A DNA stretch of 64,000 bases from Pseudomonadota bacterium. GTDB taxonomy: Bacteria; Pseudomonadota; Gammaproteobacteria; UBA1113. The notes beneath the pieces were generated by a model. It was given only the letters and a program-made list of their open reading frames with translations. It had not been told where the DNA came from and ran no database searches. The stretch covers positions 19,310-83,309 of the forward strand of contig JAJYCX010000006.1 of NCBI GenBank assembly GCA_021778015.1. The letters are read 5' to 3'. Each line of letters begins with the position of its first letter. Positions within the stretch are counted from its first letter, which is position 1. Made by a program: the position numbers and the translations under genes. Shown piece by piece: positions 1 through 64,000 of this stretch.

Positions 1-123
1 TGAGCCTTCTGGCCGCGAAAATGGTATGAACCAAGACTAACGATCGTATACTTTGACAGGGGGCACTAACACGCTCCATATAGAGCGATAATAATTATGT
101 TATTTGTACCTAAACATTAACCC

Positions 124-159
124 CTTAAGAAAGCCTTAATACTGGGCTGCTACTATATT
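124..159 (+). promoter_or_regulatory. Putative PmrA-type box and -10 element of the ankyrin kinase gene
   Basis: Two CTTAA half-sites start at 124 and 135, exactly 11 bases apart (CTTAAG then CTTAAT), which is the spacing of the direct-repeat PmrA box described for Legionella and Coxiella type IV secretion genes. A -10-like TATATT follows at 154-159. Transcription would start near 166, which makes the GTG at 165 a poor start codon and favours the TTG at 198, preceded by AAGGGA at 186-191. The match was found by eye; the second arm of each half-site is only partly conserved. Confidence 0.45.
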
Positions 160-197
160 CCCATGTGATCGTAAAAAATCAGTTGAAGGGAACTAAA

Positions 198-2915
198 TTG
201 TCTACTAACTTAGGAATAATAGAAATAGATTGGGAAAAATACTCTCCTTTAATCCTGGGGAAGGAACCCAATGTCAGAAAATTTGCCTGTGAAAAAACAC
301 CGCTGGGTGAGGGCAGCTTTGGCAAAGTGTATGAAGGCTATGAAGTAATAGAGGGCAAAATTGATCTGAATAAACCGCTAGCGATTAAAGAATACAAGAT
401 GTTTCCAGGCGAAACACAACAAGCAGCACTCAAACGGCTTGATAAAGAGGCTGAACTTCAACGTAAAGAGTATGACACGGAGGTTCTTCCTATAGGAGAA
501 AAGGGCGTAGCCACAGTTATGCCTAGACTTCCGGGTAAGCCCGCGCTCGAACTGATTAAAGAATTTCCTAAATTAACCTTAAGTCAGCGCTTAGAATTAG
601 CTGCTTTGGTAGCACAAACCTATGCGGAATTTCATGCTAGACGTTATCACTGGGTGAAGGGTAAGCTTGAGCTCCGAGAAGGCCTGAGTCACACGGATTT
701 AAAACCAGATAATTTTCTTATAGACATAACCTACGATGAAGAGACAGACCCCGAACATAGACACCCTAAATTCAAATGCCATATCATCGATTTTGGGGAT
801 ACGGAGATTAAAACACCGGTTACAACTGCACCAGAATGCGTACATGGAGAAATAATTAAAGAACCCGTAGATCATGTGCTAGAAATGGAAACGCATGCCA
901 TGGTCTCTATTCTTGCACTCATTTTAGGCGAGACTGTTTTATATAAAAGCGAGAACACCTGGAGTAAAGGCTCTAAGTTTACCTTGAGAGAGATGAGAAA
1001 TTCTCTTAGGACAGAAGGTAAAGATTTGGGACTCGAAACAGAAATAGAAGAAGTGATTGAAGTGGTTGACTCTATGCGTGCTGAAAATCCAGCCACCAGA
1101 CCTAGTGATTTGGCTATCGTTAAAGTTTTAAATAAGGCCAGGATTGCTTTTTTACGAAAAGAATTAGGCCAGTCAAATGATATAGATGAGGAAACAAAAA
1201 AGGTCGATAAATTTTTTGCTGAGATTAAAGCGGGAAGATTAAAGTCTGTTAAAAAAGAATATAAACGAGCGTTATTGTCTGTTGTGAACCTAGAAGGTTT
1301 AACAGCGTTAGGGGTGGCGGTTAAATATGGTCACTATGATATTGCAAAATACCTATTGAAACAATACTCCAAGACTAAAGAGAAAAAGATTGCAGTTAAA
1401 CAAACTGATGGTAATGGTAGAACTTTGTTACATTTGGCTATCCTGGCTAAACGCGCTGATCTAGTTGCATTATTGCTTGAAAATGGTGCCGATGCTAATC
1501 AGCCAGATGCAGACGGTAGAACACCATTGCATTGCGCGCTTGCCATGCGTTGCGATGATAAATTAGTGCAGCTGTTGCTTGAAAGAGGCGCTGATGTTTC
1601 TAAAAAAAACCAGCATAAAAAAACACCGTTACAATCGGCCATTACGAACGCTTGTAGCCTTAAAGTAGTAGAAGCCATCCTTAGCCCGCCAGCGTTGATT
1701 GAGAAAAGTAGCAAATCTTTTTCTATAAAGAAGATCGGTCTGGCCATTAAGAACTTTTTTAACCCTAAAAAAGAAAAAGTTTTGCTTAAAAAGAGTGAAC
1801 AGCCTTCTGTTCCTTCCCATTCCAAAATAGAACTATTGCGTTGCGCTGTTTTATCTGGCTCGATTGAACTGGTGCAACATTTCTGGTTCAATGAAGGCTT
1901 GACGCAAAATCCTTGGTTGCTTCATCTTGCTGCTCAATCAGGCCATGTTGAAGTGGCAAAATTCTTGCTTAAGAAAGGGGCTAATATCAACGCATTCGAT
2001 AAGCATGGTTATAGGCCGCTAGAGTATGCAGCTGAGATGGGGCAAGTTGAAATGGCATGCTTCTTGCTTGCGCAGCGCGCGCTGAATCGTGAAAAGAATT
2101 GTGGGAAAAAATTTCATGCAATAAGAAACTTTAAGGGCGATGCTTTACTGCATTTGGCAGTTGCTAGCGGCAACGACAGGCTAATAAAACTTCTGATTAA
2201 AGAAAAAGCTGATATTAATATAACAGATAACAATAACAGAACACCACTACATTTGGCAGTTGCTAGCGGCAACGACAGGCTAATAAAACTTCTGATTAAA
2301 GAAAAAGCTGATATTAATATAATAGATAATAATAAAAGAACACCCTTGCATTTAGCCATTTTGACAGAACAGGTTAATTTGATAGAGTTATTGATTCTAA
2401 ACGGCGCTGATCTTCGCATGATAGATAATGAAGATTTGAAAAAGTTGCAGCGATACACGGGCATGTTGAGGCGTTTGGATCGAAATGGTATCAAAATAGA
2501 TCCACTTGATAGTAAGCCACAAATGGTTGAAAGTAGCGCTAAGGTTGAAAACAAACCATTATCCCCAGTCGCGAAGAAGGACATTACACCAGAAGCAACG
2601 TTAGCTGAAAACAAACCATTATCCCCAGTCGCGAAGAAGGACATTACACCAGAAGCAACATTAGCTGGAAACATACCATTATCCCCAGTCGCGAAGAAGG
2701 ATGCTATACCCGTACAACCCGTGGCAAACGTCGTGGATATTACAAGATGTCATCATCGTGGCAAAACATCATCAGTGATCTATAAGAATGAAAACCCTGC
2801 CATTAAACCAGCAACTGCGGCATGCAGTAGTACGTTCTTTTATAATGATAGCTCACAGGCTGCGGCTGCTCGCGCAAGAAGGCATAATGCCATCCCTCTT
2901 TTCCGCAGAGGATAA
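198..2915 (+). CDS. Protein kinase with ankyrin repeats, probable secreted effector
   Basis: A 905-residue eukaryotic-like protein (916 if GTG 165 is used). TTG 198 is preferred because AAGGGA lies six bases upstream, while GTG 165 has no ribosome binding site. The N-terminal kinase domain has a glycine-rich loop (GEGSFGKVY, about 37-45), the ATP lysine in LAIKEY (about 64), the catalytic loop HTDLKPDN (165-172) and DFG (198-200), so it looks catalytically competent. About 365-750 are ankyrin repeats, including two nearly identical 33-residue units. A threefold 20-residue Lys/Pro-rich repeat follows at about 784-835, then a basic tail. No signal peptide or membrane segment is visible. Ankyrin plus kinase in this lineage, with a PmrA-like box upstream, suggests a Dot/Icm-type translocated effector; translocation is inference. 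Confidence 0.85.
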   Translation: MSTNLGIIEIDWEKYSPLILGKEPNVRKFACEKTPLGEGSFGKVYEGYEVIEGKIDLNKPLAIKEYKMFPGETQQAALKRLDKEAELQRKEYDTEVLPIGEKGVATVMPRLPGKPALELIKEFPKLTLSQRLELAALVAQTYAEFHARRYHWVKGKLELREGLSHTDLKPDNFLIDITYDEETDPEHRHPKFKCHIIDFGDTEIKTPVTTAPECVHGEIIKEPVDHVLEMETHAMVSILALILGETVLYKSENTWSKGSKFTLREMRNSLRTEGKDLGLETEIEEVIEVVDSMRAENPATRPSDLAIVKVLNKARIAFLRKELGQSNDIDEETKKVDKFFAEIKAGRLKSVKKEYKRALLSVVNLEGLTALGVAVKYGHYDIAKYLLKQYSKTKEKKIAVKQTDGNGRTLLHLAILAKRADLVALLLENGADANQPDADGRTPLHCALAMRCDDKLVQLLLERGADVSKKNQHKKTPLQSAITNACSLKVVEAILSPPALIEKSSKSFSIKKIGLAIKNFFNPKKEKVLLKKSEQPSVPSHSKIELLRCAVLSGSIELVQHFWFNEGLTQNPWLLHLAAQSGHVEVAKFLLKKGANINAFDKHGYRPLEYAAEMGQVEMACFLLAQRALNREKNCGKKFHAIRNFKGDALLHLAVASGNDRLIKLLIKEKADINITDNNNRTPLHLAVASGNDRLIKLLIKEKADINIIDNNKRTPLHLAILTEQVNLIELLILNGADLRMIDNEDLKKLQRYTGMLRRLDRNGIKIDPLDSKPQMVESSAKVENKPLSPVAKKDITPEATLAENKPLSPVAKKDITPEATLAGNIPLSPVAKKDAIPVQPVANVVDITRCHHRGKTSSVIYKNENPAIKPATAACSSTFFYNDSSQAAAARARRHNAIPLFRRG
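2151..2348 (+). repeat. Tandem 99-bp duplication inside the ankyrin region
   Basis: Two 99-bp units (2151-2249 and 2250-2348) are identical over their first 72 or so bases and differ at only a few positions after that. Each encodes one 33-residue ankyrin repeat. Other repeats in the same gene are far more diverged, so this is a recent duplication. Confidence 0.9.
2547..2702 (+). repeat. 60-bp tandem repeat, nearly three copies, in the kinase gene
   Basis: Units begin at 2547, 2607 and 2667. The first two differ by about one base and the third is diverged and incomplete. They encode a 20-residue Lys/Pro-rich linker unit containing PLSPVAKKD. Confidence 0.9.
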
Positions 2916-2955
2916 ATGCAGTGTAAGGTCATAAATTTCATCTAGAAAAAGGAAA

Positions 2956-2979
2956 GGCTGCTTTGGAATCAAAGCAGCC
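2956..2979 (-). terminator. Hairpin between convergent genes
   Basis: A perfect 10-bp stem (GGCTGCTTTG / CAAAGCAGCC) with a 4-base loop. Read on the minus strand it is followed by a T-rich run (TTTCCTTTTTC), so it is a good intrinsic terminator for the small secreted protein gene. On the plus strand no T run follows. Confidence 0.75.
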
Positions 2980-2994
2980 CAGACAAATTCGGTC

Positions 2995-3408
2995 TTAAGC
3001 CAAGGCAAGGTGGAAGGTAGCACCCGTAAAAGGGTCTAAGTTAGTCTTTTGGCCACTAAAGTGACATGAACCACCGCTGGTGCTGGTGATGGATATCTTC
3101 AAAGCGGAACTGACCTTAGCCGTAAAAGAGCAGACCTGGGTGTTATTTGAAAAAACATTAAAACTCATGGCGATACCGCTTAAATCTTTTGCATTGGCAA
3201 AAAACGGTAAGTGCCCAGAAATATGTGTGCTATTGTTGCTTTGTGTAACCTTTACAAAAGAAGGCAACGATTGGCTAGGCACAATCTTAATAGCTGCAGG
3301 CTTGCTGGTGCTGGTTAAGAAGGTAACGCTAGGATCGCTACCATTGTCGGCTAAAGCCGTGGCACATAAAGCAGTTAAAGCCAGTAAACTCATTAAACGC
3401 TTAGACAT
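2995..3408 (-). CDS. Small secreted protein of unknown function
   Basis: A 137-residue protein starting at ATG 3408 with AGAGGT just upstream. The open frame extends 32 codons further upstream to 3504, but that part has no ribosome binding site and would bury the signal peptide. Residues 1-20 form a clear Sec signal (MSKRLMSLL...ALA, cleavage before DNGSD). The mature part, about 117 residues, is rich in Ser, Thr and Asn, has two cysteines that could form a disulfide (one in the sequence QVCSF, one in GSCHF), and looks like a beta-rich periplasmic or exported domain. I do not recognise a family. It is a single gene with its own terminator. Confidence 0.7.
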   Translation of the reverse strand: MSKRLMSLLALTALCATALADNGSDPSVTFLTSTSKPAAIKIVPSQSLPSFVKVTQSNNSTHISGHLPFFANAKDLSGIAMSFNVFSNNTQVCSFTAKVSSALKISITSTSGGSCHFSGQKTNLDPFTGATFHLALA

Positions 3409-3571
3409 TGCATGACCTCTCATAAGTTGGTTAAGTATCAAAAGTGTACATATTTTAACCGATTTTGGGGTGTAAAAGCAAGCCTTTTTGGTCTTTTTTA
3501 GCACATTATTTTATTTTTATACATAAAACAAGGACTTAGCTTTAATTAAAAGGGCAATAAGCCTAATTTAC

Positions 3572-3600
3572 TTGACTTTAAGACCCGTCTACCTTAATGT
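3572..3600 (+). promoter_or_regulatory. Possible promoter of the DUF47-pit operon
   Basis: TTGACT at 3572-3577 and TAATGT at 3595-3600 are separated by 17 bases, about 38 bases ahead of the GTG start. The -10 is weak. No clear Pho box is visible. Confidence 0.35.
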
Positions 3601-3637
3601 TCACCCTGAATAATCTAGCTCTATAGGAGATGTCGTA

Positions 3638-4279
3638 GTGTCTTTAGAACAATGGCTTAAAAAATTACTGCCCAAACAGGAGCGGTTTTTTGCTATTTTA
3701 AGCGAGCAAGTCCGTGTTTTGCGGCGTATGACCCAATACCTGCAAAAATTCTCCGAACCAGGTGCTGCGAATAATGAAGAATTTTATATTCATTGCCATG
3801 AAATAGAACAGCAAGGGGATGAATTGGTTAAAGAAATGGCTGGGACTCTGGCCAAAACCTTTGTGACACCCTTAGATAGGGAAGACTTATATCATTTATC
3901 GGTATTGACCGAAAATGCGCTGGATGCATGCGATGAAGCGGCGCGACAATTTAAATTATTACCCGCAAAAGAAAAACATGACAATATTACGGTGTTTCTA
4001 AACGTACTAGATGAAACAGCGCAATATTTAGTGGGCAGCATAGATGCTTTGGCCAGTAGAAAATTTTCTGTTATCGTCGCCAACGACGAACAAGTCAAGC
4101 GTTTAGAAAAAACCGCCGATGGCTATTATCGTGAACAAATTACTGAGTTATTCAATAATTGCCATGACATGAAATTATTGTTTATTGAAAAAGAAATCAT
4201 TGAGAAGTTGGAAGAAGCCAGCGATCAAATGGCACACTTAAGTACCTTTCTAACGAATTTAGCGGTTAAACATGGTTAG
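3638..4279 (+). CDS. DUF47/PhoU-like phosphate transport accessory protein
   Basis: A 213-residue, almost wholly alpha-helical cytoplasmic protein of the DUF47 (TIGR00153, PhoU-like) family, thought to modulate the activity of Pit-type phosphate transporters. The start is GTG 3638 with AGGAGA 8-10 bases upstream. The sequence shows the PhoU-like pattern of long amphipathic helices with acidic metal-binding clusters (CHEIEQQGDEL near 49-59; CDEAARQFKLL near 98-108). The gene overlaps pit by eight bases, so the two are translationally coupled, the usual arrangement in proteobacteria. Family assignment is firm; the regulatory role is from family knowledge. Confidence 0.88.
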   Translation: MSLEQWLKKLLPKQERFFAILSEQVRVLRRMTQYLQKFSEPGAANNEEFYIHCHEIEQQGDELVKEMAGTLAKTFVTPLDREDLYHLSVLTENALDACDEAARQFKLLPAKEKHDNITVFLNVLDETAQYLVGSIDALASRKFSVIVANDEQVKRLEKTADGYYREQITELFNNCHDMKLLFIEKEIIEKLEEASDQMAHLSTFLTNLAVKHG

Positions 4280-5276
4280 TGTTTTATTTTTTGTTATTGC
4301 TGTAGCGCTGATTTTTGATTTTATCAATGGCTTTCATGATACAGCCAATGCTATCGCCACGGTTGTGTCTACGCAAGTATTAAGCTTGCGCCGTGCGGTA
4401 ATGATGGCGTCATTTTTTAATTTTGTAGGCGCTTTATCGGGAACGGCCGTAGCAACCTTAATTGCCACCGGGCTTGCTGACCCCGCTGCTGTCACACAGC
4501 TTGTGATTTTGTGTGCCTTGTTGGCGGCATGTTTGTGGAATTTAATTACCTGGCGTTTAGGGTTGCCTTCTAGTTCCTCACACGCCTTAATCGGTGCCTT
4601 AGCGGGCGCAGTAGTAGCACATGCAGGATGGGCTGCTTTTTACTGGCATACGCTGTATAAAAAAGTATTGTTGCCTTTAGTATTATCACCCACGCTAGGT
4701 TTTGTATTAGGTTTCTTACTGATGGTGATTCTTCTATGGTTGTTTTTGCCCTTTAGCGCGCGTATAGGCACTACTGTTTCCAAGCGGCTGCAATTGTTAT
4801 CTTCTGCAGCTATGGCTTTTTCACATGGTTCCAACGATGCACAAAAATCCATGGGTATTATCGCTTTGGCCTTGGTTATATTTGGTCAAACACATTTTTT
4901 ACCAGCGTGGCTTATTGCGCCTGAACACATCATCCCCAAAGCAGTTATCATTGCTTGTGCTACCGCCATGGCGTTGGGTACTTTAGCAGGCGGTAAGCGT
5001 ATCATTAAAACAATGGGGCAGCGTATTATTAAAATTACCCCACTGCAAGGTGTTGCTGCCGAAACCTCTGCTGCCATTACTATTTTTGGTGCCAGTCTAT
5101 TGGGGATCCCTGTGTCTACTACGCATTGTATTAATGCCAGTATTATGGGCGTAGGTGCAACTAAGCGTTTATCAGCAGTGCGTTGGGGTGTGGCTGGAAA
5201 TATAGTGATTGCGTGGATCTTAACTCTGCCGTGCAGCGCATTGTTGGCATTTTTGTTGTATAAAGTAATTGGTTAA
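4272..5276 (+). CDS. pit: Low-affinity inorganic phosphate transporter, PiT family
   Basis: A 334-residue inner-membrane protein with about ten hydrophobic segments. Both PiT signature motifs are present: GFHDTANAIA near the N-terminus (residues 17-26), and in the second half of the inverted repeat SHGSNDAQKSMG (about 184-195). These motifs bind phosphate and the coupling cation. It imports metal phosphate or phosphate with H+ or Na+. It overlaps the 3' end of the DUF47 gene by eight bases and probably depends on it for translation. The length is on the short side compared with E. coli PitA (499), but normal for the DUF47-linked bacterial subgroup. Confidence 0.92.
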   Translation: MVSVLFFVIAVALIFDFINGFHDTANAIATVVSTQVLSLRRAVMMASFFNFVGALSGTAVATLIATGLADPAAVTQLVILCALLAACLWNLITWRLGLPSSSSHALIGALAGAVVAHAGWAAFYWHTLYKKVLLPLVLSPTLGFVLGFLLMVILLWLFLPFSARIGTTVSKRLQLLSSAAMAFSHGSNDAQKSMGIIALALVIFGQTHFLPAWLIAPEHIIPKAVIIACATAMALGTLAGGKRIIKTMGQRIIKITPLQGVAAETSAAITIFGASLLGIPVSTTHCINASIMGVGATKRLSAVRWGVAGNIVIAWILTLPCSALLAFLLYKVIG

Positions 5277-5349
5277 TTGCGATAGATTGTTTGCGAGCCG
5301 TCGTGTCCAAAATAACTCGGTGAAATATAATTAACCTAGGAAATGAAAC

Positions 5350-6723
5350 ATGAAAGGGATGCTTCGCAAAAAAAAAATTGAAGATTTCTCTAGTGACGAT
5401 CTCCTTGGTTCTAAACATTTAAAGCGTTGCCTGACCGCGCTGGATTTAACTTTACTGGGCATAGGTGCGGTGATCGGTGCCGGTATTTTTATTTTAACCG
5501 GCATTGCCGCAGCTACGGAGGCAGGCCCTGCCATTACCCTATCTTTTGTTATCTCCGGTTTAGCTTGTGCATTTTCGGCGTTGTCTTATGCTGAATTGGC
5601 TTCAGCCATTGGCGGCTGTGGTAGTGTATATGGTTATGCTTATGTGGGATTTGGCGAAATCTTTGCCTGGATTATAGGCTGGGACTTAATGTTAGAATAT
5701 GCGGTTGCTTGTGGCGCAGTGGCCATAGGTTGGTCGGCATATTTTAATAAAGTGTTGACTCTTTTTAAATTACAAATCCCACAACAATTTTTAACAAGTC
5801 CTCTTGCAGGCGGTATTTTAGATCTACCCGCTTTTCTGATTATGATGACGGTGACCTTACTGCTAGTTTTGGGTATAAAGAATAGCGCTAGAGTGAATGC
5901 AACTATCGTTGGGATTAAATTAGTGGCCATCGCTATTTTTATTGCGGTGGCATCGCCGTATGTCAATTTTAATCATTGGATTCCCTTTATGCCTTTTGGG
6001 TGGAATGGAGTGATGGCAGGCGCAGGGATGGTTTTTTTTGCTTATATAGGCTTTGATGCGGTGTGTACTGCTGCAGAAGAAGCGATCAATCCTAAACGAG
6101 ATTTGCCCAAAGGTATTATTGGCTCATTGATTATTTGCACCTCGATTTATGTGTTAGTTGCAGGATTGTTAACTTTAGTGGTGCCTTACAGTAGTTTAAA
6201 TACCGCCTCGCCGGTGTCGGATGTGCTAATACGTCTAGGGCATGGGTTGGCGGGCAGCCTGATTGCCGTGGGTGCTTTGGCGGGATTAACCACTGTGATG
6301 TTAGTGATGTTTTATGGTATGAGTCGAATAACTTATGCCATGGCACGCGATAATTTATTACCTAAATTTTTGACCGAAGTGCATCCAAGATATCATACTC
6401 CCGCACGCATTTTATTATTAGCGGGGGTGATTATTGCAGGTGTTGCAGCGATATTACCCATTAAGGATATTGCAGAATTAGTGAATATAGGTACTTTGGC
6501 TGCCTTTTTAATGGTGAATAGTGGCGTCATTATGTTGCGTTACAGTCAGCCCAACATGGTACGCCCTTTTCGCACCCCTTTTGGTATTCTGCTTCCCAGT
6601 TTGGGCATAGTGTTTTGCATTTATTTAATGATAAGTTTACCGTGGGTCACTTGGCTGCGGTTTGTAGTTTGGTTTGTGTCGGGCTTAATTTTTTATGGGG
6701 TGAATTTTTTTCGTAGAAAGTAA
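5350..6723 (+). CDS. Amino acid permease, APC superfamily (CAT-like)
   Basis: A 457-residue inner-membrane transporter with about 12 hydrophobic segments. The first helix carries the APC substrate-backbone motif GIGAVIGAGIFILTG (about 37-51), and the YAELASAIG block follows near residue 79. The domain layout matches bacterial YfnA/CAT-type cationic or neutral amino acid transporters; the specific substrate cannot be read from sequence. ATG 5350 is preceded by AGGAAA. It follows pit at 73 bases and is followed by a palindromic element at 6744-6822, so it is probably a separate transcription unit. Amino acid import fits an organism living on host amino acids, but that is inference. Confidence 0.85.
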   Translation: MKGMLRKKKIEDFSSDDLLGSKHLKRCLTALDLTLLGIGAVIGAGIFILTGIAAATEAGPAITLSFVISGLACAFSALSYAELASAIGGCGSVYGYAYVGFGEIFAWIIGWDLMLEYAVACGAVAIGWSAYFNKVLTLFKLQIPQQFLTSPLAGGILDLPAFLIMMTVTLLLVLGIKNSARVNATIVGIKLVAIAIFIAVASPYVNFNHWIPFMPFGWNGVMAGAGMVFFAYIGFDAVCTAAEEAINPKRDLPKGIIGSLIICTSIYVLVAGLLTLVVPYSSLNTASPVSDVLIRLGHGLAGSLIAVGALAGLTTVMLVMFYGMSRITYAMARDNLLPKFLTEVHPRYHTPARILLLAGVIIAGVAAILPIKDIAELVNIGTLAAFLMVNSGVIMLRYSQPNMVRPFRTPFGILLPSLGIVFCIYLMISLPWVTWLRFVVWFVSGLIFYGVNFFRRK

Positions 6724-6743
6724 AACGTAATGCCTTTCTCCAT

Positions 6744-6822
6744 CCGCGCCCTTTCGGTCGCGGCTCGGAAAATTTCGGCTCGGGATACAGTTTATCACCG
6801 AGCTGCGACTGAAAGGGCGCGG
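6744..6822. repeat. REP-like palindromic element, copy 1
   Basis: Arms starting CCGCGCCCTTTCGGTCG and ending CTGAAAGGGCGCGG are inverted around a short centre. It lies between the permease and hemY stop codons (convergent genes). The same family occurs at 10969-11033, 30523-30595 and 47579-47651, with a half copy at 38965-39000. It may also act as a bidirectional terminator. Confidence 0.85.
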
Positions 6823-6836
6823 AAATTCCCGAGAAC

Positions 6837-8009
6837 TTAATCCACCACTGCCTGCTGAAAGCAGCGTAACGCTTCTTCTTTGTCGCCCAGTTGTAAGGAT
6901 AATGCGCCTAATACCGCATAGGTTTTAGGCAAAGGACGCACTTGTAGGCTGTGGGTTAAATAGCTGCTGGCTTGTGATAAAGCACCATCGGCCATAGCCA
7001 ATTGCCCTAAGCATAATAAAATATGCGGTTCTTGGCCTTGTTGTTTTAATAAAGACAACGCAAAATCGATTTGTTTATTGAGACGTTGGCTGTGGATTTG
7101 ACCGTAGAGTGCAATTAGCTCTGGATCAAACTGTGCTTTTAAAGCATCGCGCACCAATTCTTCAGCTAAATCTGGCATATGGCTGTCCAATAAAAAATGA
7201 GCGCAAGGTAATACCCATTCTTTACGGCGTTGTAAAGGCTTAGGCAGTTTTTGCCAGTAGAGTTCAACCTTTTGTTGATCCCCTTGTTTTAATTGCAACA
7301 ATAATAATTCTAAATATGCTTTTTCGCTCAATTGTTGTAGTTGCGTACTATCGACTATTTTTTGTTTTTTCAATAAGGGTAATAGATCTAATAGATGAGA
7401 CCAATCAGCCAGACGATAATAAACTTGTTTGAGTAATTTTAACATGTACTTATGTTGCGGCGCTTCTTGCTGAACATGACGTAAAGTCGCTAGGCAATGC
7501 TCCCATTGTTCATCGTGATATTGTAATTCAGCTTGCGTTAAGCCCACAGCAATTTTAGCGCCGGGGGTGGAGTCCAGCGCGTAATGTAAGTATTGATCGC
7601 GTCTGTCATAGGCTTCTAAGGCCTGCGCTGCTTTAGCGGCGGCTAAATAATTGACTAAAGGGATTTCATTGAACTTCACCGATTTTATCAATAAACTCTC
7701 TGCTTTATCCCAATCGCCTTCGGCCAATGCCAATAAGCCTTGTAAGGTCTGACGATGGCTGCTTTCATAACGGTGTTCATGACGCCACTTTTTAAAAACA
7801 CGTAAGATTAAACCAGGGCCATTTAATAAACGCAGTAAAATATACAAAGCAATGAATGCGACGATAACAGCAGTAATGCCGAACCACAATGGCATTTCAA
7901 TAGACCAATGCCCATAGGTGATGGCCATATAGCCGGGTGCTGCGCTGAGCATCAACGCACTCCAGGCTAGGAAGAGAACGATGAGTATAGAACTTAACCA
8001 ACGTAACAT
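6837..8009 (-). CDS. hemY: HemY, TPR-containing inner-membrane protein linked to haem synthesis
   Basis: A 390-residue protein with two N-terminal membrane segments (about 4-30 and 40-62), matching the HemY_N domain, followed by a cytoplasmic or periplasmic helical region with tetratricopeptide-type repeats (clear TPR-like pattern at about 320-388, with residues such as A-Y-A-V-L-G-A-L and L-Q-L-G-D-K-E-E-A-L). This is the coproteobacterial HemY of the hemCDXY cluster, not the protoporphyrinogen oxidase of the same name. Its exact role is unknown. Downstream of hemX with a 108-base gap, so probably co-transcribed. The stop is 14 bases from the palindromic element. Confidence 0.88.
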   Translation of the reverse strand: MLRWLSSILIVLFLAWSALMLSAAPGYMAITYGHWSIEMPLWFGITAVIVAFIALYILLRLLNGPGLILRVFKKWRHEHRYESSHRQTLQGLLALAEGDWDKAESLLIKSVKFNEIPLVNYLAAAKAAQALEAYDRRDQYLHYALDSTPGAKIAVGLTQAELQYHDEQWEHCLATLRHVQQEAPQHKYMLKLLKQVYYRLADWSHLLDLLPLLKKQKIVDSTQLQQLSEKAYLELLLLQLKQGDQQKVELYWQKLPKPLQRRKEWVLPCAHFLLDSHMPDLAEELVRDALKAQFDPELIALYGQIHSQRLNKQIDFALSLLKQQGQEPHILLCLGQLAMADGALSQASSYLTHSLQVRPLPKTYAVLGALSLQLGDKEEALRCFQQAVVD

Positions 8010-8117
8010 GAAATATTTCCTCTTTTTTCAACAAAAGCCCATATTGGGCGCATCTTGCATGCAACCTGCATCCCAATCTGTGCTTTACGGTACGTGCCGA
8101 TAGCGGTGTAGTTACTT

Positions 8118-9119
8118 TTATTTGCCATTGCTGATCAAAGCCTGCTGTATGCGATTGATCAGCGGCGATAACTCAGGGAAGTTGGGTTGCAAATTAGTAC
8201 TTTCTAATGGTTTTAATTGTTGCAGAATGTTTTGTGCCGTAGCGTTATTGGTATCGTAATGTGCATGTAGCCAGCGCTCAGCATCTTGAATGTTACTTTG
8301 AAACAAAGCCGTATTGTGTGCTAGGGCTGCCCATTGTGCTTGAGCTAGGTATAAACAAAGACGGGCATTGAGATAAGCGCGTTCATCGGGGGTAATAAAA
8401 TGTGGGGCTTCGGCGCCATAATGTTTGACCGTAATAACTTTTTGTAAACCTTGCCACGCATTATTCCATAATTTATTCCAAAAAGAACGCTGTGCGTCTT
8501 GTGTTTTAGCGTTATCTTTAGGTTCGGTTTGAGTTAAGGGTAAAGCATTAATGGTGTCTTGTACCGCAGATAATTGACTGACAATTTTTGCAATGTTTAA
8601 TGCCGGCATGGTCTTTAAGGTGGCCAGCGTTTGTTGCAATGACCCATCTAAGGCTTGTAATTCTGCATCGGTGCTTTGTGTGAGTTCATTGTGAGCTGCT
8701 TGTAAATAAATAGAAGCTTTGTTAGCGTCAAATTGATATAACAGTGCATCTTGTGCCAATTGCGCTAGATAGAGCACGTGCGCCAAGGGCAGCGCAGACA
8801 ATTGTGCGTGTAGCGTAGTTACTTGTGTTTGTAATTGTACCAGGACTTGCTGATTATTTTTATCGTCGACTGTTAAATTTTGTATAGTTCCATTTAGGTT
8901 AGCGATAGACTTTTTATTTTGTTTTAGCGTATGTTGCATATCCGATAATTCTTGTGCGCTAGCAGAGAAAGAAGCTTGCCAGGCACTGGCATGATAGTAA
9001 AAATAAATGGCCACACTGAGGGATAAGCCTAGCGCAAGCAAGCCTACGAGCAGCGTGAGCCATATCCAGGGACTGGTGCGTTTGTTTGCACTGGGGGTTG
9101 TTGCGGGTGTATCAGCCAT
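8118..9119 (-). CDS. hemX: HemX-like membrane protein of the hem cluster
   Basis: A 333-residue HemX family protein (PF04375). ATG 9119 is chosen because AGGA lies eight bases upstream; the open frame extends 15 codons further, without support. A Ser/Thr/Pro-rich cytoplasmic start is followed by one membrane helix (about 20-42), then a long coiled coil (about 60-120) and an alpha-helical domain in the periplasm. Despite old annotation as uroporphyrinogen methyltransferase, no SAM-binding motif of that family is present. It lies between hemD and hemY. A dispersed repeat sits in the 193-base gap to hemD. Confidence 0.85.
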   Translation of the reverse strand: MADTPATTPSANKRTSPWIWLTLLVGLLALGLSLSVAIYFYYHASAWQASFSASAQELSDMQHTLKQNKKSIANLNGTIQNLTVDDKNNQQVLVQLQTQVTTLHAQLSALPLAHVLYLAQLAQDALLYQFDANKASIYLQAAHNELTQSTDAELQALDGSLQQTLATLKTMPALNIAKIVSQLSAVQDTINALPLTQTEPKDNAKTQDAQRSFWNKLWNNAWQGLQKVITVKHYGAEAPHFITPDERAYLNARLCLYLAQAQWAALAHNTALFQSNIQDAERWLHAHYDTNNATAQNILQQLKPLESTNLQPNFPELSPLINRIQQALISNGK

Positions 9120-9160
9120 AATCCTTATCCTAATTAGTGATTCAACGTACTCTACGCGCT

Positions 9161-9310
9161 TCAAGATGCGAGAACAATACTTTCTACGAACACAACACTA
9201 AAACGTTGTCATCCTCGATCGGAGCCTGTACTCGGTACTCCGGGTATCGAGGATGACAAAGCTTTGATTCAAATCTATAGTATTCATCAAGATCTCATAT
9301 CTTCATTCTC
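9161..9310. repeat. MITE-like dispersed repeat, copy between hemX and hemD
   Basis: About 150 bp that begin with TTCAAGATGCGAGA, contain TTGTCATCCTCG and the inverted CGAGGATGACAA, and end with the block TATTCATCAAGATCTC and TCTTCATTCTCGCC. Blocks are shared almost exactly with 27703-27853 and 39032-39195. Its outer TATACCC ends are degenerate here. Confidence 0.85.
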
Positions 9311-9312
9311 GC

Positions 9313-10074
9313 CTAAACCCCAAGCGCTTTGAGTATAGCCTCGTCGCTGGCATTATCCGCCACATCAATTTTTCCTTTATGGCCTAATTTGCGCGCTAAT
9401 GAGCACATTTTATCACTAATGAGCAAAAGATGACAATCGCGCCAATCAGGCTTGTTCATTGGTTGTGCAAAATGCAATAAAAACGCTAAATTTTGTAATC
9501 CTTCACTGCTGGTGACGATAAATACGCTGTTTTTGGGAATGTGTATCTGTTTTTCTAAACCTAGGGTGGGGGTAGGGCAACGACGTTCATAGCAATCAAA
9601 AATTGTAACGATAGCGCCTTGCTGTTGTAAACTGGGTGCTAGTAAGCCGCGACCGCCCTTACCCTTAAAAATAGCGATTTTTTGCCCTTTTATATTTTTT
9701 AAAATAGCTAAATTCAATAATCCCTCGCTGGAATATTCTTTTTCGGGGGTAATTATAGTGTGAAAACCATAATGCATCAGCGCTTTTGCTGTTCCAGGGC
9801 CTTGCGCGATGAATTGTGTAGTAGGCCAAATTTCTGGACTTAACGCGCATAATTTCATGGCGTAATGCACGGCGGTAGGACTGACAAACAAGGCGCTATT
9901 AAAAAGTGTATTTCTAAAATTGTGAAAATAAGCGATCACGTCAGAATTTTCTGTGATTTCTAATGTAGGAAAGAGTAAGGGTTGAAAGCCTAATGATTGC
10001 AAACGCTGTAGCAACGATGAAGCCGTAGTAATGGGTTTAGTAATGACTATATGTTCGATATGATTGACATTCAT
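9313..10074 (-). CDS. hemD: Uroporphyrinogen-III synthase
   Basis: A 253-residue cytoplasmic enzyme that closes and rearranges hydroxymethylbilane to uroporphyrinogen III. Sequence similarity in this family is low. The call rests on the typical start (IVITKPITTASSL), the conserved FVSPTAV segment near residue 64, the FKGKGGRGLL segment near 140, the TSSEGLQNL block near 186 and the length, plus the hemX-hemY neighbours. ATG 10074 has no strong ribosome binding site. hemC, which usually precedes hemD, is not in this window; a divergent histone-like gene is upstream instead. Confidence 0.87.
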   Translation of the reverse strand: MNVNHIEHIVITKPITTASSLLQRLQSLGFQPLLFPTLEITENSDVIAYFHNFRNTLFNSALFVSPTAVHYAMKLCALSPEIWPTTQFIAQGPGTAKALMHYGFHTIITPEKEYSSEGLLNLAILKNIKGQKIAIFKGKGGRGLLAPSLQQQGAIVTIFDCYERRCPTPTLGLEKQIHIPKNSVFIVTSSEGLQNLAFLLHFAQPMNKPDWRDCHLLLISDKMCSLARKLGHKGKIDVADNASDEAILKALGV

Positions 10075-10160
10075 CGGGCTAGAAACTCATTTTTAAAATG
10101 ATAATATCGTTAATATATCATATTTTTTATAAAAAGATCGTGAATAATAGTAGATTTTGC

Positions 10161-10254
10161 TTGCAAAGCATTAATAACTATTGCACAATACACCCTCTTT
10201 TTACAATAGTGTAGCTATTGTATGTGTGTAACGGTTTAATTTTTTAAAACCGTT
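10161..10254 (+). promoter_or_regulatory. Possible promoter and hairpins ahead of the histone-like gene
   Basis: TTGCAA (10161-10166) and CACAAT (10184-10189) are 17 bases apart. Downstream are two inverted repeats: ACAATAG/CTATTGT (10203-10221) and AACGGTTT/AAACCGTT (10230-10254), in an AT-rich leader of about 95 bases. They may be operator sites or leader hairpins. By-eye prediction only. Confidence 0.35.
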
Positions 10255-10285
10255 AGTTTAATTTTTTAATTTTGGAGAAGATATC

Positions 10286-10852
10286 ATGCCAAAGAAAGCA
10301 ACGAAGCATACCGCTAACAGTGGTATTCACAGTTTGCAAAGCGAATGTAAAGCTATTTTGCAAAAATTAACTGCAGCGCATCAAGATTGGGTGAAAAACA
10401 CCGAGAAAGCGGCTGCTAAAATCAAAGCACAATGGGCCAAAGCCGATCAAATAGTGAAAAAAGCTAAAGCTCAAAAAGCGGCTCTCAAAGGCGCTGGTAA
10501 AAAAACGGCTGCGCACAAAAAGCAAGCTGATAAACTAACAATGGCTTTTGTTCAAGCTAAAATCGTAGCACAAGGCTTAAAGAAAGAATTATCTACTTTA
10601 TTGCCAGAATTGAAGGCAGCAAAAGCGGCATTAAAACGCCATATAGCAGTAGAAAAAGTAGCAGCTAAAAAAATAGTTGCGGCTAAAGTTAAAGCAGTTA
10701 AGGCTAAAAAAGCAGCTCCAGCTAAGGCTAAAAAAGCAGCTCCAGTTAAGGCTAAAAAAGCAGCTCCAGCTAAAGCCAAGAAAGTTGCAGGTAAAAGCAC
10801 GCGTGGCCGTAAGGCGGCAAAGCCTGTAGCGGTTGCTGTAGAGCAAGCTTAG
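10286..10852 (+). CDS. Histone H1-like lysine/alanine-rich DNA-binding protein
   Basis: A 188-residue, very basic protein. The N-terminal 125 residues are predicted to form a long helical or coiled-coil region (many Lys, Ala and Gln). The C-terminal tail consists of KAKKAAPA-type repeats (about 138-170), which is the hallmark of eukaryotic H1-like tails such as chlamydial Hc2 and Coxiella Hq1, and of AlgP-like proteins. It probably binds and compacts DNA in the nucleoid. GGAGAAG eight bases ahead of ATG 10286 is a strong ribosome binding site. The gene is monocistronic and divergent from hemD. Alternatively it could be a regulator similar to AlgP. The exact repeat units in the DNA are listed separately. 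Confidence 0.8.
   Translation: MPKKATKHTANSGIHSLQSECKAILQKLTAAHQDWVKNTEKAAAKIKAQWAKADQIVKKAKAQKAALKGAGKKTAAHKKQADKLTMAFVQAKIVAQGLKKELSTLLPELKAAKAALKRHIAVEKVAAKKIVAAKVKAVKAKKAAPAKAKKAAPVKAKKAAPAKAKKVAGKSTRGRKAAKPVAVAVEQA
10703..10774 (+). repeat. 24-bp tandem repeat coding the histone-like tail
   Basis: Three nearly identical 24-bp units start at 10703, 10727 and 10751 (consensus GCTAAAAAAGCAGCTCCAG plus five bases). They code the KKAAPAKA octad, and copy number could vary between strains, as in other H1-like bacterial genes. Confidence 0.85.
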
Positions 10853-10872
10853 AGATTGACCTCAGTTCGCTT

Positions 10873-10900
10873 GTAGGGGCGGTTCGTGAGCCGCTCCTAC
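10873..10900. repeat. Short GC-rich hairpin repeat
   Basis: GTAGGGGCGG and CCGCTCCTAC form an inverted repeat with one mismatch, just after the histone-like gene. A relative of this hairpin lies at 49254-49276. It could double as a terminator-like structure, but no T run follows. Confidence 0.7.
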
Positions 10901-10968
10901 ATCATAACTACTCGTGCCTTGTTGGAAGAAAAGAGCATATTGGATAGATTAGAGTATATCTTGTCTTT

Positions 10969-11033
10969 CCGCGCCCTTTCGGTCGCAGCTCAGTTACAAA
11001 CGGATGATCCGAGCCGTGACCGAAAGGGCGCGG
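10969..11033. repeat. REP-like palindromic element, copy 2
   Basis: Arms CCGCGCCCTTTCGGTCGCAG and CGTGACCGAAAGGGCGCGG are inverted. It belongs to the CCCTTTCGGTC subfamily with 6744-6822. It occupies part of the 321-base gap (10853-11173) between the histone-like and lipoprotein genes; the rest of the gap is other repeats. Confidence 0.85.
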
Positions 11034-11044
11034 GCGCGAAGAGT

Positions 11045-11172
11045 ATAACTCACAGCATTTGATTTTTAGGCGAGGCGCCTAGCCCTCGAGCCCCAGGAGT
11101 GTAGTACTCTACATGACTGGGGAGAGATGGGTGTAGGCAACAAAGCCTAAAGGTCAAAGGCGAAGAGTATAG
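11045..11172. repeat. Long variant of the 62-bp hairpin unit
   Basis: The flanks (ACTCACAGCA, TTGATTTTTAGGCG at the left; GGCAACAAAGCCTAA and GGCGAAGAGTATA at the right) match the tandem unit at 35717-35842. In the middle is an extra palindromic segment built on GCCCCAG...CTGGGG and GTGTAGTACTCTACA. This looks like insertion of one small palindrome into another. Confidence 0.75.
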
Positions 11173-11173
11173 T

Positions 11174-11404
11174 CTATTTATCACAGCCATAGGCGCTGTA
11201 CAGCCCCACCAACCTCTGACGCGCTGGAGTAGTCCCTATCTCAGGTTCTAGAACATTATCGCCACTGGCGCCCAATTGTGCTAGAATACGGTTGCATTCC
11301 TTTTGTCGGTTAGCGTTTCCACTATAATCTATGGCATTGGGATCAGCTTGGCAAGCGCATAATACTAGGGCCATTAAGGCCATGGGTAAGCTGTGTTTTA
11401 ACAT
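11174..11404 (-). CDS. Small putative lipoprotein
   Basis: A 76-residue protein with a type II signal peptide: a lysine at position 3, a hydrophobic core and a lipobox LCAC, so the mature protein would start at the second cysteine (CQADP...). The mature part of about 57 residues has two more cysteines (in KECNRI and YGCDK) that could pair. ATG 11404 has AGGAT seven bases upstream. I recognise no family. The gene is divergent from rnr with a 69-base gap. Confidence 0.7.
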   Translation of the reverse strand: MLKHSLPMALMALVLCACQADPNAIDYSGNANRQKECNRILAQLGASGDNVLEPEIGTTPARQRLVGLYSAYGCDK

Positions 11405-11423
11405 GTTGATATCCTGTGTTAGA

Positions 11424-11459
11424 TTGAGACAATAGGGAACCTATTATATTAGACATAAT
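11424..11459 (+). promoter_or_regulatory. Possible rnr promoter with small inverted repeat
   Basis: TTGAGA at 11424, followed by the inverted repeat AATAGG-GAA-CCTATT (11431-11445) and AT-rich -10 candidates (TATATT 11445-11450, CATAAT 11454-11459). The spacing is not ideal for either. The 69-base gap must also hold the divergent lipoprotein promoter. Confidence 0.3.
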
Positions 11460-11473
11460 CTATCGGAGTCAAA

Positions 11474-13771
11474 GTGAGTCGTAAATTTAGCAAAAAGGAC
11501 CCCCAACAAACCCATGATGCGGCGGGACAGTACCCTTTCCCCATCCCCAGCCGAGAATATATCCTTAAATACCTCGAAGATGTGGGGACCCCTCTGCAAC
11601 GTGAGCGTTTGGAAAAAGCCTTCGATATGCAATCGCCAGAAGAACAAGAAGCATTGCGCCGTCGATTGCGAGCTATGTTACGTGATGGTCAGCTATTGCT
11701 AAATCGTAAAGAAGAATACGCTATCGTCGATAAATTATCATTGTTAAAAGGTCAGGTGGTGGCACATCGTGATGGTTTTGGCTTTGTGGTGGCCGAGAAA
11801 AGTATGCCGGATTTGTTTTTGTCAGAACGAGAAATGCGCAATATTTTTCATGGCGATAAAGTATTGGTGCGTGTTATAGGGGAAGATAGACGCGGTCGTA
11901 AAATGGCAAGCGTGGTCGAAGTTTTAGAACGCAATGCTGCGGAGATTGTGGGTCAATATTTGGTTGAAAATGGCGTAGGTTTTGTAGTGCCAGAAAATCG
12001 TACTATTTATCAAGACATTTTAATTTTGCCAGAAGATAAGGGTAATGCAAAACCAGGCGAAATTGTTACGGTGGAAGTGATTACCCCTATCAATAGACGT
12101 ACTGCGCCCGTAGGACGTATTAAAAATATTTTAGGCGAGGCGATGTCTGCGGGCATGGAAATCGAAATTGCTACGCGCGCGCACGGCTTATCTTTTACCT
12201 GGCCCGAGGGCGTAGAAGCGGCAGCCAAAAGTTTAGGTAAAACCGTACACCTTAGAGACAAAGAAGATCGTACCGATCTACGGGATCTAAATTTTGTCAC
12301 TATAGATGGTGAAGATGCCAAGGATTTTGATGATGCCGTATTTTGTAAACAAAAAGGCGATGGTTGGGCGCTTTATGTGGCCATTGCCGATGTAGCGCAT
12401 TATGTTAAACCAGGCAAACCTTTAGATGAAGAAGCGGCTAAACGTGGCAATTCAGTCTATTTCCCCAGTAAAGTTATTCCTATGTTGCCTGAGGGCTTAT
12501 CCAATGGTTTGTGTTCATTAAAGCCGAAGGTCGATCGCCTGTGTATGGTCTGCGATATGCGCTTGGATGGAAATGGCGAAATTCTACGTTATCGTTTTTA
12601 TGAAGCAGTGATCCATTCTCAGGCAAGACTCACTTATACCGAAGCCGCCAGAATTTTAGTCGATAAAGATCCTGTGCTCCGAAAAACATATAAATCGTCG
12701 GTACCTTCCTTAGAAAACTTATATGCAGTGTATCAAAAGCTCTATAAAAATCGTCAAAAACGTGGCGCTATTGATTTTGAAATGCCTGAACCGTTTATTG
12801 TTTTTAACGAACAAGGCAAAATAGATAAGATCATTGCCAAGTATCGCAATGATGCACATAAGTTGATTGAAGAATGTATGTTGGCAGCTAATGTATGCGC
12901 AGCAGATTTTCTATTAAAAAATAAAATGCCGGGTTTGTTTCGTGTGCATGAAGGGCCTAATCCTGAAAAACTGGAAGCCTTGCGCAAATTGTTGGGCGAA
13001 AAAGGCTTAGCTTTGTCCGGAGGCGAAAAACCTAAATCCAAAGATTACGCTAAATTAATGAAGCAAATTGAAGGCCGCGCCGATAGCAATGTGCTACAAA
13101 CCTTATTGCTGCGATCCTTAAGTCAAGCCGTATATCAAGGCGATAATTGTGGGCACTTTGGCTTGGCTTATGATGCTTATACCCATTTTACTTCGCCTAT
13201 ACGTCGTTATCCCGATCTATTAGTGCATAGGGCCATACGCCATATTTTAGAAAAAAAACGGCCCAGTACTTTTCGTTATTCTAAGGCGGAATTACAAACT
13301 TTGGCGGAACATTGCTCTGCTACTGAAAGACGTGCCGATGAAGCGACGCGCGATGTAGTGGATTGGCTAAAATGCGAATATATGTCTAGCCGTTTAGGAC
13401 AAGAGTACGATGGCAAAGTCACCGGTGTGACTTCATTCGGTTTGTTTGTCGCGTTGAATGATGAGTTTATTGAAGGCTTGGTGCATGTAACGTCACTTAA
13501 AAATGATTATTATCGCTACGATGCTATACGTCACCAATTAGTTGGAGAAGCAACAAATTCCAGCTACAGTTTGGGAGACAAAGTACGTATACGCGTGATA
13601 CGAGTTGATTTAAATCAGCGAAAAATAGACTTTGATTTATTACAAACAGAAGATGATCGTCCCAAAAAGAAAAAATCTAAAGCAGCTACAAAAGAAACCC
13701 CTAAAAAAGATGCTAAGAAAGAGCCTAAAAAACGTTTCTGGCAAAAATCAAAATCAAAGGCAAAGAAATGA
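11474..13771 (+). CDS. rnr: Ribonuclease R
   Basis: A 765-residue 3'-5' exoribonuclease that degrades structured RNA and takes part in rRNA and mRNA quality control. Domains in order: N-terminal helix-turn-helix-like RNase B N domain (about 20-90), cold-shock domains (about 85-225), the RNB catalytic domain (about 255-585) with its signature TIDGEDAKDFDDAV holding metal-binding aspartates, the S1 RNA-binding domain (about 640-725), and a Lys-rich tail (about 728-765). The start is GTG 11474 with CGGAG upstream. Its 3' end overlaps rlmB by four bases (ATGA), the classical rnr-rlmB operon. Confidence 0.96.
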   Translation: MSRKFSKKDPQQTHDAAGQYPFPIPSREYILKYLEDVGTPLQRERLEKAFDMQSPEEQEALRRRLRAMLRDGQLLLNRKEEYAIVDKLSLLKGQVVAHRDGFGFVVAEKSMPDLFLSEREMRNIFHGDKVLVRVIGEDRRGRKMASVVEVLERNAAEIVGQYLVENGVGFVVPENRTIYQDILILPEDKGNAKPGEIVTVEVITPINRRTAPVGRIKNILGEAMSAGMEIEIATRAHGLSFTWPEGVEAAAKSLGKTVHLRDKEDRTDLRDLNFVTIDGEDAKDFDDAVFCKQKGDGWALYVAIADVAHYVKPGKPLDEEAAKRGNSVYFPSKVIPMLPEGLSNGLCSLKPKVDRLCMVCDMRLDGNGEILRYRFYEAVIHSQARLTYTEAARILVDKDPVLRKTYKSSVPSLENLYAVYQKLYKNRQKRGAIDFEMPEPFIVFNEQGKIDKIIAKYRNDAHKLIEECMLAANVCAADFLLKNKMPGLFRVHEGPNPEKLEALRKLLGEKGLALSGGEKPKSKDYAKLMKQIEGRADSNVLQTLLLRSLSQAVYQGDNCGHFGLAYDAYTHFTSPIRRYPDLLVHRAIRHILEKKRPSTFRYSKAELQTLAEHCSATERRADEATRDVVDWLKCEYMSSRLGQEYDGKVTGVTSFGLFVALNDEFIEGLVHVTSLKNDYYRYDAIRHQLVGEATNSSYSLGDKVRIRVIRVDLNQRKIDFDLLQTEDDRPKKKKSKAATKETPKKDAKKEPKKRFWQKSKSKAKK

Positions 13772-14496
13772 ATGTGGTCTATGGTCAGCACAGTGTCAAA
13801 GCAGCTCTAAGCGAAGGACGTCTACCGCAAACACTCTACACACATAAAGCAAAGGCCGCTGCTGTGCGTCAATTTTTATTAGATCTAGATTGTAAAGTCC
13901 CCGTTAAGATTGTAGAACCCAATGTTTTAGATGAAATGACGGCAGATGCTAATCATCAAGGCTGGGTGGCTGTATATGCGAAAGCGATGAAAATGTATCA
14001 TGAAGATAAATTGACGGAACTTTTGGCTCAGCAAACCAAACCTTTATTTCTAGTTTTAGATGGCGTGCAAGATCCGCATAATTTAGGTGCGTGCTTACGC
14101 AGTGCCGATGCTGCGGGCGTTACCGCAGTCATTATTCCTAAGGACAATGCGGTAGGGTTAACTTCTACGGTGCAAAAAGTAGCGAGTGGGGCTGCAGAAA
14201 ATGTGATCCTTATTCAAGTCACCAATTTGGCACGTAGTTTGCAAGAATTAAAACAAGCTGGAGTGTGGTTATATGGCTTAAGCGATGATGCAACCACTTC
14301 ATTGTATAAGATTAACTTAACGGGTTCTATTGCTTTAATATTAGGCGCCGAAGATAAAGGTTTGCGCCGCTTAACCCGCGAAGCCGCCGATGCTTTAGTG
14401 TTCTTACCTATGCTAGGCCAAGTTTCCAGTCTCAATGTTTCCGTTGCAACCGGTGTTTGTCTTTATGAAGCATTGCGGCAGAGAAGTAGTTTGTAG
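13768..14496 (+). CDS. rlmB: 23S rRNA (guanosine-2251-2'-O)-methyltransferase
   Basis: A 242-residue SPOUT (SpoU/TrmH) methyltransferase that modifies G2251 in the P-loop of 23S rRNA. An N-terminal substrate-binding domain (about 1-75, beginning NVVYGQHSVKAAL) precedes the knotted catalytic domain, which has SpoU motif 1 (NLGACLRSADAAG, about 108-120), motif 2 (LILGAEDKGLRRL) and motif 3 (SLNVSVATGV, about 221-230). It starts inside the rnr stop codon. A 200-base gap follows before the biosynthetic operon, with no clear terminator. Confidence 0.95.
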   Translation: MNVVYGQHSVKAALSEGRLPQTLYTHKAKAAAVRQFLLDLDCKVPVKIVEPNVLDEMTADANHQGWVAVYAKAMKMYHEDKLTELLAQQTKPLFLVLDGVQDPHNLGACLRSADAAGVTAVIIPKDNAVGLTSTVQKVASGAAENVILIQVTNLARSLQELKQAGVWLYGLSDDATTSLYKINLTGSIALILGAEDKGLRRLTREAADALVFLPMLGQVSSLNVSVATGVCLYEALRQRSSL

Positions 14497-14603
14497 ATTA
14501 AGACACCACCTATAAATTTCTTGTTACTTTTTTTACCTCCAGTATTGTCATTATGTGCAAGCAAAAAAGCTATCTTCAGTTTAAAAAACCGAACGACCAT
14601 GAC

Positions 14604-14632
14604 TTGCGTAGAAAGCGCGGTTTTATTATTAT
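14604..14632 (+). promoter_or_regulatory. Possible promoter of the biosynthetic operon
   Basis: TTGCGT (14604-14609) and TATTAT (14627-14632) have a 17-base spacer and lie 65 bases ahead of the exporter start. This is the only reasonable sigma-70-like match I see in the 200-base gap. No operator palindrome is evident. Confidence 0.4.
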
Positions 14633-14696
14633 TCGCATTATGGATATTCATGAAATACACTATTTTCTATATTTATTAAAATAATGAGAGAAATAT

Positions 14697-16274
14697 ATGC
14701 AAGACAACGTAATAAATGAAAAAATATATGCGAGAAAAGGTGCACTATTATTCGCGATAATGCTTGCCTGTTTTAGCGTACCATTAAACTTTACAGCTGG
14801 ACCGATGGCGCAACCTTATATAGCAGCGAGCTTGCCAGGTAGTGCCGTTGCGCTGTCGTGGATAACGAATGCATTTTTTCTTAGCTGTGGTAGTACATTG
14901 ATGGTAGCAGGTGTAATGGCTGATCAATATGGACGTAAAAAGATATTTGGGATAGGCCTGTTGATCTCTACTGTCACCTCATTGCTGATGCCTTTTTCTC
15001 CCAGTGTGTGGGTTCTTGACTTATTACGTATACCGCAAGGCATTGCAGCTGCTTGTGCATATGCGGGTGGCATCTCTATTCTTGCTCAAGAATTTGAAGG
15101 GCATACTCGAGCAAAAATATTTAGTGTGATAGGCATTACTTTCGGAGCAGGATTAGCTTTCGGGCCAACGATAGCAGCCGTACTCATTACTTATTTTGGT
15201 TGGCATGCTGTTTTCTTTGGTAGTACGGTGTTGAGTGTCATTGCGCTGATTGTTTGTCTACTGTGCATGCATGATAGCAAAGATCCAAATGCCAAAGGAC
15301 TCGATAAGATTGGCGCCACTTTATTTACGCTGATGTTAGCGCTGTTTACTTATGCGGTGATAGAAGCACCCGTTCGCGGTTGGTTAAGTCCCACTGTGAT
15401 TGTTCTATTATTGGTAGTTGCGCTGCTTTTATGCCTATTTATTTGGGTAGAAAAAAGAATAGTCCATCCAATGCTGGATTTATCTTTGTTCTCCTATCCT
15501 GCTTTCGTCGGTGCACAACTACTGCCGCTTGCTGCTGCCTATTGTTACGCGGTGCTGCTAGTCATTCTGCCATTGCGATTCATTGGCATTGAACAAATGA
15601 ATGCACTTGATGCCGGCATTTTAATGATTTGGTTTTCTGGTTCTTTATTGTTTGTTCCATTTTTAGCGGCAAGTTTAACCAAGTGGATATCTGTCGGTAT
15701 GCTTTCGGGTGGCGGCATGGTGATTTCCATTATAGGATTGATGATGCTGAATACTCTTCCCATGGGCATGCACGATTGGAGTATGAAATTGGTGCTATTC
15801 ATCATTGGGTTTGGTGTCGCTGTGCCATGGGGATTGATGGACAACTTAGCCGTGTCTGTGGTTCCTAAAGAGAAAGCAGGGGTGGCGATTGGTATTTTTG
15901 GTGCTCTACGCGTGTCATTTGATAGTACTGCTATCGCGATTGTGGGATCGCTATTGGCCCTTTTTATGTCACATAGTTTGACTATTGCAACGAGTGGGTT
16001 AAGTGCAACACAGATTGCAGGCGCGACGGCACAATTGGCAGCAGGTGCGATGGAGCACGCTAGCCAACTGCTACCTACGGTGCCACACAATCAGCTTATT
16101 TCCGCTTATAACTATGCATTCCATCAATTAATAAACGTATTGATTGTACTGACATCGATCTCAACTGCGCTGATTTTTATTCTGCTTTATCGCACAAAAA
16201 TTGGTGAAGGCCTGGAGATCGACACGACTCAAAAAACGGCTGAATTATCGGCTTGCATCGAGAAGAATATATGA
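14697..16274 (+). CDS. MFS exporter, 14-TM DHA2 (EmrB/QacA) type
   Basis: A 525-residue inner-membrane proton antiporter. Motif A between helices 2 and 3 reads GVMADQYGRKKIF (about 75-87), and motif C-like glycine/proline-rich sequence (GAGLAFGPTIAAV, about 148-160) marks the drug-export antiporters. About 14 hydrophobic segments fit the DHA2 family. It is the first gene of a ten-gene coupled operon; its stop overlaps the start of the AfsA-like gene by four bases. It most likely exports the product of the operon and may give self-protection. ATG 14697 has a GAGAG ribosome binding site. Confidence 0.88.
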   Translation: MQDNVINEKIYARKGALLFAIMLACFSVPLNFTAGPMAQPYIAASLPGSAVALSWITNAFFLSCGSTLMVAGVMADQYGRKKIFGIGLLISTVTSLLMPFSPSVWVLDLLRIPQGIAAACAYAGGISILAQEFEGHTRAKIFSVIGITFGAGLAFGPTIAAVLITYFGWHAVFFGSTVLSVIALIVCLLCMHDSKDPNAKGLDKIGATLFTLMLALFTYAVIEAPVRGWLSPTVIVLLLVVALLLCLFIWVEKRIVHPMLDLSLFSYPAFVGAQLLPLAAAYCYAVLLVILPLRFIGIEQMNALDAGILMIWFSGSLLFVPFLAASLTKWISVGMLSGGGMVISIIGLMMLNTLPMGMHDWSMKLVLFIIGFGVAVPWGLMDNLAVSVVPKEKAGVAIGIFGALRVSFDSTAIAIVGSLLALFMSHSLTIATSGLSATQIAGATAQLAAGAMEHASQLLPTVPHNQLISAYNYAFHQLINVLIVLTSISTALIFILLYRTKIGEGLEIDTTQKTAELSACIEKNI

Positions 16275-17377
16275 AAAACTCAGTAATCACACCAAAACTG
16301 GTCCACAAAGATTCAGCAGAAGATGTGTTGGTGAGACAACCACGTCCTGCATTGCCATTGCAAATAGAGAAGAGCACGGCGGATCAATGGGTGCAAGCAG
16401 GACTGGGTTGTTTATTAGAATTGTACAAACCCCATGAGCAAAATGGTGATCTATTGCGTTTGGCCTTAGCAAATAGTAATCAAGGGTTGACTAGCCTCTT
16501 TGATAGGACTATCCCTTTGGATCCAGCATGGGAGCCATATCGTGCATTGCCTTATCAAATTATAGAAGCTGAATTTTCAGCGTCACATGCTGGCGTACTG
16601 CAGCAGCTTGAAAATTTTTATGCTAACGCAAACAAAACAGAACACCCTATTGCCGAACTTTTTCGTTCAACCTCTTACAAGATGATTAATCAAGCAGATC
16701 ATTACTTCTTTTATCGCAAAGATCATGAGCATGTGCCTGGTACTATGTTGATTGAGGCTCAACGCCAAGCGGTTTATACCCATGTGTATACAATGACACA
16801 ACATGTTCGTGGAGATGTCACTGTTAGTCTCGATAAACTATATTGCAACTTTTATGGTTATGTTGATCTAATGTATCCGCTTGAATTGGTTGTTGATGAT
16901 ATGCAAGAAGAGCGAGATGCGCGCGCCAAAAAAATAACATACCGTGTTGCCCTTTTTCAAAGGAGCAAGCTGATTGCGATCATAGATTCAGTGGTTAACA
17001 TCATTGACATGAACCAATTCAAGCGTTTTCGCAACCTATTTCTTTATGAAAAAAATGATCACCCGTACGTACCTATTCAAGCCGATAAGGTACAGTGCAG
17101 GTTGGTTGATGCAGAGAACAAGGAATACCCCGCTGAGTGTGTCAGCATTTCTCGCGATAGATGCATGACTACCTATCACAACGTAGCGATAGATGATATC
17201 CGTAGTATCAAAATCCATAGTAATGGACTTGTATTCTCAAGCGCTATTGAACCCGAAGATAGGTCCCAGAAAAACGCTGTTTGGCGCTTTCCTCACTTAA
17301 GCCAGGAGCAGCTAATGGATATGGGCGGGATCATCAAACGCGGATTTATATTGCAAAACTACGAGGTATATCAATGA
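16271..17377 (+). CDS. AfsA-type hot-dog domain protein (A-factor synthase-like)
   Basis: A 368-residue protein starting at ATG 16271, within the exporter's stop codon (ATGA overlap), with GAGAAG upstream. Residues about 135-260 contain the signature of the AfsA repeat (PF03756): a histidine/proline motif DHEHVPGTMLIEAQRQAVY (about 144-162), then the beta-rich hot-dog strands. In Streptomyces, AfsA homologues condense a beta-ketoacyl thioester with dihydroxyacetone phosphate to give a butenolide phosphate. The N-terminal 130 residues may be a degenerate first repeat. The last 110 residues (from about 258) do not look like AfsA; a stretch with ECVSISRD and NGLVFSSAI is faintly PilZ-like, but I cannot confirm that. 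A plain hot-dog dehydratase or thioesterase role is the alternative. Confidence 0.72.
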   Translation: MKNSVITPKLVHKDSAEDVLVRQPRPALPLQIEKSTADQWVQAGLGCLLELYKPHEQNGDLLRLALANSNQGLTSLFDRTIPLDPAWEPYRALPYQIIEAEFSASHAGVLQQLENFYANANKTEHPIAELFRSTSYKMINQADHYFFYRKDHEHVPGTMLIEAQRQAVYTHVYTMTQHVRGDVTVSLDKLYCNFYGYVDLMYPLELVVDDMQEERDARAKKITYRVALFQRSKLIAIIDSVVNIIDMNQFKRFRNLFLYEKNDHPYVPIQADKVQCRLVDAENKEYPAECVSISRDRCMTTYHNVAIDDIRSIKIHSNGLVFSSAIEPEDRSQKNAVWRFPHLSQEQLMDMGGIIKRGFILQNYEVYQ

Positions 17378-17667
17378 ACCAAACAATCAGCCAGATCATC
17401 CAAACTGCCATTGATGCGCAAGCACCCTTGTTACCTGTGCCAATCGATACGTCCCAGGGAGAAGCGACTCCTCTTTTTGGGCCAGGAAGCGTTTTAGATT
17501 CATTGGGGTTAGTGACACTCATTTTGAATATAGAAGAAATGGTTGAAATGCAGATGGGCGTTGCTATCACGATCGTCAGCGAGAAAGCGATGTCTGCATA
17601 CCGTAGCCCCTTTGCTACCATTGGTTCTTTAGCCGAATTCATTACCTCATTAATACAGAAGAAATAA
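17374..17667 (+). CDS. Acyl carrier protein 1 of the biosynthetic operon
   Basis: A 97-residue carrier protein. ATG 17374 overlaps the previous stop (ATGA) and has GAGG upstream. The phosphopantetheine attachment serine is in SVLDSLGLVTL (Ser about 46), the standard DSL motif, followed by acidic helix II (NIEEMVE). It is unrelated at sequence level to the primary AcpP of this window (35457-35699), so it is a dedicated carrier. No phosphopantetheinyl transferase lies nearby; a genomic one must serve it. Confidence 0.85.
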   Translation: MNQTISQIIQTAIDAQAPLLPVPIDTSQGEATPLFGPGSVLDSLGLVTLILNIEEMVEMQMGVAITIVSEKAMSAYRSPFATIGSLAEFITSLIQKK

Positions 17668-17668
17668 C

Positions 17669-18370
17669 ATGCGTAAGCAACTAGTGACATTGATTACAGG
17701 CACCCGTAAAGGCATTGGGAAATATCTAGTTAAACACTATTTGCAGCAAGGGCAGCAAGTGGTAGGGTGTAGTCGCGCACCAGTAGATTGGCACTTACCT
17801 GGTTACACACATTTCTGTGCTGATGTAGCAGATGAAGAAGCGGTTCGTCGGATCATCACTTTTATTCGTACGACTTATGGACAGCTGGATCATTTGATTA
17901 ATAACGCGGGTATAGCGAGTATGAATCATTTTCTGCTTACACCGTTAGACACAGCACAAAATGTTTTTCAAACGAATCTGATGGGTTCCTTTCTATTTTG
18001 TCGTGAAGCAGCCAAGCTGATGGCGCCTAAGCAGTTTGGCCGTATTGTTAATTTCACGACGGTTGCTACACCGCTTAATTTGGAAGGGGAGGCTATGTAT
18101 GCCGCTTCTAAAGCAGCCATTCTTTCGATGACCGCGATTGCTGCACGAGAGTTGGCACCACTCGGTATCACAGTTAATGCGATTGGGCCCACGCCCATTG
18201 AGACGGATTTAATTCGTTCTGTCCCTAAAGACAGCATGGATCGTTTACTCTCGAGACAAGCCATCAAACGATTTGGCACCTTTGAGGATGTTGCAAACGT
18301 CATCGATTTTTTCTTACGCAAAGAAAGTGCATTTGTTACGGGTCAGAATATTTATTTGGGAGGCGTATGA
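17669..18370 (+). CDS. SDR oxidoreductase (3-oxoacyl-ACP reductase-like)
   Basis: A 233-residue classical short-chain dehydrogenase. The nucleotide-binding motif is TGTRKGIG (about 10-17), NNAG is at about 79-82, and the active-site YxxxK is YAASK (about 144-148). The catalytic serine position appears to be threonine (FTTVA instead of the usual SS), a tolerated change that is worth checking. It should reduce a keto group on a carrier- or lactone-bound intermediate with NADPH. It starts one base after the ACP 1 stop and overlaps the ligase by four bases. Confidence 0.88.
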   Translation: MRKQLVTLITGTRKGIGKYLVKHYLQQGQQVVGCSRAPVDWHLPGYTHFCADVADEEAVRRIITFIRTTYGQLDHLINNAGIASMNHFLLTPLDTAQNVFQTNLMGSFLFCREAAKLMAPKQFGRIVNFTTVATPLNLEGEAMYAASKAAILSMTAIAARELAPLGITVNAIGPTPIETDLIRSVPKDSMDRLLSRQAIKRFGTFEDVANVIDFFLRKESAFVTGQNIYLGGV

Positions 18371-19749
18371 ATACGCTCTGTGAATTGTTCAGCCGATTTG
18401 AAGCGGCAAAAGAGAAAAAAGCGCTCATAACCTCTAAAGAAGAGATGACATACGGGCAGTTGTTAGCTAAGATTCAGGATGCTGACTTGCTCGCACGAAA
18501 ATACAGTTGTGTAGGTATAACTGTGTTGCTGGTTGGGGATTATTCTTCATCGACTATTGCCTGTTTGCTCGCATTGTGGCGTTTAGGCAATGTGGTGGCA
18601 TTGTGCTGCGCGGCCCAGGATGCGCTCGTTAATGAGCGTGCTCATCTTGTTCAAGCAGCGCGAGTAATCAAAATAGGAGAAGGTAATCAAATAGATATTT
18701 TTCCTACTGGTATTGAAACTTCCCATCCAATACTGAGCGACATGAACCACCGTAAAGAAGCCGGCTTTGTGATTTTTTCCTCCGGGTCAACGGGGCAGCC
18801 AAAAGCAAGCATTCACTCAGCTTACGCCATGCTCGATAAACACGTATTAAAAAAACGATGTTTTACTTCCATTTCCTTTCTTTTGTTTGATCATATCGGT
18901 GGATTTAACACGCTGTTCTATGTTCTATTCAATGTAGGAAAGCTTGTTATACCTGCATCGCGGTCACCAGATGTGGTCGCACAAGCGATAGCACAGCATC
19001 GCGTGGAGACCATCACGGCGTCGCCTACCTTTCTTAATTTGCTTGTGATGAGCGGCGCATTAATGCGCTATGATTTCAGTAGTCTTAAAGTCATCAACTA
19101 TGGAACAGAGCCCATGCCAGAGAGTCTGCTAGTGGTGTTAACTCAGCAGCTGCCTTGGGTAAGATTCTCACAAGCGTATGGGCTAAGTGAGACGGGTGTG
19201 ATGCCCGCTAAATCGGTTTCATCTTTGTCCACTTGGATAACATTTGATAAAGAGCAATGTAATATTCGTATTGTGGATGGCTTGTTGGAAGTGAAGGTAA
19301 AGACAAGCATGCTTGGTTACATCAACGCCTCTTCGCCATTTACATCAGATGGTTATTTTAAAACGGGCGATGCAGTGCAGCAAGAAGGCGATCGCTACCG
19401 TGTGCTAGGGCGACAATCAGACCTCATCAATGTTGGCGGTGAAAAAGTCTACCCTAACGAAATAGAAAATGTGCTTCGCAATATGCCTGGGGTACTTGAA
19501 GTGGCGGTGACGGCATTGGAGAACCCGATCATGGGGCAGGTGGTTGGCGCCGCATTTAAATTGCAGACAACCGAAAAATTAACATCATTTCGTCGTCGTC
19601 TCTATGAATTTTGTCATCAAAGATTGCCAGCCTCGTACATACCACGAAAAATCTTGATCACCGATGCCCTATTACATACAGCGAGATCAAAAAAATTAGG
19701 GGCGTTCGCTTTGCAATCTACATTGATTAAAGAGGGGGAAATGGTATGA
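18367..19749 (+). CDS. AMP-forming acyl/aryl ligase (ANL superfamily)
   Basis: A 460-residue adenylating enzyme that activates a carboxylic acid and probably loads it onto one of the flanking carrier proteins. Conserved elements: the P-loop IFSSGSTGQPKAS (about 137-149), AYGLSETG (A5, about 272-279), the hinge region FKTGDAV and GRQSDLINVGGEKVYP (about 338-366), and the catalytic lysine in ARSKKLG near the end. It is shorter than a typical acyl-CoA synthetase (500-560), resembling compact ligases of specialised-metabolite clusters. Start and stop both overlap neighbours by four bases. Confidence 0.85.
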   Translation: MNTLCELFSRFEAAKEKKALITSKEEMTYGQLLAKIQDADLLARKYSCVGITVLLVGDYSSSTIACLLALWRLGNVVALCCAAQDALVNERAHLVQAARVIKIGEGNQIDIFPTGIETSHPILSDMNHRKEAGFVIFSSGSTGQPKASIHSAYAMLDKHVLKKRCFTSISFLLFDHIGGFNTLFYVLFNVGKLVIPASRSPDVVAQAIAQHRVETITASPTFLNLLVMSGALMRYDFSSLKVINYGTEPMPESLLVVLTQQLPWVRFSQAYGLSETGVMPAKSVSSLSTWITFDKEQCNIRIVDGLLEVKVKTSMLGYINASSPFTSDGYFKTGDAVQQEGDRYRVLGRQSDLINVGGEKVYPNEIENVLRNMPGVLEVAVTALENPIMGQVVGAAFKLQTTEKLTSFRRRLYEFCHQRLPASYIPRKILITDALLHTARSKKLGAFALQSTLIKEGEMV

Positions 19750-19979
19750 ATAGAAATCTGATACGTGCTGAATTGGCTAAGCTACTAGATTTGCCTATTT
19801 CTACCATTACAGACGAATTAAAAATTAGCAATGTTGGTGGATGGGACTCGATTGCATGGGTGTCACTGGTTGCATTTTTGATAGGTGAGCTTGATTGCAA
19901 AATAGAGATACAAAAGCTCATGACTATTCAAACAGTCGGCGATTTGTGGCCCCTAGTTGAAACAGGCGCGATGATATGA
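19746..19979 (+). CDS. Acyl carrier protein 2 of the biosynthetic operon
   Basis: A 77-residue carrier protein with the phosphopantetheine serine in GGWDSIAWVSL (Ser about 37), the WDS form of the motif usual in polyketide and nonribosomal carrier proteins. It is flanked by four-base overlaps with the ligase and the KAS III, so the three are probably made in fixed ratio. The ligase and this carrier form the usual loading pair. The GWDS motif distinguishes it from ACP 1 (LDSL). Confidence 0.83.
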   Translation: MNRNLIRAELAKLLDLPISTITDELKISNVGGWDSIAWVSLVAFLIGELDCKIEIQKLMTIQTVGDLWPLVETGAMI

Positions 19980-20986
19980 GTTTGTCTTTTGCTGATGTGC
20001 AAATACGTGCAGTAACCGCTGCTTTACCTAAAACACGGTTAGAAATGAAAAGTCTTGCCTCCTTATATGGTGAGACTGAAATGAAACGCATTGTTGAAAG
20101 TACAGGTATCTCATCTGTGCGTGTTGCTGGGAAGTTAACTACAGGAAACCTATGCACGGCTGCTGCTCGTCATCTGCTTGCCAATGCAAATGTATCAGCA
20201 AGTGATATTGATGCGGTTGTCGTAGTGACGCAAACACCAGATGATTTCATGCCCGGCGTGGCTTTGGGCATTCATGCGTCTTTGGGTTTGAGGCGAAGTT
20301 GCCTGACCTTTGATCTTAATTTCGGTTGCCCTGGTTTTGTATATGGTCTGTTGCAAGCCGCTATGCTTGTGCGAGCAGGGCATAAAAATGTCCTATTGTG
20401 CGCAGGAGATGTCACCACTAAGCTGATTAAGCCGGGAGATAGGCATGTTCAGGCAGTATTTGGTGACGCCGTGGGTGTCGCTTTACTAGGGCCTGGCTCA
20501 GAAAAAATCGATTTTTTGTTTGATACGGATGGTGCGGGCAGACCGCATCTTCATACCCCACTCACCTATAATTTGTTTCCTGACAGAGCAGCAACGGCGG
20601 GTCATTTATATATGGATGGCAGTGAAGTCATGAAATTTGCACTTTCGCGTGTGCCCAGCATGGTTAGCAAGCTACTTGACCAGTGTGGACTGACTCCAGC
20701 AGAAATTGACCTTGCGTTCTTTCATCAGGCCAACATGCTCATGCTTAAATATCTGAGAAAACTAACTGGTTTTACGCCAAATCAATGGGTGGTTGACTTG
20801 GCCGAAACAGGGAATACAGGTCCTGCCTCGATTCCATTGCTGATGGCTAGATTGCAAAACATTCATGCCATACGCTTTAACAAAGTGATATTATGTGGAT
20901 TTGGTATCGGATTATCAGTTGGAGTAGCTATTACTTCTCTGAAAGAGACACAGCGGATTTCACCCATTGAGGTGGAAGTAAGCTAA
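19976..20986 (+). CDS. 3-oxoacyl-ACP synthase III-like ketosynthase
   Basis: A 336-residue thiolase-fold condensing enzyme of the KAS III group, starting Claisen condensation from an acyl thioester and malonyl-ACP. The full Cys-His-Asn triad is visible: NFGCPGF (Cys about 122), FHQAN (His about 253) and ETGNTGPAS (Asn about 283). It is clearly different from the housekeeping FabH at 30628-31590, so it is specific to this operon. Its N-terminus (LPKTRLEMKSLA) is also unlike FabH. It should make the beta-ketoacyl-ACP that an AfsA-type enzyme would use. A 34-base gap with AAGGAGAA follows. Confidence 0.88.
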   Translation: MSLSFADVQIRAVTAALPKTRLEMKSLASLYGETEMKRIVESTGISSVRVAGKLTTGNLCTAAARHLLANANVSASDIDAVVVVTQTPDDFMPGVALGIHASLGLRRSCLTFDLNFGCPGFVYGLLQAAMLVRAGHKNVLLCAGDVTTKLIKPGDRHVQAVFGDAVGVALLGPGSEKIDFLFDTDGAGRPHLHTPLTYNLFPDRAATAGHLYMDGSEVMKFALSRVPSMVSKLLDQCGLTPAEIDLAFFHQANMLMLKYLRKLTGFTPNQWVVDLAETGNTGPASIPLLMARLQNIHAIRFNKVILCGFGIGLSVGVAITSLKETQRISPIEVEVS

Positions 20987-21020
20987 GAGCATCACATTAA
21001 CTTAAATAAAGGAGAACTCT

Positions 21021-21311
21021 ATGTTTTTGATTATCAGTAATTATGTAGTCCCTACCACGCAAGTGGATCCGCATCGTGCGCAGCACAGTGGATGGGTTGA
21101 GCAATACATCAAGAGCGGTGATTTTATCATGGCAGGACCACGGCGTGGCAAAATCGGTGGTGTAATCGTCAGCAGGTCAATGGATAAAGATAAACTAATG
21201 AAGATTTTGGCGGAAGATTCATTTGTCAGTGAAAATCTTGTTGAGATGCAGATTGTTGATTTTGATGCACCATTTACGTCAGATGAACTTAAGAAATTAC
21301 AAGATATGTAG
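21021..21311 (+). CDS. YciI-like small protein
   Basis: A 96-residue protein with the dimeric ferredoxin-like fold pattern of the YCII family (PF03795): a conserved His near position 18-20 in the first helix (RAQHSGWVEQYIKSGD), a GPRRG turn, and an FDAPFTSDE end. Relatives include chloromuconolactone-type dehalogenases and small enzymes of uncertain activity. In this operon it might act as a lactone or cyclisation helper, but nothing in the sequence proves that. AAGGAGAA precedes ATG 21021; this is the only gene of the operon with a full independent ribosome binding site. Confidence 0.75.
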   Translation: MFLIISNYVVPTTQVDPHRAQHSGWVEQYIKSGDFIMAGPRRGKIGGVIVSRSMDKDKLMKILAEDSFVSENLVEMQIVDFDAPFTSDELKKLQDM

Positions 21312-21320
21312 GTCGTGATA

Positions 21321-23555
21321 ATGAATGATCATAAAGAAGAAGTGGTAATTGTAGGAGCAGGCCCCGTCGGCCTGCTCTTAGGTTGCTGGCTCAGAAAATT
21401 AGGCGTAGGCGTGCGCGTGCTAGAAAAGCGTGCAACTCGCTCGACCCAATCCAAAGCGGTATCGATGAATGCCTATTCACTTGCCATTTTGCATGCACTG
21501 GGTATATATGACCAGTTCGATGCAGTGGGAAAGCGACTGCAGGATCTTCATCTGTATTGGCAACAAAAGCGCCTCATGCATGTGAATTACAGACGGTTGC
21601 CCTCCAAGTACAATTATAGTCTTTGCTTGGTACAACCCAAAACAGAAGCGTTGTTAGAAGCCCATTTTTTAGCATCCGGCGGGATATTACAGCGTGGAGT
21701 AGAAGTCGTTCGTCTGCAAGCGGATTCCGATGCTATCCATGTCTATGCACATCATGCTGAAACCGGTAGAGAAGAGCGCCTCACAGCACAATATCTTGTC
21801 GGTTGTGATGGCAGCAAAAGTATGGTTCGCGAGCAATTGGGCCTTTCGTTTACCGGCAGAGATCATGGTACCGGATTTATCATGGTGGATGGCACTATTA
21901 GTTGGTCTGGCGATGTGAAACGTGTGCACTATTTTGTTAGTGAGGATGCTTTTTTTATTTTGATTCCGTTATCTGATGATAAGCATCGTATCATCATTAG
22001 AACACCCAATAATGATAAAGAAAAAATAGTAGGTAATAAGTTAGCCGTTTATCAAGACCTTATTATGAAATATGGGCCATCGGGTCTTATTCTGCACGAC
22101 ATTGTTTGGGAATCGAATACCACTTACCATAACCGCTTAGCTGAACACTACGGCCATGGGCGTGTTCTGCTAGCGGGTGATGCTAGTCATATTTTTAGTT
22201 CCATTGGTGGGTTAGGAATGAACACGGGCTTCCAAGATGCACTGGCACTCGCTTGGCGTTTAGCGGGCATTTTAAGAAAACGCTTTCGCGAAACGGTGTT
22301 AGCCTCATATGAATTAGAACGTCGTACTTTAACCCAACAATTGATTGATAGCACGAATCAAATGACGGCGCTCATCACACGGGTCAATCGTGATCCAGCA
22401 TCCTTGCGTGATTGGCTGCCGATTATGGCTAATAGGCAGCGCTTGGCTACATTACCGATGCACTTCTCTGGATTAAATCAGCGTTATGAAAAAGGGGTAT
22501 TAGTTGAAAATAACGCGGGTTTAGTTGGGCGGCTTATTCCTTATTTTAAATTGACACATCAGGAAAAATATTTATGCAGTTATGACCTTGTTGATGGCTG
22601 CTATTTCTATCTGATTTATGGCAGTACCTTGCCTAATGCTGCTTTCTGGGAACAATACAAAGAAGTAGTCAAACTGATCCAGCTTCAAAATCCGGATGAG
22701 TGGCAACAGGTGTGTAACTGTCTTGGTTTGCAAACTGAAGAAATGGTGCTTATGCGACCTGATGGTATTGTTGCAGCGAAAGCAGCTATTAACAATGCAA
22801 GTAATGTTTTTTCTCTTATTCTTAACCCATTGATAACACGAGTAGATTCCAGTATGAAACCTTTACTTATTTTTGATCTTGACGGAACTTTGGCCGATAC
22901 GTCACCCGGTTTAGTTGCTGCTTTAAATGCCGTGCTGGCTGACTATAACGAGGCACCCGTTGCACCTGCTTCCGTGCTGCATCTGATTAGCCAAGGCGTA
23001 GTTGGCCTCTTGGGAGGAGGCTTTGGTTCTGCTTATGCCACGATGCCAGATGAAAAGAAACAGGCACTTTCTCAAGCATTCGTAGCGTATTACGAACAGA
23101 ATATGCTGAATGAAATAGCGCTTTATCCTGGCATTGAAACAGCACTGAATGTGCTGAGTGCGCAGGGATTTAAGATGGCTATTTGTTCAAACAAGAATAC
23201 ACTTCTTGTCGCACATATCCTTGAGCATCTGCATATCAGACATCATTTTCTAGCTGTATGTGGCGGTGATTTTTTTATGGGAATAAAAAAGCCAGATCGT
23301 CGTCATGTAGAAGGCACCATGAGGGAAGCCGGTTTTGACGAGTCAACAGCGCATGCGATTTTTATCGGCGATGCGATGTCAGATGTAAACGCAGCAAAAA
23401 ATACGGGGATCCCAAGCGTCTTTCTTACTTACGGCTATGCTGATGTGGCGCCGAATGCTTCGGGGGCGGATGCAGTCGTCCATCATGCTAATGATTTGCC
23501 AGCGGTTATTTTAACCTTGTCAAGCTCTCTGGAATCGGAGAAGGCCCTGGCATGA
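21321..23555 (+). CDS. Fusion of group A flavin monooxygenase and HAD phosphatase
   Basis: A 744-residue two-domain enzyme, started at ATG 21321 with AGGT upstream (an in-frame GTG at 21315 is also possible). Residues 1 to about 505 are a class A flavoprotein monooxygenase of the PheA/UbiH type: FAD-binding GAGPVGLLLG (about 11-20), GCDGSKSMVREQLG (DG motif, about 164-177) and AGDASHIFSSIGGLGMNTG (GD motif, about 288-306). From about 513 a complete HAD hydrolase follows, with FDLDGTLADT (nucleophile Asp), CSNKNT, KKPDRRH and IGDAMSDVNAAKNTG, similar to phosphoglycolate phosphatase Gph. The junction is in one uninterrupted frame. The HAD part could remove phosphate from a phosphorylated lactone intermediate; the monooxygenase would hydroxylate an aromatic or enol-type substrate. 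Confidence 0.88.
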   Translation: MNDHKEEVVIVGAGPVGLLLGCWLRKLGVGVRVLEKRATRSTQSKAVSMNAYSLAILHALGIYDQFDAVGKRLQDLHLYWQQKRLMHVNYRRLPSKYNYSLCLVQPKTEALLEAHFLASGGILQRGVEVVRLQADSDAIHVYAHHAETGREERLTAQYLVGCDGSKSMVREQLGLSFTGRDHGTGFIMVDGTISWSGDVKRVHYFVSEDAFFILIPLSDDKHRIIIRTPNNDKEKIVGNKLAVYQDLIMKYGPSGLILHDIVWESNTTYHNRLAEHYGHGRVLLAGDASHIFSSIGGLGMNTGFQDALALAWRLAGILRKRFRETVLASYELERRTLTQQLIDSTNQMTALITRVNRDPASLRDWLPIMANRQRLATLPMHFSGLNQRYEKGVLVENNAGLVGRLIPYFKLTHQEKYLCSYDLVDGCYFYLIYGSTLPNAAFWEQYKEVVKLIQLQNPDEWQQVCNCLGLQTEEMVLMRPDGIVAAKAAINNASNVFSLILNPLITRVDSSMKPLLIFDLDGTLADTSPGLVAALNAVLADYNEAPVAPASVLHLISQGVVGLLGGGFGSAYATMPDEKKQALSQAFVAYYEQNMLNEIALYPGIETALNVLSAQGFKMAICSNKNTLLVAHILEHLHIRHHFLAVCGGDFFMGIKKPDRRHVEGTMREAGFDESTAHAIFIGDAMSDVNAAKNTGIPSVFLTYGYADVAPNASGADAVVHHANDLPAVILTLSSSLESEKALA

Positions 23556-25513
23556 CATCCACTGTTCGCCGAGCAGATATTGATGGGCTGAGAGCCATTG
23601 CTGTTTTGACCGTGATGCTGTTTCACTTTAATGCGAACTGGTTGCCGGGTGGATTTGTTGGCGTAGATATTTTTTTCGTTATATCGGCGTATCTCATTAC
23701 AGGTCGTATTACGGCGATGATATATGATCATCGGTTCTCGCTTACTCACTTTTATGTTCGGCGAATAAAACGAATTTTCCCTGCATCTATTCTTGTTTTT
23801 ATTGTGACCGTGTTTTTAGCCAGTCAATTGAATGGGTTATTGTTACCGGATGCAAGATACGTGCTAGGATTTGTTTTTAATATGCATACCAGTAATTATT
23901 TTACTGCGGATGGTAGTGTTAACTTTTTTCTGCATTATTGGTCACTCTCAATAGAGGAGCAATTCTATCTATTTTGGCCGTTATTATTACTACCGTTGTT
24001 ACTGATGACGAATCAGCGACTCGCGCGTGTTTTGAGACTCTATCCTCTCGTATTAATTCTCTTAATTGCAGTTGTCTGTTTCGCATTGGGCATAAAGTGG
24101 AGTATGGATCCCGTTTCTCATGAAAACCTTTATTTCTTGTCCATTCCACGCTTTGGTGAAATGGCTTGTGGCGCATTGATTGCTATTTTGCCACCTATGC
24201 GAAATGTGCAATGGGTTTCTCGATTAGGTGTGTATGCAGGTATGGGATTGTTGCTTATTTCATGCTGTTTTCTAGGCGAAAAGCACTATCCTGGCTGGCG
24301 TGTTTTACTCCCTTGCGTTGGGGCGTCATTGCTTATTTATTTCAGTATGGCAAATGCAAGCAACCCGACGTGGATTGATTGGCTGTTAACGAGACGCGTA
24401 CTGGTGTTTATTGGATGCATTTCGTATTCGCTCTACTTATGGCATTGGCCTATCTTTTCTATCACACGCTTTATTGGCGGTGCGACTATACCAACACAGT
24501 TTTTCATTCCCTTATTTGCGCTTACTTTTTTGTTGGCTATATTGACCTATCATTTTGTCGAAAAACCGTTTCAACGATCCACATCTAGAGCAACCATAGT
24601 GTTTCCTACCTTTACTGTAATGAACGCGCTGGTATTATGCTTGCTGTTTTCACTAACAGGCATTGAGACGTTAGGGATCCCGCCTGTAATAGGCAAGCGT
24701 TACACTAATGTGACAGTCAATGGCCAAAATATGCGTTTAACAGATGGCTGGGTCGCTCCTTGTTTTGATCGAACCTTTCCCAATCCAACACGTACCACCG
24801 TTGACAACCTATGTGCGTTGGGCGCACCTCATGTCAAACCGACAGTATTACTGGTTGGTGACTCGCATGCCGCAGCGCTAGGGGCACTCATTGATGCCAT
24901 GGGTAAAAAAGAAGGGTTTCGCGCTACCATGGTCGCTGTGGGGGCCTGCCAGTTGAGTGAGGATGGGATGGCACATAGGGCACCTGCTGTGGTGATGACA
25001 CCTGAGCGAATTAAAAACTGCGATATGATGCTGCGATTTATTCGCGATAACCATCAATATTACAAAGCAATTTTTGTTGCAAATGCTTTCAATCTTTTTT
25101 CGGGTAACTTTAATGTGTTTACCAAGCAGAATGACACCCCCCCTATTTTTAAGCTAGATGCGTTGCGGCGAATTGCAACTAAGACGCCTATTTATTTTTT
25201 CTATGACGAGCCAGTGATCGATCGCTCTATCCAAAGATCACCACTATTCGATTATTTAGGTATTCGACTAGGTGCAAACGTCATTCCACATGGAGAAGAG
25301 GGAAACGTTGTGATACGCAATCTGATATCAAAAGAACCCAATTTTTACTGGGTCGATTTAAGTGTAGTCTACAATGAGTTTAAGAAAGATCGATTTATGT
25401 ATAACGGTTGGCCTGTCTATGCTGATACCAATCACTTAAATGGAAACGGGGGGAGGGTATTGGCCAAGCTATTTTTGAGTTCAGCGAGAGTAGGGCCACC
25501 GACTAAGGCCTAG
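23552..25513 (+). CDS. Membrane acyltransferase 3 with C-terminal SGNH domain (OafA/YrhL type)
   Basis: A 653-residue inner-membrane O-acyltransferase. Residues about 1-370 carry roughly ten membrane segments of acyltransferase family 3, with the start DIDGLRAIAVLTVMLFHF and GGFVGVDIFFVISAYLIT. The periplasmic C-terminal part is an SGNH-like esterase/transferase domain with VLLVGDSHAAALG (Ser nucleophile, about 430-442) and DTNHLNGNG (Asp-His pair, near 628). Such proteins move acyl groups across the membrane and put them on sugars or metabolites. It is the last gene of the operon and overlaps the monooxygenase by four bases. It probably acylates the exported product, though a role in lipopolysaccharide O-acetylation is possible. 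Confidence 0.87.
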   Translation: MTSTVRRADIDGLRAIAVLTVMLFHFNANWLPGGFVGVDIFFVISAYLITGRITAMIYDHRFSLTHFYVRRIKRIFPASILVFIVTVFLASQLNGLLLPDARYVLGFVFNMHTSNYFTADGSVNFFLHYWSLSIEEQFYLFWPLLLLPLLLMTNQRLARVLRLYPLVLILLIAVVCFALGIKWSMDPVSHENLYFLSIPRFGEMACGALIAILPPMRNVQWVSRLGVYAGMGLLLISCCFLGEKHYPGWRVLLPCVGASLLIYFSMANASNPTWIDWLLTRRVLVFIGCISYSLYLWHWPIFSITRFIGGATIPTQFFIPLFALTFLLAILTYHFVEKPFQRSTSRATIVFPTFTVMNALVLCLLFSLTGIETLGIPPVIGKRYTNVTVNGQNMRLTDGWVAPCFDRTFPNPTRTTVDNLCALGAPHVKPTVLLVGDSHAAALGALIDAMGKKEGFRATMVAVGACQLSEDGMAHRAPAVVMTPERIKNCDMMLRFIRDNHQYYKAIFVANAFNLFSGNFNVFTKQNDTPPIFKLDALRRIATKTPIYFFYDEPVIDRSIQRSPLFDYLGIRLGANVIPHGEEGNVVIRNLISKEPNFYWVDLSVVYNEFKKDRFMYNGWPVYADTNHLNGNGGRVLAKLFLSSARVGPPTKA

Positions 25514-25588
25514 CGCATTAGCCATTACAATATTTTTATAAAAAATTTAGCTTTCTAAAGACCATTAACTCAATGCTAGGAGAACAGT

Positions 25589-26743
25589 ATGTTTTTGTTT
25601 CGTAACAGCTACAACAATAGAAAGGCCGCATCTTTTTTTAATCAGCATCGATTATTTCAGAGTTCACTGTCACAAGATTTTTCTAATAAAGCAGGTATCT
25701 TGCAAAAAAATACGTTGCTAGAACAGAACGGTATGAAAAAATATGACCATACTGGAATAGAAACCGATCATACAAGTCAAAATGAATTATGGTTTCTTTT
25801 TAGAGGGGAAACGTTATTTTTACAAACACAGGAAAATAGTGTAACGATACCTACTTCTTCCGCACTCAAACAATTTAATTTACCCTTTGAAGAAAAACAG
25901 CACATAGGCAAACATGATAGTAAAAATTGTTTTATTCTAAATCTTCCGAAAACAATGGAGCTACCTGCATTACCTAAGGATATGAATTTTTATCCTTTAC
26001 GCGAAGCACATGTTTTATTAGCCGAAAAAAGTATCTTTAGCATGCTACTTAAGGCTATTCAGATTTCTTTCTGGGATAAGAAAACCCAATTTTGTGGCTC
26101 TTGTGGAACAAAAACGTCATTGGATGGTAAAATGATGGCGAAAGCTTGCAGTGATTGTGGTAGCCTTACTTTTGCTCAGTTTTCTCCCGCTATGTTGGTA
26201 TTAATTTGGCGTAATGATGAAATCTTATTGGCACGTTCACACACATTTCCACCAGGCCGCTATAATATATTAGCGGGATTTGTTGAGCCAGGAGAAACAG
26301 TAGAAGAAACAGTGGTTCGAGAAGTAAAAGAAGAAGTTGGTATTGAAATAAAAAACTTACGTTATGTAGCATCCCAGCCCTGGCCATTTCCAAGCAATTT
26401 GATGTTTGGTTTCACGGCAGAACATGCCGCCGGGAACATTTGTATCGATCAAGAAGAATTAGACGATGCTCAATGGTTTTCAATTGATAACTTACCTTCC
26501 TTACCACATTCAGTGAGCCTCTCGCGACAAATGGTAGATGCGCATATTGCTTCAAGAAAAAAAATGAATATACAGACTAGTGAATGGCCCCTATTAAAAT
26601 CAATATCGCCTAAAACTCCTTTCTTGAGAAGGACTACCATCACGGCCCTTGCAGCAACAGGATTATTGATGGCAGGATTTTGGAAACCAATGAAAGATTA
26701 TGTTCAATCTTATATAGAGGATCAGCCAAAGAATAGGCCATAA
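25589..26743 (+). CDS. NudC-type NAD(H) pyrophosphatase with N- and C-terminal extensions
   Basis: A 384-residue Nudix hydrolase. The core (about 165-330) is NudC: a four-cysteine zinc ribbon (FCGSCG ... ACSDCG), a full Nudix box (GFVEPGETVEETVVREVKEEVG) with the catalytic glutamates, and the NudC signature SQPWPFPSNLM. Such enzymes hydrolyse NADH and remove NAD caps from RNA. E. coli NudC has 257 residues; this one has about 50 extra N-terminal residues with a basic, Ser/Phe-rich sequence, and a C-terminal tail with a hydrophobic stretch (TALAATGLLMAGFW, about 352-365) that could be a tail anchor. ATG 25589 follows AGGAGA. It stands alone after the biosynthetic operon. Confidence 0.87.
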   Translation: MFLFRNSYNNRKAASFFNQHRLFQSSLSQDFSNKAGILQKNTLLEQNGMKKYDHTGIETDHTSQNELWFLFRGETLFLQTQENSVTIPTSSALKQFNLPFEEKQHIGKHDSKNCFILNLPKTMELPALPKDMNFYPLREAHVLLAEKSIFSMLLKAIQISFWDKKTQFCGSCGTKTSLDGKMMAKACSDCGSLTFAQFSPAMLVLIWRNDEILLARSHTFPPGRYNILAGFVEPGETVEETVVREVKEEVGIEIKNLRYVASQPWPFPSNLMFGFTAEHAAGNICIDQEELDDAQWFSIDNLPSLPHSVSLSRQMVDAHIASRKKMNIQTSEWPLLKSISPKTPFLRRTTITALAATGLLMAGFWKPMKDYVQSYIEDQPKNRP

Positions 26744-26919
26744 CGAATTATCCGAAAGAAAAGGTGCAATCCATTGGCATAAGGACTTCATTTGCTTCTG
26801 TTGCGATCATAGAGCAGTTAAAATTTGGCGCTATATTTAATACGTCCAATCTTGACTAAGAAAGTTACAGTGCTATAAAATAATAGCATCATTCTTGAAT
26901 ACATTAGGAACTCTTCCCA

Positions 26920-27696
26920 ATGCAGCACTATTTTTCTCTACACCCCTATGTTTTATATTTTTTCCTATTGGGAATGGGTTTCTTATCTGGGTTTATAGAT
27001 ACGATTGCCGGTGGAGGCGGACTCATTAGTGTTCCGGCGCTGATGTATAGCGGTATGCCTGTGACTCTGGCTTTAGGAACCAATAAATTTCAGAGTGTCT
27101 TTGGGCTGACCATGGCGGTCTATAAATACCATAGGAGAGGATTTATCAATTTCAAAATGATTTATCGTGGGTTGCTGATGGGGGTACTCGGTGCTGGTTC
27201 GGGAGCTGTTTTAGTTAATTATATATCCAATCAGTTTATGAAATATATTATCCCATTCTTATTATTGGGAGTGTTTGTTTTCAATTTGCTGTATAAAGAA
27301 TTAGGATTAAAACCTGGAAAAAAGCATCTTCCTGAACACCTATTCTTTCCATTATTTGGTTTTATTTTGGGATTTTATGATGCTTTTTTTGGACCTGGAA
27401 CGGGAAATTTTTGGATTATCGCCATTGTTTTCTTTTTGGGATATACCTTTCTAGAAGCTTCTGGTTATGCGAAAGTTTTAAATCTCAAGAGTAACTTAAT
27501 TGCGCTGTCTATCTTTCTTTATTATGGTGAGGTGAGTTTCGTTATAGGTATTATCATGGGCATAGGACAACTTGCTGGAAGTTACTTAGGCGCACATATG
27601 GTTATTTTAAAAGGGTCAAAATTGGTGCGGCCACTCTTTATGGCGGTGATTTTTGTGAATATTCTAGTATTGTTTTATGATTGGATTAAAGTTTAA
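26920..27696 (+). CDS. TauE/SafE family membrane permease
   Basis: A 258-residue inner-membrane protein with about eight hydrophobic segments in two repeats, PF01925. The first repeat has the characteristic FIDTIAGGGGLISVPAL motif (about 25-41) and the second FGPGTGNFW (about 163-171). Family members export sulfite or sulfoacetate or carry other small anions; this one resembles the YfcA subgroup, whose substrate is unknown. The 176 bases upstream hold no other feature I can name. A MITE-like element separates it from the convergent Bcr/CflA gene. Confidence 0.85.
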   Translation: MQHYFSLHPYVLYFFLLGMGFLSGFIDTIAGGGGLISVPALMYSGMPVTLALGTNKFQSVFGLTMAVYKYHRRGFINFKMIYRGLLMGVLGAGSGAVLVNYISNQFMKYIIPFLLLGVFVFNLLYKELGLKPGKKHLPEHLFFPLFGFILGFYDAFFGPGTGNFWIIAIVFFLGYTFLEASGYAKVLNLKSNLIALSIFLYYGEVSFVIGIIMGIGQLAGSYLGAHMVILKGSKLVRPLFMAVIFVNILVLFYDWIKV

Positions 27697-27702
27697 GCCG
27701 TA

Positions 27703-27853
27703 TATACCCAATACATTTCAAGATGCGAGTTTAATGCTACAAGCAACTACAGACTAGAGTTGTGTCATCCCCTACTTCGTCGAGGATGACAAAGCTTCGA
27801 TTCAAATCTATAGTATTCATCAAGATCTCGCTTCTTCATTGGCGATGGGTATA
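27703..27853. mobile_element. MITE-like element with TATACCCA terminal inverted repeats
   Basis: About 151 bp bounded by TATACCCA (27703-27710) and TGGGTATA (27846-27853). The inverted termini extend imperfectly inward for about 27 bases (TTCAAGATGCGAG at the left, CTCGCTTCTTCATT at the right). Internally it has the inverted pair GTCATCC/GGATGAC (27764-27790). TA at both outer edges fits TA target use as in IS630/mariner elements. It codes for nothing. Related copies: 9161-9310 and 39032-39195. Confidence 0.7.
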
Positions 27854-27855
27854 GC

Positions 27856-29097
27856 TCAATCTACCACTACTTGTTCAGCTCTCTTACTCCGCACTGCCCA
27901 GGTATACAGCACGAAACCAAGGATCACAAAGGCAGCGCTGGTGTAGGCAATTGGTTTAGAGCTTTGAGCGCTGATCATACTGACCAGAAAACCAGAACTC
28001 ATAGTTACACTTAAATTGATTAAGGTAGTAACGCCGCCGGCACTGCCAGCCAATTCTTTAAACATGCTCATCGTTAACCCCATACAAGTAGGGTACAGTA
28101 CGCCATTAGCAAAGAATAAGAAAGCAGTGGGGATAAGTATTGCCCACACATTATGGCTAAAAGAAGTCATTACAACACCGATCAAGGAAAATATTAAGAC
28201 TAGAGGCATGCCTGTGGATAATATTTTTTGCGGGTCAAAATATTTGACTAAAACGCGACAACAAAATGTCCCCGATAAGAAGACGAGTCCCAAACAAAAA
28301 GCGGCGTGACCAAAAAATATAGGGGAATGACCTAACTTTTTCTCAATGAAAAAAGGCCCTAAAGTGTTAAAAATAATAAGGGTAGAATAAAGACAACCCA
28401 TTAACACGCTGACACTTACGAAAATTTTATCGGGTAACAGAATGGCAAAGTTATTTTTGATGCGCTTTAAACTTAAGCCCATGCGTTTATGTTTATGGTG
28501 TGTTTCAGGCAACCATAGAAAACAGGCTATAGCCCCTATAAGACCATAAATAGCGAAAAATAAAAAACAAGCCTGCCAGCCTATATAGACTTGTAAATAA
28601 CCGCCAATGATGGGTCCAATGATAGGCCCTATGCCCCACATCGTTGCTAACCACGAAGCTGTGCGCAATAAGGCTGCTCCAGTTAATAAATCCGCTATAA
28701 CTGAACGCGCTAATACACCAAAAGTGCCTATAGCTAAGCCTTGTAATAATCGAGATACTAATAAAACAGAGGGATAAGGATAAAGTGGAGGTATTACACT
28801 GACAACAACCAATAAAATAAAACCGCCTAACATAAGACGGCGACGGCCCCAGGTATCCGATAATAGCCCGCTGAAAAAAGTACCACTCATCAACCCCACT
28901 AAATAAATAGCGATGAGATCTTTGGCGACCATGGGGGAGATGTGTAAAGCCTGATTAATGGCAGGCAATGAGGGTGCAATTAAATCGATACCCATTCCCA
29001 CTAAGGGTAAAAAACACAGTAACATCCTAACGACAGCGCGTGTTCCGGCTTCTGAAAGGGGAGTATGAGGGGTTTCAGGGGATGAGGTCATTTTCAA
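27856..29097 (-). CDS. Bcr/CflA-type multidrug efflux MFS transporter
   Basis: A 413-residue inner-membrane transporter with 12 hydrophobic segments. Motif A (LLSDTWGRRRLML, about 80-92) and the conserved start of helix 1 in DHA1 Bcr/CflA members (GIDLIAPSLPAINQAL) are present, as is the GPIIGPIIGGYL motif C-like stretch. It probably expels hydrophobic drugs. ATG 29097 lies 146 bases from rpmF, divergent. The stop codon is two bases from the MITE-like element. Confidence 0.88.
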   Translation of the reverse strand: MKMTSSPETPHTPLSEAGTRAVVRMLLCFLPLVGMGIDLIAPSLPAINQALHISPMVAKDLIAIYLVGLMSGTFFSGLLSDTWGRRRLMLGGFILLVVVSVIPPLYPYPSVLLVSRLLQGLAIGTFGVLARSVIADLLTGAALLRTASWLATMWGIGPIIGPIIGGYLQVYIGWQACFLFFAIYGLIGAIACFLWLPETHHKHKRMGLSLKRIKNNFAILLPDKIFVSVSVLMGCLYSTLIIFNTLGPFFIEKKLGHSPIFFGHAAFCLGLVFLSGTFCCRVLVKYFDPQKILSTGMPLVLIFSLIGVVMTSFSHNVWAILIPTAFLFFANGVLYPTCMGLTMSMFKELAGSAGGVTTLINLSVTMSSGFLVSMISAQSSKPIAYTSAAFVILGFVLYTWAVRSKRAEQVVVD

Positions 29098-29179
29098 CCT
29101 TTATTAGAATAATTCTTTGAAGAATAATCTCATTTTGAGAGGGTGGTGTCAAGACTATAAGTAGCCTTAGCCTAGCACT

Positions 29180-29208
29180 TTGACAGCCCGTATAAAACCA
29201 GGTAAAAT
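29180..29208 (+). promoter_or_regulatory. Sigma-70 promoter of rpmF-plsX-fab
   Basis: A consensus -35 TTGACA (29180-29185), a 17-base spacer and -10 TAAAAT (29203-29208). Transcription would start near 29215, giving a leader of about 30 bases with GGGAGT ahead of rpmF. This is the strongest promoter match in the window. Confidence 0.8.
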
Positions 29209-29243
29209 CGCCTTAATTTTAAAGCATAATCGGGAGTAAACCA

Positions 29244-29441
29244 ATGGCTGTACAACAAACGCGCAAATCGCACTCTAAAACAGGTATGCGTCGCGCCCAC
29301 GATTTCTTAACAGGCCCAACCTTATCCAGTGATCCGACCACAGGTGAATTGCACCGCCGTCACCACATCACCAAAGAAGGCTATTATCGCGGTAAAAAAG
29401 TATTAGAAAACAAAGCCTTAGATATTTCCGACGAAGACTAG
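29244..29441 (+). CDS. rpmF: 50S ribosomal protein L32
   Basis: A 65-residue protein with the bL32 N-terminus [20 protein letters not shown], matching the family in order and length. It lacks the zinc-binding cysteines, the usual state in gammaproteobacterial L32. GGGAGT precedes ATG 29244. It heads the rpmF-plsX-fab operon. The DUF177 gene yceD, which usually precedes rpmF, is absent here. Confidence 0.97.
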
Positions 29442-29460
29442 GTTAAGACAACTAAAAATT

Positions 29461-30489
29461 ATGTCTACTACTATCACTGTAGCGCTGGATGCCATGGGCG
29501 GCGACCACGGCCCGAAGGTCATCGTGCCCGCAGCATTAAGCGCTCTGGACTATTATCCGCAATTGTCCCTCATTCTAGTAGGGGATGAGATTGTATTAAA
29601 ATCATTACTTATCAAAAAACGCTATGACACTAGCCGCTTGCGTGTACATCATGCCAGTGAACAAGTGGCTATGGATGAACCGCCAGCGCAAGCCTTACGT
29701 TACAAAAAAGACTCTTCTATGCGCGTGGCGCTCAATCTAGTTAAAGACGGAATAGCCGGTGCTTGTGTGAGTGCGGGTAATACTGGCGCCTTATTAGCTA
29801 CGGCGCGGTTTGTGTTAAAAATGCTACCGGGTATAGATCGTCCGGCGCTCATTGGTTTGATGCCTACCACTGTCAATAGTGAAACCATGGTGCGAGTATT
29901 AGATTTAGGGGCAAACATCGATTCTACCGCTACACACTTATTACAATTTGCTGCAATGGGACACATCGTCTCGCATGCCATCGATGGCGTGGCTACTCCG
30001 CGCATCGCTTTATTGAATATAGGCGAAGAAGAAATTAAAGGCAATGAAGTCATTAAACAAGCAGCACAATTATTTGCTGCGCAATCCTCGCTAAATTACA
30101 TAGGTTTTGTGGAAGCCAACGATATATTTACCGGTAAAGCAGATGTCATCGTTTGCGATGGTTTTATAGGTAATATTGCTTTAAAAGCTTGTGAAGGGAC
30201 GGCGCGGATGTTGTTACAAATTTTTAAAGCAGCTATACAAAAAAGTATTTTAGCGCGTTTAGCGATTCCTTTTTTATTACCCGTATTAAACAAAACAAAA
30301 AAACAGTTTGACCCAGCACGTTATAATGGCGCCTCCTTTTTAGGATTAAATGGCGTTGTTGTAAAAAGTCATGGTAATGCTAAAGAAGTTGCTTTTCGTA
30401 TGGCGATTTATCAGGCACTAAGACAAGCCGAGCAAGCTGTGCCGCAACAAATCGCCAGCCGAGTAGAATTGACTTTAGCGAATACATAA
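29461..30489 (+). CDS. plsX: Phosphate acyltransferase PlsX
   Basis: A 342-residue peripheral membrane enzyme that converts acyl-ACP to acyl-phosphate for PlsY in phospholipid synthesis. The diagnostic start VALDAMGGDHGP (residues 7-18) and the SAGNTGALLA block (about 103-112) are present, and the length is normal. It follows rpmF after 19 bases. A REP-like palindrome sits in the 138-base gap to fabH. Confidence 0.96.
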   Translation: MSTTITVALDAMGGDHGPKVIVPAALSALDYYPQLSLILVGDEIVLKSLLIKKRYDTSRLRVHHASEQVAMDEPPAQALRYKKDSSMRVALNLVKDGIAGACVSAGNTGALLATARFVLKMLPGIDRPALIGLMPTTVNSETMVRVLDLGANIDSTATHLLQFAAMGHIVSHAIDGVATPRIALLNIGEEEIKGNEVIKQAAQLFAAQSSLNYIGFVEANDIFTGKADVIVCDGFIGNIALKACEGTARMLLQIFKAAIQKSILARLAIPFLLPVLNKTKKQFDPARYNGASFLGLNGVVVKSHGNAKEVAFRMAIYQALRQAEQAVPQQIASRVELTLANT

Positions 30490-30522
30490 TTCGATTTTTT
30501 GAAATGATTTTCGATGCCACGA

Positions 30523-30595
30523 CATACCGAGCCGCGACCGTCAGGGAGCGAGTATTTGAAAAATCCGCTCCCTGACACGGTTGCGGCTCGGTATG
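30523..30595. repeat. REP-like palindromic element, copy 3
   Basis: Arms CATACCGAGCCGCGACCG and GGTTGCGGCTCGGTATG are inverted, with inner GTCAGGGAGCG and CGCTCCCTGAC. It is the CCCTGACGG subfamily, inside the plsX-fabH gap; transcription must run through it for fabH to be in the operon. Confidence 0.9.
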
Positions 30596-30627
30596 CGTCT
30601 TTAAGAGGTATAGATTGAGGAATAATA

Positions 30628-31590
30628 ATGAAATACAGCCGCATAGCAGGAACCGGTAGTTATCTGCCGAAAAAAGTTGTCACCAACGAAGAACTCGCTC
30701 AAAAAGTAGATACTACCGACGAGTGGATTGTTTCACGCACGGGCATTAGCTCTCGCCATGTATCTAGTCCAGAAGAAACTTCTTCTTATATGGGCTATCA
30801 CGCAGGCCTACATGCTTTAGAAGCCGCAGGGCTGAGTGCAAATGATCTGGATATGATCATCGTTGCTACAACGACTCCAGACAAAGGCTTGCCCAATACG
30901 GCGTGCTTATTGCAAGAACGTTTAGGCATTACCAACATTCCTGCCTTTGATATTACGGTCGCTTGCGCGGGCTTTGTTTATGCATTATCGGTTGCCGATC
31001 AATACATACGCGGCGGCATGATGAAAACTATATTAGTAGTAGGGGTTGATGTATTAACCGCGGTCACCAACTGGGACGATCGCAGTACATGTGTGTTATT
31101 TGGCGATGGTGCAGGTGCAATTATCTTGCAAGCCGATGACAAGCCGGGGATTTTATCAACGCATCTACATGCCGATGGCCGTCAAAAAGACAGCTTATAC
31201 ATTCCGACTTGGTTGCCAGGACAGCGTAAAGAAGAAGAATTATCTTACATACACATGGATGGCCGAGAAGTATTTCGTTTTGCGGTAAAAGCTTTAGGCC
31301 AAGTGGTGGAAGAAGCGTTGGCTGCTAATCACATGTCACAAACAGACATTGATTGGTTTATTCCACATCAAGCCAATTTACGCATCATTACTGCTTTGGC
31401 CGAGAAATTAAAATTATCACTCGATAAAGTGGTGATAACAGTGGATCGCCATGCCAACACTTCAGCTGCTTCTGTACCTTTAGCGCTAGATGAAGCAGTG
31501 CGTGATGGGCGTATACAACGCGGCCAAACTTTATTATTGGAAGCCATAGGCGGCGGTTTTGTGTGGGGCGCGGCTTTAATTATTTATTAG
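30628..31590 (+). CDS. fabH: 3-oxoacyl-ACP synthase III
   Basis: A 320-residue initiating condensing enzyme of fatty acid synthesis: acetyl-CoA plus malonyl-ACP. The catalytic Cys is in TVACAGF (about 112), His in PHQAN (about 246) and Asn in HANTSAAS (about 276). The start TGSYLPKKVVTN and the segment TDEWIVSRTGI are standard FabH. GAGGA precedes ATG 30628. It is a second KAS III besides the one in the biosynthetic operon. Confidence 0.96.
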   Translation: MKYSRIAGTGSYLPKKVVTNEELAQKVDTTDEWIVSRTGISSRHVSSPEETSSYMGYHAGLHALEAAGLSANDLDMIIVATTTPDKGLPNTACLLQERLGITNIPAFDITVACAGFVYALSVADQYIRGGMMKTILVVGVDVLTAVTNWDDRSTCVLFGDGAGAIILQADDKPGILSTHLHADGRQKDSLYIPTWLPGQRKEEELSYIHMDGREVFRFAVKALGQVVEEALAANHMSQTDIDWFIPHQANLRIITALAEKLKLSLDKVVITVDRHANTSAASVPLALDEAVRDGRIQRGQTLLLEAIGGGFVWGAALIIY

Positions 31591-31594
31591 AGTG

Positions 31595-31638
31595 TTGTCA
31601 TCCTCGGCCGAAGGCCGGGGGTCCAGTTTCAAACAGGT
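31595..31638. repeat. TTGTCATCCTCG-type repeat, short copy
   Basis: TTGTCATCCTCGGCC, then GAAGG and GGCCGGGGGTCCAG, then GTTTCAAACAGG. The same opening occurs at 37151 (with T for one C), inside 9161-9310 and inside 39032-39195. It sits in the fabH-fabD gap. Confidence 0.75.
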
Positions 31639-31664
31639 TTTAAGATCTTTAATTGGGATATACT

Positions 31665-32603
31665 ATGGAAAAATATGCAATTTTATTTCCGGGTCAAGGC
31701 TCACAATCGGTGGGCATGCTAAATGCTTTTGAAGAGAATTATGCTGACGTATTAGGGACTGTATTTCGTTCCGCGTCTAAAGCATTAAACGATGATTTAT
31801 GGGAAATAATCAGTCGCGATAGTCGCGGCCTTTTAGATCAAACACAATACACGCAACCCGCATTATTGGCCGCATCTTATGTGATGTGGCTTATTTGGCA
31901 AAAAACAGCAAAAACAAAACCTAGCTTTTTAGCCGGACACAGTCTAGGTGAATATACGGCATTGGTATGCGCCGAAGCGCTTGCTTTTGAAGATGCAATT
32001 GCTTTAGTCGCTTTACGGGGTCGTTTGATGCAACAAGCTGTACCAGAAGGTGTAGGCGCAATGGCCGCCATTGTAGGTTTAAGCGATGAAGCCGTGGCTA
32101 ATTTGTGTCAACAAGCCAGCAAAGAAGGCGTAGTGAGCCCTGCTAATTATAATGCCATAGGACAAGTGGTTATATCCGGTCATAAGGAAGCGGTGTTATA
32201 TGCTATAGAAGAAGCTAAAGCTGCAGGTGCTAAAATCGCAAAACTATTGGCTGTGAGCGTACCATCGCATTGCGCGTTGATGAAACCAGCTGCAGAAGCC
32301 TTAGGCGATGCTTTAGAGCGTATAGCCATACACGCACCGCGCTATCCTATTATACACAATGCGACTGTAGATATCGTTGAACATCCAGACGATATACGTC
32401 AGCGCTTAGTGGAACAAATGTATCAACCTGTGCGTTGGGTGGAAACCGTGCAACGTTTAGTCGCTGAAGGAGTGACTTTGGCCTTGGAATGCGGCCCTGG
32501 CAATGTGTTAACCGGTTTAAATAAGCGTATAGACAAGGATCTAAAAAGCTTCACGCTAAAAGATCCTAATTGTTTTAATGACGTAGCAAAGGAGACAAAC
32601 TAA
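31665..32603 (+). CDS. fabD: Malonyl-CoA:ACP transacylase
   Basis: A 312-residue enzyme that loads malonate on ACP. Start at ATG 31665 (MEKYAILFPGQGSQ); an upstream in-frame start at 31653 is less likely. The catalytic serine is in GHSLGEYTAL (about 92), the conserved Arg is about 117 (ALRGRLMQ), and the His is in VPSHCALM (about 201). It ends one codon before fabG begins (TAA then ATG). Confidence 0.95.
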   Translation: MEKYAILFPGQGSQSVGMLNAFEENYADVLGTVFRSASKALNDDLWEIISRDSRGLLDQTQYTQPALLAASYVMWLIWQKTAKTKPSFLAGHSLGEYTALVCAEALAFEDAIALVALRGRLMQQAVPEGVGAMAAIVGLSDEAVANLCQQASKEGVVSPANYNAIGQVVISGHKEAVLYAIEEAKAAGAKIAKLLAVSVPSHCALMKPAAEALGDALERIAIHAPRYPIIHNATVDIVEHPDDIRQRLVEQMYQPVRWVETVQRLVAEGVTLALECGPGNVLTGLNKRIDKDLKSFTLKDPNCFNDVAKETN

Positions 32604-33347
32604 ATGAGTTTAACGGGTAAAACGGCTCTTATTACCGGTGCTAGCCGCGGTATAGGTCATGCAATATTATTGGGTTTAGCCGAAATGGGTGCAACTGTAG
32701 TCGGTACTGCTACCAGCGACAAAGGTACTAAGCTTATTACAGATGCTTTAGCTGCAAAAGGATATACCGGTGGTGCTGTGGTTATGGATGTGCGCGATGA
32801 TAATTCAGTTGCTGCGGCATTGGCGGCGGTAGAAGAAGGGTATGGTGCGCCAGCCATCGTTGTGAACAACGCGGGTGTTACGGCAGATAACTTATTTTTA
32901 CGAATGAAGATGGAAGAATGGCAAAGTGTATTAGATGCTAATTTAACGGCATTATATCGTGTCACCAAACCTTGTTTGCGTGCTATGTTAAAAGCACATT
33001 GGGGCCGCATTATTAACATCAGCTCTGTGGTGGGTGTGTCGGGTAATCCAGGACAAGCGAATTATTGCGCTTCTAAAGCGGGTGTCATTGGCTTTAGCAA
33101 ATCTTTGGCACAAGAAGTGGCGAGTCGTAACATCACCGTCAATGTGGTTGCACCTGGTTTTATAGGCACAGACATGACCAATGTGTTATCGGAAGAGCAG
33201 CAAATACAACTCAAAAAGTCCATTCCCATGCAACGCATCGGTACGCCAGAAGAAATTGCTGCCGCAGTGTGTTTTTTAGCAAGCCCAGGTGCGAGCTATA
33301 TTACGGGTGAAACTATACAAGTGAATGGCGGCATGTACATGCAGTAA
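32604..33347 (+). CDS. fabG: 3-oxoacyl-ACP reductase
   Basis: A 247-residue SDR enzyme for the first reduction in fatty acid elongation. TGASRGIG (about 11-18), NNAG (about 89-92), ISSVVG with the catalytic Ser (about 140) and YCASK (about 153-157) are all intact, and the C-terminus ITGETIQVNGGMYM is standard. It directly abuts fabD. In most relatives acpP follows at once; here a 373-base gap with repeats, a GT9 gene on the opposite strand and an orphan gene come between. Confidence 0.96.
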   Translation: MSLTGKTALITGASRGIGHAILLGLAEMGATVVGTATSDKGTKLITDALAAKGYTGGAVVMDVRDDNSVAAALAAVEEGYGAPAIVVNNAGVTADNLFLRMKMEEWQSVLDANLTALYRVTKPCLRAMLKAHWGRIINISSVVGVSGNPGQANYCASKAGVIGFSKSLAQEVASRNITVNVVAPGFIGTDMTNVLSEEQQIQLKKSIPMQRIGTPEEIAAAVCFLASPGASYITGETIQVNGGMYMQ

Positions 33348-33472
33348 TGCGCTATCTGCGGGCTGTTCGCGAGCTGCGAAATATTTATACTTCTGAGTGT
33401 GATTAAAACTTAGGGCAGAATCGTTATTACTGCTATGTGCGGTTAAATCCAGGGCGCAGTATTATAGTTTAT

Positions 33473-33556
33473 TGCTGGCCGGGTCCTGTCCCGGCGATAC
33501 CCCGTCGTGCTCGTGCCTGCGCGCGCCGAGGACCCCCTCGCCGGGACACCCAGCCA
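33473..33556. repeat. GC-rich inverted repeat in the fabG-GT9 gap
   Basis: A perfect 11-bp pair TGTCCCGGCGA (33487-33497) and TCGCCGGGACA (33538-33548), within flanks GCTGGCC...CCAGCC that also pair in part. The segment is far richer in GC than its surroundings. The rest of the 373-base gap (33348-33720) shows no gene. Confidence 0.8.
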
Positions 33557-33720
33557 TAACTACCGCGCTTTGTGTCGAATCAATTCATATCCATTTGGCC
33601 TATTGAGGTAATAGCTAGAACTAGGCTGTTGTCATTAGTAGTGAGCTATAACAACTCAGCCTTGGATCTAATCATACTGAAGTATGTGTTTGAGCGTAAT
33701 AACAGATCAACTTAATAACG

Positions 33721-34659
33721 CTATAGCTTATTTACAACCGCCTGAAAAACTTCAGCCACTGTAATAGCTTCCATAGATGGGCCTTGAATCAGCGTTAAAT
33801 CTTTTAAGTTAGGATAAGGCCCTGTGCGGGTTAAACTAGTATAGCCAAATAAGGCAATCAAGGGCACATTGCTGGCACAGGCTACATGCATTAAACCCGT
33901 GTCCGGAGATATAAATAGTTTTAAATATTTCATTAAAGAATACAACTGAGGCACCGTGGTTTGATCGATAAAATTAACAATATTCGGTGCGCGTTTTTCT
34001 AATTTTCTACCCAACACTTTTTCACTATTGGATCCTGTTATGACCAATTTAATCCGCGGGTTATGGACATGCAGTTTTTGAGCGAGCTCAACGATGTGTT
34101 CAAAGGGCCATATTTTAGGATGACTTAATTTTTTCAAAAGAGCAAAGCGTTTTTTAGCAATACTATGGCACCCGATTTGGCACCCTATTAAAATATCTTT
34201 TTCTCGATCGATTTTGTGTAATCTAAAAATAGCTTCTACATGAGCATAGTCTTCTGCGTTAGGAAATAAGCGATAATTCTTTTCTACGGGGCAATTGGTT
34301 AATGACAGTAATTTTTGCATAAATAATACGGCTTGCTCCGCCTGATGGATCTGCGGATCGTTAGATCCTATGGTGTCTAGTGGAGCGTTTAAAGCGCTTA
34401 AATAGTGTTGAGCCTCAGGACCGTTGTGAATGTTGATGCCTCTGTCATAGGAGGGAAGTGTATCCAACTCCGGCCGTACAAAAACATGATGGATGTCTGG
34501 ATTATTTCTTAAAACCTCGGCAGACAGTTCAGACAAGGCAATGATGTCGATTTTTACAGAAGGGCAAGCTTGTTTAAGCAAATGAATCGCTGGCGTACAC
34601 ATGAGGGTATCGCCCAAGCGCGCGGGCGTGACCATAACCACACTTTTGTTTTCAAACAT
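33721..34659 (-). CDS. Glycosyltransferase family 9 (heptosyltransferase-like)
   Basis: A 312-residue GT-B fold enzyme. The N-terminus MVTPARLGDTLMCTPAIHLLK (about 9-29) and the GT9 acceptor/donor motif SPDTGLMHVACA followed by PLIALFGYT (about 253-275) identify the ADP-heptose:LPS heptosyltransferase family. It probably adds a sugar to the lipopolysaccharide core at the inner face of the membrane. It lies on the opposite strand within the fab operon, so it is an insertion relative to the usual gene order. The exact acceptor is not predictable. Confidence 0.85.
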   Translation of the reverse strand: MFENKSVVMVTPARLGDTLMCTPAIHLLKQACPSVKIDIIALSELSAEVLRNNPDIHHVFVRPELDTLPSYDRGINIHNGPEAQHYLSALNAPLDTIGSNDPQIHQAEQAVLFMQKLLSLTNCPVEKNYRLFPNAEDYAHVEAIFRLHKIDREKDILIGCQIGCHSIAKKRFALLKKLSHPKIWPFEHIVELAQKLHVHNPRIKLVITGSNSEKVLGRKLEKRAPNIVNFIDQTTVPQLYSLMKYLKLFISPDTGLMHVACASNVPLIALFGYTSLTRTGPYPNLKDLTLIQGPSMEAITVAEVFQAVVNKL

Positions 34660-34803
34660 GACGGCTCCGCTATACGTTTTTATAATTGATTACGTTCTAG
34701 AGCGCATATTGTAGCACTTTTATACAGCAAAATAAAGGGTGTGGACCGTTTTATATAGATATGAGTAATTACTATACATTATTTGAGGGCTATGGTATAC
34801 TCT

Positions 34804-34831
34804 TTGACGTTATAAAGCATTATTTTATAAC
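34804..34831 (+). promoter_or_regulatory. Promoter of the orphan gene at 34887
   Basis: TTGACG (34804-34809), a 16-base spacer and TATAAC (34826-34831), about 55 bases ahead of the orphan start. The region is very AT-rich, so a chance match is possible. Confidence 0.55.
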
Positions 34832-34886
34832 TGTATGAAAAATATAATAATTTAGCGAAATATAAATAAAATTGGCGGGGTAAAAA

Positions 34887-35264
34887 ATGTCTGATTCATT
34901 CTCTCATATAGCAGAAACACTAGAAGAAACAAAAGACGATGCAACGCATCATATGCACGATATAACGAGTGAGGCTGCTTTGCAGCAGGAGAATGTAAGG
35001 GATTTTTTTCTATCACGCTTCCGTGCTGTAATTCTTGACAAAGCAAAAATAATAAATTTTCAGGAGTCTAATCAAGGATATGCACATTGTCCTGGAGAAA
35101 CAACCTGTATTTCAGCCGGTAAAAAATATAGCTTTTTATCTTCTAATGATGGTAGTGAAAATAGTAATCCAAATAAGGTTGCCCCCCCAACACCGCTACG
35201 CTCAAAAATACCTGCAGCAAAAGAGCCTCCCGCAACGCCTCCGCGATGTAATGCGCCGGGCTAA
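34887..35264 (+). CDS. Orphan protein of unknown function, Pro-rich C-terminus
   Basis: A 125-residue protein I do not recognise. It starts with an acidic helical segment (MSDSFSHIAETLEETKDD), has no signal peptide or membrane helix, contains two cysteines close together (CPGETTC), and ends in a basic proline-rich tail (APPTPLRSK, PATPPRCN). A GGCGGGGT sequence lies about seven bases ahead of ATG 34887, and a promoter-like sequence lies further up. Position in the gap that splits the fab operon, composition and lack of relatives in my knowledge make it a possible lineage-specific or secreted protein. Confidence 0.55.
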   Translation: MSDSFSHIAETLEETKDDATHHMHDITSEAALQQENVRDFFLSRFRAVILDKAKIINFQESNQGYAHCPGETTCISAGKKYSFLSSNDGSENSNPNKVAPPTPLRSKIPAAKEPPATPPRCNAPG

Positions 35265-35267
35265 ACC

Positions 35268-35297
35268 TTTAGACTAACTCCGCAATTATGGTATAAT
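35268..35297 (+). promoter_or_regulatory. Extended -10 promoter upstream of acpP
   Basis: A perfect TATAAT (35292-35297) with TG one base upstream (TGGTATAAT), the extended -10 form, and a weak -35 (TTTAGA, 35268-35273) 18 bases away. It would give acpP-fabF its own transcript, needed because the operon is interrupted upstream. The leader is about 150 bases. Confidence 0.6.
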
Positions 35298-35353
35298 AGC
35301 CCACTAGAACGAGCCTAAATTGCTCATAAAATGAACAATTTGGCGCTTGTAGC

Positions 35354-35382
35354 CATCTCTAGATCAATGCGATCTGAGATGA
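35354..35382 (+). promoter_or_regulatory. Inverted repeat in the acpP leader
   Basis: CATCTCTAGATC and GATCTGAGATG are inverted around ATGC, with one unpaired base. A second -10-like TATACT follows at 35383-35388. It could be an operator of a fatty-acid regulator or a leader hairpin; the binding factor is unknown. Confidence 0.4.
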
Positions 35383-35456
35383 TATACTCCCAAAACTGGC
35401 GCAATGGCGCCACTAATGGGATTTTTAATGTTAATAATTATGAGGAATCTGTTGGA

Positions 35457-35699
35457 ATGAGTACTATAGAAGATCGCGTGGTGAATATTATTGCTCAGCA
35501 ATTGGGTGTGGATCGGGAGAATGTAAAACCGGATTCTTCCTTCATCGATGATTTGGGTGCCGATTCTTTGGATACCGTAGAACTGGTCATGGCTTTGGAA
35601 GAAGAATTTAATGCCGAAATTCCAGACTCCGATGCAGAGCACATGACAACTGTGCAAAAAGCTATTGATTACATCAAGAAGAACGCTAAAGACGCTTAG
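35457..35699 (+). CDS. acpP: Acyl carrier protein of fatty acid synthesis
   Basis: An 80-residue protein. ATG 35457 is chosen over an upstream in-frame ATG at 35331 because GAGGAA precedes it and the family always starts MSTIEDRV. The phosphopantetheine serine is in [18 protein letters not shown] (Ser about 37), identical to the universal bacterial motif. It carries acyl chains for fatty acid, lipid A and probably the specialised pathway. It has its own promoter region and is separated from fabF by a tandem repeat. Confidence 0.97.
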
Positions 35700-35716
35700 A
35701 GTCTTTATATTATGTC

Positions 35717-35842
35717 TATACTCACAGCAGTTGATTTTTAGGTGAAGGCAACAAAGCTTAAGAATCAAATGCGAAGAGTATACTCACAGCAGTTGGTTTT
35801 TAGGCGAAGGCAACAAAGCCTAAGAATCAAATGCGAAGAGTA
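35717..35842. repeat. Tandem 62-bp hairpin repeat between acpP and fabF
   Basis: Two units start at 35717 and 35779, each opening TATACTCACAGCAG and closing ATGCGAAGAG. Inside each, TTGATTTTTAGG-type and CCTAAGAATCAA-type arms pair to a hairpin. A longer relative is at 11045-11172. This is a dispersed element, not a CRISPR (no spacers). Confidence 0.85.
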
Positions 35843-35877
35843 CATTGTTATCATCAAATTAATCAGGGGTAGTCGCC

Positions 35878-37116
35878 ATGCGTAGAGTAGTGGTTACAGG
35901 TATGGGTATGTTGACTCCATTGGGGTTAAACGTCAAAGACACTTGGGCTGGTATTTTGGCCGGAAAAAGTGGTGCTAGACCCATTGATTTTTTTGATGTA
36001 TCACAATATACGACGCAGTTTAGCGCCTCGGTGCATGGTTTTGATCCAGAAGTTTACATGAACAGCAAAGAGGCGCGTAAGGTCGATACCTTTGTCCAAT
36101 TTGCTGTGGCCGCATCACTGCAAGCACTGGAAGATTCTGGTTTAGAAGTGACGGACGCCAATCGCGATCGCATAGGCGTGGCCATAGGCTCTGGCATAGG
36201 TGGTTTGCCTTCCATAGAAAAAACCTATGCTACTATACTGAATAGCGGCCCTAGACGTATTTCGCCATTTTTTATTCCGGGCACCATCATCAATATGGCT
36301 TCGGGATATATTTCCATTCTAAAGGGCTTGCGAGGTCCTACTATTTCCATCGTTACGGCGTGTACCACCAGTGCACACAATATAGGTCAAGCCATGCGTA
36401 TGATTGCTTATGGTGATGCCGATGTTATGTTAGCAGGCGGCGCTGAAATGGCTACTTGTCCTACGGGCTTAGGTGGTTTTGCCGCTATGCGTGCTTTATC
36501 GACGCGTAACGATGCGCCTGAAAAAGCGAGCAGACCATGGGATAAAGATCGCGATGGTTTTGTTTTGGGCGATGGTGCAGGCGTATTGGTTTTAGAAGAA
36601 TATGAATATGCTAAAAAACGCGGTGCTAAAATTTACGCTGAATTAGCCGGTTTTGGCATGAGCAGCGATGCCTATCATGTCAGTGCTCCTGATCCAGATG
36701 GCAATGGTTTTGTGCGTTGTATGCAAAATGCTTTAAACGATGCTAAATTGCCTTTAGAAGCCGTGGATTATATTAATGCTCATGGTACTTCTACACCGAA
36801 GGGTGATGAATTAGAAGCCATGTCCATTAAAAAACTATTTGGTGCGCATGCGTATGAATTAGCAGTCAGTTCCACTAAGTCTATGACAGGACATTTATTA
36901 GGTGCTGCCGGTGCGGTAGAAGCTATTTTTTCTATTTTAGCGATACAAGATCAAGTGTTGCCACCGACTATCAACCTAGACAATCCCGATGAAAATTGTG
37001 ATTTAAATTTTGTAGCGCATCAACCACAAAAACGTGCTGTTAAAGTGGCCTTATCCAACTCCTTTGGTTTTGGCGGTACGAATGGGTCTTTAATTTTTAC
37101 CACGTTAAAATCGTAG
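35878..37116 (+). CDS. fabF: 3-oxoacyl-ACP synthase II
   Basis: A 412-residue elongation condensing enzyme (KAS II). Active-site Cys in TACTTSAHN (about 163), His in [11 protein letters not shown] (about 302) and His in [13 protein letters not shown] (about 339) give the Cys-His-His triad, and the C-terminal FGGTNG is present. AGGGG precedes ATG 35878. It belongs to the acpP-fabF-mltG-tmk half of the operon. Confidence 0.96.
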
Positions 37117-37150
37117 GCACTATGCGCCAAATAGGAACTTTTTCCGAGTC

Positions 37151-37245
37151 TTGTCATTCTCGGCCGAAGGTCGGGGATCCAGTTTCAATTCAAGTTTTTT
37201 CCTGGTTCTCCGGCTGCGGCCTCATGGCCTTGTCGAGGATGACAA
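37151..37245. repeat. TTGTCATYCTCG inverted-repeat element in the fabF-mltG gap
   Basis: TTGTCATTCTCG (37151-37162) and CGAGGATGACAA (37234-37245) are inverted ends with one mismatch. Inside are GGATCCAGTTTCAA and a GCGGCC stem. Family members are at 31595 and within 9161-9310 and 39032-39195. Confidence 0.8.
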
Positions 37246-37290
37246 CATTCTCATCCTCTGCCGGAGGCGAGTTTCTGAATAGGCACAGTG

Positions 37291-38319
37291 ATGTCGCTTA
37301 AGCTATTTTGTAAACGCTACGGCTTAATGTTGCTGCTGATTTTAATTTTTATTGTTTTACTCACACGGTCCCTTTATTTTATCTATGGTCCGCTGATCAG
37401 CGGCAATACGCCTTTCTATTTCCAGCTCAGTCCCGGACAATCCACTTATGATGTGGCTGCGGCTTTAGAAAAGAATGGTTATTTAAAAGGGTACGATCGT
37501 CGTTATTTCTATTGGTTAGCGCGTTTTTCTGGGCAAAGCCATCGCTTGCGCGTGGGGTATTATCTATTTCAGCCCGGCGACTCGGCATATCGTATTTTAT
37601 ATAAATTGTCGCACGGCGAAGGGTATGCACAAAACGTTACCTTGGTTGATGGTTGGACTGCAGATAAAGTATTGCAAGTAGTTATGAGCGACTCGCGCTT
37701 GCAACATTCGCCCATATTGCTGTCGCATGAAGCTTTGTGTAATGCCTTAGGTTTGCCTGCAGACGCTTCATTAGAAGGCATGTTTTGGCCCGATAGTTAT
37801 GCCGTTTATCCGGGATATTCTGATTTACTGCTATTGCAGCGTGCGCATCGTTTGATGGAGAATAACCTACAATTATTATGGGCGGCGCGCGCGCCGAATT
37901 TGCCATATCGCTCATCTTACGAAGCCCTGATCCTGGCTTCCTTGGTAGAACAAGAAACGGCATCGACGGTAGAGCGGCATTTAATGGCGGGGGTGTTGAT
38001 TAATCGGTTAAAATTAAATATGTATTTGCAAATCGATCCTACCGTGGTTTATGCTTTAGGCAGCAGTTATAATGGCCATCTAACGCGCGATAATTTAAAA
38101 ATCGATAGCCCCTATAATACCTATAAACGTAAAGGTTTACCGCCTACACCTATTGCGCTGCCTGATTTAGACTCTTTAATGGCAGTGTTACATCCTACTA
38201 TGAGCGATTATCTTTATTTTGTGGCTAGAGGCGATGGTCTACATACATTTTCAGCTACACTGGCAGAGCATAATGCCGCGGTAGCGCAATATCTAAAACA
38301 AGGGACAAATAATCAGTGA
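37291..38319 (+). CDS. mltG: Endolytic murein transglycosylase MltG
   Basis: A 342-residue YceG-like enzyme anchored by one N-terminal membrane helix (about 9-29). It cleaves nascent glycan strands and sets their length. The LEGMFWPDSY motif (about 164-173), the catalytic Glu in LVEQETAS (about 217), and ILIDPTVVYALG-like LQIDPTVVYALG (about 246-257) are present. ATG 37291 follows AGG at 7 bases; an overlapping GTG at 37288 is less likely. It overlaps tmk by four bases. Confidence 0.94.
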   Translation: MSLKLFCKRYGLMLLLILIFIVLLTRSLYFIYGPLISGNTPFYFQLSPGQSTYDVAAALEKNGYLKGYDRRYFYWLARFSGQSHRLRVGYYLFQPGDSAYRILYKLSHGEGYAQNVTLVDGWTADKVLQVVMSDSRLQHSPILLSHEALCNALGLPADASLEGMFWPDSYAVYPGYSDLLLLQRAHRLMENNLQLLWAARAPNLPYRSSYEALILASLVEQETASTVERHLMAGVLINRLKLNMYLQIDPTVVYALGSSYNGHLTRDNLKIDSPYNTYKRKGLPPTPIALPDLDSLMAVLHPTMSDYLYFVARGDGLHTFSATLAEHNAAVAQYLKQGTNNQ

Positions 38320-38945
38320 ATAATAAAGTAAAATTTATCAGCATAGAAGGCGGTGAGGGAGCGGGTAAAAGTACAGCCATAAAAACGATACAAAGTTATT
38401 TGAATCAGCGCGGAATTGCACATTTAGTCACACGCGAGCCAGGGGGTACACCATTGGCAGAAAAGATTCGGTCATTATTGTTAGACAAAAGTGAAGAAAT
38501 GCTATTACCGGAAAGCGAGCTACTGCTGTTTTTTGCAGGCCGTTATCAACATGTTGAACATGTGATTAAACCCGCCTTGAAGAAAGGATTGTGGGTTATT
38601 AGTGATCGTTTTGTCGATGCCAGTTTCGCTTATCAGGGCGCGGGTCGTGGCATAGCTGAAGATAGAATTACTTATTTAAAAGAGTGGTTACTAGGCAGCT
38701 TATCGCCAGATTATACATTATTATTGGATGCGCCGCCTGCGCTGGGTTTAGATCGCATCAAATCACGCGGCGAATTGGATCGAATCGAAGTTGAAAAGAT
38801 TGATTTCTTTAATCGTATACGCGAATATTATTTAAACTTAGCGGCTAAAGAGATAGCGCGTTTTCACATCATTGACACCAGTCGTTCTTTGAATGATGTG
38901 GAACAAAATACGCGCTTGTGGTTGCAGGATATTTGTGGGGTTTAG
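38316..38945 (+). CDS. tmk: Thymidylate kinase
   Basis: A 209-residue enzyme phosphorylating dTMP to dTDP. The P-loop GGEGAGKST (about 10-18), the DR motif SDRFVDASFAYQGAGRG (about 95-111) and the lid region containing RGELDRIE are all present. The start is GTG 38316, overlapping the mltG stop (GTGA). The holB gene, which usually follows tmk, is absent here; repeats and the cyclase region follow instead. Confidence 0.95.
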   Translation: MNNKVKFISIEGGEGAGKSTAIKTIQSYLNQRGIAHLVTREPGGTPLAEKIRSLLLDKSEEMLLPESELLLFFAGRYQHVEHVIKPALKKGLWVISDRFVDASFAYQGAGRGIAEDRITYLKEWLLGSLSPDYTLLLDAPPALGLDRIKSRGELDRIEVEKIDFFNRIREYYLNLAAKEIARFHIIDTSRSLNDVEQNTRLWLQDICGV

Positions 38946-38964
38946 TCATTATAATAAATCCTAC

Positions 38965-39000
38965 AAACGGATGAATCGAGCCGCGACCATCAGGGAGCGG
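38965..39000. repeat. REP-like element, half copy
   Basis: AAACGGATGAATCGAGCCGCG then ACCATCAGGGAGCGG: one arm of the palindrome seen at 30523-30595 and 47579-47651, without its partner. It lies in the 278-base gap after tmk. Confidence 0.75.
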
Positions 39001-39031
39001 AAAGCGAAAATACACACTAATCTATCTAGTA

Positions 39032-39195
39032 TATACCTATTCTACCTCAAGATGCGAGAGCAATACTTTCTGCGAGCACAGTACTAAAACGTTGTCATCC
39101 TCGACCAGGCCGCGAGGCCGCAGTCGGGGATCCAGGAAAAGCTTGATTTGAAACTGGATTCCCGATCGGAGCCTGTACTCGGTACTCCGGGTATA
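39032..39195. mobile_element. MITE-like element, variant copy after tmk
   Basis: It begins TATACC with TCAAGATGCGAGAGCAATAC and ends CCGGGTATA. It contains TTGTCATCCTCGACC, GGGGATCCAG and a segment AGCCTGTACTCGGTACTCC shared with the copy at 9161-9310. The right end differs from the 27703-27853 copy, so it may be truncated. Confidence 0.65.
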
Positions 39196-39223
39196 GATTT
39201 TTTTTACTACAAGGTATGGGGCG

Positions 39224-40312
39224 TTATGAAAAATCCATTGTCCATAGTGTAATAGGCGTTTCCATTCCTTCAAGATAGACTTCACCTACTAGTTTTAAGG
39301 GGAAGCTTTCACGATGTTCTAATTCTTTAACCAAATTATCCGTCACTAAAAGTTCAGTATGATGTGTTTTATTCATTTTCTCAATCTTTGCACAAACATT
39401 TATTACCCTACCAATCACCGTGGTTTCCATTCTTTCTTCATATCCCACCGTACCCATACGTACTAAACCACAGTTAAGAGCAATACCTATGTTAATTTCT
39501 GATTCACCAGCCACTTTTCTAATGGTATTTGATACTTTGGTACTTTCTTAAATTTCAATACCTGCTTGTAAAGCTTGATTACAATTAGTGAAAATAGCCA
39601 TAATGCCATCGCCCATAAATTTATCTATAAACCCTGAATGCTTTGATATAATGGGCGCTTTTCCTCTAATAAATTCATTTATGAACTCGAATGTTTCTTC
39701 TGCAGTTAATTTGCTACTCATAACGGTAAAAGAACGAATATCAATAAACATGATGGCGATATCTCTTTCGGCATTAACCCCCAGTTCTATATGATCTTCT
39801 TTAGCGCCAGGTATTATGGCTTCTAAGAATTGACTAGGAACAAAACGATGAAACAATTTAACCTTTTCAATTAATTCTTTATTAAGATGATCCAGTGATT
39901 TATTTGCTTTTTCTAATTCAATATTTTTTTCTAGGTATAAATTTGCCATGTTAATATTAGCGTTAGCAACAGCATCGCTAGTGCGACTAAACTCTTTGAT
40001 TGTGCTACTTCCTATATTGCTAATAATATAAACGAACACAGAACCCAGCAACAATAATAAGCTCAACACTATGTAAAGAATTTCTATATTTTTTGTTGCT
40101 GCTAATGGAATAATGGCAAGATAAGATGCTAAGAAGAAGACTGTTAAAAATAATAAATATCTCCAATGATTGTAGGCTGTAGTCCCTTTTAATTTTACTA
40201 TGAATTTTCTTAAAAAAAGAATACTCATTAATAATATAAATGAGCCTGTCAGTAAAAAGCAGTAAAATAAGATTTCAACCAGTAATGTTATTTTCATGCT
40301 CATAACCCTCAA
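39224..40312 (-). pseudogene. Membrane-bound class III nucleotide cyclase, interrupted by an in-frame stop
   Basis: Read on the minus strand, one frame spans 40312 to 39224 (362 residues) with a single TAA at 39548-39550. N-terminal residues 1 to about 110 hold three or so membrane helices, then a coiled-coil linker. The class III cyclase domain begins near 160: the metal aspartates are in IMFIDIRSF and KFMGDGIMAIF. After the stop, the same frame continues at once with GESEINIGIALNCG, GRVINVCAKIEKM and the last strands. A CAA-to-TAA change would explain it. Without readthrough the product lacks the second half of the active site. It could also be a sequencing error. It overlaps the DsrE-like gene by four bases (ATGA). 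Confidence 0.82.
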
Positions 40313-40704
40313 AATACAATCGTTTTAGTGTCTTTTAATCTGGCGGAAACTGACGCCTCGCCGCCTATTTTTATTCTTTCATCAATAAGATCTTCTATAT
40401 TTATATTGCCATCCGTAGATAATAGGCCACATTTTTCTAAACATGAACTGCAAGCCTCTAGGGAGGCATTCAAATCCAACAAATTTTTTATGTAAAACTC
40501 TATAGATTCATGAGTTTTTTCCTGGCAGGATGAGCATATACTTTTTTTTATCAATTCGACTCCACTTGCCGAAAAGAAAATTACCACACTTTGTCCTTGC
40601 ATAGTAGAATTTAATGCTATTGATAAACCTAATTGAGCTCGATCAATGTCCTTTATTCCAGAACATATAATAACTTGTAGGTCATGTTTTTTATCTTTAG
40701 CCAT
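40309..40704 (-). CDS. DsrE-like sulfur relay protein
   Basis: A 131-residue protein with the DsrE/DsrF-like fold pattern: beta strand QVIICSG, helix with LGLSIALNSTMQGQ, strand VVIFFSA. It has clustered cysteines (SICSSCQEK and EACSSCLEKCG) that could carry persulfide or bind metal. It lies between a DsrE3-like gene and the cyclase, with a four-base overlap with the cyclase. It is probably part of a sulfur-transfer module with TusA; the sulfur acceptor is unknown. Confidence 0.65.
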   Translation of the reverse strand: MAKDKKHDLQVIICSGIKDIDRAQLGLSIALNSTMQGQSVVIFFSASGVELIKKSICSSCQEKTHESIEFYIKNLLDLNASLEACSSCLEKCGLLSTDGNINIEDLIDERIKIGGEASVSARLKDTKTIVF

Positions 40705-40787
40705 CAGTCTCTTTCTCCTGTTACCTACTTGGGAAATCTTTATTCTTATTAACCATCAAGAAGGTTTCTGTTGTAAAAAATTTTTCG

Positions 40788-41357
40788 TTATACTATAAAG
40801 TTGATTTCTGAACCTACAACTTCTTTAAGGTATGTCTCAACACCGCCATATTCTATATTTTCTATGAGTTCATCTCGTGACATCCCCATGATTCCCATAG
40901 TCATTTCACAGGCATATAGCTTAACCCCTAACATTCTTGTGGTTTCAATAAGGTCTGCCAGTGTAACCACATGATTTTTTTTCATCAATACTTTAAAAAA
41001 CTTTGTTCCCATTCCAAACATATGCATTCTCGACAGGGACGCTTGATCAGGTCCTTTTGGCATCATTACTTTTGCCATTTTCTCTAAAATAGTTGTATCT
41101 TTAAATATGGTTTTTCTTTTTAGTAAGTTTAACCCCCAATAGGTGCAATACACTGTAACTTGATATCCCATAGTAATAGCCCCTGCAGCAACAATGAAGG
41201 CAACCAATGCTTTATCTAAGTCACCACTCATTAGTAAAATAGTGAATTTATTTTTATTCAAGCGCTCATTTAAATTTTTAACTTCTTTTTCTAACACATC
41301 AACTCTTTCAGCCAATTGCATTATCTTATTGGTAGAAGTAACGTCATTGTTCGTCAT
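40788..41357 (-). CDS. DsrE2/DsrE3A-type protein
   Basis: A 189-residue protein: an N-terminal coiled coil (about 10-34, LAERVDVLEKEVKNLNERL) followed by a DsrE/F/H-type domain with FTILLMSGDLDKALVAFIVA, a MMPKGPDQASLS segment and the diagnostic ACEMTMGIMG, whose Cys is the putative persulfide carrier. This is the DsrE2/DsrE3A family that sits with TusA and works in sulfane-sulfur trafficking. The coiled coil may allow assembly. An 83-base gap separates it from the DsrE-like gene. Confidence 0.82.
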   Translation of the reverse strand: MTNNDVTSTNKIMQLAERVDVLEKEVKNLNERLNKNKFTILLMSGDLDKALVAFIVAAGAITMGYQVTVYCTYWGLNLLKRKTIFKDTTILEKMAKVMMPKGPDQASLSRMHMFGMGTKFFKVLMKKNHVVTLADLIETTRMLGVKLYACEMTMGIMGMSRDELIENIEYGGVETYLKEVVGSEINFIV

Positions 41358-41371
41358 TTCTTTTCCTTTGT

Positions 41372-41599
41372 TTATTTTGTTTTTTCTAACACTACTTTTT
41401 TAACGGTCCCTTCACAAGAAAGTTCAATTATTTTTTGACCTGCTTGTTCACACCAAGCACGAATATCTGCAGAAAATGCCATATCATCTGCCTCAACGGT
41501 TAAAATATCTCCTACATTCATTCCTTTCATACGCTTAAATATTTCAACGATTGGCATGGGGCATCTCATCCCCTTACAATCTAAAAACTCTTGTTTCAT
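41372..41599 (-). CDS. tusA: TusA-family sulfurtransferase
   Basis: A 75-residue sulfur carrier protein with the TusA/YhhP/YeeD signature: DCKGMRCPMPIVEIFKRM, in which the Cys of CPMP (about 12) takes the persulfide. The GDILTVEADD strand follows. AGGATAT precedes ATG 41599. It is the first gene of the minus-strand tusA-dsrE3-dsrE-cyclase cluster. Because the E. coli-style tusBCD set is absent here, it may belong to the dissimilatory or regulatory type of TusA rather than tRNA thiolation. Confidence 0.85.
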   Translation of the reverse strand: MKQEFLDCKGMRCPMPIVEIFKRMKGMNVGDILTVEADDMAFSADIRAWCEQAGQKIIELSCEGTVKKVVLEKTK

Positions 41600-41653
41600 T
41601 TAATTATATCCTTACATATTTAATTTGATCTTTTATGTTGTTATCAATGTGTT

Positions 41654-41682
41654 GAGAAGTACTTCTCCTTAGGCTAAGTATA
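41654..41682 (-). promoter_or_regulatory. -10 element and palindromic operator-like site of the tusA cluster
   Basis: On the minus strand, TATACT (41677-41682) is followed at the expected start region by a perfect 14-base palindrome GAGAAGTACTTCTC (41654-41667). Its position at about +3 to +16 is that of a repressor site. The -35 is not clear. A sulfur- or redox-sensing repressor such as a BigR- or CstR-like protein would fit, but none is in this window. Confidence 0.45.
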
Positions 41683-41818
41683 GAGCAAAATTGCGATTTT
41701 TTTACGCAATACCTTATTGAACGCCAAAGTTTCAGTGAAATAAGATCTAGAAAAAGTGTTGTTGCATAAAATAGTTAACCGGTAATGGTTATGGCAGGGG
41801 TTACTTCTTTTTACTGTT

Positions 41819-43210
41819 TCAGTTCAACTTAATTCCGTTCAATTTAGCTAAAAGGAAATAAACGAATTTACTATAGGGAGGATATAGAATAGGGTTCAGG
41901 GATAACTTACTCTGAACGACAATAGGTTTTAGCTGCGAAAAAGTATCAAAACCTTCTTGCCCGTGGTAACACCCCATGCCACTATGGCCAACACCGCCAA
42001 AGGGTAGATCATTCATCATAGAATGAATCATCGTGTCGTTAATGCTGAGCGCTCCAGATAAGGTATTGGTTTTTAGAGCTTGGATTTCCATTTTATCCTC
42101 TCCAAAATAATAGATGACTAGAGGGTTAGGGGCATGGTTAATATATTCTATAGCTTCATCGAAAGTGCTATAGCTTAGCACAGCTAATACAGGGCCGAAG
42201 ATCTCTTCTTGCATAACACGCATAGCAGGGGTGACACCAAACAGAACATAAAACGGCAGTCTTTTGCTTTGTGGATCGTATTCGCCAAAACGAATGACTC
42301 TTGCGCCTTGATTTTCCGCATCCGCAACTAAGTCTAATAGACGCTGACATTGTTTCGTGGAGATGATATCGCTGTAATCTTTATTGTGCATTAAATTGGG
42401 GTAATAAGTTGCCATACATTTTTGAAGCGCTTCTTTCACCATATCTTCCCAACCAGAAGGGATCAACAAATAATCCGGTGCGATGCAGGTTTGTCCAGCA
42501 TTCAATAACTTTCCTATAAATAAACGAGCAAAATAATCTTTATTCATTGTTTTAGATAAAACAGTAGGTGATTTGCCACCTAGTTCTAAGGTGATAGGCG
42601 TTAAATTATGACTGGCTATTTTCATCACGTTTTGTCCCGCAGCAACAGAGCCTGTCAACAGCAAATGTCCAAAAGGAAGTGCGGCAAAGGCTTCGGCTTT
42701 GCTTAAATCGCCTAAGGTTAAATAGATATGCTGATTCAATTCCATTTTATCTAATAATAATAGTAAAGCTGAGGCCAGATTTTTTGAAGATTCAGACAAT
42801 TTGATCATAACCCTATTGCCCGCGGCTAGAGCATAAATAATAGGGATGAGTGATAACGCAATAGGGTAGTTATAAGGCGCTATAATGCCCACTACGCCTA
42901 AAGGTTGCGGTGATAAATAAGCATGAGCCGGTTTTAAGTACCAAGGGGTTTTACGTTTTTTATCTTTCATCCAGGATTTTAGATTTTTTAGGCAGAAGCG
43001 AATAGTATCCAGTGCTAAGAACACCTCAAAAAAAGTTTCTGAGTTGGCTCTATGACCATAGTCTAGGTTAACAGCTTCTATTAAATGAGACGCCTCATTT
43101 TGAAGGCCTGCCTTTAAAGCCAATAAAACTTTTTGGCGCTCAGAAAATGAGGGGTAAGGCGCAGTTTTGTACGCAGTTTGTAAGGCTTCAAAGTTTGACA
43201 TTAAATCCAT
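41819..43210 (-). CDS. Aldehyde dehydrogenase (coniferyl aldehyde dehydrogenase-like)
   Basis: A 463-residue NAD(P)-dependent aldehyde dehydrogenase. Conserved residues: Asn in IAPYNYP (about 114), Glu in LELGGKSP (about 209), the nucleophile Cys in NAGQTCIAP (about 242). The C-terminus with LNPILYPPYSK resembles the CalB and fatty-aldehyde branch. A long C-terminal extension after the catalytic domain (to 463) may contact membranes. It lies 51 bases after the FadL-type gene, so it could oxidise long-chain aldehydes from the lipid it imports. The substrate is not certain. Confidence 0.88.
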   Translation of the reverse strand: MDLMSNFEALQTAYKTAPYPSFSERQKVLLALKAGLQNEASHLIEAVNLDYGHRANSETFFEVFLALDTIRFCLKNLKSWMKDKKRKTPWYLKPAHAYLSPQPLGVVGIIAPYNYPIALSLIPIIYALAAGNRVMIKLSESSKNLASALLLLLDKMELNQHIYLTLGDLSKAEAFAALPFGHLLLTGSVAAGQNVMKIASHNLTPITLELGGKSPTVLSKTMNKDYFARLFIGKLLNAGQTCIAPDYLLIPSGWEDMVKEALQKCMATYYPNLMHNKDYSDIISTKQCQRLLDLVADAENQGARVIRFGEYDPQSKRLPFYVLFGVTPAMRVMQEEIFGPVLAVLSYSTFDEAIEYINHAPNPLVIYYFGEDKMEIQALKTNTLSGALSINDTMIHSMMNDLPFGGVGHSGMGCYHGQEGFDTFSQLKPIVVQSKLSLNPILYPPYSKFVYFLLAKLNGIKLN

Positions 43211-43261
43211 TTTAGTAAATTCTCCTGATTCTAAAACGCCAATTCTATTTAAGTCGCCCTA

Positions 43262-44572
43262 TTAAACACCTATTTTCCATGAGAGCGATGCCCCTGCCTC
43301 ATATTGACGCATGAACAAGTCAGCTTGTTGATTCGGGTTGAATTGGTTTTGCCCACTAGATGTGGTTTTAGGCACATAGAGGAAATAGGGATTCAATGAA
43401 AAACGCTTGTTGAACGCATAGGTTAAGCCTGCAGTATAGTGATTTTGTACTACAGCGGGCGCTATGATATTTATTATATCTTGTACCGACGATGAAGGTA
43501 TGGGCTGTGTTACATAAGCATAACCTGCTCGCCAAGTCCACTTTTCATTTGTAATCCATTGAACGCCAAATTTGTATACATTTGTATTTTTCCAAGCAAA
43601 GCCTGCGCCATTATCTACGCCCAGACATGGAGGACCGCCTGGCGTGCAGTTGTTCGTGCTGTTACCATAAGCATTGACATTTTCATACCATATTCTTTGA
43701 ATATCGGCGTTAAAAGAGAGACTTTTCTGTGGGCTAATGCTAATTCCGGCTGTTCCAGTAGCAGGGATATCAAGTGTTCCTTGGTCTGGAAGAAAACCTT
43801 TGTAGTCGCTAAATGCACTCATGGATATTTTAGGTTGATAGGAAGCGCCCGCAGAGAAAAATGGAGATGGCTTAAATAAAGTGCCTAATTTAAACCCTAG
43901 GCCGTAAGAATAATCTGTCCCTTGATTCGAGAGGTCATTGGGGGAAGCGGAAAAAGGAGCGGCTACCAATACCCCTTTTGCACTCAAAGTCTGTACTGTA
44001 GGCAATAAGCTTGCGCCAACGGAGAATTCAGGCGTTAATTTCCAAGCGAGTGCCATATTAAGGAATAGCTGCTGCAAATTGACACCCGCACTACCGCCGC
44101 CAAATACGCCTGAACCAGGGCCAAAGCTAGAACCAGAAAAGTCATTGCTATAGTTAGTATTCATGCCACCATTCCCGTAAAGCGATATGCCAAAAGCACC
44201 ACGCTGGTCAGCGAAGGGTCGTGTATATCCTAAGTCGGGCAAGAAAAAATAATTGCTATCGCTCCAATGCGTGCCAGGCGCTACACCAAAGGGCTCAGGA
44301 TTGACATTGCTGGCATCATAACCGCGTCGAGGGCTAAAAATAGAGAATCCAAAGTCGGCTTGTTGATCTAAAAAAGCAATACCGGCGGGATTGGTTGCGG
44401 GCGTGAGAGAATCCAGAGGCATAGCAACGCCTGTACCCCCCATAGATTTGCTGATTTCACCGTAGCCATAATCGGTACTACCTGCGGTGGCAAAACCAAG
44501 TTGGCAAACAGCAATGAGAGTGCTGGATAGACTGAGTCTTAGCAAAGTTAATTTTTTGATCTTAGAGACCAT
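43262..44572 (-). CDS. FadL/OmpP1/TodX-family outer membrane transport protein
   Basis: A 436-residue outer membrane beta-barrel with a signal peptide (about 1-31). The mature start GSTDYGYGEISKSMGGTG and the NPAGIAFL segment match FadL family members, which take up long-chain fatty acids or hydrophobic aromatics. Alternating beta-strands (FGISLYGNGG, AGASYQPKI, WRAGYAYVT) continue to the final strand ASLSWKIGV. It is upstream of the aldehyde dehydrogenase; a combined fatty aldehyde or hydrocarbon role is inference. Confidence 0.87.
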   Translation of the reverse strand: MVSKIKKLTLLRLSLSSTLIAVCQLGFATAGSTDYGYGEISKSMGGTGVAMPLDSLTPATNPAGIAFLDQQADFGFSIFSPRRGYDASNVNPEPFGVAPGTHWSDSNYFFLPDLGYTRPFADQRGAFGISLYGNGGMNTNYSNDFSGSSFGPGSGVFGGGSAGVNLQQLFLNMALAWKLTPEFSVGASLLPTVQTLSAKGVLVAAPFSASPNDLSNQGTDYSYGLGFKLGTLFKPSPFFSAGASYQPKISMSAFSDYKGFLPDQGTLDIPATGTAGISISPQKSLSFNADIQRIWYENVNAYGNSTNNCTPGGPPCLGVDNGAGFAWKNTNVYKFGVQWITNEKWTWRAGYAYVTQPIPSSSVQDIINIIAPAVVQNHYTAGLTYAFNKRFSLNPYFLYVPKTTSSGQNQFNPNQQADLFMRQYEAGASLSWKIGV

Positions 44573-44661
44573 TTTTTTACTCCTTTAATTTAGAAATAGG
44601 TTCCATTTAAACCGCCATAGCCAACCTTAGTTACAGTCTCGTCATTAAAGCAAGCCGTCAA

Positions 44662-46107
44662 TTACTCTCGCCAAGTCAAATCCAATTCTTTAGCTGCTTT
44701 TAGGTCATCCAAACGACGCACGGGCAAATTGTGAGGCGCTTGTTTTACTAAGTCTGGAGAATCTTTTGCTTCTTTCAGAATCGTAATTAAGATATTGATA
44801 AAATTATCCAATTCTTCTTTAGATTCGGTCTCAGTAGGTTCAATCAAAAAGCATTCTGGCACTAACAATGGAAAATAAGTCGTAGGTGCGTGCACGCCAT
44901 AATCCAATAAACGTTTAGCGATATCCTTAGCGCTGACGCCCAAGGTTTTGGCTTCTTTTTTAAAGGTAATGATAAATTCATGGCTAGCGCGTCTATCCGG
45001 GAAAGCCAGCGTAAAGCCTGCTTGTTGCAAGCGGGCCATTAAATAGTTAGCATTTAAAGTTGCATATTCTGAAACACGGCACAAACCCTCACGGCCTAAT
45101 AAGCGCGCGTAAATATTGGCACGTAAAATGATGCCGGCATTACCCATGAACGCAGACAAACGACCTATGCTTTGCGGGCAATCTTTTGTGGTTAGCCATC
45201 TATACTGTTTGCCATCATAGCCGACGATAGGCGTAGGCAGGAATGGTTTTAAACGGTCATTGGCCGCCACAGGACCTGAACCCGGACCACCGCCACCATG
45301 CGGAGTGGCAAAGGTTTTATGTAAATTGATATGCATGACATCGAAACCCATATCGCCGGGCCTACATTTGCCTAAAATAGCATTTAAATTAGCACCATCG
45401 TAATACAATAAACCGCCTGCTGCATGGATGATTTTTGCAATTTCACTGATACGGCGTTCAAATACGCCTAAAGTAGATGGATTGGTCAACATGATACCCG
45501 CAGTATGTGGTCCTACGGCAGCACGTAAGGCATCTAAATCCACATCGCCATGTTTATCGGTAGGAATTTCTTTAATACGAAAACCACACATGACAGCCGT
45601 GGCTGGATTGGTACCATGCGCTGCATCGGGTACTAGAAATTCAGTACGAGCCGTATCGCCGCGAGATAAATGATAAGCGCGTATCATGGCGACGCCCGCA
45701 AATTCACCTTGTGCGCCTGCCATCGGTGTTAAGGACACGGCACTTAAACCCGTGATGTGACTCAATATTTGTTGCAGTTCATAAGCCGATTGTAAATAGC
45801 CTTGGCTATGACTGGCTGGCGTGAGTGGATGATGTTGTAAAAATCCCTCTAAACTTGCCAATTGATGCACCCCACGTGGATTGTACTTCATGGTACAAGA
45901 ACCCAGAGGATAAAATTGCGTGTCTATAGAAAAGTTTTTGCGCGACAATTGTGTGTAATGACGCACGACTTGCAGCTCAGATACTTCTGGAAAAAGAGGT
46001 GCCTTGTGTCGCAGTAAATGCGCCGGAATATCGGTTGCTGCGGGTGCAAGACGAGGGGCTTGTAAATGGTTGCGTCGCCCTTTGGCGCTGATTTCAAAAA
46101 TAAGCAT
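44662..46107 (-). CDS. gcvPB: Glycine dehydrogenase (decarboxylating) subunit 2
   Basis: A 481-residue PLP enzyme half of the split P-protein. The PLP-binding lysine is in [18 protein letters not shown] (Lys about 269), preceded by GANLNAILG. With GcvPA it decarboxylates glycine and passes the aminomethyl group to the lipoyl arm of GcvH. Length and start ([11 protein letters not shown]) are normal for the two-subunit type. It is the last gene of the gcvT-gcvH-gcvPA-gcvPB operon, with a five-base gap from gcvPA. Confidence 0.95.
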
Positions 46108-46112
46108 GTTTT

Positions 46113-47501
46113 CTAATCCTCTACAGTAGTGCTAATAGATGTTATGTTTTGTAAAGCGTGTAGGAACGCATTGACATAAGCATTGATGTCATCAGCAGTT
46201 TTAGTTTCGGTGACGCAGATCAATAAGCAATGATCTAATTCAGGCGACAATACACTTAAGTCTAAACCCGCTAAAATATTTTTCTTTAATAAGGCTTGTA
46301 TCAAGACATCTGCTGTACACGGACATTCTATAACGAACTCATGAAAATAGGGGCTATTAAAACGCAAACGTATGCCAGGTATGGCCGTTAAGGCTGCACA
46401 CAAGGTTTTGCTATTAGCATGCGAAGCCTTGGCTACATCACTAAGACCGCTAGCACCTAACAAACTCATATAAATTGTTGCCGCAGTAACCGCTAAACCT
46501 TGGTTGGTACAAATATTGGAAGTCGCTTTGGCACGGCGTATGTGTTGTTCGCGCGCTTGTAGCGTTAAACTAAAACCAGGTTTGCCATCTTGATCGACTG
46601 TTCTGCCGATTAAACGCCCTGGCATTTGTCGTACATAATCCATTTTAGTGCATAGAAAACCGAAATAAGGTCCGCCGCTCGCTAAAGGAATCCCTAAAGG
46701 TTGACCTTCGCCACAAACGATGTCGGCACCGCGTTGTCCCCAAGCCCCCGGTTCTTTTAATAAGGCCATGGCGATGGGATTCACTACGGCGATGACTAAG
46801 GCTTGATGCTGATGAGCCCAATCGGTGATGGCATCGACTTCTTCTATGCCGCCAAAGAAATTGGGTTGTGCGATAACTACAGCAACGATGTCACCGTTTT
46901 CTATTTTAGGCAGCTGTGTTTCTAAGCACCCAGTTTTGTCGTTATAAGGCAGCGTTTCTAGCAATATACCTTGTGGTCGTACTAAAGCTTCAATCGTTTG
47001 GCGATAATGTGGGTGTAAATTACCGGCGATCAATATACGCGATTCTTTAGCCGCTGTATTAGTGCGCACTGCCATTAATACTGCTTCCGCTAGTGCAGAA
47101 GCACCATCGTATAATGAAGCATTGGAGACTTCTAAACCCATGAGGTGTGCCATCATGGTTTGATATTCATATAACAATTGCAATGTGCCTTGACTGGCTT
47201 CGGCTTGATAGGGCGTATAGGCGGTTAAAAATTCGCCGCGACCGGTAATTTGCCACACCGCTGCGGGGATGTGGTGTTCATATGCGCCTGCACCTAAAAA
47301 ACAAGCTAAACCACCATCGCGCGCGGCACGGTCTTTCATATCGCGGCCCATAGCCATTTCGTTTAAACCAACGTCTAGTGCATTTAAATCGTTAATGCGT
47401 AAATTACTGGGGATTTCATCGAATAAATCATCGGTGCTTTTGACACCGATGGTCTTTAACATCGTTTTAACATCATCTTCTGTATGTGGGATAAAGGGCA
47501 T
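46113..47501 (-). CDS. gcvPA: Glycine dehydrogenase (decarboxylating) subunit 1
   Basis: A 462-residue partner of GcvPB with the typical start [13 protein letters not shown] and internal blocks [10 protein letters not shown] and [11 protein letters not shown]. It has the fold of the N-terminal half of the P-protein without the catalytic lysine, as expected for the split type. A REP-like palindrome lies in the 165-base gap to gcvH. Confidence 0.95.
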
Positions 47502-47578
47502 GGTATTTTACCTATTTGTTTACATTTCTACAGCTGTCGAAAAAAAACTCGTGTTAGGTGCATTAGGGTATATCTCGA

Positions 47579-47651
47579 CCATCCGCTCCCTGACGGTCGC
47601 GGCTCAGTTGCAAATGGATAACCCGAGCCGCGACCGTTAGGGAGTGGATGG
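47579..47651. repeat. REP-like palindromic element, copy 4
   Basis: Arms CCATCCGCTCCCTGACGGTC and GACCGTTAGGGAGTGGATGG are inverted, with inner GCGGCTC/GAGCCGC. It lies between gcvPA and gcvH inside one operon, so it is probably read through. Confidence 0.9.
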
Positions 47652-47666
47652 GGAACGTAGTCACCA

Positions 47667-48050
47667 TTATTCTTCATCTAACATGGCTTCATAATCTGCG
47701 GCGGACAATAAGCTTAAGGGCAATTCGCCGACAAGCTTCACTTTAAATAACCAACCTGCACCGTAAGGTTCTTGGTTAATCAATTCAGGTTTGTCGTTTA
47801 GATCGGTATTGACTGCAATGACTTCGCCATCTACAGGACTATATACGTCGGCAGCGGCTTTAACCGATTCTACTACCGCCGCATCGTCGCCTACGGCCAA
47901 TCCTTTCTTAAGCGTCGGTAAATCCACAAACACTAAATCGCCCAATAAGGATTGGGCGTGTTCGGTAATGCCTATAGTGGCGGTGTCATTTTCAATACGC
48001 ACCCATTCGTGGGTGGTGGTATAACGTAATTCTTGAGGTAGGGTATTCAT
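47667..48050 (-). CDS. gcvH: Glycine cleavage system H protein
   Basis: A 127-residue lipoyl carrier. The lipoylated lysine is in ESVKAAADVYSP (about 64), and the start YTTTHEWVRIE is standard. It shuttles aminomethyl and hydrogen between P, T and L proteins. It is eight bases from gcvT and upstream of the P subunits. Confidence 0.97.
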   Translation of the reverse strand: MNTLPQELRYTTTHEWVRIENDTATIGITEHAQSLLGDLVFVDLPTLKKGLAVGDDAAVVESVKAAADVYSPVDGEVIAVNTDLNDKPELINQEPYGAGWLFKVKLVGELPLSLLSAADYEAMLDEE

Positions 48051-48058
48051 TATAGCTC

Positions 48059-49147
48059 CTATGGGTTTTTACTAGAGTTAAAGGGAACGAAAGGGGGTTT
48101 GACTATATGGGCTTTATGCGCTTTGTCGCGAATGATCACTTCACATTCTTTGTAATCACCTTTAGGAATGCGCGCGAAGGCAATGGATTGCCCTAAGGTA
48201 GGTGCAAAGGAACCGCTGGTGGTCTCACCTTCTAGGCCATCGGCCAATAGAACGCGTTGATGCGAACGCAATATGCCTTTGTCTGCTAATACCAGACCTA
48301 CCAATTGCTGTGTTACACCGTGTTCTTTCTCGGCCAATAAAGCGCTTTTGCCTATGAATAAACGTTCCGCGGGTTGTAGTGCGATGGTCCAAGCTAAATT
48401 GGAACACAAAGGGGAAGTGCTTTCATCCATATCCTGACCATATAAATTATAACCGGCTTCTAAACGCAAGGTGTCTCGTGCGCCTAAACCGCAGGGTTTA
48501 AAGCCAGCGGCACACAATTGTTCCCATAAAGCCACAACGCGTTTATTTGGAACAATCAATTCAAACCCATCTTCGCCGGTGTAGCCCGTGCGTGCGATGA
48601 ACAAGTCGTCGCTGTCCGCACATTGAAAGCGGGCTATGGTGTGTATGGTGTCAGTGATAAAAGGGTCATTTAAAGCCGTTAATAAGGCAATCGTTTCTGG
48701 GCCCTGTACAGCGAGAATGGATAAGTCATCGCGACGATGCAAGCCTAGAGCGTAGTGCTTGACGTGTTGCTCCATCCACTGCAAGTCTTTTTGGGCGCTG
48801 CCGGCGTTTAAGACGATGCGATAATGTTGTGAGTCTATAAAATAAACAATTAAGTCATCGATGACGGTGCCTTGTTCATTTAGCATACAGCTGTATAAAG
48901 CGCTACCGCGATGGGCCATTTTATCTATGTCGTTGGCTAGGATATAGCGCAAATAATCGCGTGCGCCCGCACCCAAGACATCTACCACGACCATATGCGA
49001 GACATCGAAAATGCCTGCGTGCCGGCGCACTTGGTGATGTTCTTCTATTTGCGAGCCATAATGTAGCGGCATGTCAAAGCCAGCGAAATCAACCATTTTG
49101 GCACCCATGGCTACATGAGTGTCATACAATACAGTACGTTTGCCCAT
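48059..49147 (-). CDS. gcvT: Glycine cleavage system T protein (aminomethyltransferase)
   Basis: A 362-residue folate-dependent enzyme that releases ammonia and gives 5,10-methylene-THF. ATG 49147 is chosen because GGTGGAG (49153-49159) lies upstream; a GTG at 49159 is the other in-frame start. Key segments: MVDFAGFDMPLHYG, FDVSHM and RTGYTGEDGFEL, all in the usual order. It starts the gcv operon. Confidence 0.96.
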   Translation of the reverse strand: MGKRTVLYDTHVAMGAKMVDFAGFDMPLHYGSQIEEHHQVRRHAGIFDVSHMVVVDVLGAGARDYLRYILANDIDKMAHRGSALYSCMLNEQGTVIDDLIVYFIDSQHYRIVLNAGSAQKDLQWMEQHVKHYALGLHRRDDLSILAVQGPETIALLTALNDPFITDTIHTIARFQCADSDDLFIARTGYTGEDGFELIVPNKRVVALWEQLCAAGFKPCGLGARDTLRLEAGYNLYGQDMDESTSPLCSNLAWTIALQPAERLFIGKSALLAEKEHGVTQQLVGLVLADKGILRSHQRVLLADGLEGETTSGSFAPTLGQSIAFARIPKGDYKECEVIIRDKAHKAHIVKPPFVPFNSSKNP

Positions 49148-49253
49148 TTTTTGCTCCACCCTTGTATCATTTTATTTGCGCCGGATTATCGCATATTTAT
49201 GGAGGCGGTGCACCCCATTGAACGCCCCCATACTGTTTCAAGAGTCATTTTTG

Positions 49254-49276
49254 TAGGGGCGGTTCACAAACCGCCC
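49254..49276. repeat. Short GC-rich hairpin repeat
   Basis: TAGGGGCGGTT, then CACA, then AACCGCCC: a perfect 8-bp stem (49257-49264 and 49269-49276). It is related to the hairpin at 10873-10900. Confidence 0.75.
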
Positions 49277-49301
49277 ACTAGAACGATACTCAAATAAGGA
49301 G

Positions 49302-49350
49302 TCATTTCTCCCTAATCGAAAAACCTTCCGTTTTATTTAGGGTGAAATGA
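49302..49350. repeat. Inverted repeat overlapping the end of the orphan gene
   Basis: TCATTTCTCCCTAA (49302-49315) and TTAGGGTGAAATGA (49337-49350) are inverted with one mismatch. The right arm codes the last residues of the 49333-50073 protein and its stop codon. It may be a terminator-like hairpin or a mobile palindrome. Confidence 0.75.
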
Positions 49351-50073
49351 CAACGAAGAGCAGCTATGTCTTGAACTTCTTGAGTTTCGCTCAAGTTCCT
49401 CTTCACTTTCACGGAGCTTATGAATAATTACAGCGATGATGGCTTGAAGATGACCTTGTGGATTTTTTATCGAAATTTCTCCTAATGCACCTAATAAAGG
49501 ATATATTGCTTTGATTTCGTTTTTATTACATTTTTCTTTCAGCTGTTTTATTTCTGCAAAATGTTGACGACCCCATGTCGTTGTACGTAGGTTTTCACGT
49601 GCAAACATTTCTAGACAGTTGTTGCTACCAAGATATATATCGAGCAGGGTTTTTGCTTTACCAAAATTATCTTCTGCAGGAGCGTTATCCCAAGCGCTAG
49701 AAAATTCATCGAATAAGGATTGGTTACAAATCAAAGGAGTATCCTTATTTATTAAGGAGCTGACGCGCGCGTCTAAACGAGATTGTTTCTCAGAGTCATT
49801 GAATTTTCTGATCTCAGCTATGAGGTCATTGATATTATGGTGGTCTTGAATAAATTGTGGGAGATAAGGCTCTAATTTTTGTTTATCTAAAAAATTGCGT
49901 AATAATTCAAAATCATCAGCCGATATAGCGGTTATCGGTTTTTGAGACATAAGAGGCCGGGTTTCTTGGGGCGTATTGAGTTCTATACCTTCTAAAGCCA
50001 TACGGATCCTGTCCCTACAATTTTGTCTATCAATACGCCCTTTTGGTCGCATAAAGTGGGAGTTAGCATACAT
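49333..50073 (-). CDS. Orphan cytoplasmic protein, helical, unknown function
   Basis: A 246-residue protein I do not recognise, with no signal peptide or membrane helix. AAGGTGA precedes ATG 50073. It is rich in charged residues, predicted mostly alpha-helical, with a Phe/Leu/Asp-rich middle (LRNFLDKQKLEPYLPQ near 58-73) and a coiled-coil-like C-terminal part (IIHKLRESEEELERN). The end is Ser/Arg/His-rich (RSSRHSCSS), created partly by an inverted repeat. It is not coupled to the neighbours. A lineage-specific protein or effector is possible, but nothing shows it directly. Confidence 0.55.
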   Translation of the reverse strand: MYANSHFMRPKGRIDRQNCRDRIRMALEGIELNTPQETRPLMSQKPITAISADDFELLRNFLDKQKLEPYLPQFIQDHHNINDLIAEIRKFNDSEKQSRLDARVSSLINKDTPLICNQSLFDEFSSAWDNAPAEDNFGKAKTLLDIYLGSNNCLEMFARENLRTTTWGRQHFAEIKQLKEKCNKNEIKAIYPLLGALGEISIKNPQGHLQAIIAVIIHKLRESEEELERNSRSSRHSCSSLSFHPK

Positions 50074-50229
50074 GATTTCACCTTCTTTATTTAATTACTG
50101 AGCGGTTAGGATAACAAAAATATGTCCATTTTACAAGCAGTGCTGTATTTTTTTAAATCAATTTGAAGTGCAGCGTGACCGGGCCCGGCTAGCTAAGACT
50201 ATAATGGATACAACCGCGCAATATGAACT

Positions 50230-50886
50230 TTACGCCAAGGGATAACGTCGTATTTGTTTCAAGGTTTTCATGTCGCCCACATTAAACCATAAGCCGCTGT
50301 AATATTCACCGCGCACTAAACCCTGTTGACAAGCCGGACGCCATACATCCATTAAACGAAATGTAGTTTCAGAAACATCTGTAAAGAGTTCGGGACGTAA
50401 TACACTGATGCCTGCATAATTGAGTTTATTGCAGCCATAGGTAAACACAAAATCATCTTGCAGTGCAAAATCGCCTTGGGTAGTAGGTAGCCTATCATTT
50501 AATACTAAATAGGCTAAACCTTTGGGCGCAGATAATTGTTGCAAAGGATAGTCACACCAGATATCGGCACTGATGACTATAAATGGATCGGTACCCAATA
50601 AAGGCAAAGCTTTTTTAATGCCACCGCCGGTTTCTAAAGGAGTGTCTTCAACGGAATAAACGACATTTAATCCATAACGTGTGCCATCGCCTACATGTGT
50701 TTGGATGAGATGACTCAAATGACTGACATTGATGACGCATTCGCGTATACCGGCTTTAGCGAGATTATGTAAATGATAATCGATGAGGGTATTATCGCCA
50801 TGCACTTTTAATAAGGGCTTAGGTTGTGTTTTTGTTACAGCATTTAAGCGTCTACCATAACCCGCGGCTAATAACATCGCTTTCAT
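50230..50886 (-). CDS. murU: N-acetylmuramate 1-phosphate uridylyltransferase
   Basis: A 218-residue nucleotidyltransferase. The N-terminal LAAGYGRRL and PKPLLKV segments, and the DIWCDYPL metal site are those of the sugar-1-phosphate nucleotidyltransferase fold. With AmgK next to it, it makes UDP-MurNAc from recycled sugar, bypassing the early Mur pathway and fosfomycin. It overlaps amgK by four bases, the same arrangement as in Pseudomonas. Confidence 0.87.
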   Translation of the reverse strand: MKAMLLAAGYGRRLNAVTKTQPKPLLKVHGDNTLIDYHLHNLAKAGIRECVINVSHLSHLIQTHVGDGTRYGLNVVYSVEDTPLETGGGIKKALPLLGTDPFIVISADIWCDYPLQQLSAPKGLAYLVLNDRLPTTQGDFALQDDFVFTYGCNKLNYAGISVLRPELFTDVSETTFRLMDVWRPACQQGLVRGEYYSGLWFNVGDMKTLKQIRRYPLA

Positions 50887-51902
50887 GATGCATAGACTCT
50901 TTGAAATACAGGAGCAACGCGGCTTTGCAGAAAAGTATGGAAGTCAGCTAATTCTGCATATTGCGCGCTGATAGTCATGACATAATCCAAAGTGCGTGGA
51001 ATATAAGTCAAGAAGTTAGGATTGTTATCACGCAATAATTTACGCGCGAAAATAAAAATGGCTTTTAAATGGCGTTGTATGCCCATCCAATCAAACCATG
51101 TTTGAAATTGCTGAAAATCTTGAGTGGGTAATAAATTTAAACGCACTGCTTCTTGAAAATAGTAGTCTAGATGTTGTTCTAGTTGTGACTTATCCAGCGT
51201 GACATAACAATCGCGTAACAATGAAACCAGATCGTAAGTAATAGGACCTAAGACTGCGTCTTGAAAGTCTAGAATGCCAATTTTGTTTTGAGGCAATACC
51301 ATTAAATTACGCGAATGATAATCGCGATGCGTAAAATAATAGGGTTGGCTTTCGGCCATGGCGATTAATTGTAAAAAAGTATCGTCCAATAATTGTTGCT
51401 CTGTAGTGCTTAAAGATAACTGCAAATAACCTTGCAAAAACCAGTGCGTAAAAAAAGACAATTCTTTACCCATAAACGCAGCATCAAAAGGAGCTAAGTT
51501 TTGTGGCGATTCTTGTTGTTGCATGGTGAGTAAATCGTCTAGTGCAGTTTGATAGAGCAGAGGACTGTTATGACCCAAGGCTTCATGCCATAACCAAGTG
51601 TCGCCTAAGTCGCTCATTAAGATAAATCCTAGCGCTAAATCTACGTGATATAGCTGTGGTACATTTAAAGCCAATTCTGATAAATGTTTTTGTATGTTTA
51701 CAAAAGAATGGCTGTCTTCTAACTCGGGGGGTGCGTCCATCGCTATCCAAAGTGTATGGTTGTGTTCAATGCGAAAGTAGCGACGAAAACTGGCATCGCC
51801 CGCTAGAGGGGTAATGTGGAACTGCCTTGTCTTTAGGCAATTGTGCAGCCAAGTTTGTAAAGTTTCTAGACGATGATCGGTGGATAATGTGGCCATATTC
51901 AT
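50883..51902 (-). CDS. amgK: N-acetylmuramate/N-acetylglucosamine kinase
   Basis: A 339-residue kinase of the aminoglycoside phosphotransferase fold. The open frame runs 50 codons further upstream, into the lptD start region; ATG 51902 (or 51896) fits the family length of about 340, but the ribosome binding site is weak. The GDASFRRYFR segment, catalytic HRDYHSRNLM (about 193-202) and metal-binding LDFQDAVLG are present. It phosphorylates MurNAc at the anomeric position for MurU. The pair is divergent from lptD. Confidence 0.85.
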   Translation of the reverse strand: MNMATLSTDHRLETLQTWLHNCLKTRQFHITPLAGDASFRRYFRIEHNHTLWIAMDAPPELEDSHSFVNIQKHLSELALNVPQLYHVDLALGFILMSDLGDTWLWHEALGHNSPLLYQTALDDLLTMQQQESPQNLAPFDAAFMGKELSFFTHWFLQGYLQLSLSTTEQQLLDDTFLQLIAMAESQPYYFTHRDYHSRNLMVLPQNKIGILDFQDAVLGPITYDLVSLLRDCYVTLDKSQLEQHLDYYFQEAVRLNLLPTQDFQQFQTWFDWMGIQRHLKAIFIFARKLLRDNNPNFLTYIPRTLDYVMTISAQYAELADFHTFLQSRVAPVFQRVYAS

Positions 51903-52034
51903 TGCTTGCATCACTTTGTTACAAAAAATGGCATTATGTCTAATAACTGCCGCAATGACAAGCGATTGCGCCGCCTTGAATAGTTGCGTATCATGACCGG
52001 GCAAAGTATTATCTTTTGGCGGCGGAGTGTGAGC

Positions 52035-54788
52035 GTGACATTTTTTGCACAAAATAAACGAATAAAGCGTACCTTAGAAGCGGCTTTGCGCTGTGTTTTG
52101 CCTATTACGCTCGTTTTTTGCCCAACAGCGCTGCATGCTACAGAAGCCGCAGCGACAACCAGCACCGCTACATTGAATAAAAACGACTATCCGCGTCTCG
52201 ATTGGTCAGAAATGACATCGATGCAAATAGCATCGCAATTGGGTTTTGTAGACGATACGAATTCCAATCAGGTGTGCCGGGGATATTATGTAGAGCCTTC
52301 CTTTACCAGTGTAGATTCCGCATTACAAGCCGATCAAATTCCCATAAACGCCAGTGCTGATGAAACTGAGCTGTCCTTAACGGGGGCCTCAGTGCTGAAG
52401 GGCAATGTGGTCTTGGAACAACCCAATCAAATGGTTGGCAGTGATCTTTTATACATCAATCGCGATGCCAACAGCGGTCAAGTGGATAACATACAAGCTT
52501 ACGGCCATGTATTCCTACGACGTCCAGGCGAATTAGTCATAGGGGATAACGGTACTTTTAATTTAAATGATAAAACTGGGCAAATGGAACAAGTCGTTTA
52601 TAGGCGCAGTTTGTATGACACTTCCGCTAACATTACCTCTCTAGACGATACCCAATCGAAGGTCACTGGCGTCAACGCTTGGGGCAATGCGGTGCAATTT
52701 AACCAAACCAAAGAAGGCCTGATTGTTATCAACCAAGGCACGTACACCACTTGTCCGCCCTTACAACAAGTTTGGTCAGTGAAAGCCAAGCGCATTACTT
52801 TAGATCGCGATACGGGCACAGGTACAGCGAGCCAAGCGCGGCTTTATTATAAAGAAATGCCCATAATGTATGTGCCTTACATGAGCTTTCCGATTGATGC
52901 GCGACGTAAGTCTGGATTTTTGCTGCCCAACGGGGGGTATTCATCGCAAACGGGTTACGATGTTTCTCTTCCTTACTACATTAACTTGGCACCCAATTAT
53001 GATATGACCTTTACGCCGGAATATATGTCATCGCGTGGCGTTAATCTGAATGATGATTTTCGTTATTTAACTTCTAATGGCAAGGGCGATTTTCATGGCG
53101 CATTTTTGCCCGGGGATCGAGCTTTTTCTCAATTTCAAAGCGATGAGGCAGCGCTGTATGCAAATACGCCACCTGCGGAAGTACCGGCTACACTGAGTCG
53201 CCTAGAAAACGACAACGACAATCGTTATTTTGTATCTTGGAAAGACGATCGCCAATATGATCCGCATTGGAGTTCTAATGTATATGTAAACCGTGTCAGT
53301 GACGATTATTATTTCCAGAATTTTCCTAGCGATCCAGCACAGACCAGCGATTATCAAATTCATAATACAGGTGATGTGGCGTATAATAGCGATCATTGGT
53401 ACTTTAAAACCATGATGGAAGGGTATCAAACCTTACACCCTATCAATCAACCTCCTGTGGATAATGCATATGAAAAACTGCCAGAAATAGTTTTAAATGC
53501 CAATTACCCACAGGCGGTAGGAGATGTGGATGTGGGCGTGAATAATCAATTTGATTATTTTAATGAAACTAAAACTCCGGGCGCAACGGAATCGCCCGTG
53601 GATGGTTCGCGTGCCATTACAATGCCACAGCTGACTTTACCTTTGTATTCTAGCGCAGGTTATTTGAAGCCCAGCGTAGAATTGTCGGCAACGCAATATA
53701 GTTTAAGCAATCAAGTAGCGGGTGCAGACAACAGCATCGATAGAGTATTGCCTATTTCTGATGTGGACTCAGGATTGTTTTTTGATAAGCAAGGTTCTTT
53801 TTTTGGTCACGCCTATCAACAAACTTTAGAGCCACGTCTTTTCTATCTTTATGTGCCTTATCGCAATCAAGACGATATTCCTTTATTTGATACTACCGTC
53901 GAACCATTTACGTATGATCAACTGTTTCGTACCAATCGTTTTACGGGCTACGATCGCATAGGCGATACCAATCAACTCAGCTATGCACTGACTTCGCGCA
54001 TATTGGATCCTGAGTCCGGCGTAGAAAAGATGCATGTGAGTGTGGGTGAAATTTACTACTTTGAAAATAGACGAGTTAATATCGATCCGAATTCATTGGA
54101 TGTGGTAACCCTCTACAATAGCGTACCACCAGACAATACTCTATCGCCCATAGCCAGTGAAGCCAGTTATCGCGTGACTCAATATTGGAATTTAAATGGT
54201 AATCTGGCATGGAATCCGCAAAGTGGTATTGAACAGGAAGCCTCAAATCCACAGCAAGAAGGGGAAACAAATGCAATTCAGATCCCGCGCGGCTTTAATA
54301 ATGGTGGTTTGGCGCTGCAGTATAAAAAAGATAATAGCCATATCTTTAATATAGGCTACACTTTTTTGCGCGGGGGCGATCAATTGGTGGATAGTAATGG
54401 CACGTTGCTCGCTCAGCCAGGCAGCTCAAAAAACAATTTAAATCAAAGCGATCTGTCTGCCGTATGGCCATTGTCGCCACAATGGAAAACCTTTAGTCGC
54501 TGGAATTATAATATTAGTCAAAACCATGACCAAAATTTAATGGGTGGGGTAGAATACGACACCTGTTGCTGGGCTTTTCGTCTGGTGGGGGCGCATGAAT
54601 TTAATTATTTAGATGCTGAAAATCAAGATAATCCACGCTTTAACAACATGATTTATTTACAATTCGCATTTATAGGCTTGGGCAATGTGAGTACTAATAA
54701 TGCTGCAGGATTATTGCGTAACAGTATTGCCGGTTACACGGATACTTTTGGTACGCCTTTGTCTACACTTAGAGAAACACCAGCTTAG
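52035..54788 (+). CDS. lptD: LPS-assembly outer membrane protein LptD
   Basis: A 917-residue beta-barrel that puts LPS in the outer leaflet together with LptE. GTG 52035 is chosen: GGCGGAG lies seven bases upstream and the product opens directly with a Sec signal (basic KRIKR, hydrophobic LPITLVF, cleavage after ALHA). Earlier in-frame starts would add about 17 residues. An OstA-like N-terminal domain (about 60-250) precedes the barrel. Four cysteines match the E. coli disulfide set: CRGYY, TTCPP and the pair TCCW near the C-terminus. surA, the usual downstream gene, is absent; the giant protein gene follows. Confidence 0.93.
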   Translation: MTFFAQNKRIKRTLEAALRCVLPITLVFCPTALHATEAAATTSTATLNKNDYPRLDWSEMTSMQIASQLGFVDDTNSNQVCRGYYVEPSFTSVDSALQADQIPINASADETELSLTGASVLKGNVVLEQPNQMVGSDLLYINRDANSGQVDNIQAYGHVFLRRPGELVIGDNGTFNLNDKTGQMEQVVYRRSLYDTSANITSLDDTQSKVTGVNAWGNAVQFNQTKEGLIVINQGTYTTCPPLQQVWSVKAKRITLDRDTGTGTASQARLYYKEMPIMYVPYMSFPIDARRKSGFLLPNGGYSSQTGYDVSLPYYINLAPNYDMTFTPEYMSSRGVNLNDDFRYLTSNGKGDFHGAFLPGDRAFSQFQSDEAALYANTPPAEVPATLSRLENDNDNRYFVSWKDDRQYDPHWSSNVYVNRVSDDYYFQNFPSDPAQTSDYQIHNTGDVAYNSDHWYFKTMMEGYQTLHPINQPPVDNAYEKLPEIVLNANYPQAVGDVDVGVNNQFDYFNETKTPGATESPVDGSRAITMPQLTLPLYSSAGYLKPSVELSATQYSLSNQVAGADNSIDRVLPISDVDSGLFFDKQGSFFGHAYQQTLEPRLFYLYVPYRNQDDIPLFDTTVEPFTYDQLFRTNRFTGYDRIGDTNQLSYALTSRILDPESGVEKMHVSVGEIYYFENRRVNIDPNSLDVVTLYNSVPPDNTLSPIASEASYRVTQYWNLNGNLAWNPQSGIEQEASNPQQEGETNAIQIPRGFNNGGLALQYKKDNSHIFNIGYTFLRGGDQLVDSNGTLLAQPGSSKNNLNQSDLSAVWPLSPQWKTFSRWNYNISQNHDQNLMGGVEYDTCCWAFRLVGAHEFNYLDAENQDNPRFNNMIYLQFAFIGLGNVSTNNAAGLLRNSIAGYTDTFGTPLSTLRETPA

Positions 54789-54826
54789 TCCCTTATTCAC
54801 AGCATTACCTACGATATGAGATAATA

Positions 54827-54849
54827 AACAATAATGGAGTATTATTGTT
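54827..54849 (+). promoter_or_regulatory. Inverted repeat upstream of the giant gene
   Basis: AACAATAAT and ATTATTGTT are a perfect 9-bp inverted repeat around GGAGT, seven bases ahead of AGGAGGT. It may be an operator or a hairpin that masks translation start. No PmrA-type box is visible here. Confidence 0.4.
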
Positions 54850-54871
54850 ATACACAAGGAGGTAAGTGCTT

Positions 54872-57800
54872 ATGCCTAATGAAGAAATAATATATTTAGA
54901 GCTGTATAAAGGAACAGGCTTAGAGTCCCGTATAGAAAAGCATCACTCGGAGACGATATATGGGGGTGAGCTAGAAGCACTATCAAAACGTATTTTAGAT
55001 TTAAAGGATGCGGATGGAAATCCGGCACTTGTTGAAGATCATCATACAACTTGTTTGACAGAGTTAAGATCCTTGTTGCGTGATCATCCTATGGATGATG
55101 CGTCTGTACGTAGTACGGTTCAGGATGTCTTGGACAAATGTGTTCCTCCCTATGTGTTTGGAAAAGACAATAGGCAAGAGATTGCTTCAGGGTACGCAGA
55201 CCTTATTAGGATGTGTATTGAAAAGATACGCCCATGGTCGGCGTTTTATAAAGCCGAAAAACTGTTGCAAGAATTGCATAGCTCTTACATGGACCCTTTT
55301 AAGAGGGATGCGCATTCGAATAGAATCAGTATAACGATATTCGGTGAGGCAAAATGTTATCACATTGATTTAGCCATAGCGATGGAAATACTGTCTCAGG
55401 ATGAGGAAGGCAATGTAGTTAGAAAAATCCCCACGGGGCAGCGCGTAGTAGCTGCATTTGGTGGAGCACATTGGAAGCCTTATACCTGTTTCCCTAAACC
55501 TCCTGGGTCTCTCCAGCCTGGTATGGCACATGTGATTCATACCTGGATGAAACTTATTGTAGGCCCGGAGATATTTGTAGCAGCTCCGACCGTGCCTATC
55601 AGTATTTACGGAAGATTACCTATTTCATCGCCATTATCACCTCGATCCTCGTCACCTCGCACCGAACCGACTCAATATGCATTGAGTGGTGATGTGATTG
55701 AGGTAGGCTTTACAGTGGATGGTATCTGCTTTAAAGATTATTTAATATTACTGGATACACTTAGAGCTTGGGAGAAAATATTATCGCCCAAAAAGTTTAA
55801 AATGGTGATGGAGGATGCTAAAAATGGGTTTAAAGACATTATAGAATATACGAGCCAAATATTTCCAGACATCTTGACAAGGATGTCTGAGGAAGACCGA
55901 ATTGAATTTTTGCGTCTAGTGAACAAAAACATAGCAAAGGATGCTGATGTTAACCAAGTCCTTCCCGATAGTATAGAGCATAAGAAGATCTTCCCAGACA
56001 TATTGAAAGGAATGAATGATAAAGATCGATTTGAATGTTTGCGTCTAGTAATCGAAAATTTAGCACAATTCATCGATGTGCTAGGTAATCAAAATCGCGC
56101 TAAAGACTCAAGGCAACGAGGATTTTATGAAGCTTTAGAATGGTACCTTAACGAGGGAGGAAGAATAGAAGATGTTTATATATTAATAGGCCTAATTTCA
56201 AAATTTCCTAGGCTGAGCAAAGGGCGAACCATGATAGGTCACGCATTGGTTAACAAAACAGCCATGGGGTTATTATTTGATATTAAAAGTACTCGATTTT
56301 TATTTGAAAAAATATTTCCTGATATTCCAGCTTTCACCGCTTGTCAATGGGTAAAGGAGTTGCTTACTAAATTAGATCATAAAACAACTAGCGCACTTTT
56401 TGTGGCCTTTCTTTTAGTTCCACCTGGCGATGCTAAGTCGGACAATTGGATATTGCAAATCAGATACAACGAAGTTGGCGTAATCTCTTGTCGTATTGTG
56501 GCGATTGATCTTGGTTATAGCTTGGCCATGCCTTTTAAGCTTGTGAAGGTTAACGAAGTAGAGAAACTATGTTTAACCATTAAAAATATTTTATTTCTTA
56601 TTCCGGAGATCTTGAAACGGCCATTACATCCAGATATAGCAGATCAGATATTAAATGTATCTGTGAAACATCAATGGGCAACAGGATTATGTATGTTTGC
56701 ACTGCAAGACAGTTATGGTATGCACTGGATTAACTTTAATAAGAAGTTAAACGCAATAGATATTCCTGTCGCATTATCGCCACAAACGCTCTTTTTTTTG
56801 CAACAACAATGGGAGCAGTTGCAAAGAACGGTGAGAGAAAAGAGAAGTATCACGCATGAAGAGCTTTTTGAAGAACTCTGCCCCGCAGTTTTCGAGTCAT
56901 ATAAAGCGGTGCCCCGGTTGGCAGTGTATCAAGCTACTCTGATAGAGAACACAGTAAGAGAGCATCAAGCAAAGGAAGAACTCAGAGGCAAAAAGGGAAC
57001 ACCACAGGAATTACGAGATAACCAATGGTTCTTGACGCAAATACAACCAGAGCAAGGATTATCAGCGCAGCAGACGCTAAAGGCCGCTAAGAAGTTAAAA
57101 AAAAATCCTCGTTCAATCGTAGAGGAAGAAGCTGTTTTTTGTGATCTTGGTGACCGTCGCGATATGGCCCGGTTAGTAGGGCCAAAAGAAAAGCAAGCAA
57201 GCTTATTTGGTAAAGCAAATCGTCAATGCGAAGACAGCGAAGAAGCAACCTTTAAAGCGGTTAATAAAATTTTTTTAGCGGCGGATGGGAAACCTCCAGC
57301 AATCCCCAAAAAAGATCTAACAGCAATAACACTTTGCCTAGCTATGTTTCGCCAAGATATCAAGTGGAAGAGGTTGTCTTCTGAAGCAATTTGGGAATAT
57401 GTGAAAATATTCTGTATTCTGCCGCCACATTTACTTACAGCGCAAATGTGGCAGGACGTTATTCCAAAGGAGGATAAGGACGATAAGGAGTCTTTATTTC
57501 AATCCTGGCTTAGAATGGCGATTCTTAGTGGTACTCCTCTGGTTGCATTAAGAATGTTACAGTTAGGTGCAAAGCCCAATGTTGCGGATCCGCATAAAAA
57601 AAGAACCGCCATACATGAATTTTGTGATAATTGTCTGTTACAGTACCCTGAAAAAAGTGCGCAATTGATGGCCGAACTTCTGTTCACACACCCTAATTGT
57701 GAGCCAGATCATGATAGTATAGAAGGTACTCCTTTGTTGATATTAATAAGAGCTGTGCTGCTCAAGCTAGAGCTAGTTCAGTGGGATAAAACAAAGAAAA

Positions 57801-60800
57801 ATATTTTTATTGACGTACTGGATCATCTAACTAGGCTTGGTATTAACTTCGAAGCTAAAAATGTCGAAAATAAAACAGTGCTGGATGAGATTTTAGAAAC
57901 GATTTTTAAGAGTAACGATTCAGAAGCTGAGCAAATAATAAAGATTTGGCTATTTACTGAGTTGGTAAACAGAGGCGCTGGAATTCATGCTAATGGTAAG
58001 ATGTTGTATGAAGCCTATCGTAAATTAGGCAACAAAGATCTTAATGCTGCCATAAATAAGCTTAAAAAGCGCAATCTTAGCTTGGATTGGCAATTCAGCT
58101 TAGCTTCTTTAGAGATAGCGCCTGTCAACATTGTTACTGTAAGGGTTTCTCAAAAAGATGAGGATAGGTTTTCTTCAAAGCAAAAAGATTCTGTTCATAT
58201 AGAAAAGAGCGATGACTGTGATGTTGTACCGGTAGAGAGTGTAACGTCAGGTGAAGTGATGGTATCTAAAAAACTTTACAATCAGATTTCTAAAAATGAA
58301 GAACCTGAGGGGTTCAGTTTTGAAATAGACGAAGATAGATGGTGCGTCACTTATCCGCGGGATGTCCGCAATGTAGGGAAAGCAGTAACAGTTGCGTGCG
58401 TTGGAAACTTGTTATCTGCAGGCATTGTACCCGAAGAATATTTTCTTATTTTCAACAAAATAAATAAACATGGTTTTGTACGGATTTTCAAAATATATCC
58501 TGGCGAGAATTTTGCGAATATTTCAAAAAGAAGAGAAGATATAACAACATCTCCTTTATCTCGAAAGAGCTTCAGGGTTAGCAGCAAAGGGTTCCCCGGA
58601 CAAACCCATTTTAAATTAACTCCCAATCCTTATAGTCAGGAAAAACCTATTGCTGACGAACAAAAAAAATTCATTTTAGAGCATGACTTTGATAGGAAAT
58701 CAGTTTCAGCACAAGTGATGATGCACTTAATTTTGGATTGTGATGCCTACCCCGAAGATTTCATTTACGCAGATTCTATTGGATTGGTAAGAATAATAAA
58801 TGATGACTCTCTTCCTGAACTTCTTGCGGCAGAAGAGAATGAAACAAGTATACTTTGTATTCTATTTTGTTTGTCGGCTGTGCAAGAACAAGTAGTGCAC
58901 CCTGTAGTCCGTGCAGAAATTCTATCTAAATCACCAGAGTTTTTATTAAACACAGTGCTGCGACAACTTCAAGAACCCCATGAGCGCATTAAAAAGCTAT
59001 TTGCAAGTAAGGAGGATGCTCAATCATCAAAGGATACCATTTCATTTTTATTGCCAGGCGTTTCTAGTACAGAACTATTTCCTAATGAAGAAGATGCGCA
59101 ATCCTCAGAGTTGAGGTCTCCATTTTTACTGCCAGGCACTTTCTTTTCAAAATCATTTCTTTGTGGTTTCTTAAGCCGTATGAGTAAACTTCAACAGGAA
59201 TTACAGCGTAATCCTCAAGCAACCCTTTCTCACTGCATAAATGCAGTAGTTCCTGGAGATGTTAATAATGCTTTTGAGCAATATTCTCAGCCAGAAGAAG
59301 CTCCCGCTCGATTTAATGTGTTACTACAGAATAGAAAAGGTGATAAGAAAAGTACAATCAAGAGTATGTTGCGGCCAGAAGATGCAATAGAGATGATAGT
59401 AAAAATAAGCAAAGAAAAAGTAAGCATAGAATATTATTTGGAACTATTACGTCAAGGTAAAGTGGGTAGTCTTAAAGAGATAAAAGATAAGGGGAAGCTA
59501 GAAGAATTATTTAATCGATTTTTTGGGGATGAGTTTCATGAAATTGAGGTGGAAACTTATAATGTGGCGCTCATAATGTTTATTGGTTTTAAAATTAACT
59601 TTCAAAAATTGGTCATACGAAATTACGATATAGCGCATGAAGATTTTAAAAGCCTATTGGCCGCATCCACAAGTCTAACCAATTTACATCTTGCGAATTG
59701 CTCAAAACTTTCCGATAAAATATTTCCTATTATTTTTGAAAAATCTGAAAATTTAAGAGGCTTAACACTTCAGAATTTACCAGGAATCATGATGTTCAGC
59801 TGGAATGGCCGGTTTAATAAGTTAAAGGAAATAACCATTACGGGGTGCAAAAAATTAACAAAGATTGATTTGAATATTCCCGGGCTGATTGAGGGAAACT
59901 TTTCTGACAATGAGGAATTGATAGCCCTTGGTCTTAATAGTGGAAGACTCAGTAGTCTAAATGTTAGCGATTGCCCTAAGTTGACGACTCAGGAGCTTTT
60001 AAAGGCCATAAAGTTTGTACAAATTGTGCCACATTTGGATGTAAAGAGATGTACAGAAATAAAACCTTCTTTTCTGCACTATATTAGTGTGTCTGCTCCT
60101 GATTTATTCTCTAGAGTTAAACGGGCAGCATTAGAAAAACAAATAGAACAATTGGATAATTGGATGCGTAAAGCAGAGGTAGCGGTGGGAGTAGACAGTT
60201 ATGAATTTGAAAATATGGAGCTTCTTATTGAGGCAATAGGCTTTCTACTAAAAGAAAATCCGGATCTAACGGCTTTAAAAATTGATTTTAGAAAGGCAAA
60301 AGCTGATATTAGAGATAAATTAATTGTGATTCTTGCAAATGGTATCAAAAACAATGAAAATTTACTTAGACTTGAAATTCTTGATAGGCTGAATGGGGCA
60401 CAATATGTTGAAATAAAAGGAGCGCTATGGCCTAATCGTACTCTTCAAGAGGTTTGGCTCACGCGTGACACATCCGTTATAAACATGAATATACCAGTTT
60501 TCCCTGATCTAACCACTTTTTTAGAATGTCACCCTAAACTAACGTCTCTGGAAATAAATAAAAACAACTTGATTAAAAAAGGCCGTGAATTTTTAGATCT
60601 AAGGACCCCCCCTATCTGGGATCTTAGCTTTTCTTCCATAACAGAGTCTGACATTCTTGTGATAGCCAGCCTTATTACAGATGACACGATAACAAGAGTC
60701 TTAAATTTTTCAGGTGTTTCATTCCCTAAAGGAACTATAGCACGACTTCTTAAGGCTCTAGAGTATAACGAGACTATACAAATGCTAGATTTTCATGCTT

Positions 60801-63145
60801 GTAGCTTTAGTGAAGAGGATAAAGAACTTTTACGGGGTTGGGTGAAAAGTAACAAAACACTCTGCGTCAATCTTGACTTAACGGACCTTTCAGTAGAAAC
60901 AAGAAAAAAATCGTTGTCTAGAGATAAGATAGAACTTCTTTCTCTAGTGACAAAACAGTATTTACGGGGGTTGGGCCCTAAAGACAAAAGACAAGTTGGT
61001 TTTTCCCCTGATCTATTCAACAGCAATCGATTAAGTTGGTTTCTATCCTGGGAGGAATCGGCACGGTATTTATACGACAGCGCATATAAGCAAGGAGGTG
61101 AAGATACTATCTCGTTGCTGACTCCAGTGCATGATTTTTCAGCTAAACTGATTGGAGATGTATTGTTTACATTAGCAGGTCATTCGAAAGCAATATCAGA
61201 AGTTCTTTTTCTTCCCGAAGGACGCATTGCCAGTGGATCTTGGGATAACACTATCAAAATATGGGATCTAAATGAAAAGAAATGTCTATATACTTTAGAT
61301 GGGCATAAGGCTGGAATTACTGCGCTTTTTCTTTTCGAGGATATTATTATTAGCGCTTCTGTAGATAATACCATTAAAATTTGGAGTTTGAATGAGGAGT
61401 GTAAAGGATATACTGATTTTACTTTAGGAGAACATGCCACAGTAATGGCGATAATTCAAAATGGGCCAAATCAAATTGTTAGTATTTCTAAAGATGGCAC
61501 TATTAGAATTTGGGAAGTCCGTAAGTTTCTTGACTCTTTTTGTTCAAGACCTTGTGAATATGAAGAACGATGTATTAATAATAAGGTGTTAGCTCATACA
61601 GTCGTAAAGACGCCTAATGAAAAATTGGCCATTGGATACAGCGATTACAGCATTCAAATTTTGGATCTTCAACAAAAAGAATACATTCAGACTTTAAAGA
61701 GGCCCGTTGAAAGTCTGGTTGAAGGAGTTTCGGCACTCACCCAGCTTCCCGCCGTAGAGGGTGAAACGTATGGAAAGCTTATTAGCGGTTTGAGTACGGG
61801 TGGCATTGAAATATGGGGGTGGGACGAAGAAGAAGGTTATGTTTATATTAATTCTATAAAAGATGCATGTTCTGGTGCTATTTTGACTCTACTTCCGTTG
61901 TCTTTCCCAGGAGCGTTTATCAGCAGAGATGCTGAGGGTAATATTAAGGTATGGTGGCCTACAAAGACAGGTTACCGAAACCAACTTTTAATGAGATATT
62001 CTGTTCTTGGTACTTCTGTGAATGCAATAACGCAATTACCTACAGGTGAACTGGTCATGGTTTTAGGTTCTGAAATGCAAATTCGTAAAGATATCTTTTC
62101 TCAAATTAGACCCTTTCATATTTTTTCTTTAATGGCATGTGTCAAAGATGTTTCGATGACAAAAGTTAAAGACGAGGTTAGTATTACTTTTCACAATATA
62201 GAACAATTAGATCAAAAAGTTAAAATGTTACGTGAATTCTTAGATGCGTTACATTACAGCTGTTCTGCCAGAAATTCTCACCTCTATGATATGCAAAGCA
62301 CTATTGTGGTGGAAGAGCATGTAATTCGTATCCAGTGCAAAGAACTTGTGACTCAAATTTATAACTGCATATTCGCACTATGGAAAGAATCGCATATGCC
62401 CACACTTTTTTTAGAAAAATTTGCGTCTGAGGAAGCTACCACTCATTCCATTCAAGAAAGTAGTATTTTGTCACTATCCGGATTGTTTGACTTACATGAT
62501 GTAACATCATATGACCAAAGGTCATCATCATTTTGGCCTATGTCAAGACAAAGTCCATGTTCGCCATCTGAGTCTTTATCAGGTCTAGACGCAAGTTTTT
62601 TACCGCCACCGTCATTACCAGAATACTCAAAGCGATCAAAACTTAGGCCTATGCCGGGACAAGTCTCACTGTCTGCATCACAACGAGCTTCAATCTCGCC
62701 ATCTTCGTCTGCATCACGAAAAACCACAAAGCCATCATTTTTGCCTGCACTAGAAAAAACCGTAAGAAAAGGACAAAAAAGTATGTCTTTTTTGATTAAG
62801 CCACGAGACGGAGATTCTTCTTCGTTATCGCTGTCTTTCTCAGAAGTAGGCAATCAACCTGTAGACGATATTAGCCGCTCAAACTTAAGTCAACAAACAT
62901 CTGATGAATCCTCCTGTACAGCACTTGATTTTTGCCTAAAGGACAGTTCAAGGAAACCTCCCCAACCGCCAAGTTCACTGCAGGATCCCCCTCTTCTGAA
63001 TAGATCCGTAACATCCAGTCAGTTTTGGACAAAATCAACTACGCCAGGTACATCTGCGACTAAGCTGGATACGCCTGTGACTAAGCTGGATACGTCTGTG
63101 GCTAAGCCGCACTCTGGGTCTTTCATCGGACGGAAGAATAATTAA
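54872..63145 (+). CDS. Giant mosaic protein: kinase-like, ankyrin, leucine-rich and WD40 repeats
   Basis: A 2757-residue protein. ATG 54872 has a perfect AGGAGGT eight bases upstream; a GTG at 54866 is too close to it. No signal peptide or membrane helix. Domain order by inspection: (1) N-terminal unknown region, 1-500; (2) kinase-like core with GDAKSDNW (519-526) and IVAIDLG (543-549), reminiscent of the catalytic and metal loops of PI-kinase/HipA-like folds; (3) ankyrin-like repeats about 876-1070; (4) a region at 1120-1365 with DCDAYPEDF and RIINDD (about 1289-1312), possibly a degenerate second kinase core; (5) leucine-rich repeats about 1589-1730 and 1786-2009; (6) WD40 repeats 2094-2410, such as SGSWDNTIKIWDL and SASVDNTIKIWSL; (7) Ser/Pro-rich tail 2540-2757 with a repeated T-K-L-D-T unit. 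Eukaryotic-like modules suggest an effector or a large scaffold. Kinase activity is unproved. Confidence 0.8.
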   Translation: MPNEEIIYLELYKGTGLESRIEKHHSETIYGGELEALSKRILDLKDADGNPALVEDHHTTCLTELRSLLRDHPMDDASVRSTVQDVLDKCVPPYVFGKDNRQEIASGYADLIRMCIEKIRPWSAFYKAEKLLQELHSSYMDPFKRDAHSNRISITIFGEAKCYHIDLAIAMEILSQDEEGNVVRKIPTGQRVVAAFGGAHWKPYTCFPKPPGSLQPGMAHVIHTWMKLIVGPEIFVAAPTVPISIYGRLPISSPLSPRSSSPRTEPTQYALSGDVIEVGFTVDGICFKDYLILLDTLRAWEKILSPKKFKMVMEDAKNGFKDIIEYTSQIFPDILTRMSEEDRIEFLRLVNKNIAKDADVNQVLPDSIEHKKIFPDILKGMNDKDRFECLRLVIENLAQFIDVLGNQNRAKDSRQRGFYEALEWYLNEGGRIEDVYILIGLISKFPRLSKGRTMIGHALVNKTAMGLLFDIKSTRFLFEKIFPDIPAFTACQWVKELLTKLDHKTTSALFVAFLLVPPGDAKSDNWILQIRYNEVGVISCRIVAIDLGYSLAMPFKLVKVNEVEKLCLTIKNILFLIPEILKRPLHPDIADQILNVSVKHQWATGLCMFALQDSYGMHWINFNKKLNAIDIPVALSPQTLFFLQQQWEQLQRTVREKRSITHEELFEELCPAVFESYKAVPRLAVYQATLIENTVREHQAKEELRGKKGTPQELRDNQWFLTQIQPEQGLSAQQTLKAAKKLKKNPRSIVEEEAVFCDLGDRRDMARLVGPKEKQASLFGKANRQCEDSEEATFKAVNKIFLAADGKPPAIPKKDLTAITLCLAMFRQDIKWKRLSSEAIWEYVKIFCILPPHLLTAQMWQDVIPKEDKDDKESLFQSWLRMAILSGTPLVALRMLQLGAKPNVADPHKKRTAIHEFCDNCLLQYPEKSAQLMAELLFTHPNCEPDHDSIEGTPLLILIRAVLLKLELVQWDKTKKNIFIDVLDHLTRLGINFEAKNVENKTVLDEILETIFKSNDSEAEQIIKIWLFTELVNRGAGIHANGKMLYEAYRKLGNKDLNAAINKLKKRNLSLDWQFSLASLEIAPVNIVTVRVSQKDEDRFSSKQKDSVHIEKSDDCDVVPVESVTSGEVMVSKKLYNQISKNEEPEGFSFEIDEDRWCVTYPRDVRNVGKAVTVACVGNLLSAGIVPEEYFLIFNKINKHGFVRIFKIYPGENFANISKRREDITTSPLSRKSFRVSSKGFPGQTHFKLTPNPYSQEKPIADEQKKFILEHDFDRKSVSAQVMMHLILDCDAYPEDFIYADSIGLVRIINDDSLPELLAAEENETSILCILFCLSAVQEQVVHPVVRAEILSKSPEFLLNTVLRQLQEPHERIKKLFASKEDAQSSKDTISFLLPGVSSTELFPNEEDAQSSELRSPFLLPGTFFSKSFLCGFLSRMSKLQQELQRNPQATLSHCINAVVPGDVNNAFEQYSQPEEAPARFNVLLQNRKGDKKSTIKSMLRPEDAIEMIVKISKEKVSIEYYLELLRQGKVGSLKEIKDKGKLEELFNRFFGDEFHEIEVETYNVALIMFIGFKINFQKLVIRNYDIAHEDFKSLLAASTSLTNLHLANCSKLSDKIFPIIFEKSENLRGLTLQNLPGIMMFSWNGRFNKLKEITITGCKKLTKIDLNIPGLIEGNFSDNEELIALGLNSGRLSSLNVSDCPKLTTQELLKAIKFVQIVPHLDVKRCTEIKPSFLHYISVSAPDLFSRVKRAALEKQIEQLDNWMRKAEVAVGVDSYEFENMELLIEAIGFLLKENPDLTALKIDFRKAKADIRDKLIVILANGIKNNENLLRLEILDRLNGAQYVEIKGALWPNRTLQEVWLTRDTSVINMNIPVFPDLTTFLECHPKLTSLEINKNNLIKKGREFLDLRTPPIWDLSFSSITESDILVIASLITDDTITRVLNFSGVSFPKGTIARLLKALEYNETIQMLDFHACSFSEEDKELLRGWVKSNKTLCVNLDLTDLSVETRKKSLSRDKIELLSLVTKQYLRGLGPKDKRQVGFSPDLFNSNRLSWFLSWEESARYLYDSAYKQGGEDTISLLTPVHDFSAKLIGDVLFTLAGHSKAISEVLFLPEGRIASGSWDNTIKIWDLNEKKCLYTLDGHKAGITALFLFEDIIISASVDNTIKIWSLNEECKGYTDFTLGEHATVMAIIQNGPNQIVSISKDGTIRIWEVRKFLDSFCSRPCEYEERCINNKVLAHTVVKTPNEKLAIGYSDYSIQILDLQQKEYIQTLKRPVESLVEGVSALTQLPAVEGETYGKLISGLSTGGIEIWGWDEEEGYVYINSIKDACSGAILTLLPLSFPGAFISRDAEGNIKVWWPTKTGYRNQLLMRYSVLGTSVNAITQLPTGELVMVLGSEMQIRKDIFSQIRPFHIFSLMACVKDVSMTKVKDEVSITFHNIEQLDQKVKMLREFLDALHYSCSARNSHLYDMQSTIVVEEHVIRIQCKELVTQIYNCIFALWKESHMPTLFLEKFASEEATTHSIQESSILSLSGLFDLHDVTSYDQRSSSFWPMSRQSPCSPSESLSGLDASFLPPPSLPEYSKRSKLRPMPGQVSLSASQRASISPSSSASRKTTKPSFLPALEKTVRKGQKSMSFLIKPRDGDSSSLSLSFSEVGNQPVDDISRSNLSQQTSDESSCTALDFCLKDSSRKPPQPPSSLQDPPLLNRSVTSSQFWTKSTTPGTSATKLDTPVTKLDTSVAKPHSGSFIGRKNN

Positions 63146-63999
63146 AACCCGCCCGGGCCTCTAGGTCTATTGGTGGGCGCTGTCTGAAATTGGGCGGTGG
63201 ATATCAGATCGTTCTTCGAATCGGGAGGAGCTTGTCGTTGTAAATTTTGCTGTAATGCTGTCGGATCGAATACCGTTTCGCCGGCGCGGGTTTTACCTAG
63301 GCTTGTCGCCATCAAAGCGGTAAATTGCTCAGGAAAAGCCCTACTGAAGATTTCCATTATGCTTGCAGAAATGGCTAAGCCGCTGGTAATCATGCGCATA
63401 TAAGAACCTAAAGTGGCCATGGCGGCAATAGTGCCTAAAAATACGGCGAATAACTTATCGGAGGAGATAGAGTCGGGCATATTGCTGATATTGACATAAA
63501 TGCTGCCGGTTTTATCCGGAAGATTGATGAGAATTTTTTTAGGATTGTCTTGGATTTCTTTTTGTTGCTCTGGGCTTAAATCATTTATATCGTCTATATT
63601 CGCCAACTCAACGACGAGCTCTTCCCTGTGTTCTTCATCTAAAAGGTGTCGTTGTTCATGCAGGAAAAAATCTTCTAAAGACTCAATTAAGTCTTTATGT
63701 TGTTCTAGCAACATATCTTCCGTAGGCAGAATAAATCCAGCAAAAGGACCTGCTCGACCGTTGTCTCCCGTTAGAATAGCAGACCATAATTCATAAACAT
63801 ATTTGTCGCTGGCAATCCATTCTAAACCTTCTTTGGGCAGTAATTTTTCGGCAACCACCAAAGTATCTAGATGTGCGATAGTGTCACGTGTTTCTTGTTC
63901 GAAAGAGTAGCGATAATGGCTAGCATCATACTGAGTCATGGGGCCTGTTTTAGGCTGCCAGCGTTGTTTAAATTCACCATGCGCATCGCACAGTGACAC
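63142..63999 (-). CDS. Membrane protein of unknown function, 3' end of gene only
   Basis: The last 285 codons of a minus-strand gene that probably begins outside the window: the frame is open to the edge and the apparent GTG at 63999 has no visible upstream sequence. The product is acidic and helical, with one or two hydrophobic segments (FAVFLGTIAAMATLG and SGLAISASIM, about 185-212), a Lys/Glu-rich domain before (LEDFFLHEQRHLLDEEHREEL) and a C-terminal Gln/Pro/Arg-rich tail ending RPRGPGGF. I do not recognise a family. It is convergent with the giant gene and the stops overlap by four bases. Confidence 0.65.
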   Translation of the reverse strand: MSLCDAHGEFKQRWQPKTGPMTQYDASHYRYSFEQETRDTIAHLDTLVVAEKLLPKEGLEWIASDKYVYELWSAILTGDNGRAGPFAGFILPTEDMLLEQHKDLIESLEDFFLHEQRHLLDEEHREELVVELANIDDINDLSPEQQKEIQDNPKKILINLPDKTGSIYVNISNMPDSISSDKLFAVFLGTIAAMATLGSYMRMITSGLAISASIMEIFSRAFPEQFTALMATSLGKTRAGETVFDPTALQQNLQRQAPPDSKNDLISTAQFQTAPTNRPRGPGGF

Positions 64000-64000
64000 C

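What the first reader, a model, noticed from the sequence alone, without database searches (positions are those of the whole stretch)
14697..25513. AfsA-centred specialised-metabolite operon in a gammaproteobacterium
Ten genes on one strand, mostly with ATGA-type overlaps, code a DHA2 exporter, an AfsA-like hot-dog protein, two carrier proteins, SDR, AMP ligase, KAS III, YciI-like protein, flavin monooxygenase-HAD fusion and an SGNH acyltransferase. Known chemistry of AfsA/MmfL-type enzymes (condensing beta-ketoacyl thioester with dihydroxyacetone phosphate, then dephosphorylation and reduction) matches the KAS III, HAD and SDR parts. A butenolide, gamma-butyrolactone or furan signal or exported metabolite is the best guess. 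Such clusters are well known in actinomycetes; a Legionellales-type example with a fused monooxygenase-phosphatase and a dedicated ligase/ACP loader may be undescribed. No receptor gene is present nearby.
Basis: partly seen in the sequence, partly recalled or inferred. Interest (0 to 1): 0.88.

Follow-up and report, generated by a model that had tools for sequence, protein, structure and literature searches.

The report
Mobile butenolide-type biosynthesis operon
A ten-gene operon, apparently moved as a unit between uncultured bacteria related to amoeba-infecting species, looks set to build and export a small lactone (butenolide) from an unusual hydroxylated starter, a chemistry best known from Streptomyces hormones.

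Summary
In detail: ten same-strand genes at 14697-25513, six of nine junctions being 4-base ATGA overlaps. Gene 2 passes the AfsA threshold (49 vs 24 bits) but is far below the actinomycete butyrolactone-synthase model (33 vs 200) and has one recognisable hot-dog region. New: ligase, SDR and first carrier protein form a starter cassette. The ligase falls in a 100/100 clade of 11 ligases, 10 of them directly beside an SDR gene, including that of the thiomarinol plasmid pTML1. The related mupirocin set makes a hydroxyacyl-ACP starter, so the SDR probably serves the starter, not a butenolide. KAS III would extend it, AfsA condense it with DHAP, the monooxygenase-HAD fusion finish it. The same ten genes occur in one of five congeners at another site, 95.4% identical, dS 0.14 against 1.35-1.55 for rnr and rlmB; all ten are intact and look constrained: recent transfer of a working unit. 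The product is unproven; no ScbR-type receptor above cut-off was found.

The parts
14697..16274 (+). DHA2-type MFS exporter
   Evidence: PF07690 123 bits; EmrB model 141 bits, under its cut-off 230
16271..17377 (+). AfsA-type (phosphorylated butenolide synthase-like) protein, 368 aa; recognisable hot-dog region about residues 127-262, AfsA-type VHK motif at residues 8-26, about 110 N-terminal and 110 C-terminal residues otherwise unassigned
   Evidence: PF03756 49 bits vs cut-off 24; NF041195 33 vs 200; motif alignment
17374..17667 (+). ACP1, carrier protein of the starter cassette, 97 aa
   Evidence: no Pfam match; 30-36% identical to a small protein in four other cassette loci: L052, L060, L062, L063
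17669..18370 (+). SDR reductase of the starter cassette
   Evidence: 43% and 47% to the cassette SDRs of Rhizobium T1470 and G731, 27% to the pTML1 SDR; LGGV C-terminus shared with five cassette SDRs
18367..19749 (+). AMP ligase of MupQ/TmlQ type
   Evidence: 38% over 337 aa to the pTML1 ligase; 100/100 clade of 11 cassette ligases
19746..19979 (+). ACP2, acyl carrier protein
   Evidence: PF00550 26.7 bits vs cut-off 20.8
19976..20986 (+). KAS III with Cys-His-Asn triad kept
   Evidence: aligned with the FabH of the window, Cys, His and Asn positions identical
21021..21311 (+). YciI-like protein, role unknown
   Evidence: PF03795 35 bits vs cut-off 24
21315..23555 (+). fusion of class A flavin monooxygenase (about 8-490) and HAD phosphatase (about 517-735)
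   Evidence: PF01494 225 bits, PF13419 102 bits; none of 15 other monooxygenase places at E 1e-30 in 350 class genomes is fused to a HAD
23552..25513 (+). AT3 (OafA-like) acyltransferase with SGNH domain
   Evidence: PF01757 103 bits, PF19040 67 bits
14660..25482 (.). stretch that is 95.4% identical to the second copy (L029:3823-14645) and so marks the transferred unit
   Evidence: blastn
25589..26743 (+). NUDIX (NADH pyrophosphatase-like) protein; next to the operon in both copies but more diverged (89%) and split in two ORFs in the second copy
   Evidence: PF00293 75 bits

Best explanation
The operon is a horizontally acquired biosynthetic gene cluster for a small exported butenolide-type metabolite. 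Proposed path: (1) ligase + ACP1 + SDR make a short hydroxyacyl-ACP1 starter from a dicarboxylate or its CoA ester (inferred from the mupirocin cassette, where malonyl-CoA gives 3-hydroxypropionyl-ACP). (2) KAS III condenses it with malonyl on ACP2 to a beta-keto-hydroxyacyl thioester (inferred from family and intact triad). (3) The AfsA-type enzyme condenses that thioester with dihydroxyacetone phosphate to a phosphorylated butenolide (inferred from AfsA, MmfL and GdsF). (4) The HAD half removes the phosphate and the monooxygenase half oxidises the product; YciI may help in a dehydration or rearrangement. (5) The AT3-SGNH enzyme may O-acylate it and the DHA2 transporter exports it. Shown here: gene content, AfsA membership, cassette kinship of the ligase, transfer as a unit and constraint on the ten genes. 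Inferred: every reaction and the product.
For: PF03756 above threshold, with H154, G157, E162, R165 and Q166 shared by five AfsA-domain proteins. Ligase clade 100/100 with the pTML1 ligase; in 10 of its 11 loci an SDR gene is directly adjacent and in L063 an SDR match lies about 2 kb away; the 8 outgroup ligases have no directly adjacent annotated SDR or ACP gene. The pTML1 ligase scores 239 bits against 85 for the best PDB ligase (different programs). MupQ/MupS/MacpD function is stated in PMC10098928 (passages). An AfsA-like domain condensing 3-ketothioesters with DHAP in a proteobacterium, with putative phosphatases in the cluster, is in PMC7756379 (passages). KAS III + ACP + butenolide synthase + flavin monooxygenase is also the methylenomycin logic (PMC12593393, passages). 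In two of the five other AfsA-domain loci viewed (G306, G544) a gene of Pfam family HAD abuts the AfsA gene. Ten intact genes, total dN/dS 0.14.
Against: AfsA similarity is limited to about 105-120 residues, with one recognisable hot-dog region instead of the two of Streptomyces AfsA (recalled). The SDR is only 27% identical to the pTML1 SDR and, by its C-terminus, belongs to a subtype otherwise seen beside acyltransferase-type genes; ACP1 has no meaningful match to the pTML1 ACP. So the starter is uncertain. The outgroup ligases were the weaker hits of the same search, so the clade test is not blind to similarity, and the tree program warned of long branches. Three of five other AfsA loci show no HAD gene beside AfsA. 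No acyltransferase that would load ACP2 lies in the operon; FabD of the cell would have to serve. The order of steps 4-5 and the YciI role are guesses.
Confidence: 0.58

Rival explanations
1. The operon makes an acyl modification of a surface polysaccharide or lipid: the cassette makes a hydroxyacyl group, the AT3-SGNH enzyme transfers it, and the AfsA-like protein is a dehydratase or thioesterase.
For: Cassettes of the same SDR subtype lie beside GNAT- or acetyltransferase-like genes and, by eye, polysaccharide genes in several genomes. AT3-SGNH proteins typically O-acylate surface sugars (recalled).
Against: No glycosyltransferase or nucleotide-sugar gene was recognised by eye between 11 and 30 kb; the nearest glycosyltransferase-like ORF lies at 33721-34659, 8 kb away. 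The DHA2 exporter, KAS III, flavin monooxygenase and HAD have no obvious role in it. AfsA passes its own curated cut-off, while a FabZ-type dehydratase reached only 20.5-21 bits against the cut-off of 24 (L028).
Confidence: 0.17
2. A hormone system of the Streptomyces type: the product is a gamma-butyrolactone or butenolide signal sensed by a dedicated receptor of the same cell.
For: AfsA family membership.
Against: Best ScbR-family match in the genome 29 bits against a cut-off of 150; 13 of 14 control genomes also give a match at E 1 (genome 83.6% complete). No regulator gene recognised by eye between 11 and 30 kb. Equivalog score 33 of 200. A dedicated exporter and this many tailoring genes are atypical for hormone loci (recalled).
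Confidence: 0.12
3. An AvrD/MmyD-like variant in which the enzyme condenses the beta-ketoacyl thioester with a phosphorylated sugar other than DHAP, giving a syringolide- or methylenomycin-like product.
For: Gene set close to methylenomycin (KAS III, ACP, butenolide synthase, flavin monooxygenase; PMC12593393 passages). The second copy is preceded by a 3'-truncated 3-dehydroquinate-synthase-like gene.
Against: The Pfam scan of the protein gave AfsA only. The cyclase-like fragment is absent from the window copy and lies outside the shared unit.
Confidence: 0.1

Closest known systems
AfsA-type phosphorylated butenolide synthases (AfsA, MmfL, SabA; GdsF domain of the gladiostatin PKS)
   Same: PF03756 domain with HVPG..EA.RQ motif; beta-ketoacyl thioester supply and a phosphatase encoded alongside
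   Different: Window protein has one recognisable hot-dog region, an unassigned C-terminal part and a low score to the GBL equivalog; the thioester would come from a hydroxyacyl starter cassette plus KAS III, not from a PKS
Priming cassette MupQ/MupS/MacpD of mupirocin and its counterpart on the thiomarinol plasmid pTML1
   Same: Ligase in the same 100/100 clade as the pTML1 one, SDR and ACP adjacent
   Different: SDR and ACP1 of another subtype (SDR 27% to pTML1, ACP1 no match); followed by KAS III and accompanied by AfsA instead of a type I PKS
Methylenomycin cluster (mmyA, mmyC, mmyD, mmyO)
   Same: ACP + KAS III + butenolide synthase + flavin monooxygenase logic
   Different: MmyD is AvrD-like with a proposed pentulose substrate; MmyO is LimB-like with separate reductase MmyF (passages); no hydroxyacyl cassette named there
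Hydroxyacyl-type cassettes of other proteobacteria (L060, L061, L062, L063, L064, Rhizobium T1470)
   Same: SDR and ligase of the same kind, ACP1 homologue in four of the six; L063 also has a KAS III and a second ACP
   Different: GNAT- or acetyltransferase-like genes (by eye) in several; no AfsA, YciI or AT3-SGNH homologue at E 1e-3 (L052 at E 0.1 gave weak monooxygenase and AT3 matches)

Membership tests
AfsA family (PF03756) | Score above the curated cut-off | tested here: met
   49 vs 24 bits
AfsA family (PF03756) | Conserved HVPG..EA.RQ core | tested here: met
   Window protein has HVPGTMLIEAQRQ; H154, G157, E162, R165, Q166 invariant in five sequences; the catalytic role of E and R is recalled
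AfsA family (PF03756) | Two tandem hot-dog domains, as in Streptomyces AfsA (recalled) | tested here: inconclusive
   Only residues 127-262 recognised plus a VHK motif at 8-26; structure prediction switched off
AfsA family (PF03756) | DHAP-dependent release of beta-ketoacyl thioesters | not testable with these tools
   needs an assay
ScbA/BarX gamma-butyrolactone synthase (NF041195) | Score above the equivalog cut-off | tested here: not met
   33.4 vs 200 bits
Streptomyces-type butyrolactone signalling system | ScbR/ArpA-type receptor | tested here: not met
   29.4 vs 150 bits in own genome, 83.6% complete
MupQ-type priming cassette | Ligase of the MupQ/TmlQ clade | tested here: met
   100/100 clade with the pTML1 ligase, 8 weaker-hit ligases outside; MupQ itself was not in the tree, and the name TmlQ is recalled (record: fatty acid--CoA ligase family protein)
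MupQ-type priming cassette | SDR and ACP genes adjacent | tested here: met
   gene order 17374-19749
MupQ-type priming cassette | SDR orthologous to MupS/TmlS | tested here: inconclusive
   27% to the pTML1 SDR; C-terminus of the other subtype
MupQ-type priming cassette | Makes a hydroxyacyl-ACP from a dicarboxyl-CoA | not testable with these tools
   needs an assay

The most novel reading that the evidence does not exclude
A new class of exported butenolides built on an omega-hydroxyacyl starter (for instance 3-hydroxypropionyl + malonyl + DHAP, a C8 skeleton whose free hydroxyl could close a second ring), finished by a self-contained phosphatase-monooxygenase, and passed as a ten-gene unit among Dot/Icm-bearing, probably protist-associated bacteria, where it may act on competitors or on the host cell.
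Probability: 0.2. Interest if true: 0.75.

Novelty: new variant of a known kind. Interest (0 to 1): 0.52.

Why it matters
AfsA-type chemistry is well known from Streptomyces hormones and rare in Pseudomonadota: PF03756 passed its cut-off in 2 of 396 phylum genomes and 4 of 369 class genomes, each count including the window's own genome. A compact, intact, recently transferred operon that joins a mupirocin-type starter ligase to an AfsA-type enzyme predicts an undescribed small lactone. It also offers a self-contained set of enzymes to test how phosphorylated butenolides are elaborated, which PMC7756379 (passages) says needs further work except for butyrolactones.

Tried and rejected
Searches without result: AfsA protein in plasmids at E 1e-3 (none), IMG/VR (none), PDB sequences up to E 10 (none), the 397 phylum genomes other than its own that were drawn (none). 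FMO-HAD in 350 class genomes at E 1e-30: 15 genomes matched, own included; of the 15 other places none covers the HAD part, and the one long frame (G349) carries no HAD after the monooxygenase.

Considered and dropped: a chance string of genes (second copy in the same order, purifying selection). A plain thioesterase/dehydratase as first choice for gene 2 (AfsA was its only Pfam hit at E 0.01; a FabZ-type protein stays under the AfsA cut-off). A PilZ-like reading of the C-terminal part of the AfsA protein (an impression from memory; no Pfam match at E 10). GC content is no argument: 43.9% against 39.5-43.8% in the other 10.8-kb stretches sampled. Promoter- and terminator-like sites are not above shuffles (20 vs 30.9 and 13 vs 12.2). 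The ACP hit in Tistrella pTM3 had no SDR or ligase homologue beside it.

Host: unnamed. FabD of the window scores 294 bits to 3tqe, which I recall as Coxiella burnetii FabD, and 303 to 1mla, which I recall as E. coli, so it looks no closer to that genus; a thymidylate kinase search added nothing. Asked for 20 genomes, the family search gave 11, few for a family such as Legionellaceae (recalled). Legionella itself was not tested.

Papers: four searches bear on novelty, the rest on mechanism. The cassette paper that I recall (mupirocin/thiomarinol priming cassette) is not held; a symposium book with the gene names showed no passage in the part held.
Full report
Observation. With starts corrected (AfsA ATG 16271, ACP1 ATG 17374), six of nine junctions are ATGA overlaps and the other gaps are 1, 34 and 3 bases; the flanking gaps are 200 (rlmB) and 75 bases (NUDIX gene). 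No tRNA and no Rfam family at gathering score were found in the window. The flanking genes were checked too: RNase R, RlmB-type methylase, NUDIX, TauE.

AfsA-type protein. It scores 49 bits against the PF03756 cut-off of 24 and 33 against the 200 required by the ScbA/BarX equivalog model. The match covers residues 134-237. A profile built from five other AfsA-domain proteins matches residues 139-255 and, weakly, a VHK motif at 8-26 (only three query sequences, so E-values there are loose). Five aligned proteins, the two copies among them, share H154, G157, E162, R165 and Q166. The rest of the N-terminal 110 and the C-terminal 110 residues are unassigned. So it is a member of the AfsA family by the curated threshold, but a divergent one, and not a butyrolactone synthase by the equivalog model.

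Rarity. The protein itself was found in 2 of 51 genomes of the relatives search: the window genome and G003, of the same genus, in which six genomes were searched, own included, one of them (G005) only 66% complete. It was in none of the 397 other phylum genomes drawn, no plasmid record and no IMG/VR contig. PF03756 passed its cut-off in 4 of 369 class genomes and 2 of 396 phylum genomes, each including the own genome. Five other AfsA-domain loci were viewed: L033 (G306), L034 (G302), L035 (G334), L069 (G544) and L066 (Mycetohabitans plasmid, found with the G334 protein). Their proteins are shorter. In two, L033 and L069, a gene of Pfam family HAD abuts the AfsA gene; in the other three I saw none beside it.

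Starter cassette. The ligase gave 29 plasmid records at E 1e-20. I opened 12: four of the ten best and eight weaker ones. The four strong ones (Bradyrhizobium japonicum, Burkholderia stagnalis, Rhizobium sp. T1470, Pseudoalteromonas pTML1) have an SDR gene next to the ligase. In three an ACP-sized gene and a PKS-type gene follow (ACP annotated on the Bradyrhizobium and pTML1 records; on the Burkholderia record both are judged by size and by eye). In Rhizobium the ACP-like gene lies upstream, separated by a GNAT-like gene (by eye). In 398 phylum genomes 6 had a ligase hit at E 1e-45, the own one included. All five others have an SDR homologue nearby, directly adjacent in four; in L063 the nearest SDR match is about 2 kb from the ligase. 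Three of the five (L060, L062, L063) have a homologue of ACP1. A tree of 19 ligases puts these five, the four strong plasmid ones and both copies from this genus in one clade with 100/100 support, apart from the eight weaker hits. Those eight have no directly adjacent SDR or ACP gene in their annotation, which the tool describes as incomplete for plasmid records; the Sphingobium one has two reductase genes about 2.5 kb away on the other strand. As the outgroups were chosen among weaker hits, this is not an unbiased test. Many inner forks of the clade are open, so the nearest kin of the window ligase is not resolved, and the program warns of long branches. MupQ itself was not in the tree.

The pTML1 ligase is 38% identical over 337 residues, the SDR 27%, and ACP1 has no meaningful match to the pTML1 ACP. 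The SDR ends in LGGV, a C-terminus that it shares in kind with those of five cassettes (L052, L060, L063 and L064 with LGGV, L061 with VGGV) and not with the pTML1 and Bradyrhizobium SDRs. So the ligase kinship is firm, while the exact starter is open. In mupirocin, MupQ, MupS and MacpD turn malonyl-CoA into a 3-hydroxypropionate starter on MacpD (PMC10098928, passages). That the pTML1 genes are TmlQ/TmlS/TacpD and use succinyl-CoA to make 4-hydroxybutyryl is recalled from a paper that is not held.

Remaining enzymes. KAS III keeps Cys, His and Asn when aligned with the FabH of the window. The flavoprotein half of the fusion is nearest in the PDB to polyketide oxygenases and a Baeyer-Villiger monooxygenase, the HAD half to predicted phosphatases and phosphoglycolate phosphatases. 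In 350 class genomes only the own one showed the fusion at E 1e-30.

Mobility and constraint. The G003 copy (contig VFJV01000130.1 of MAG Bin_72_2) has the same ten genes in order at 92-99% protein identity. DNA identity is 95.4% over 10823 bases, from 37 bases before the first ATG to 31 bases before the last base of the AT3 gene. The two genomes differ by dS 1.55 and 1.35 at rnr and rlmB but by 0.14 across the operon; dN/dS is 0.14 in total and 0.03-0.33 per gene (one pair only, Nei-Gojobori, small counts in the short genes). The surroundings differ: rlmB on the left in the window, a 3'-truncated 3-dehydroquinate-synthase-like gene in G003. G004, the nearest of the three congeners with an rlmB hit (94%), has rlmB and the TauE gene with one Transposase_31-family ORF between them and no operon there. 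This is recent horizontal spread of a complete unit, with a NUDIX gene at 89% beside it in both copies.

Mechanism. The most economical reading is starter cassette, KAS III extension, AfsA-type condensation with DHAP, HAD dephosphorylation, flavin oxidation, optional O-acylation and export. Precedents: the AfsA-like domain of GdsF of Burkholderia gladioli condenses 3-ketothioesters with DHAP in vitro, and its cluster encodes putative phosphatases (PMC7756379, passages); for methylenomycin, KAS III, ACP, a butenolide synthase and a flavin monooxygenase are proposed or shown (PMC12593393, passages). None of these reactions has been shown for the window's proteins.

Signal or metabolite. The best ScbR-family hit in the genome is 29 bits against a cut-off of 150, and 13 of 14 control genomes also give a hit at E 1. 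A dedicated exporter and tailoring enzymes are present. An exported metabolite is therefore favoured over a Streptomyces-like hormone.

Print. Searches for AfsA with butenolide, proteobacteria and gene cluster (five papers, listing), AfsA with hot dog, gamma-butyrolactone and Gram-negative (none), two of AfsA, Gammaproteobacteria and Legionell (938 papers; the 15 listed hold no AfsA) and Legionell with biosynthetic gene cluster and butyrolactone (ten papers, listing only) showed me no description of such an operon. The library lacks most subscription papers.

Noticed in passing
L033 9102-10557, L069 8558-10054, L034 10185-14055: Another kind of gammaproteobacterial AfsA locus: a 247-265 aa AfsA-domain protein, next to a HAD-family gene in G306 and G544, and with GST-like and VUT-like transporter genes (names by eye) in G306 and G302.
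   Followed up: partly
   Followed up: partly
L029 3303-3842: Truncated 3-dehydroquinate-synthase-like gene directly upstream of the operon in the second copy, absent from the window copy.
   Followed up: partly
window 14496-26920: The site downstream of rlmB holds different genes in the window, G003 and G004 (a Transposase_31-family ORF there), as if it were an insertion hot spot.
   Followed up: partly
window 165-2915; G000:C31:13678-19308 (L071): Three large ORFs in a row with kinase-like starts (GSFGKVYEGYE and similar) in a genome with Dot/Icm-family genes; possible secreted proteins, by eye only.
   Followed up: no
window 54866-63145: A single ORF of 2759 aa, not examined.
   Followed up: no
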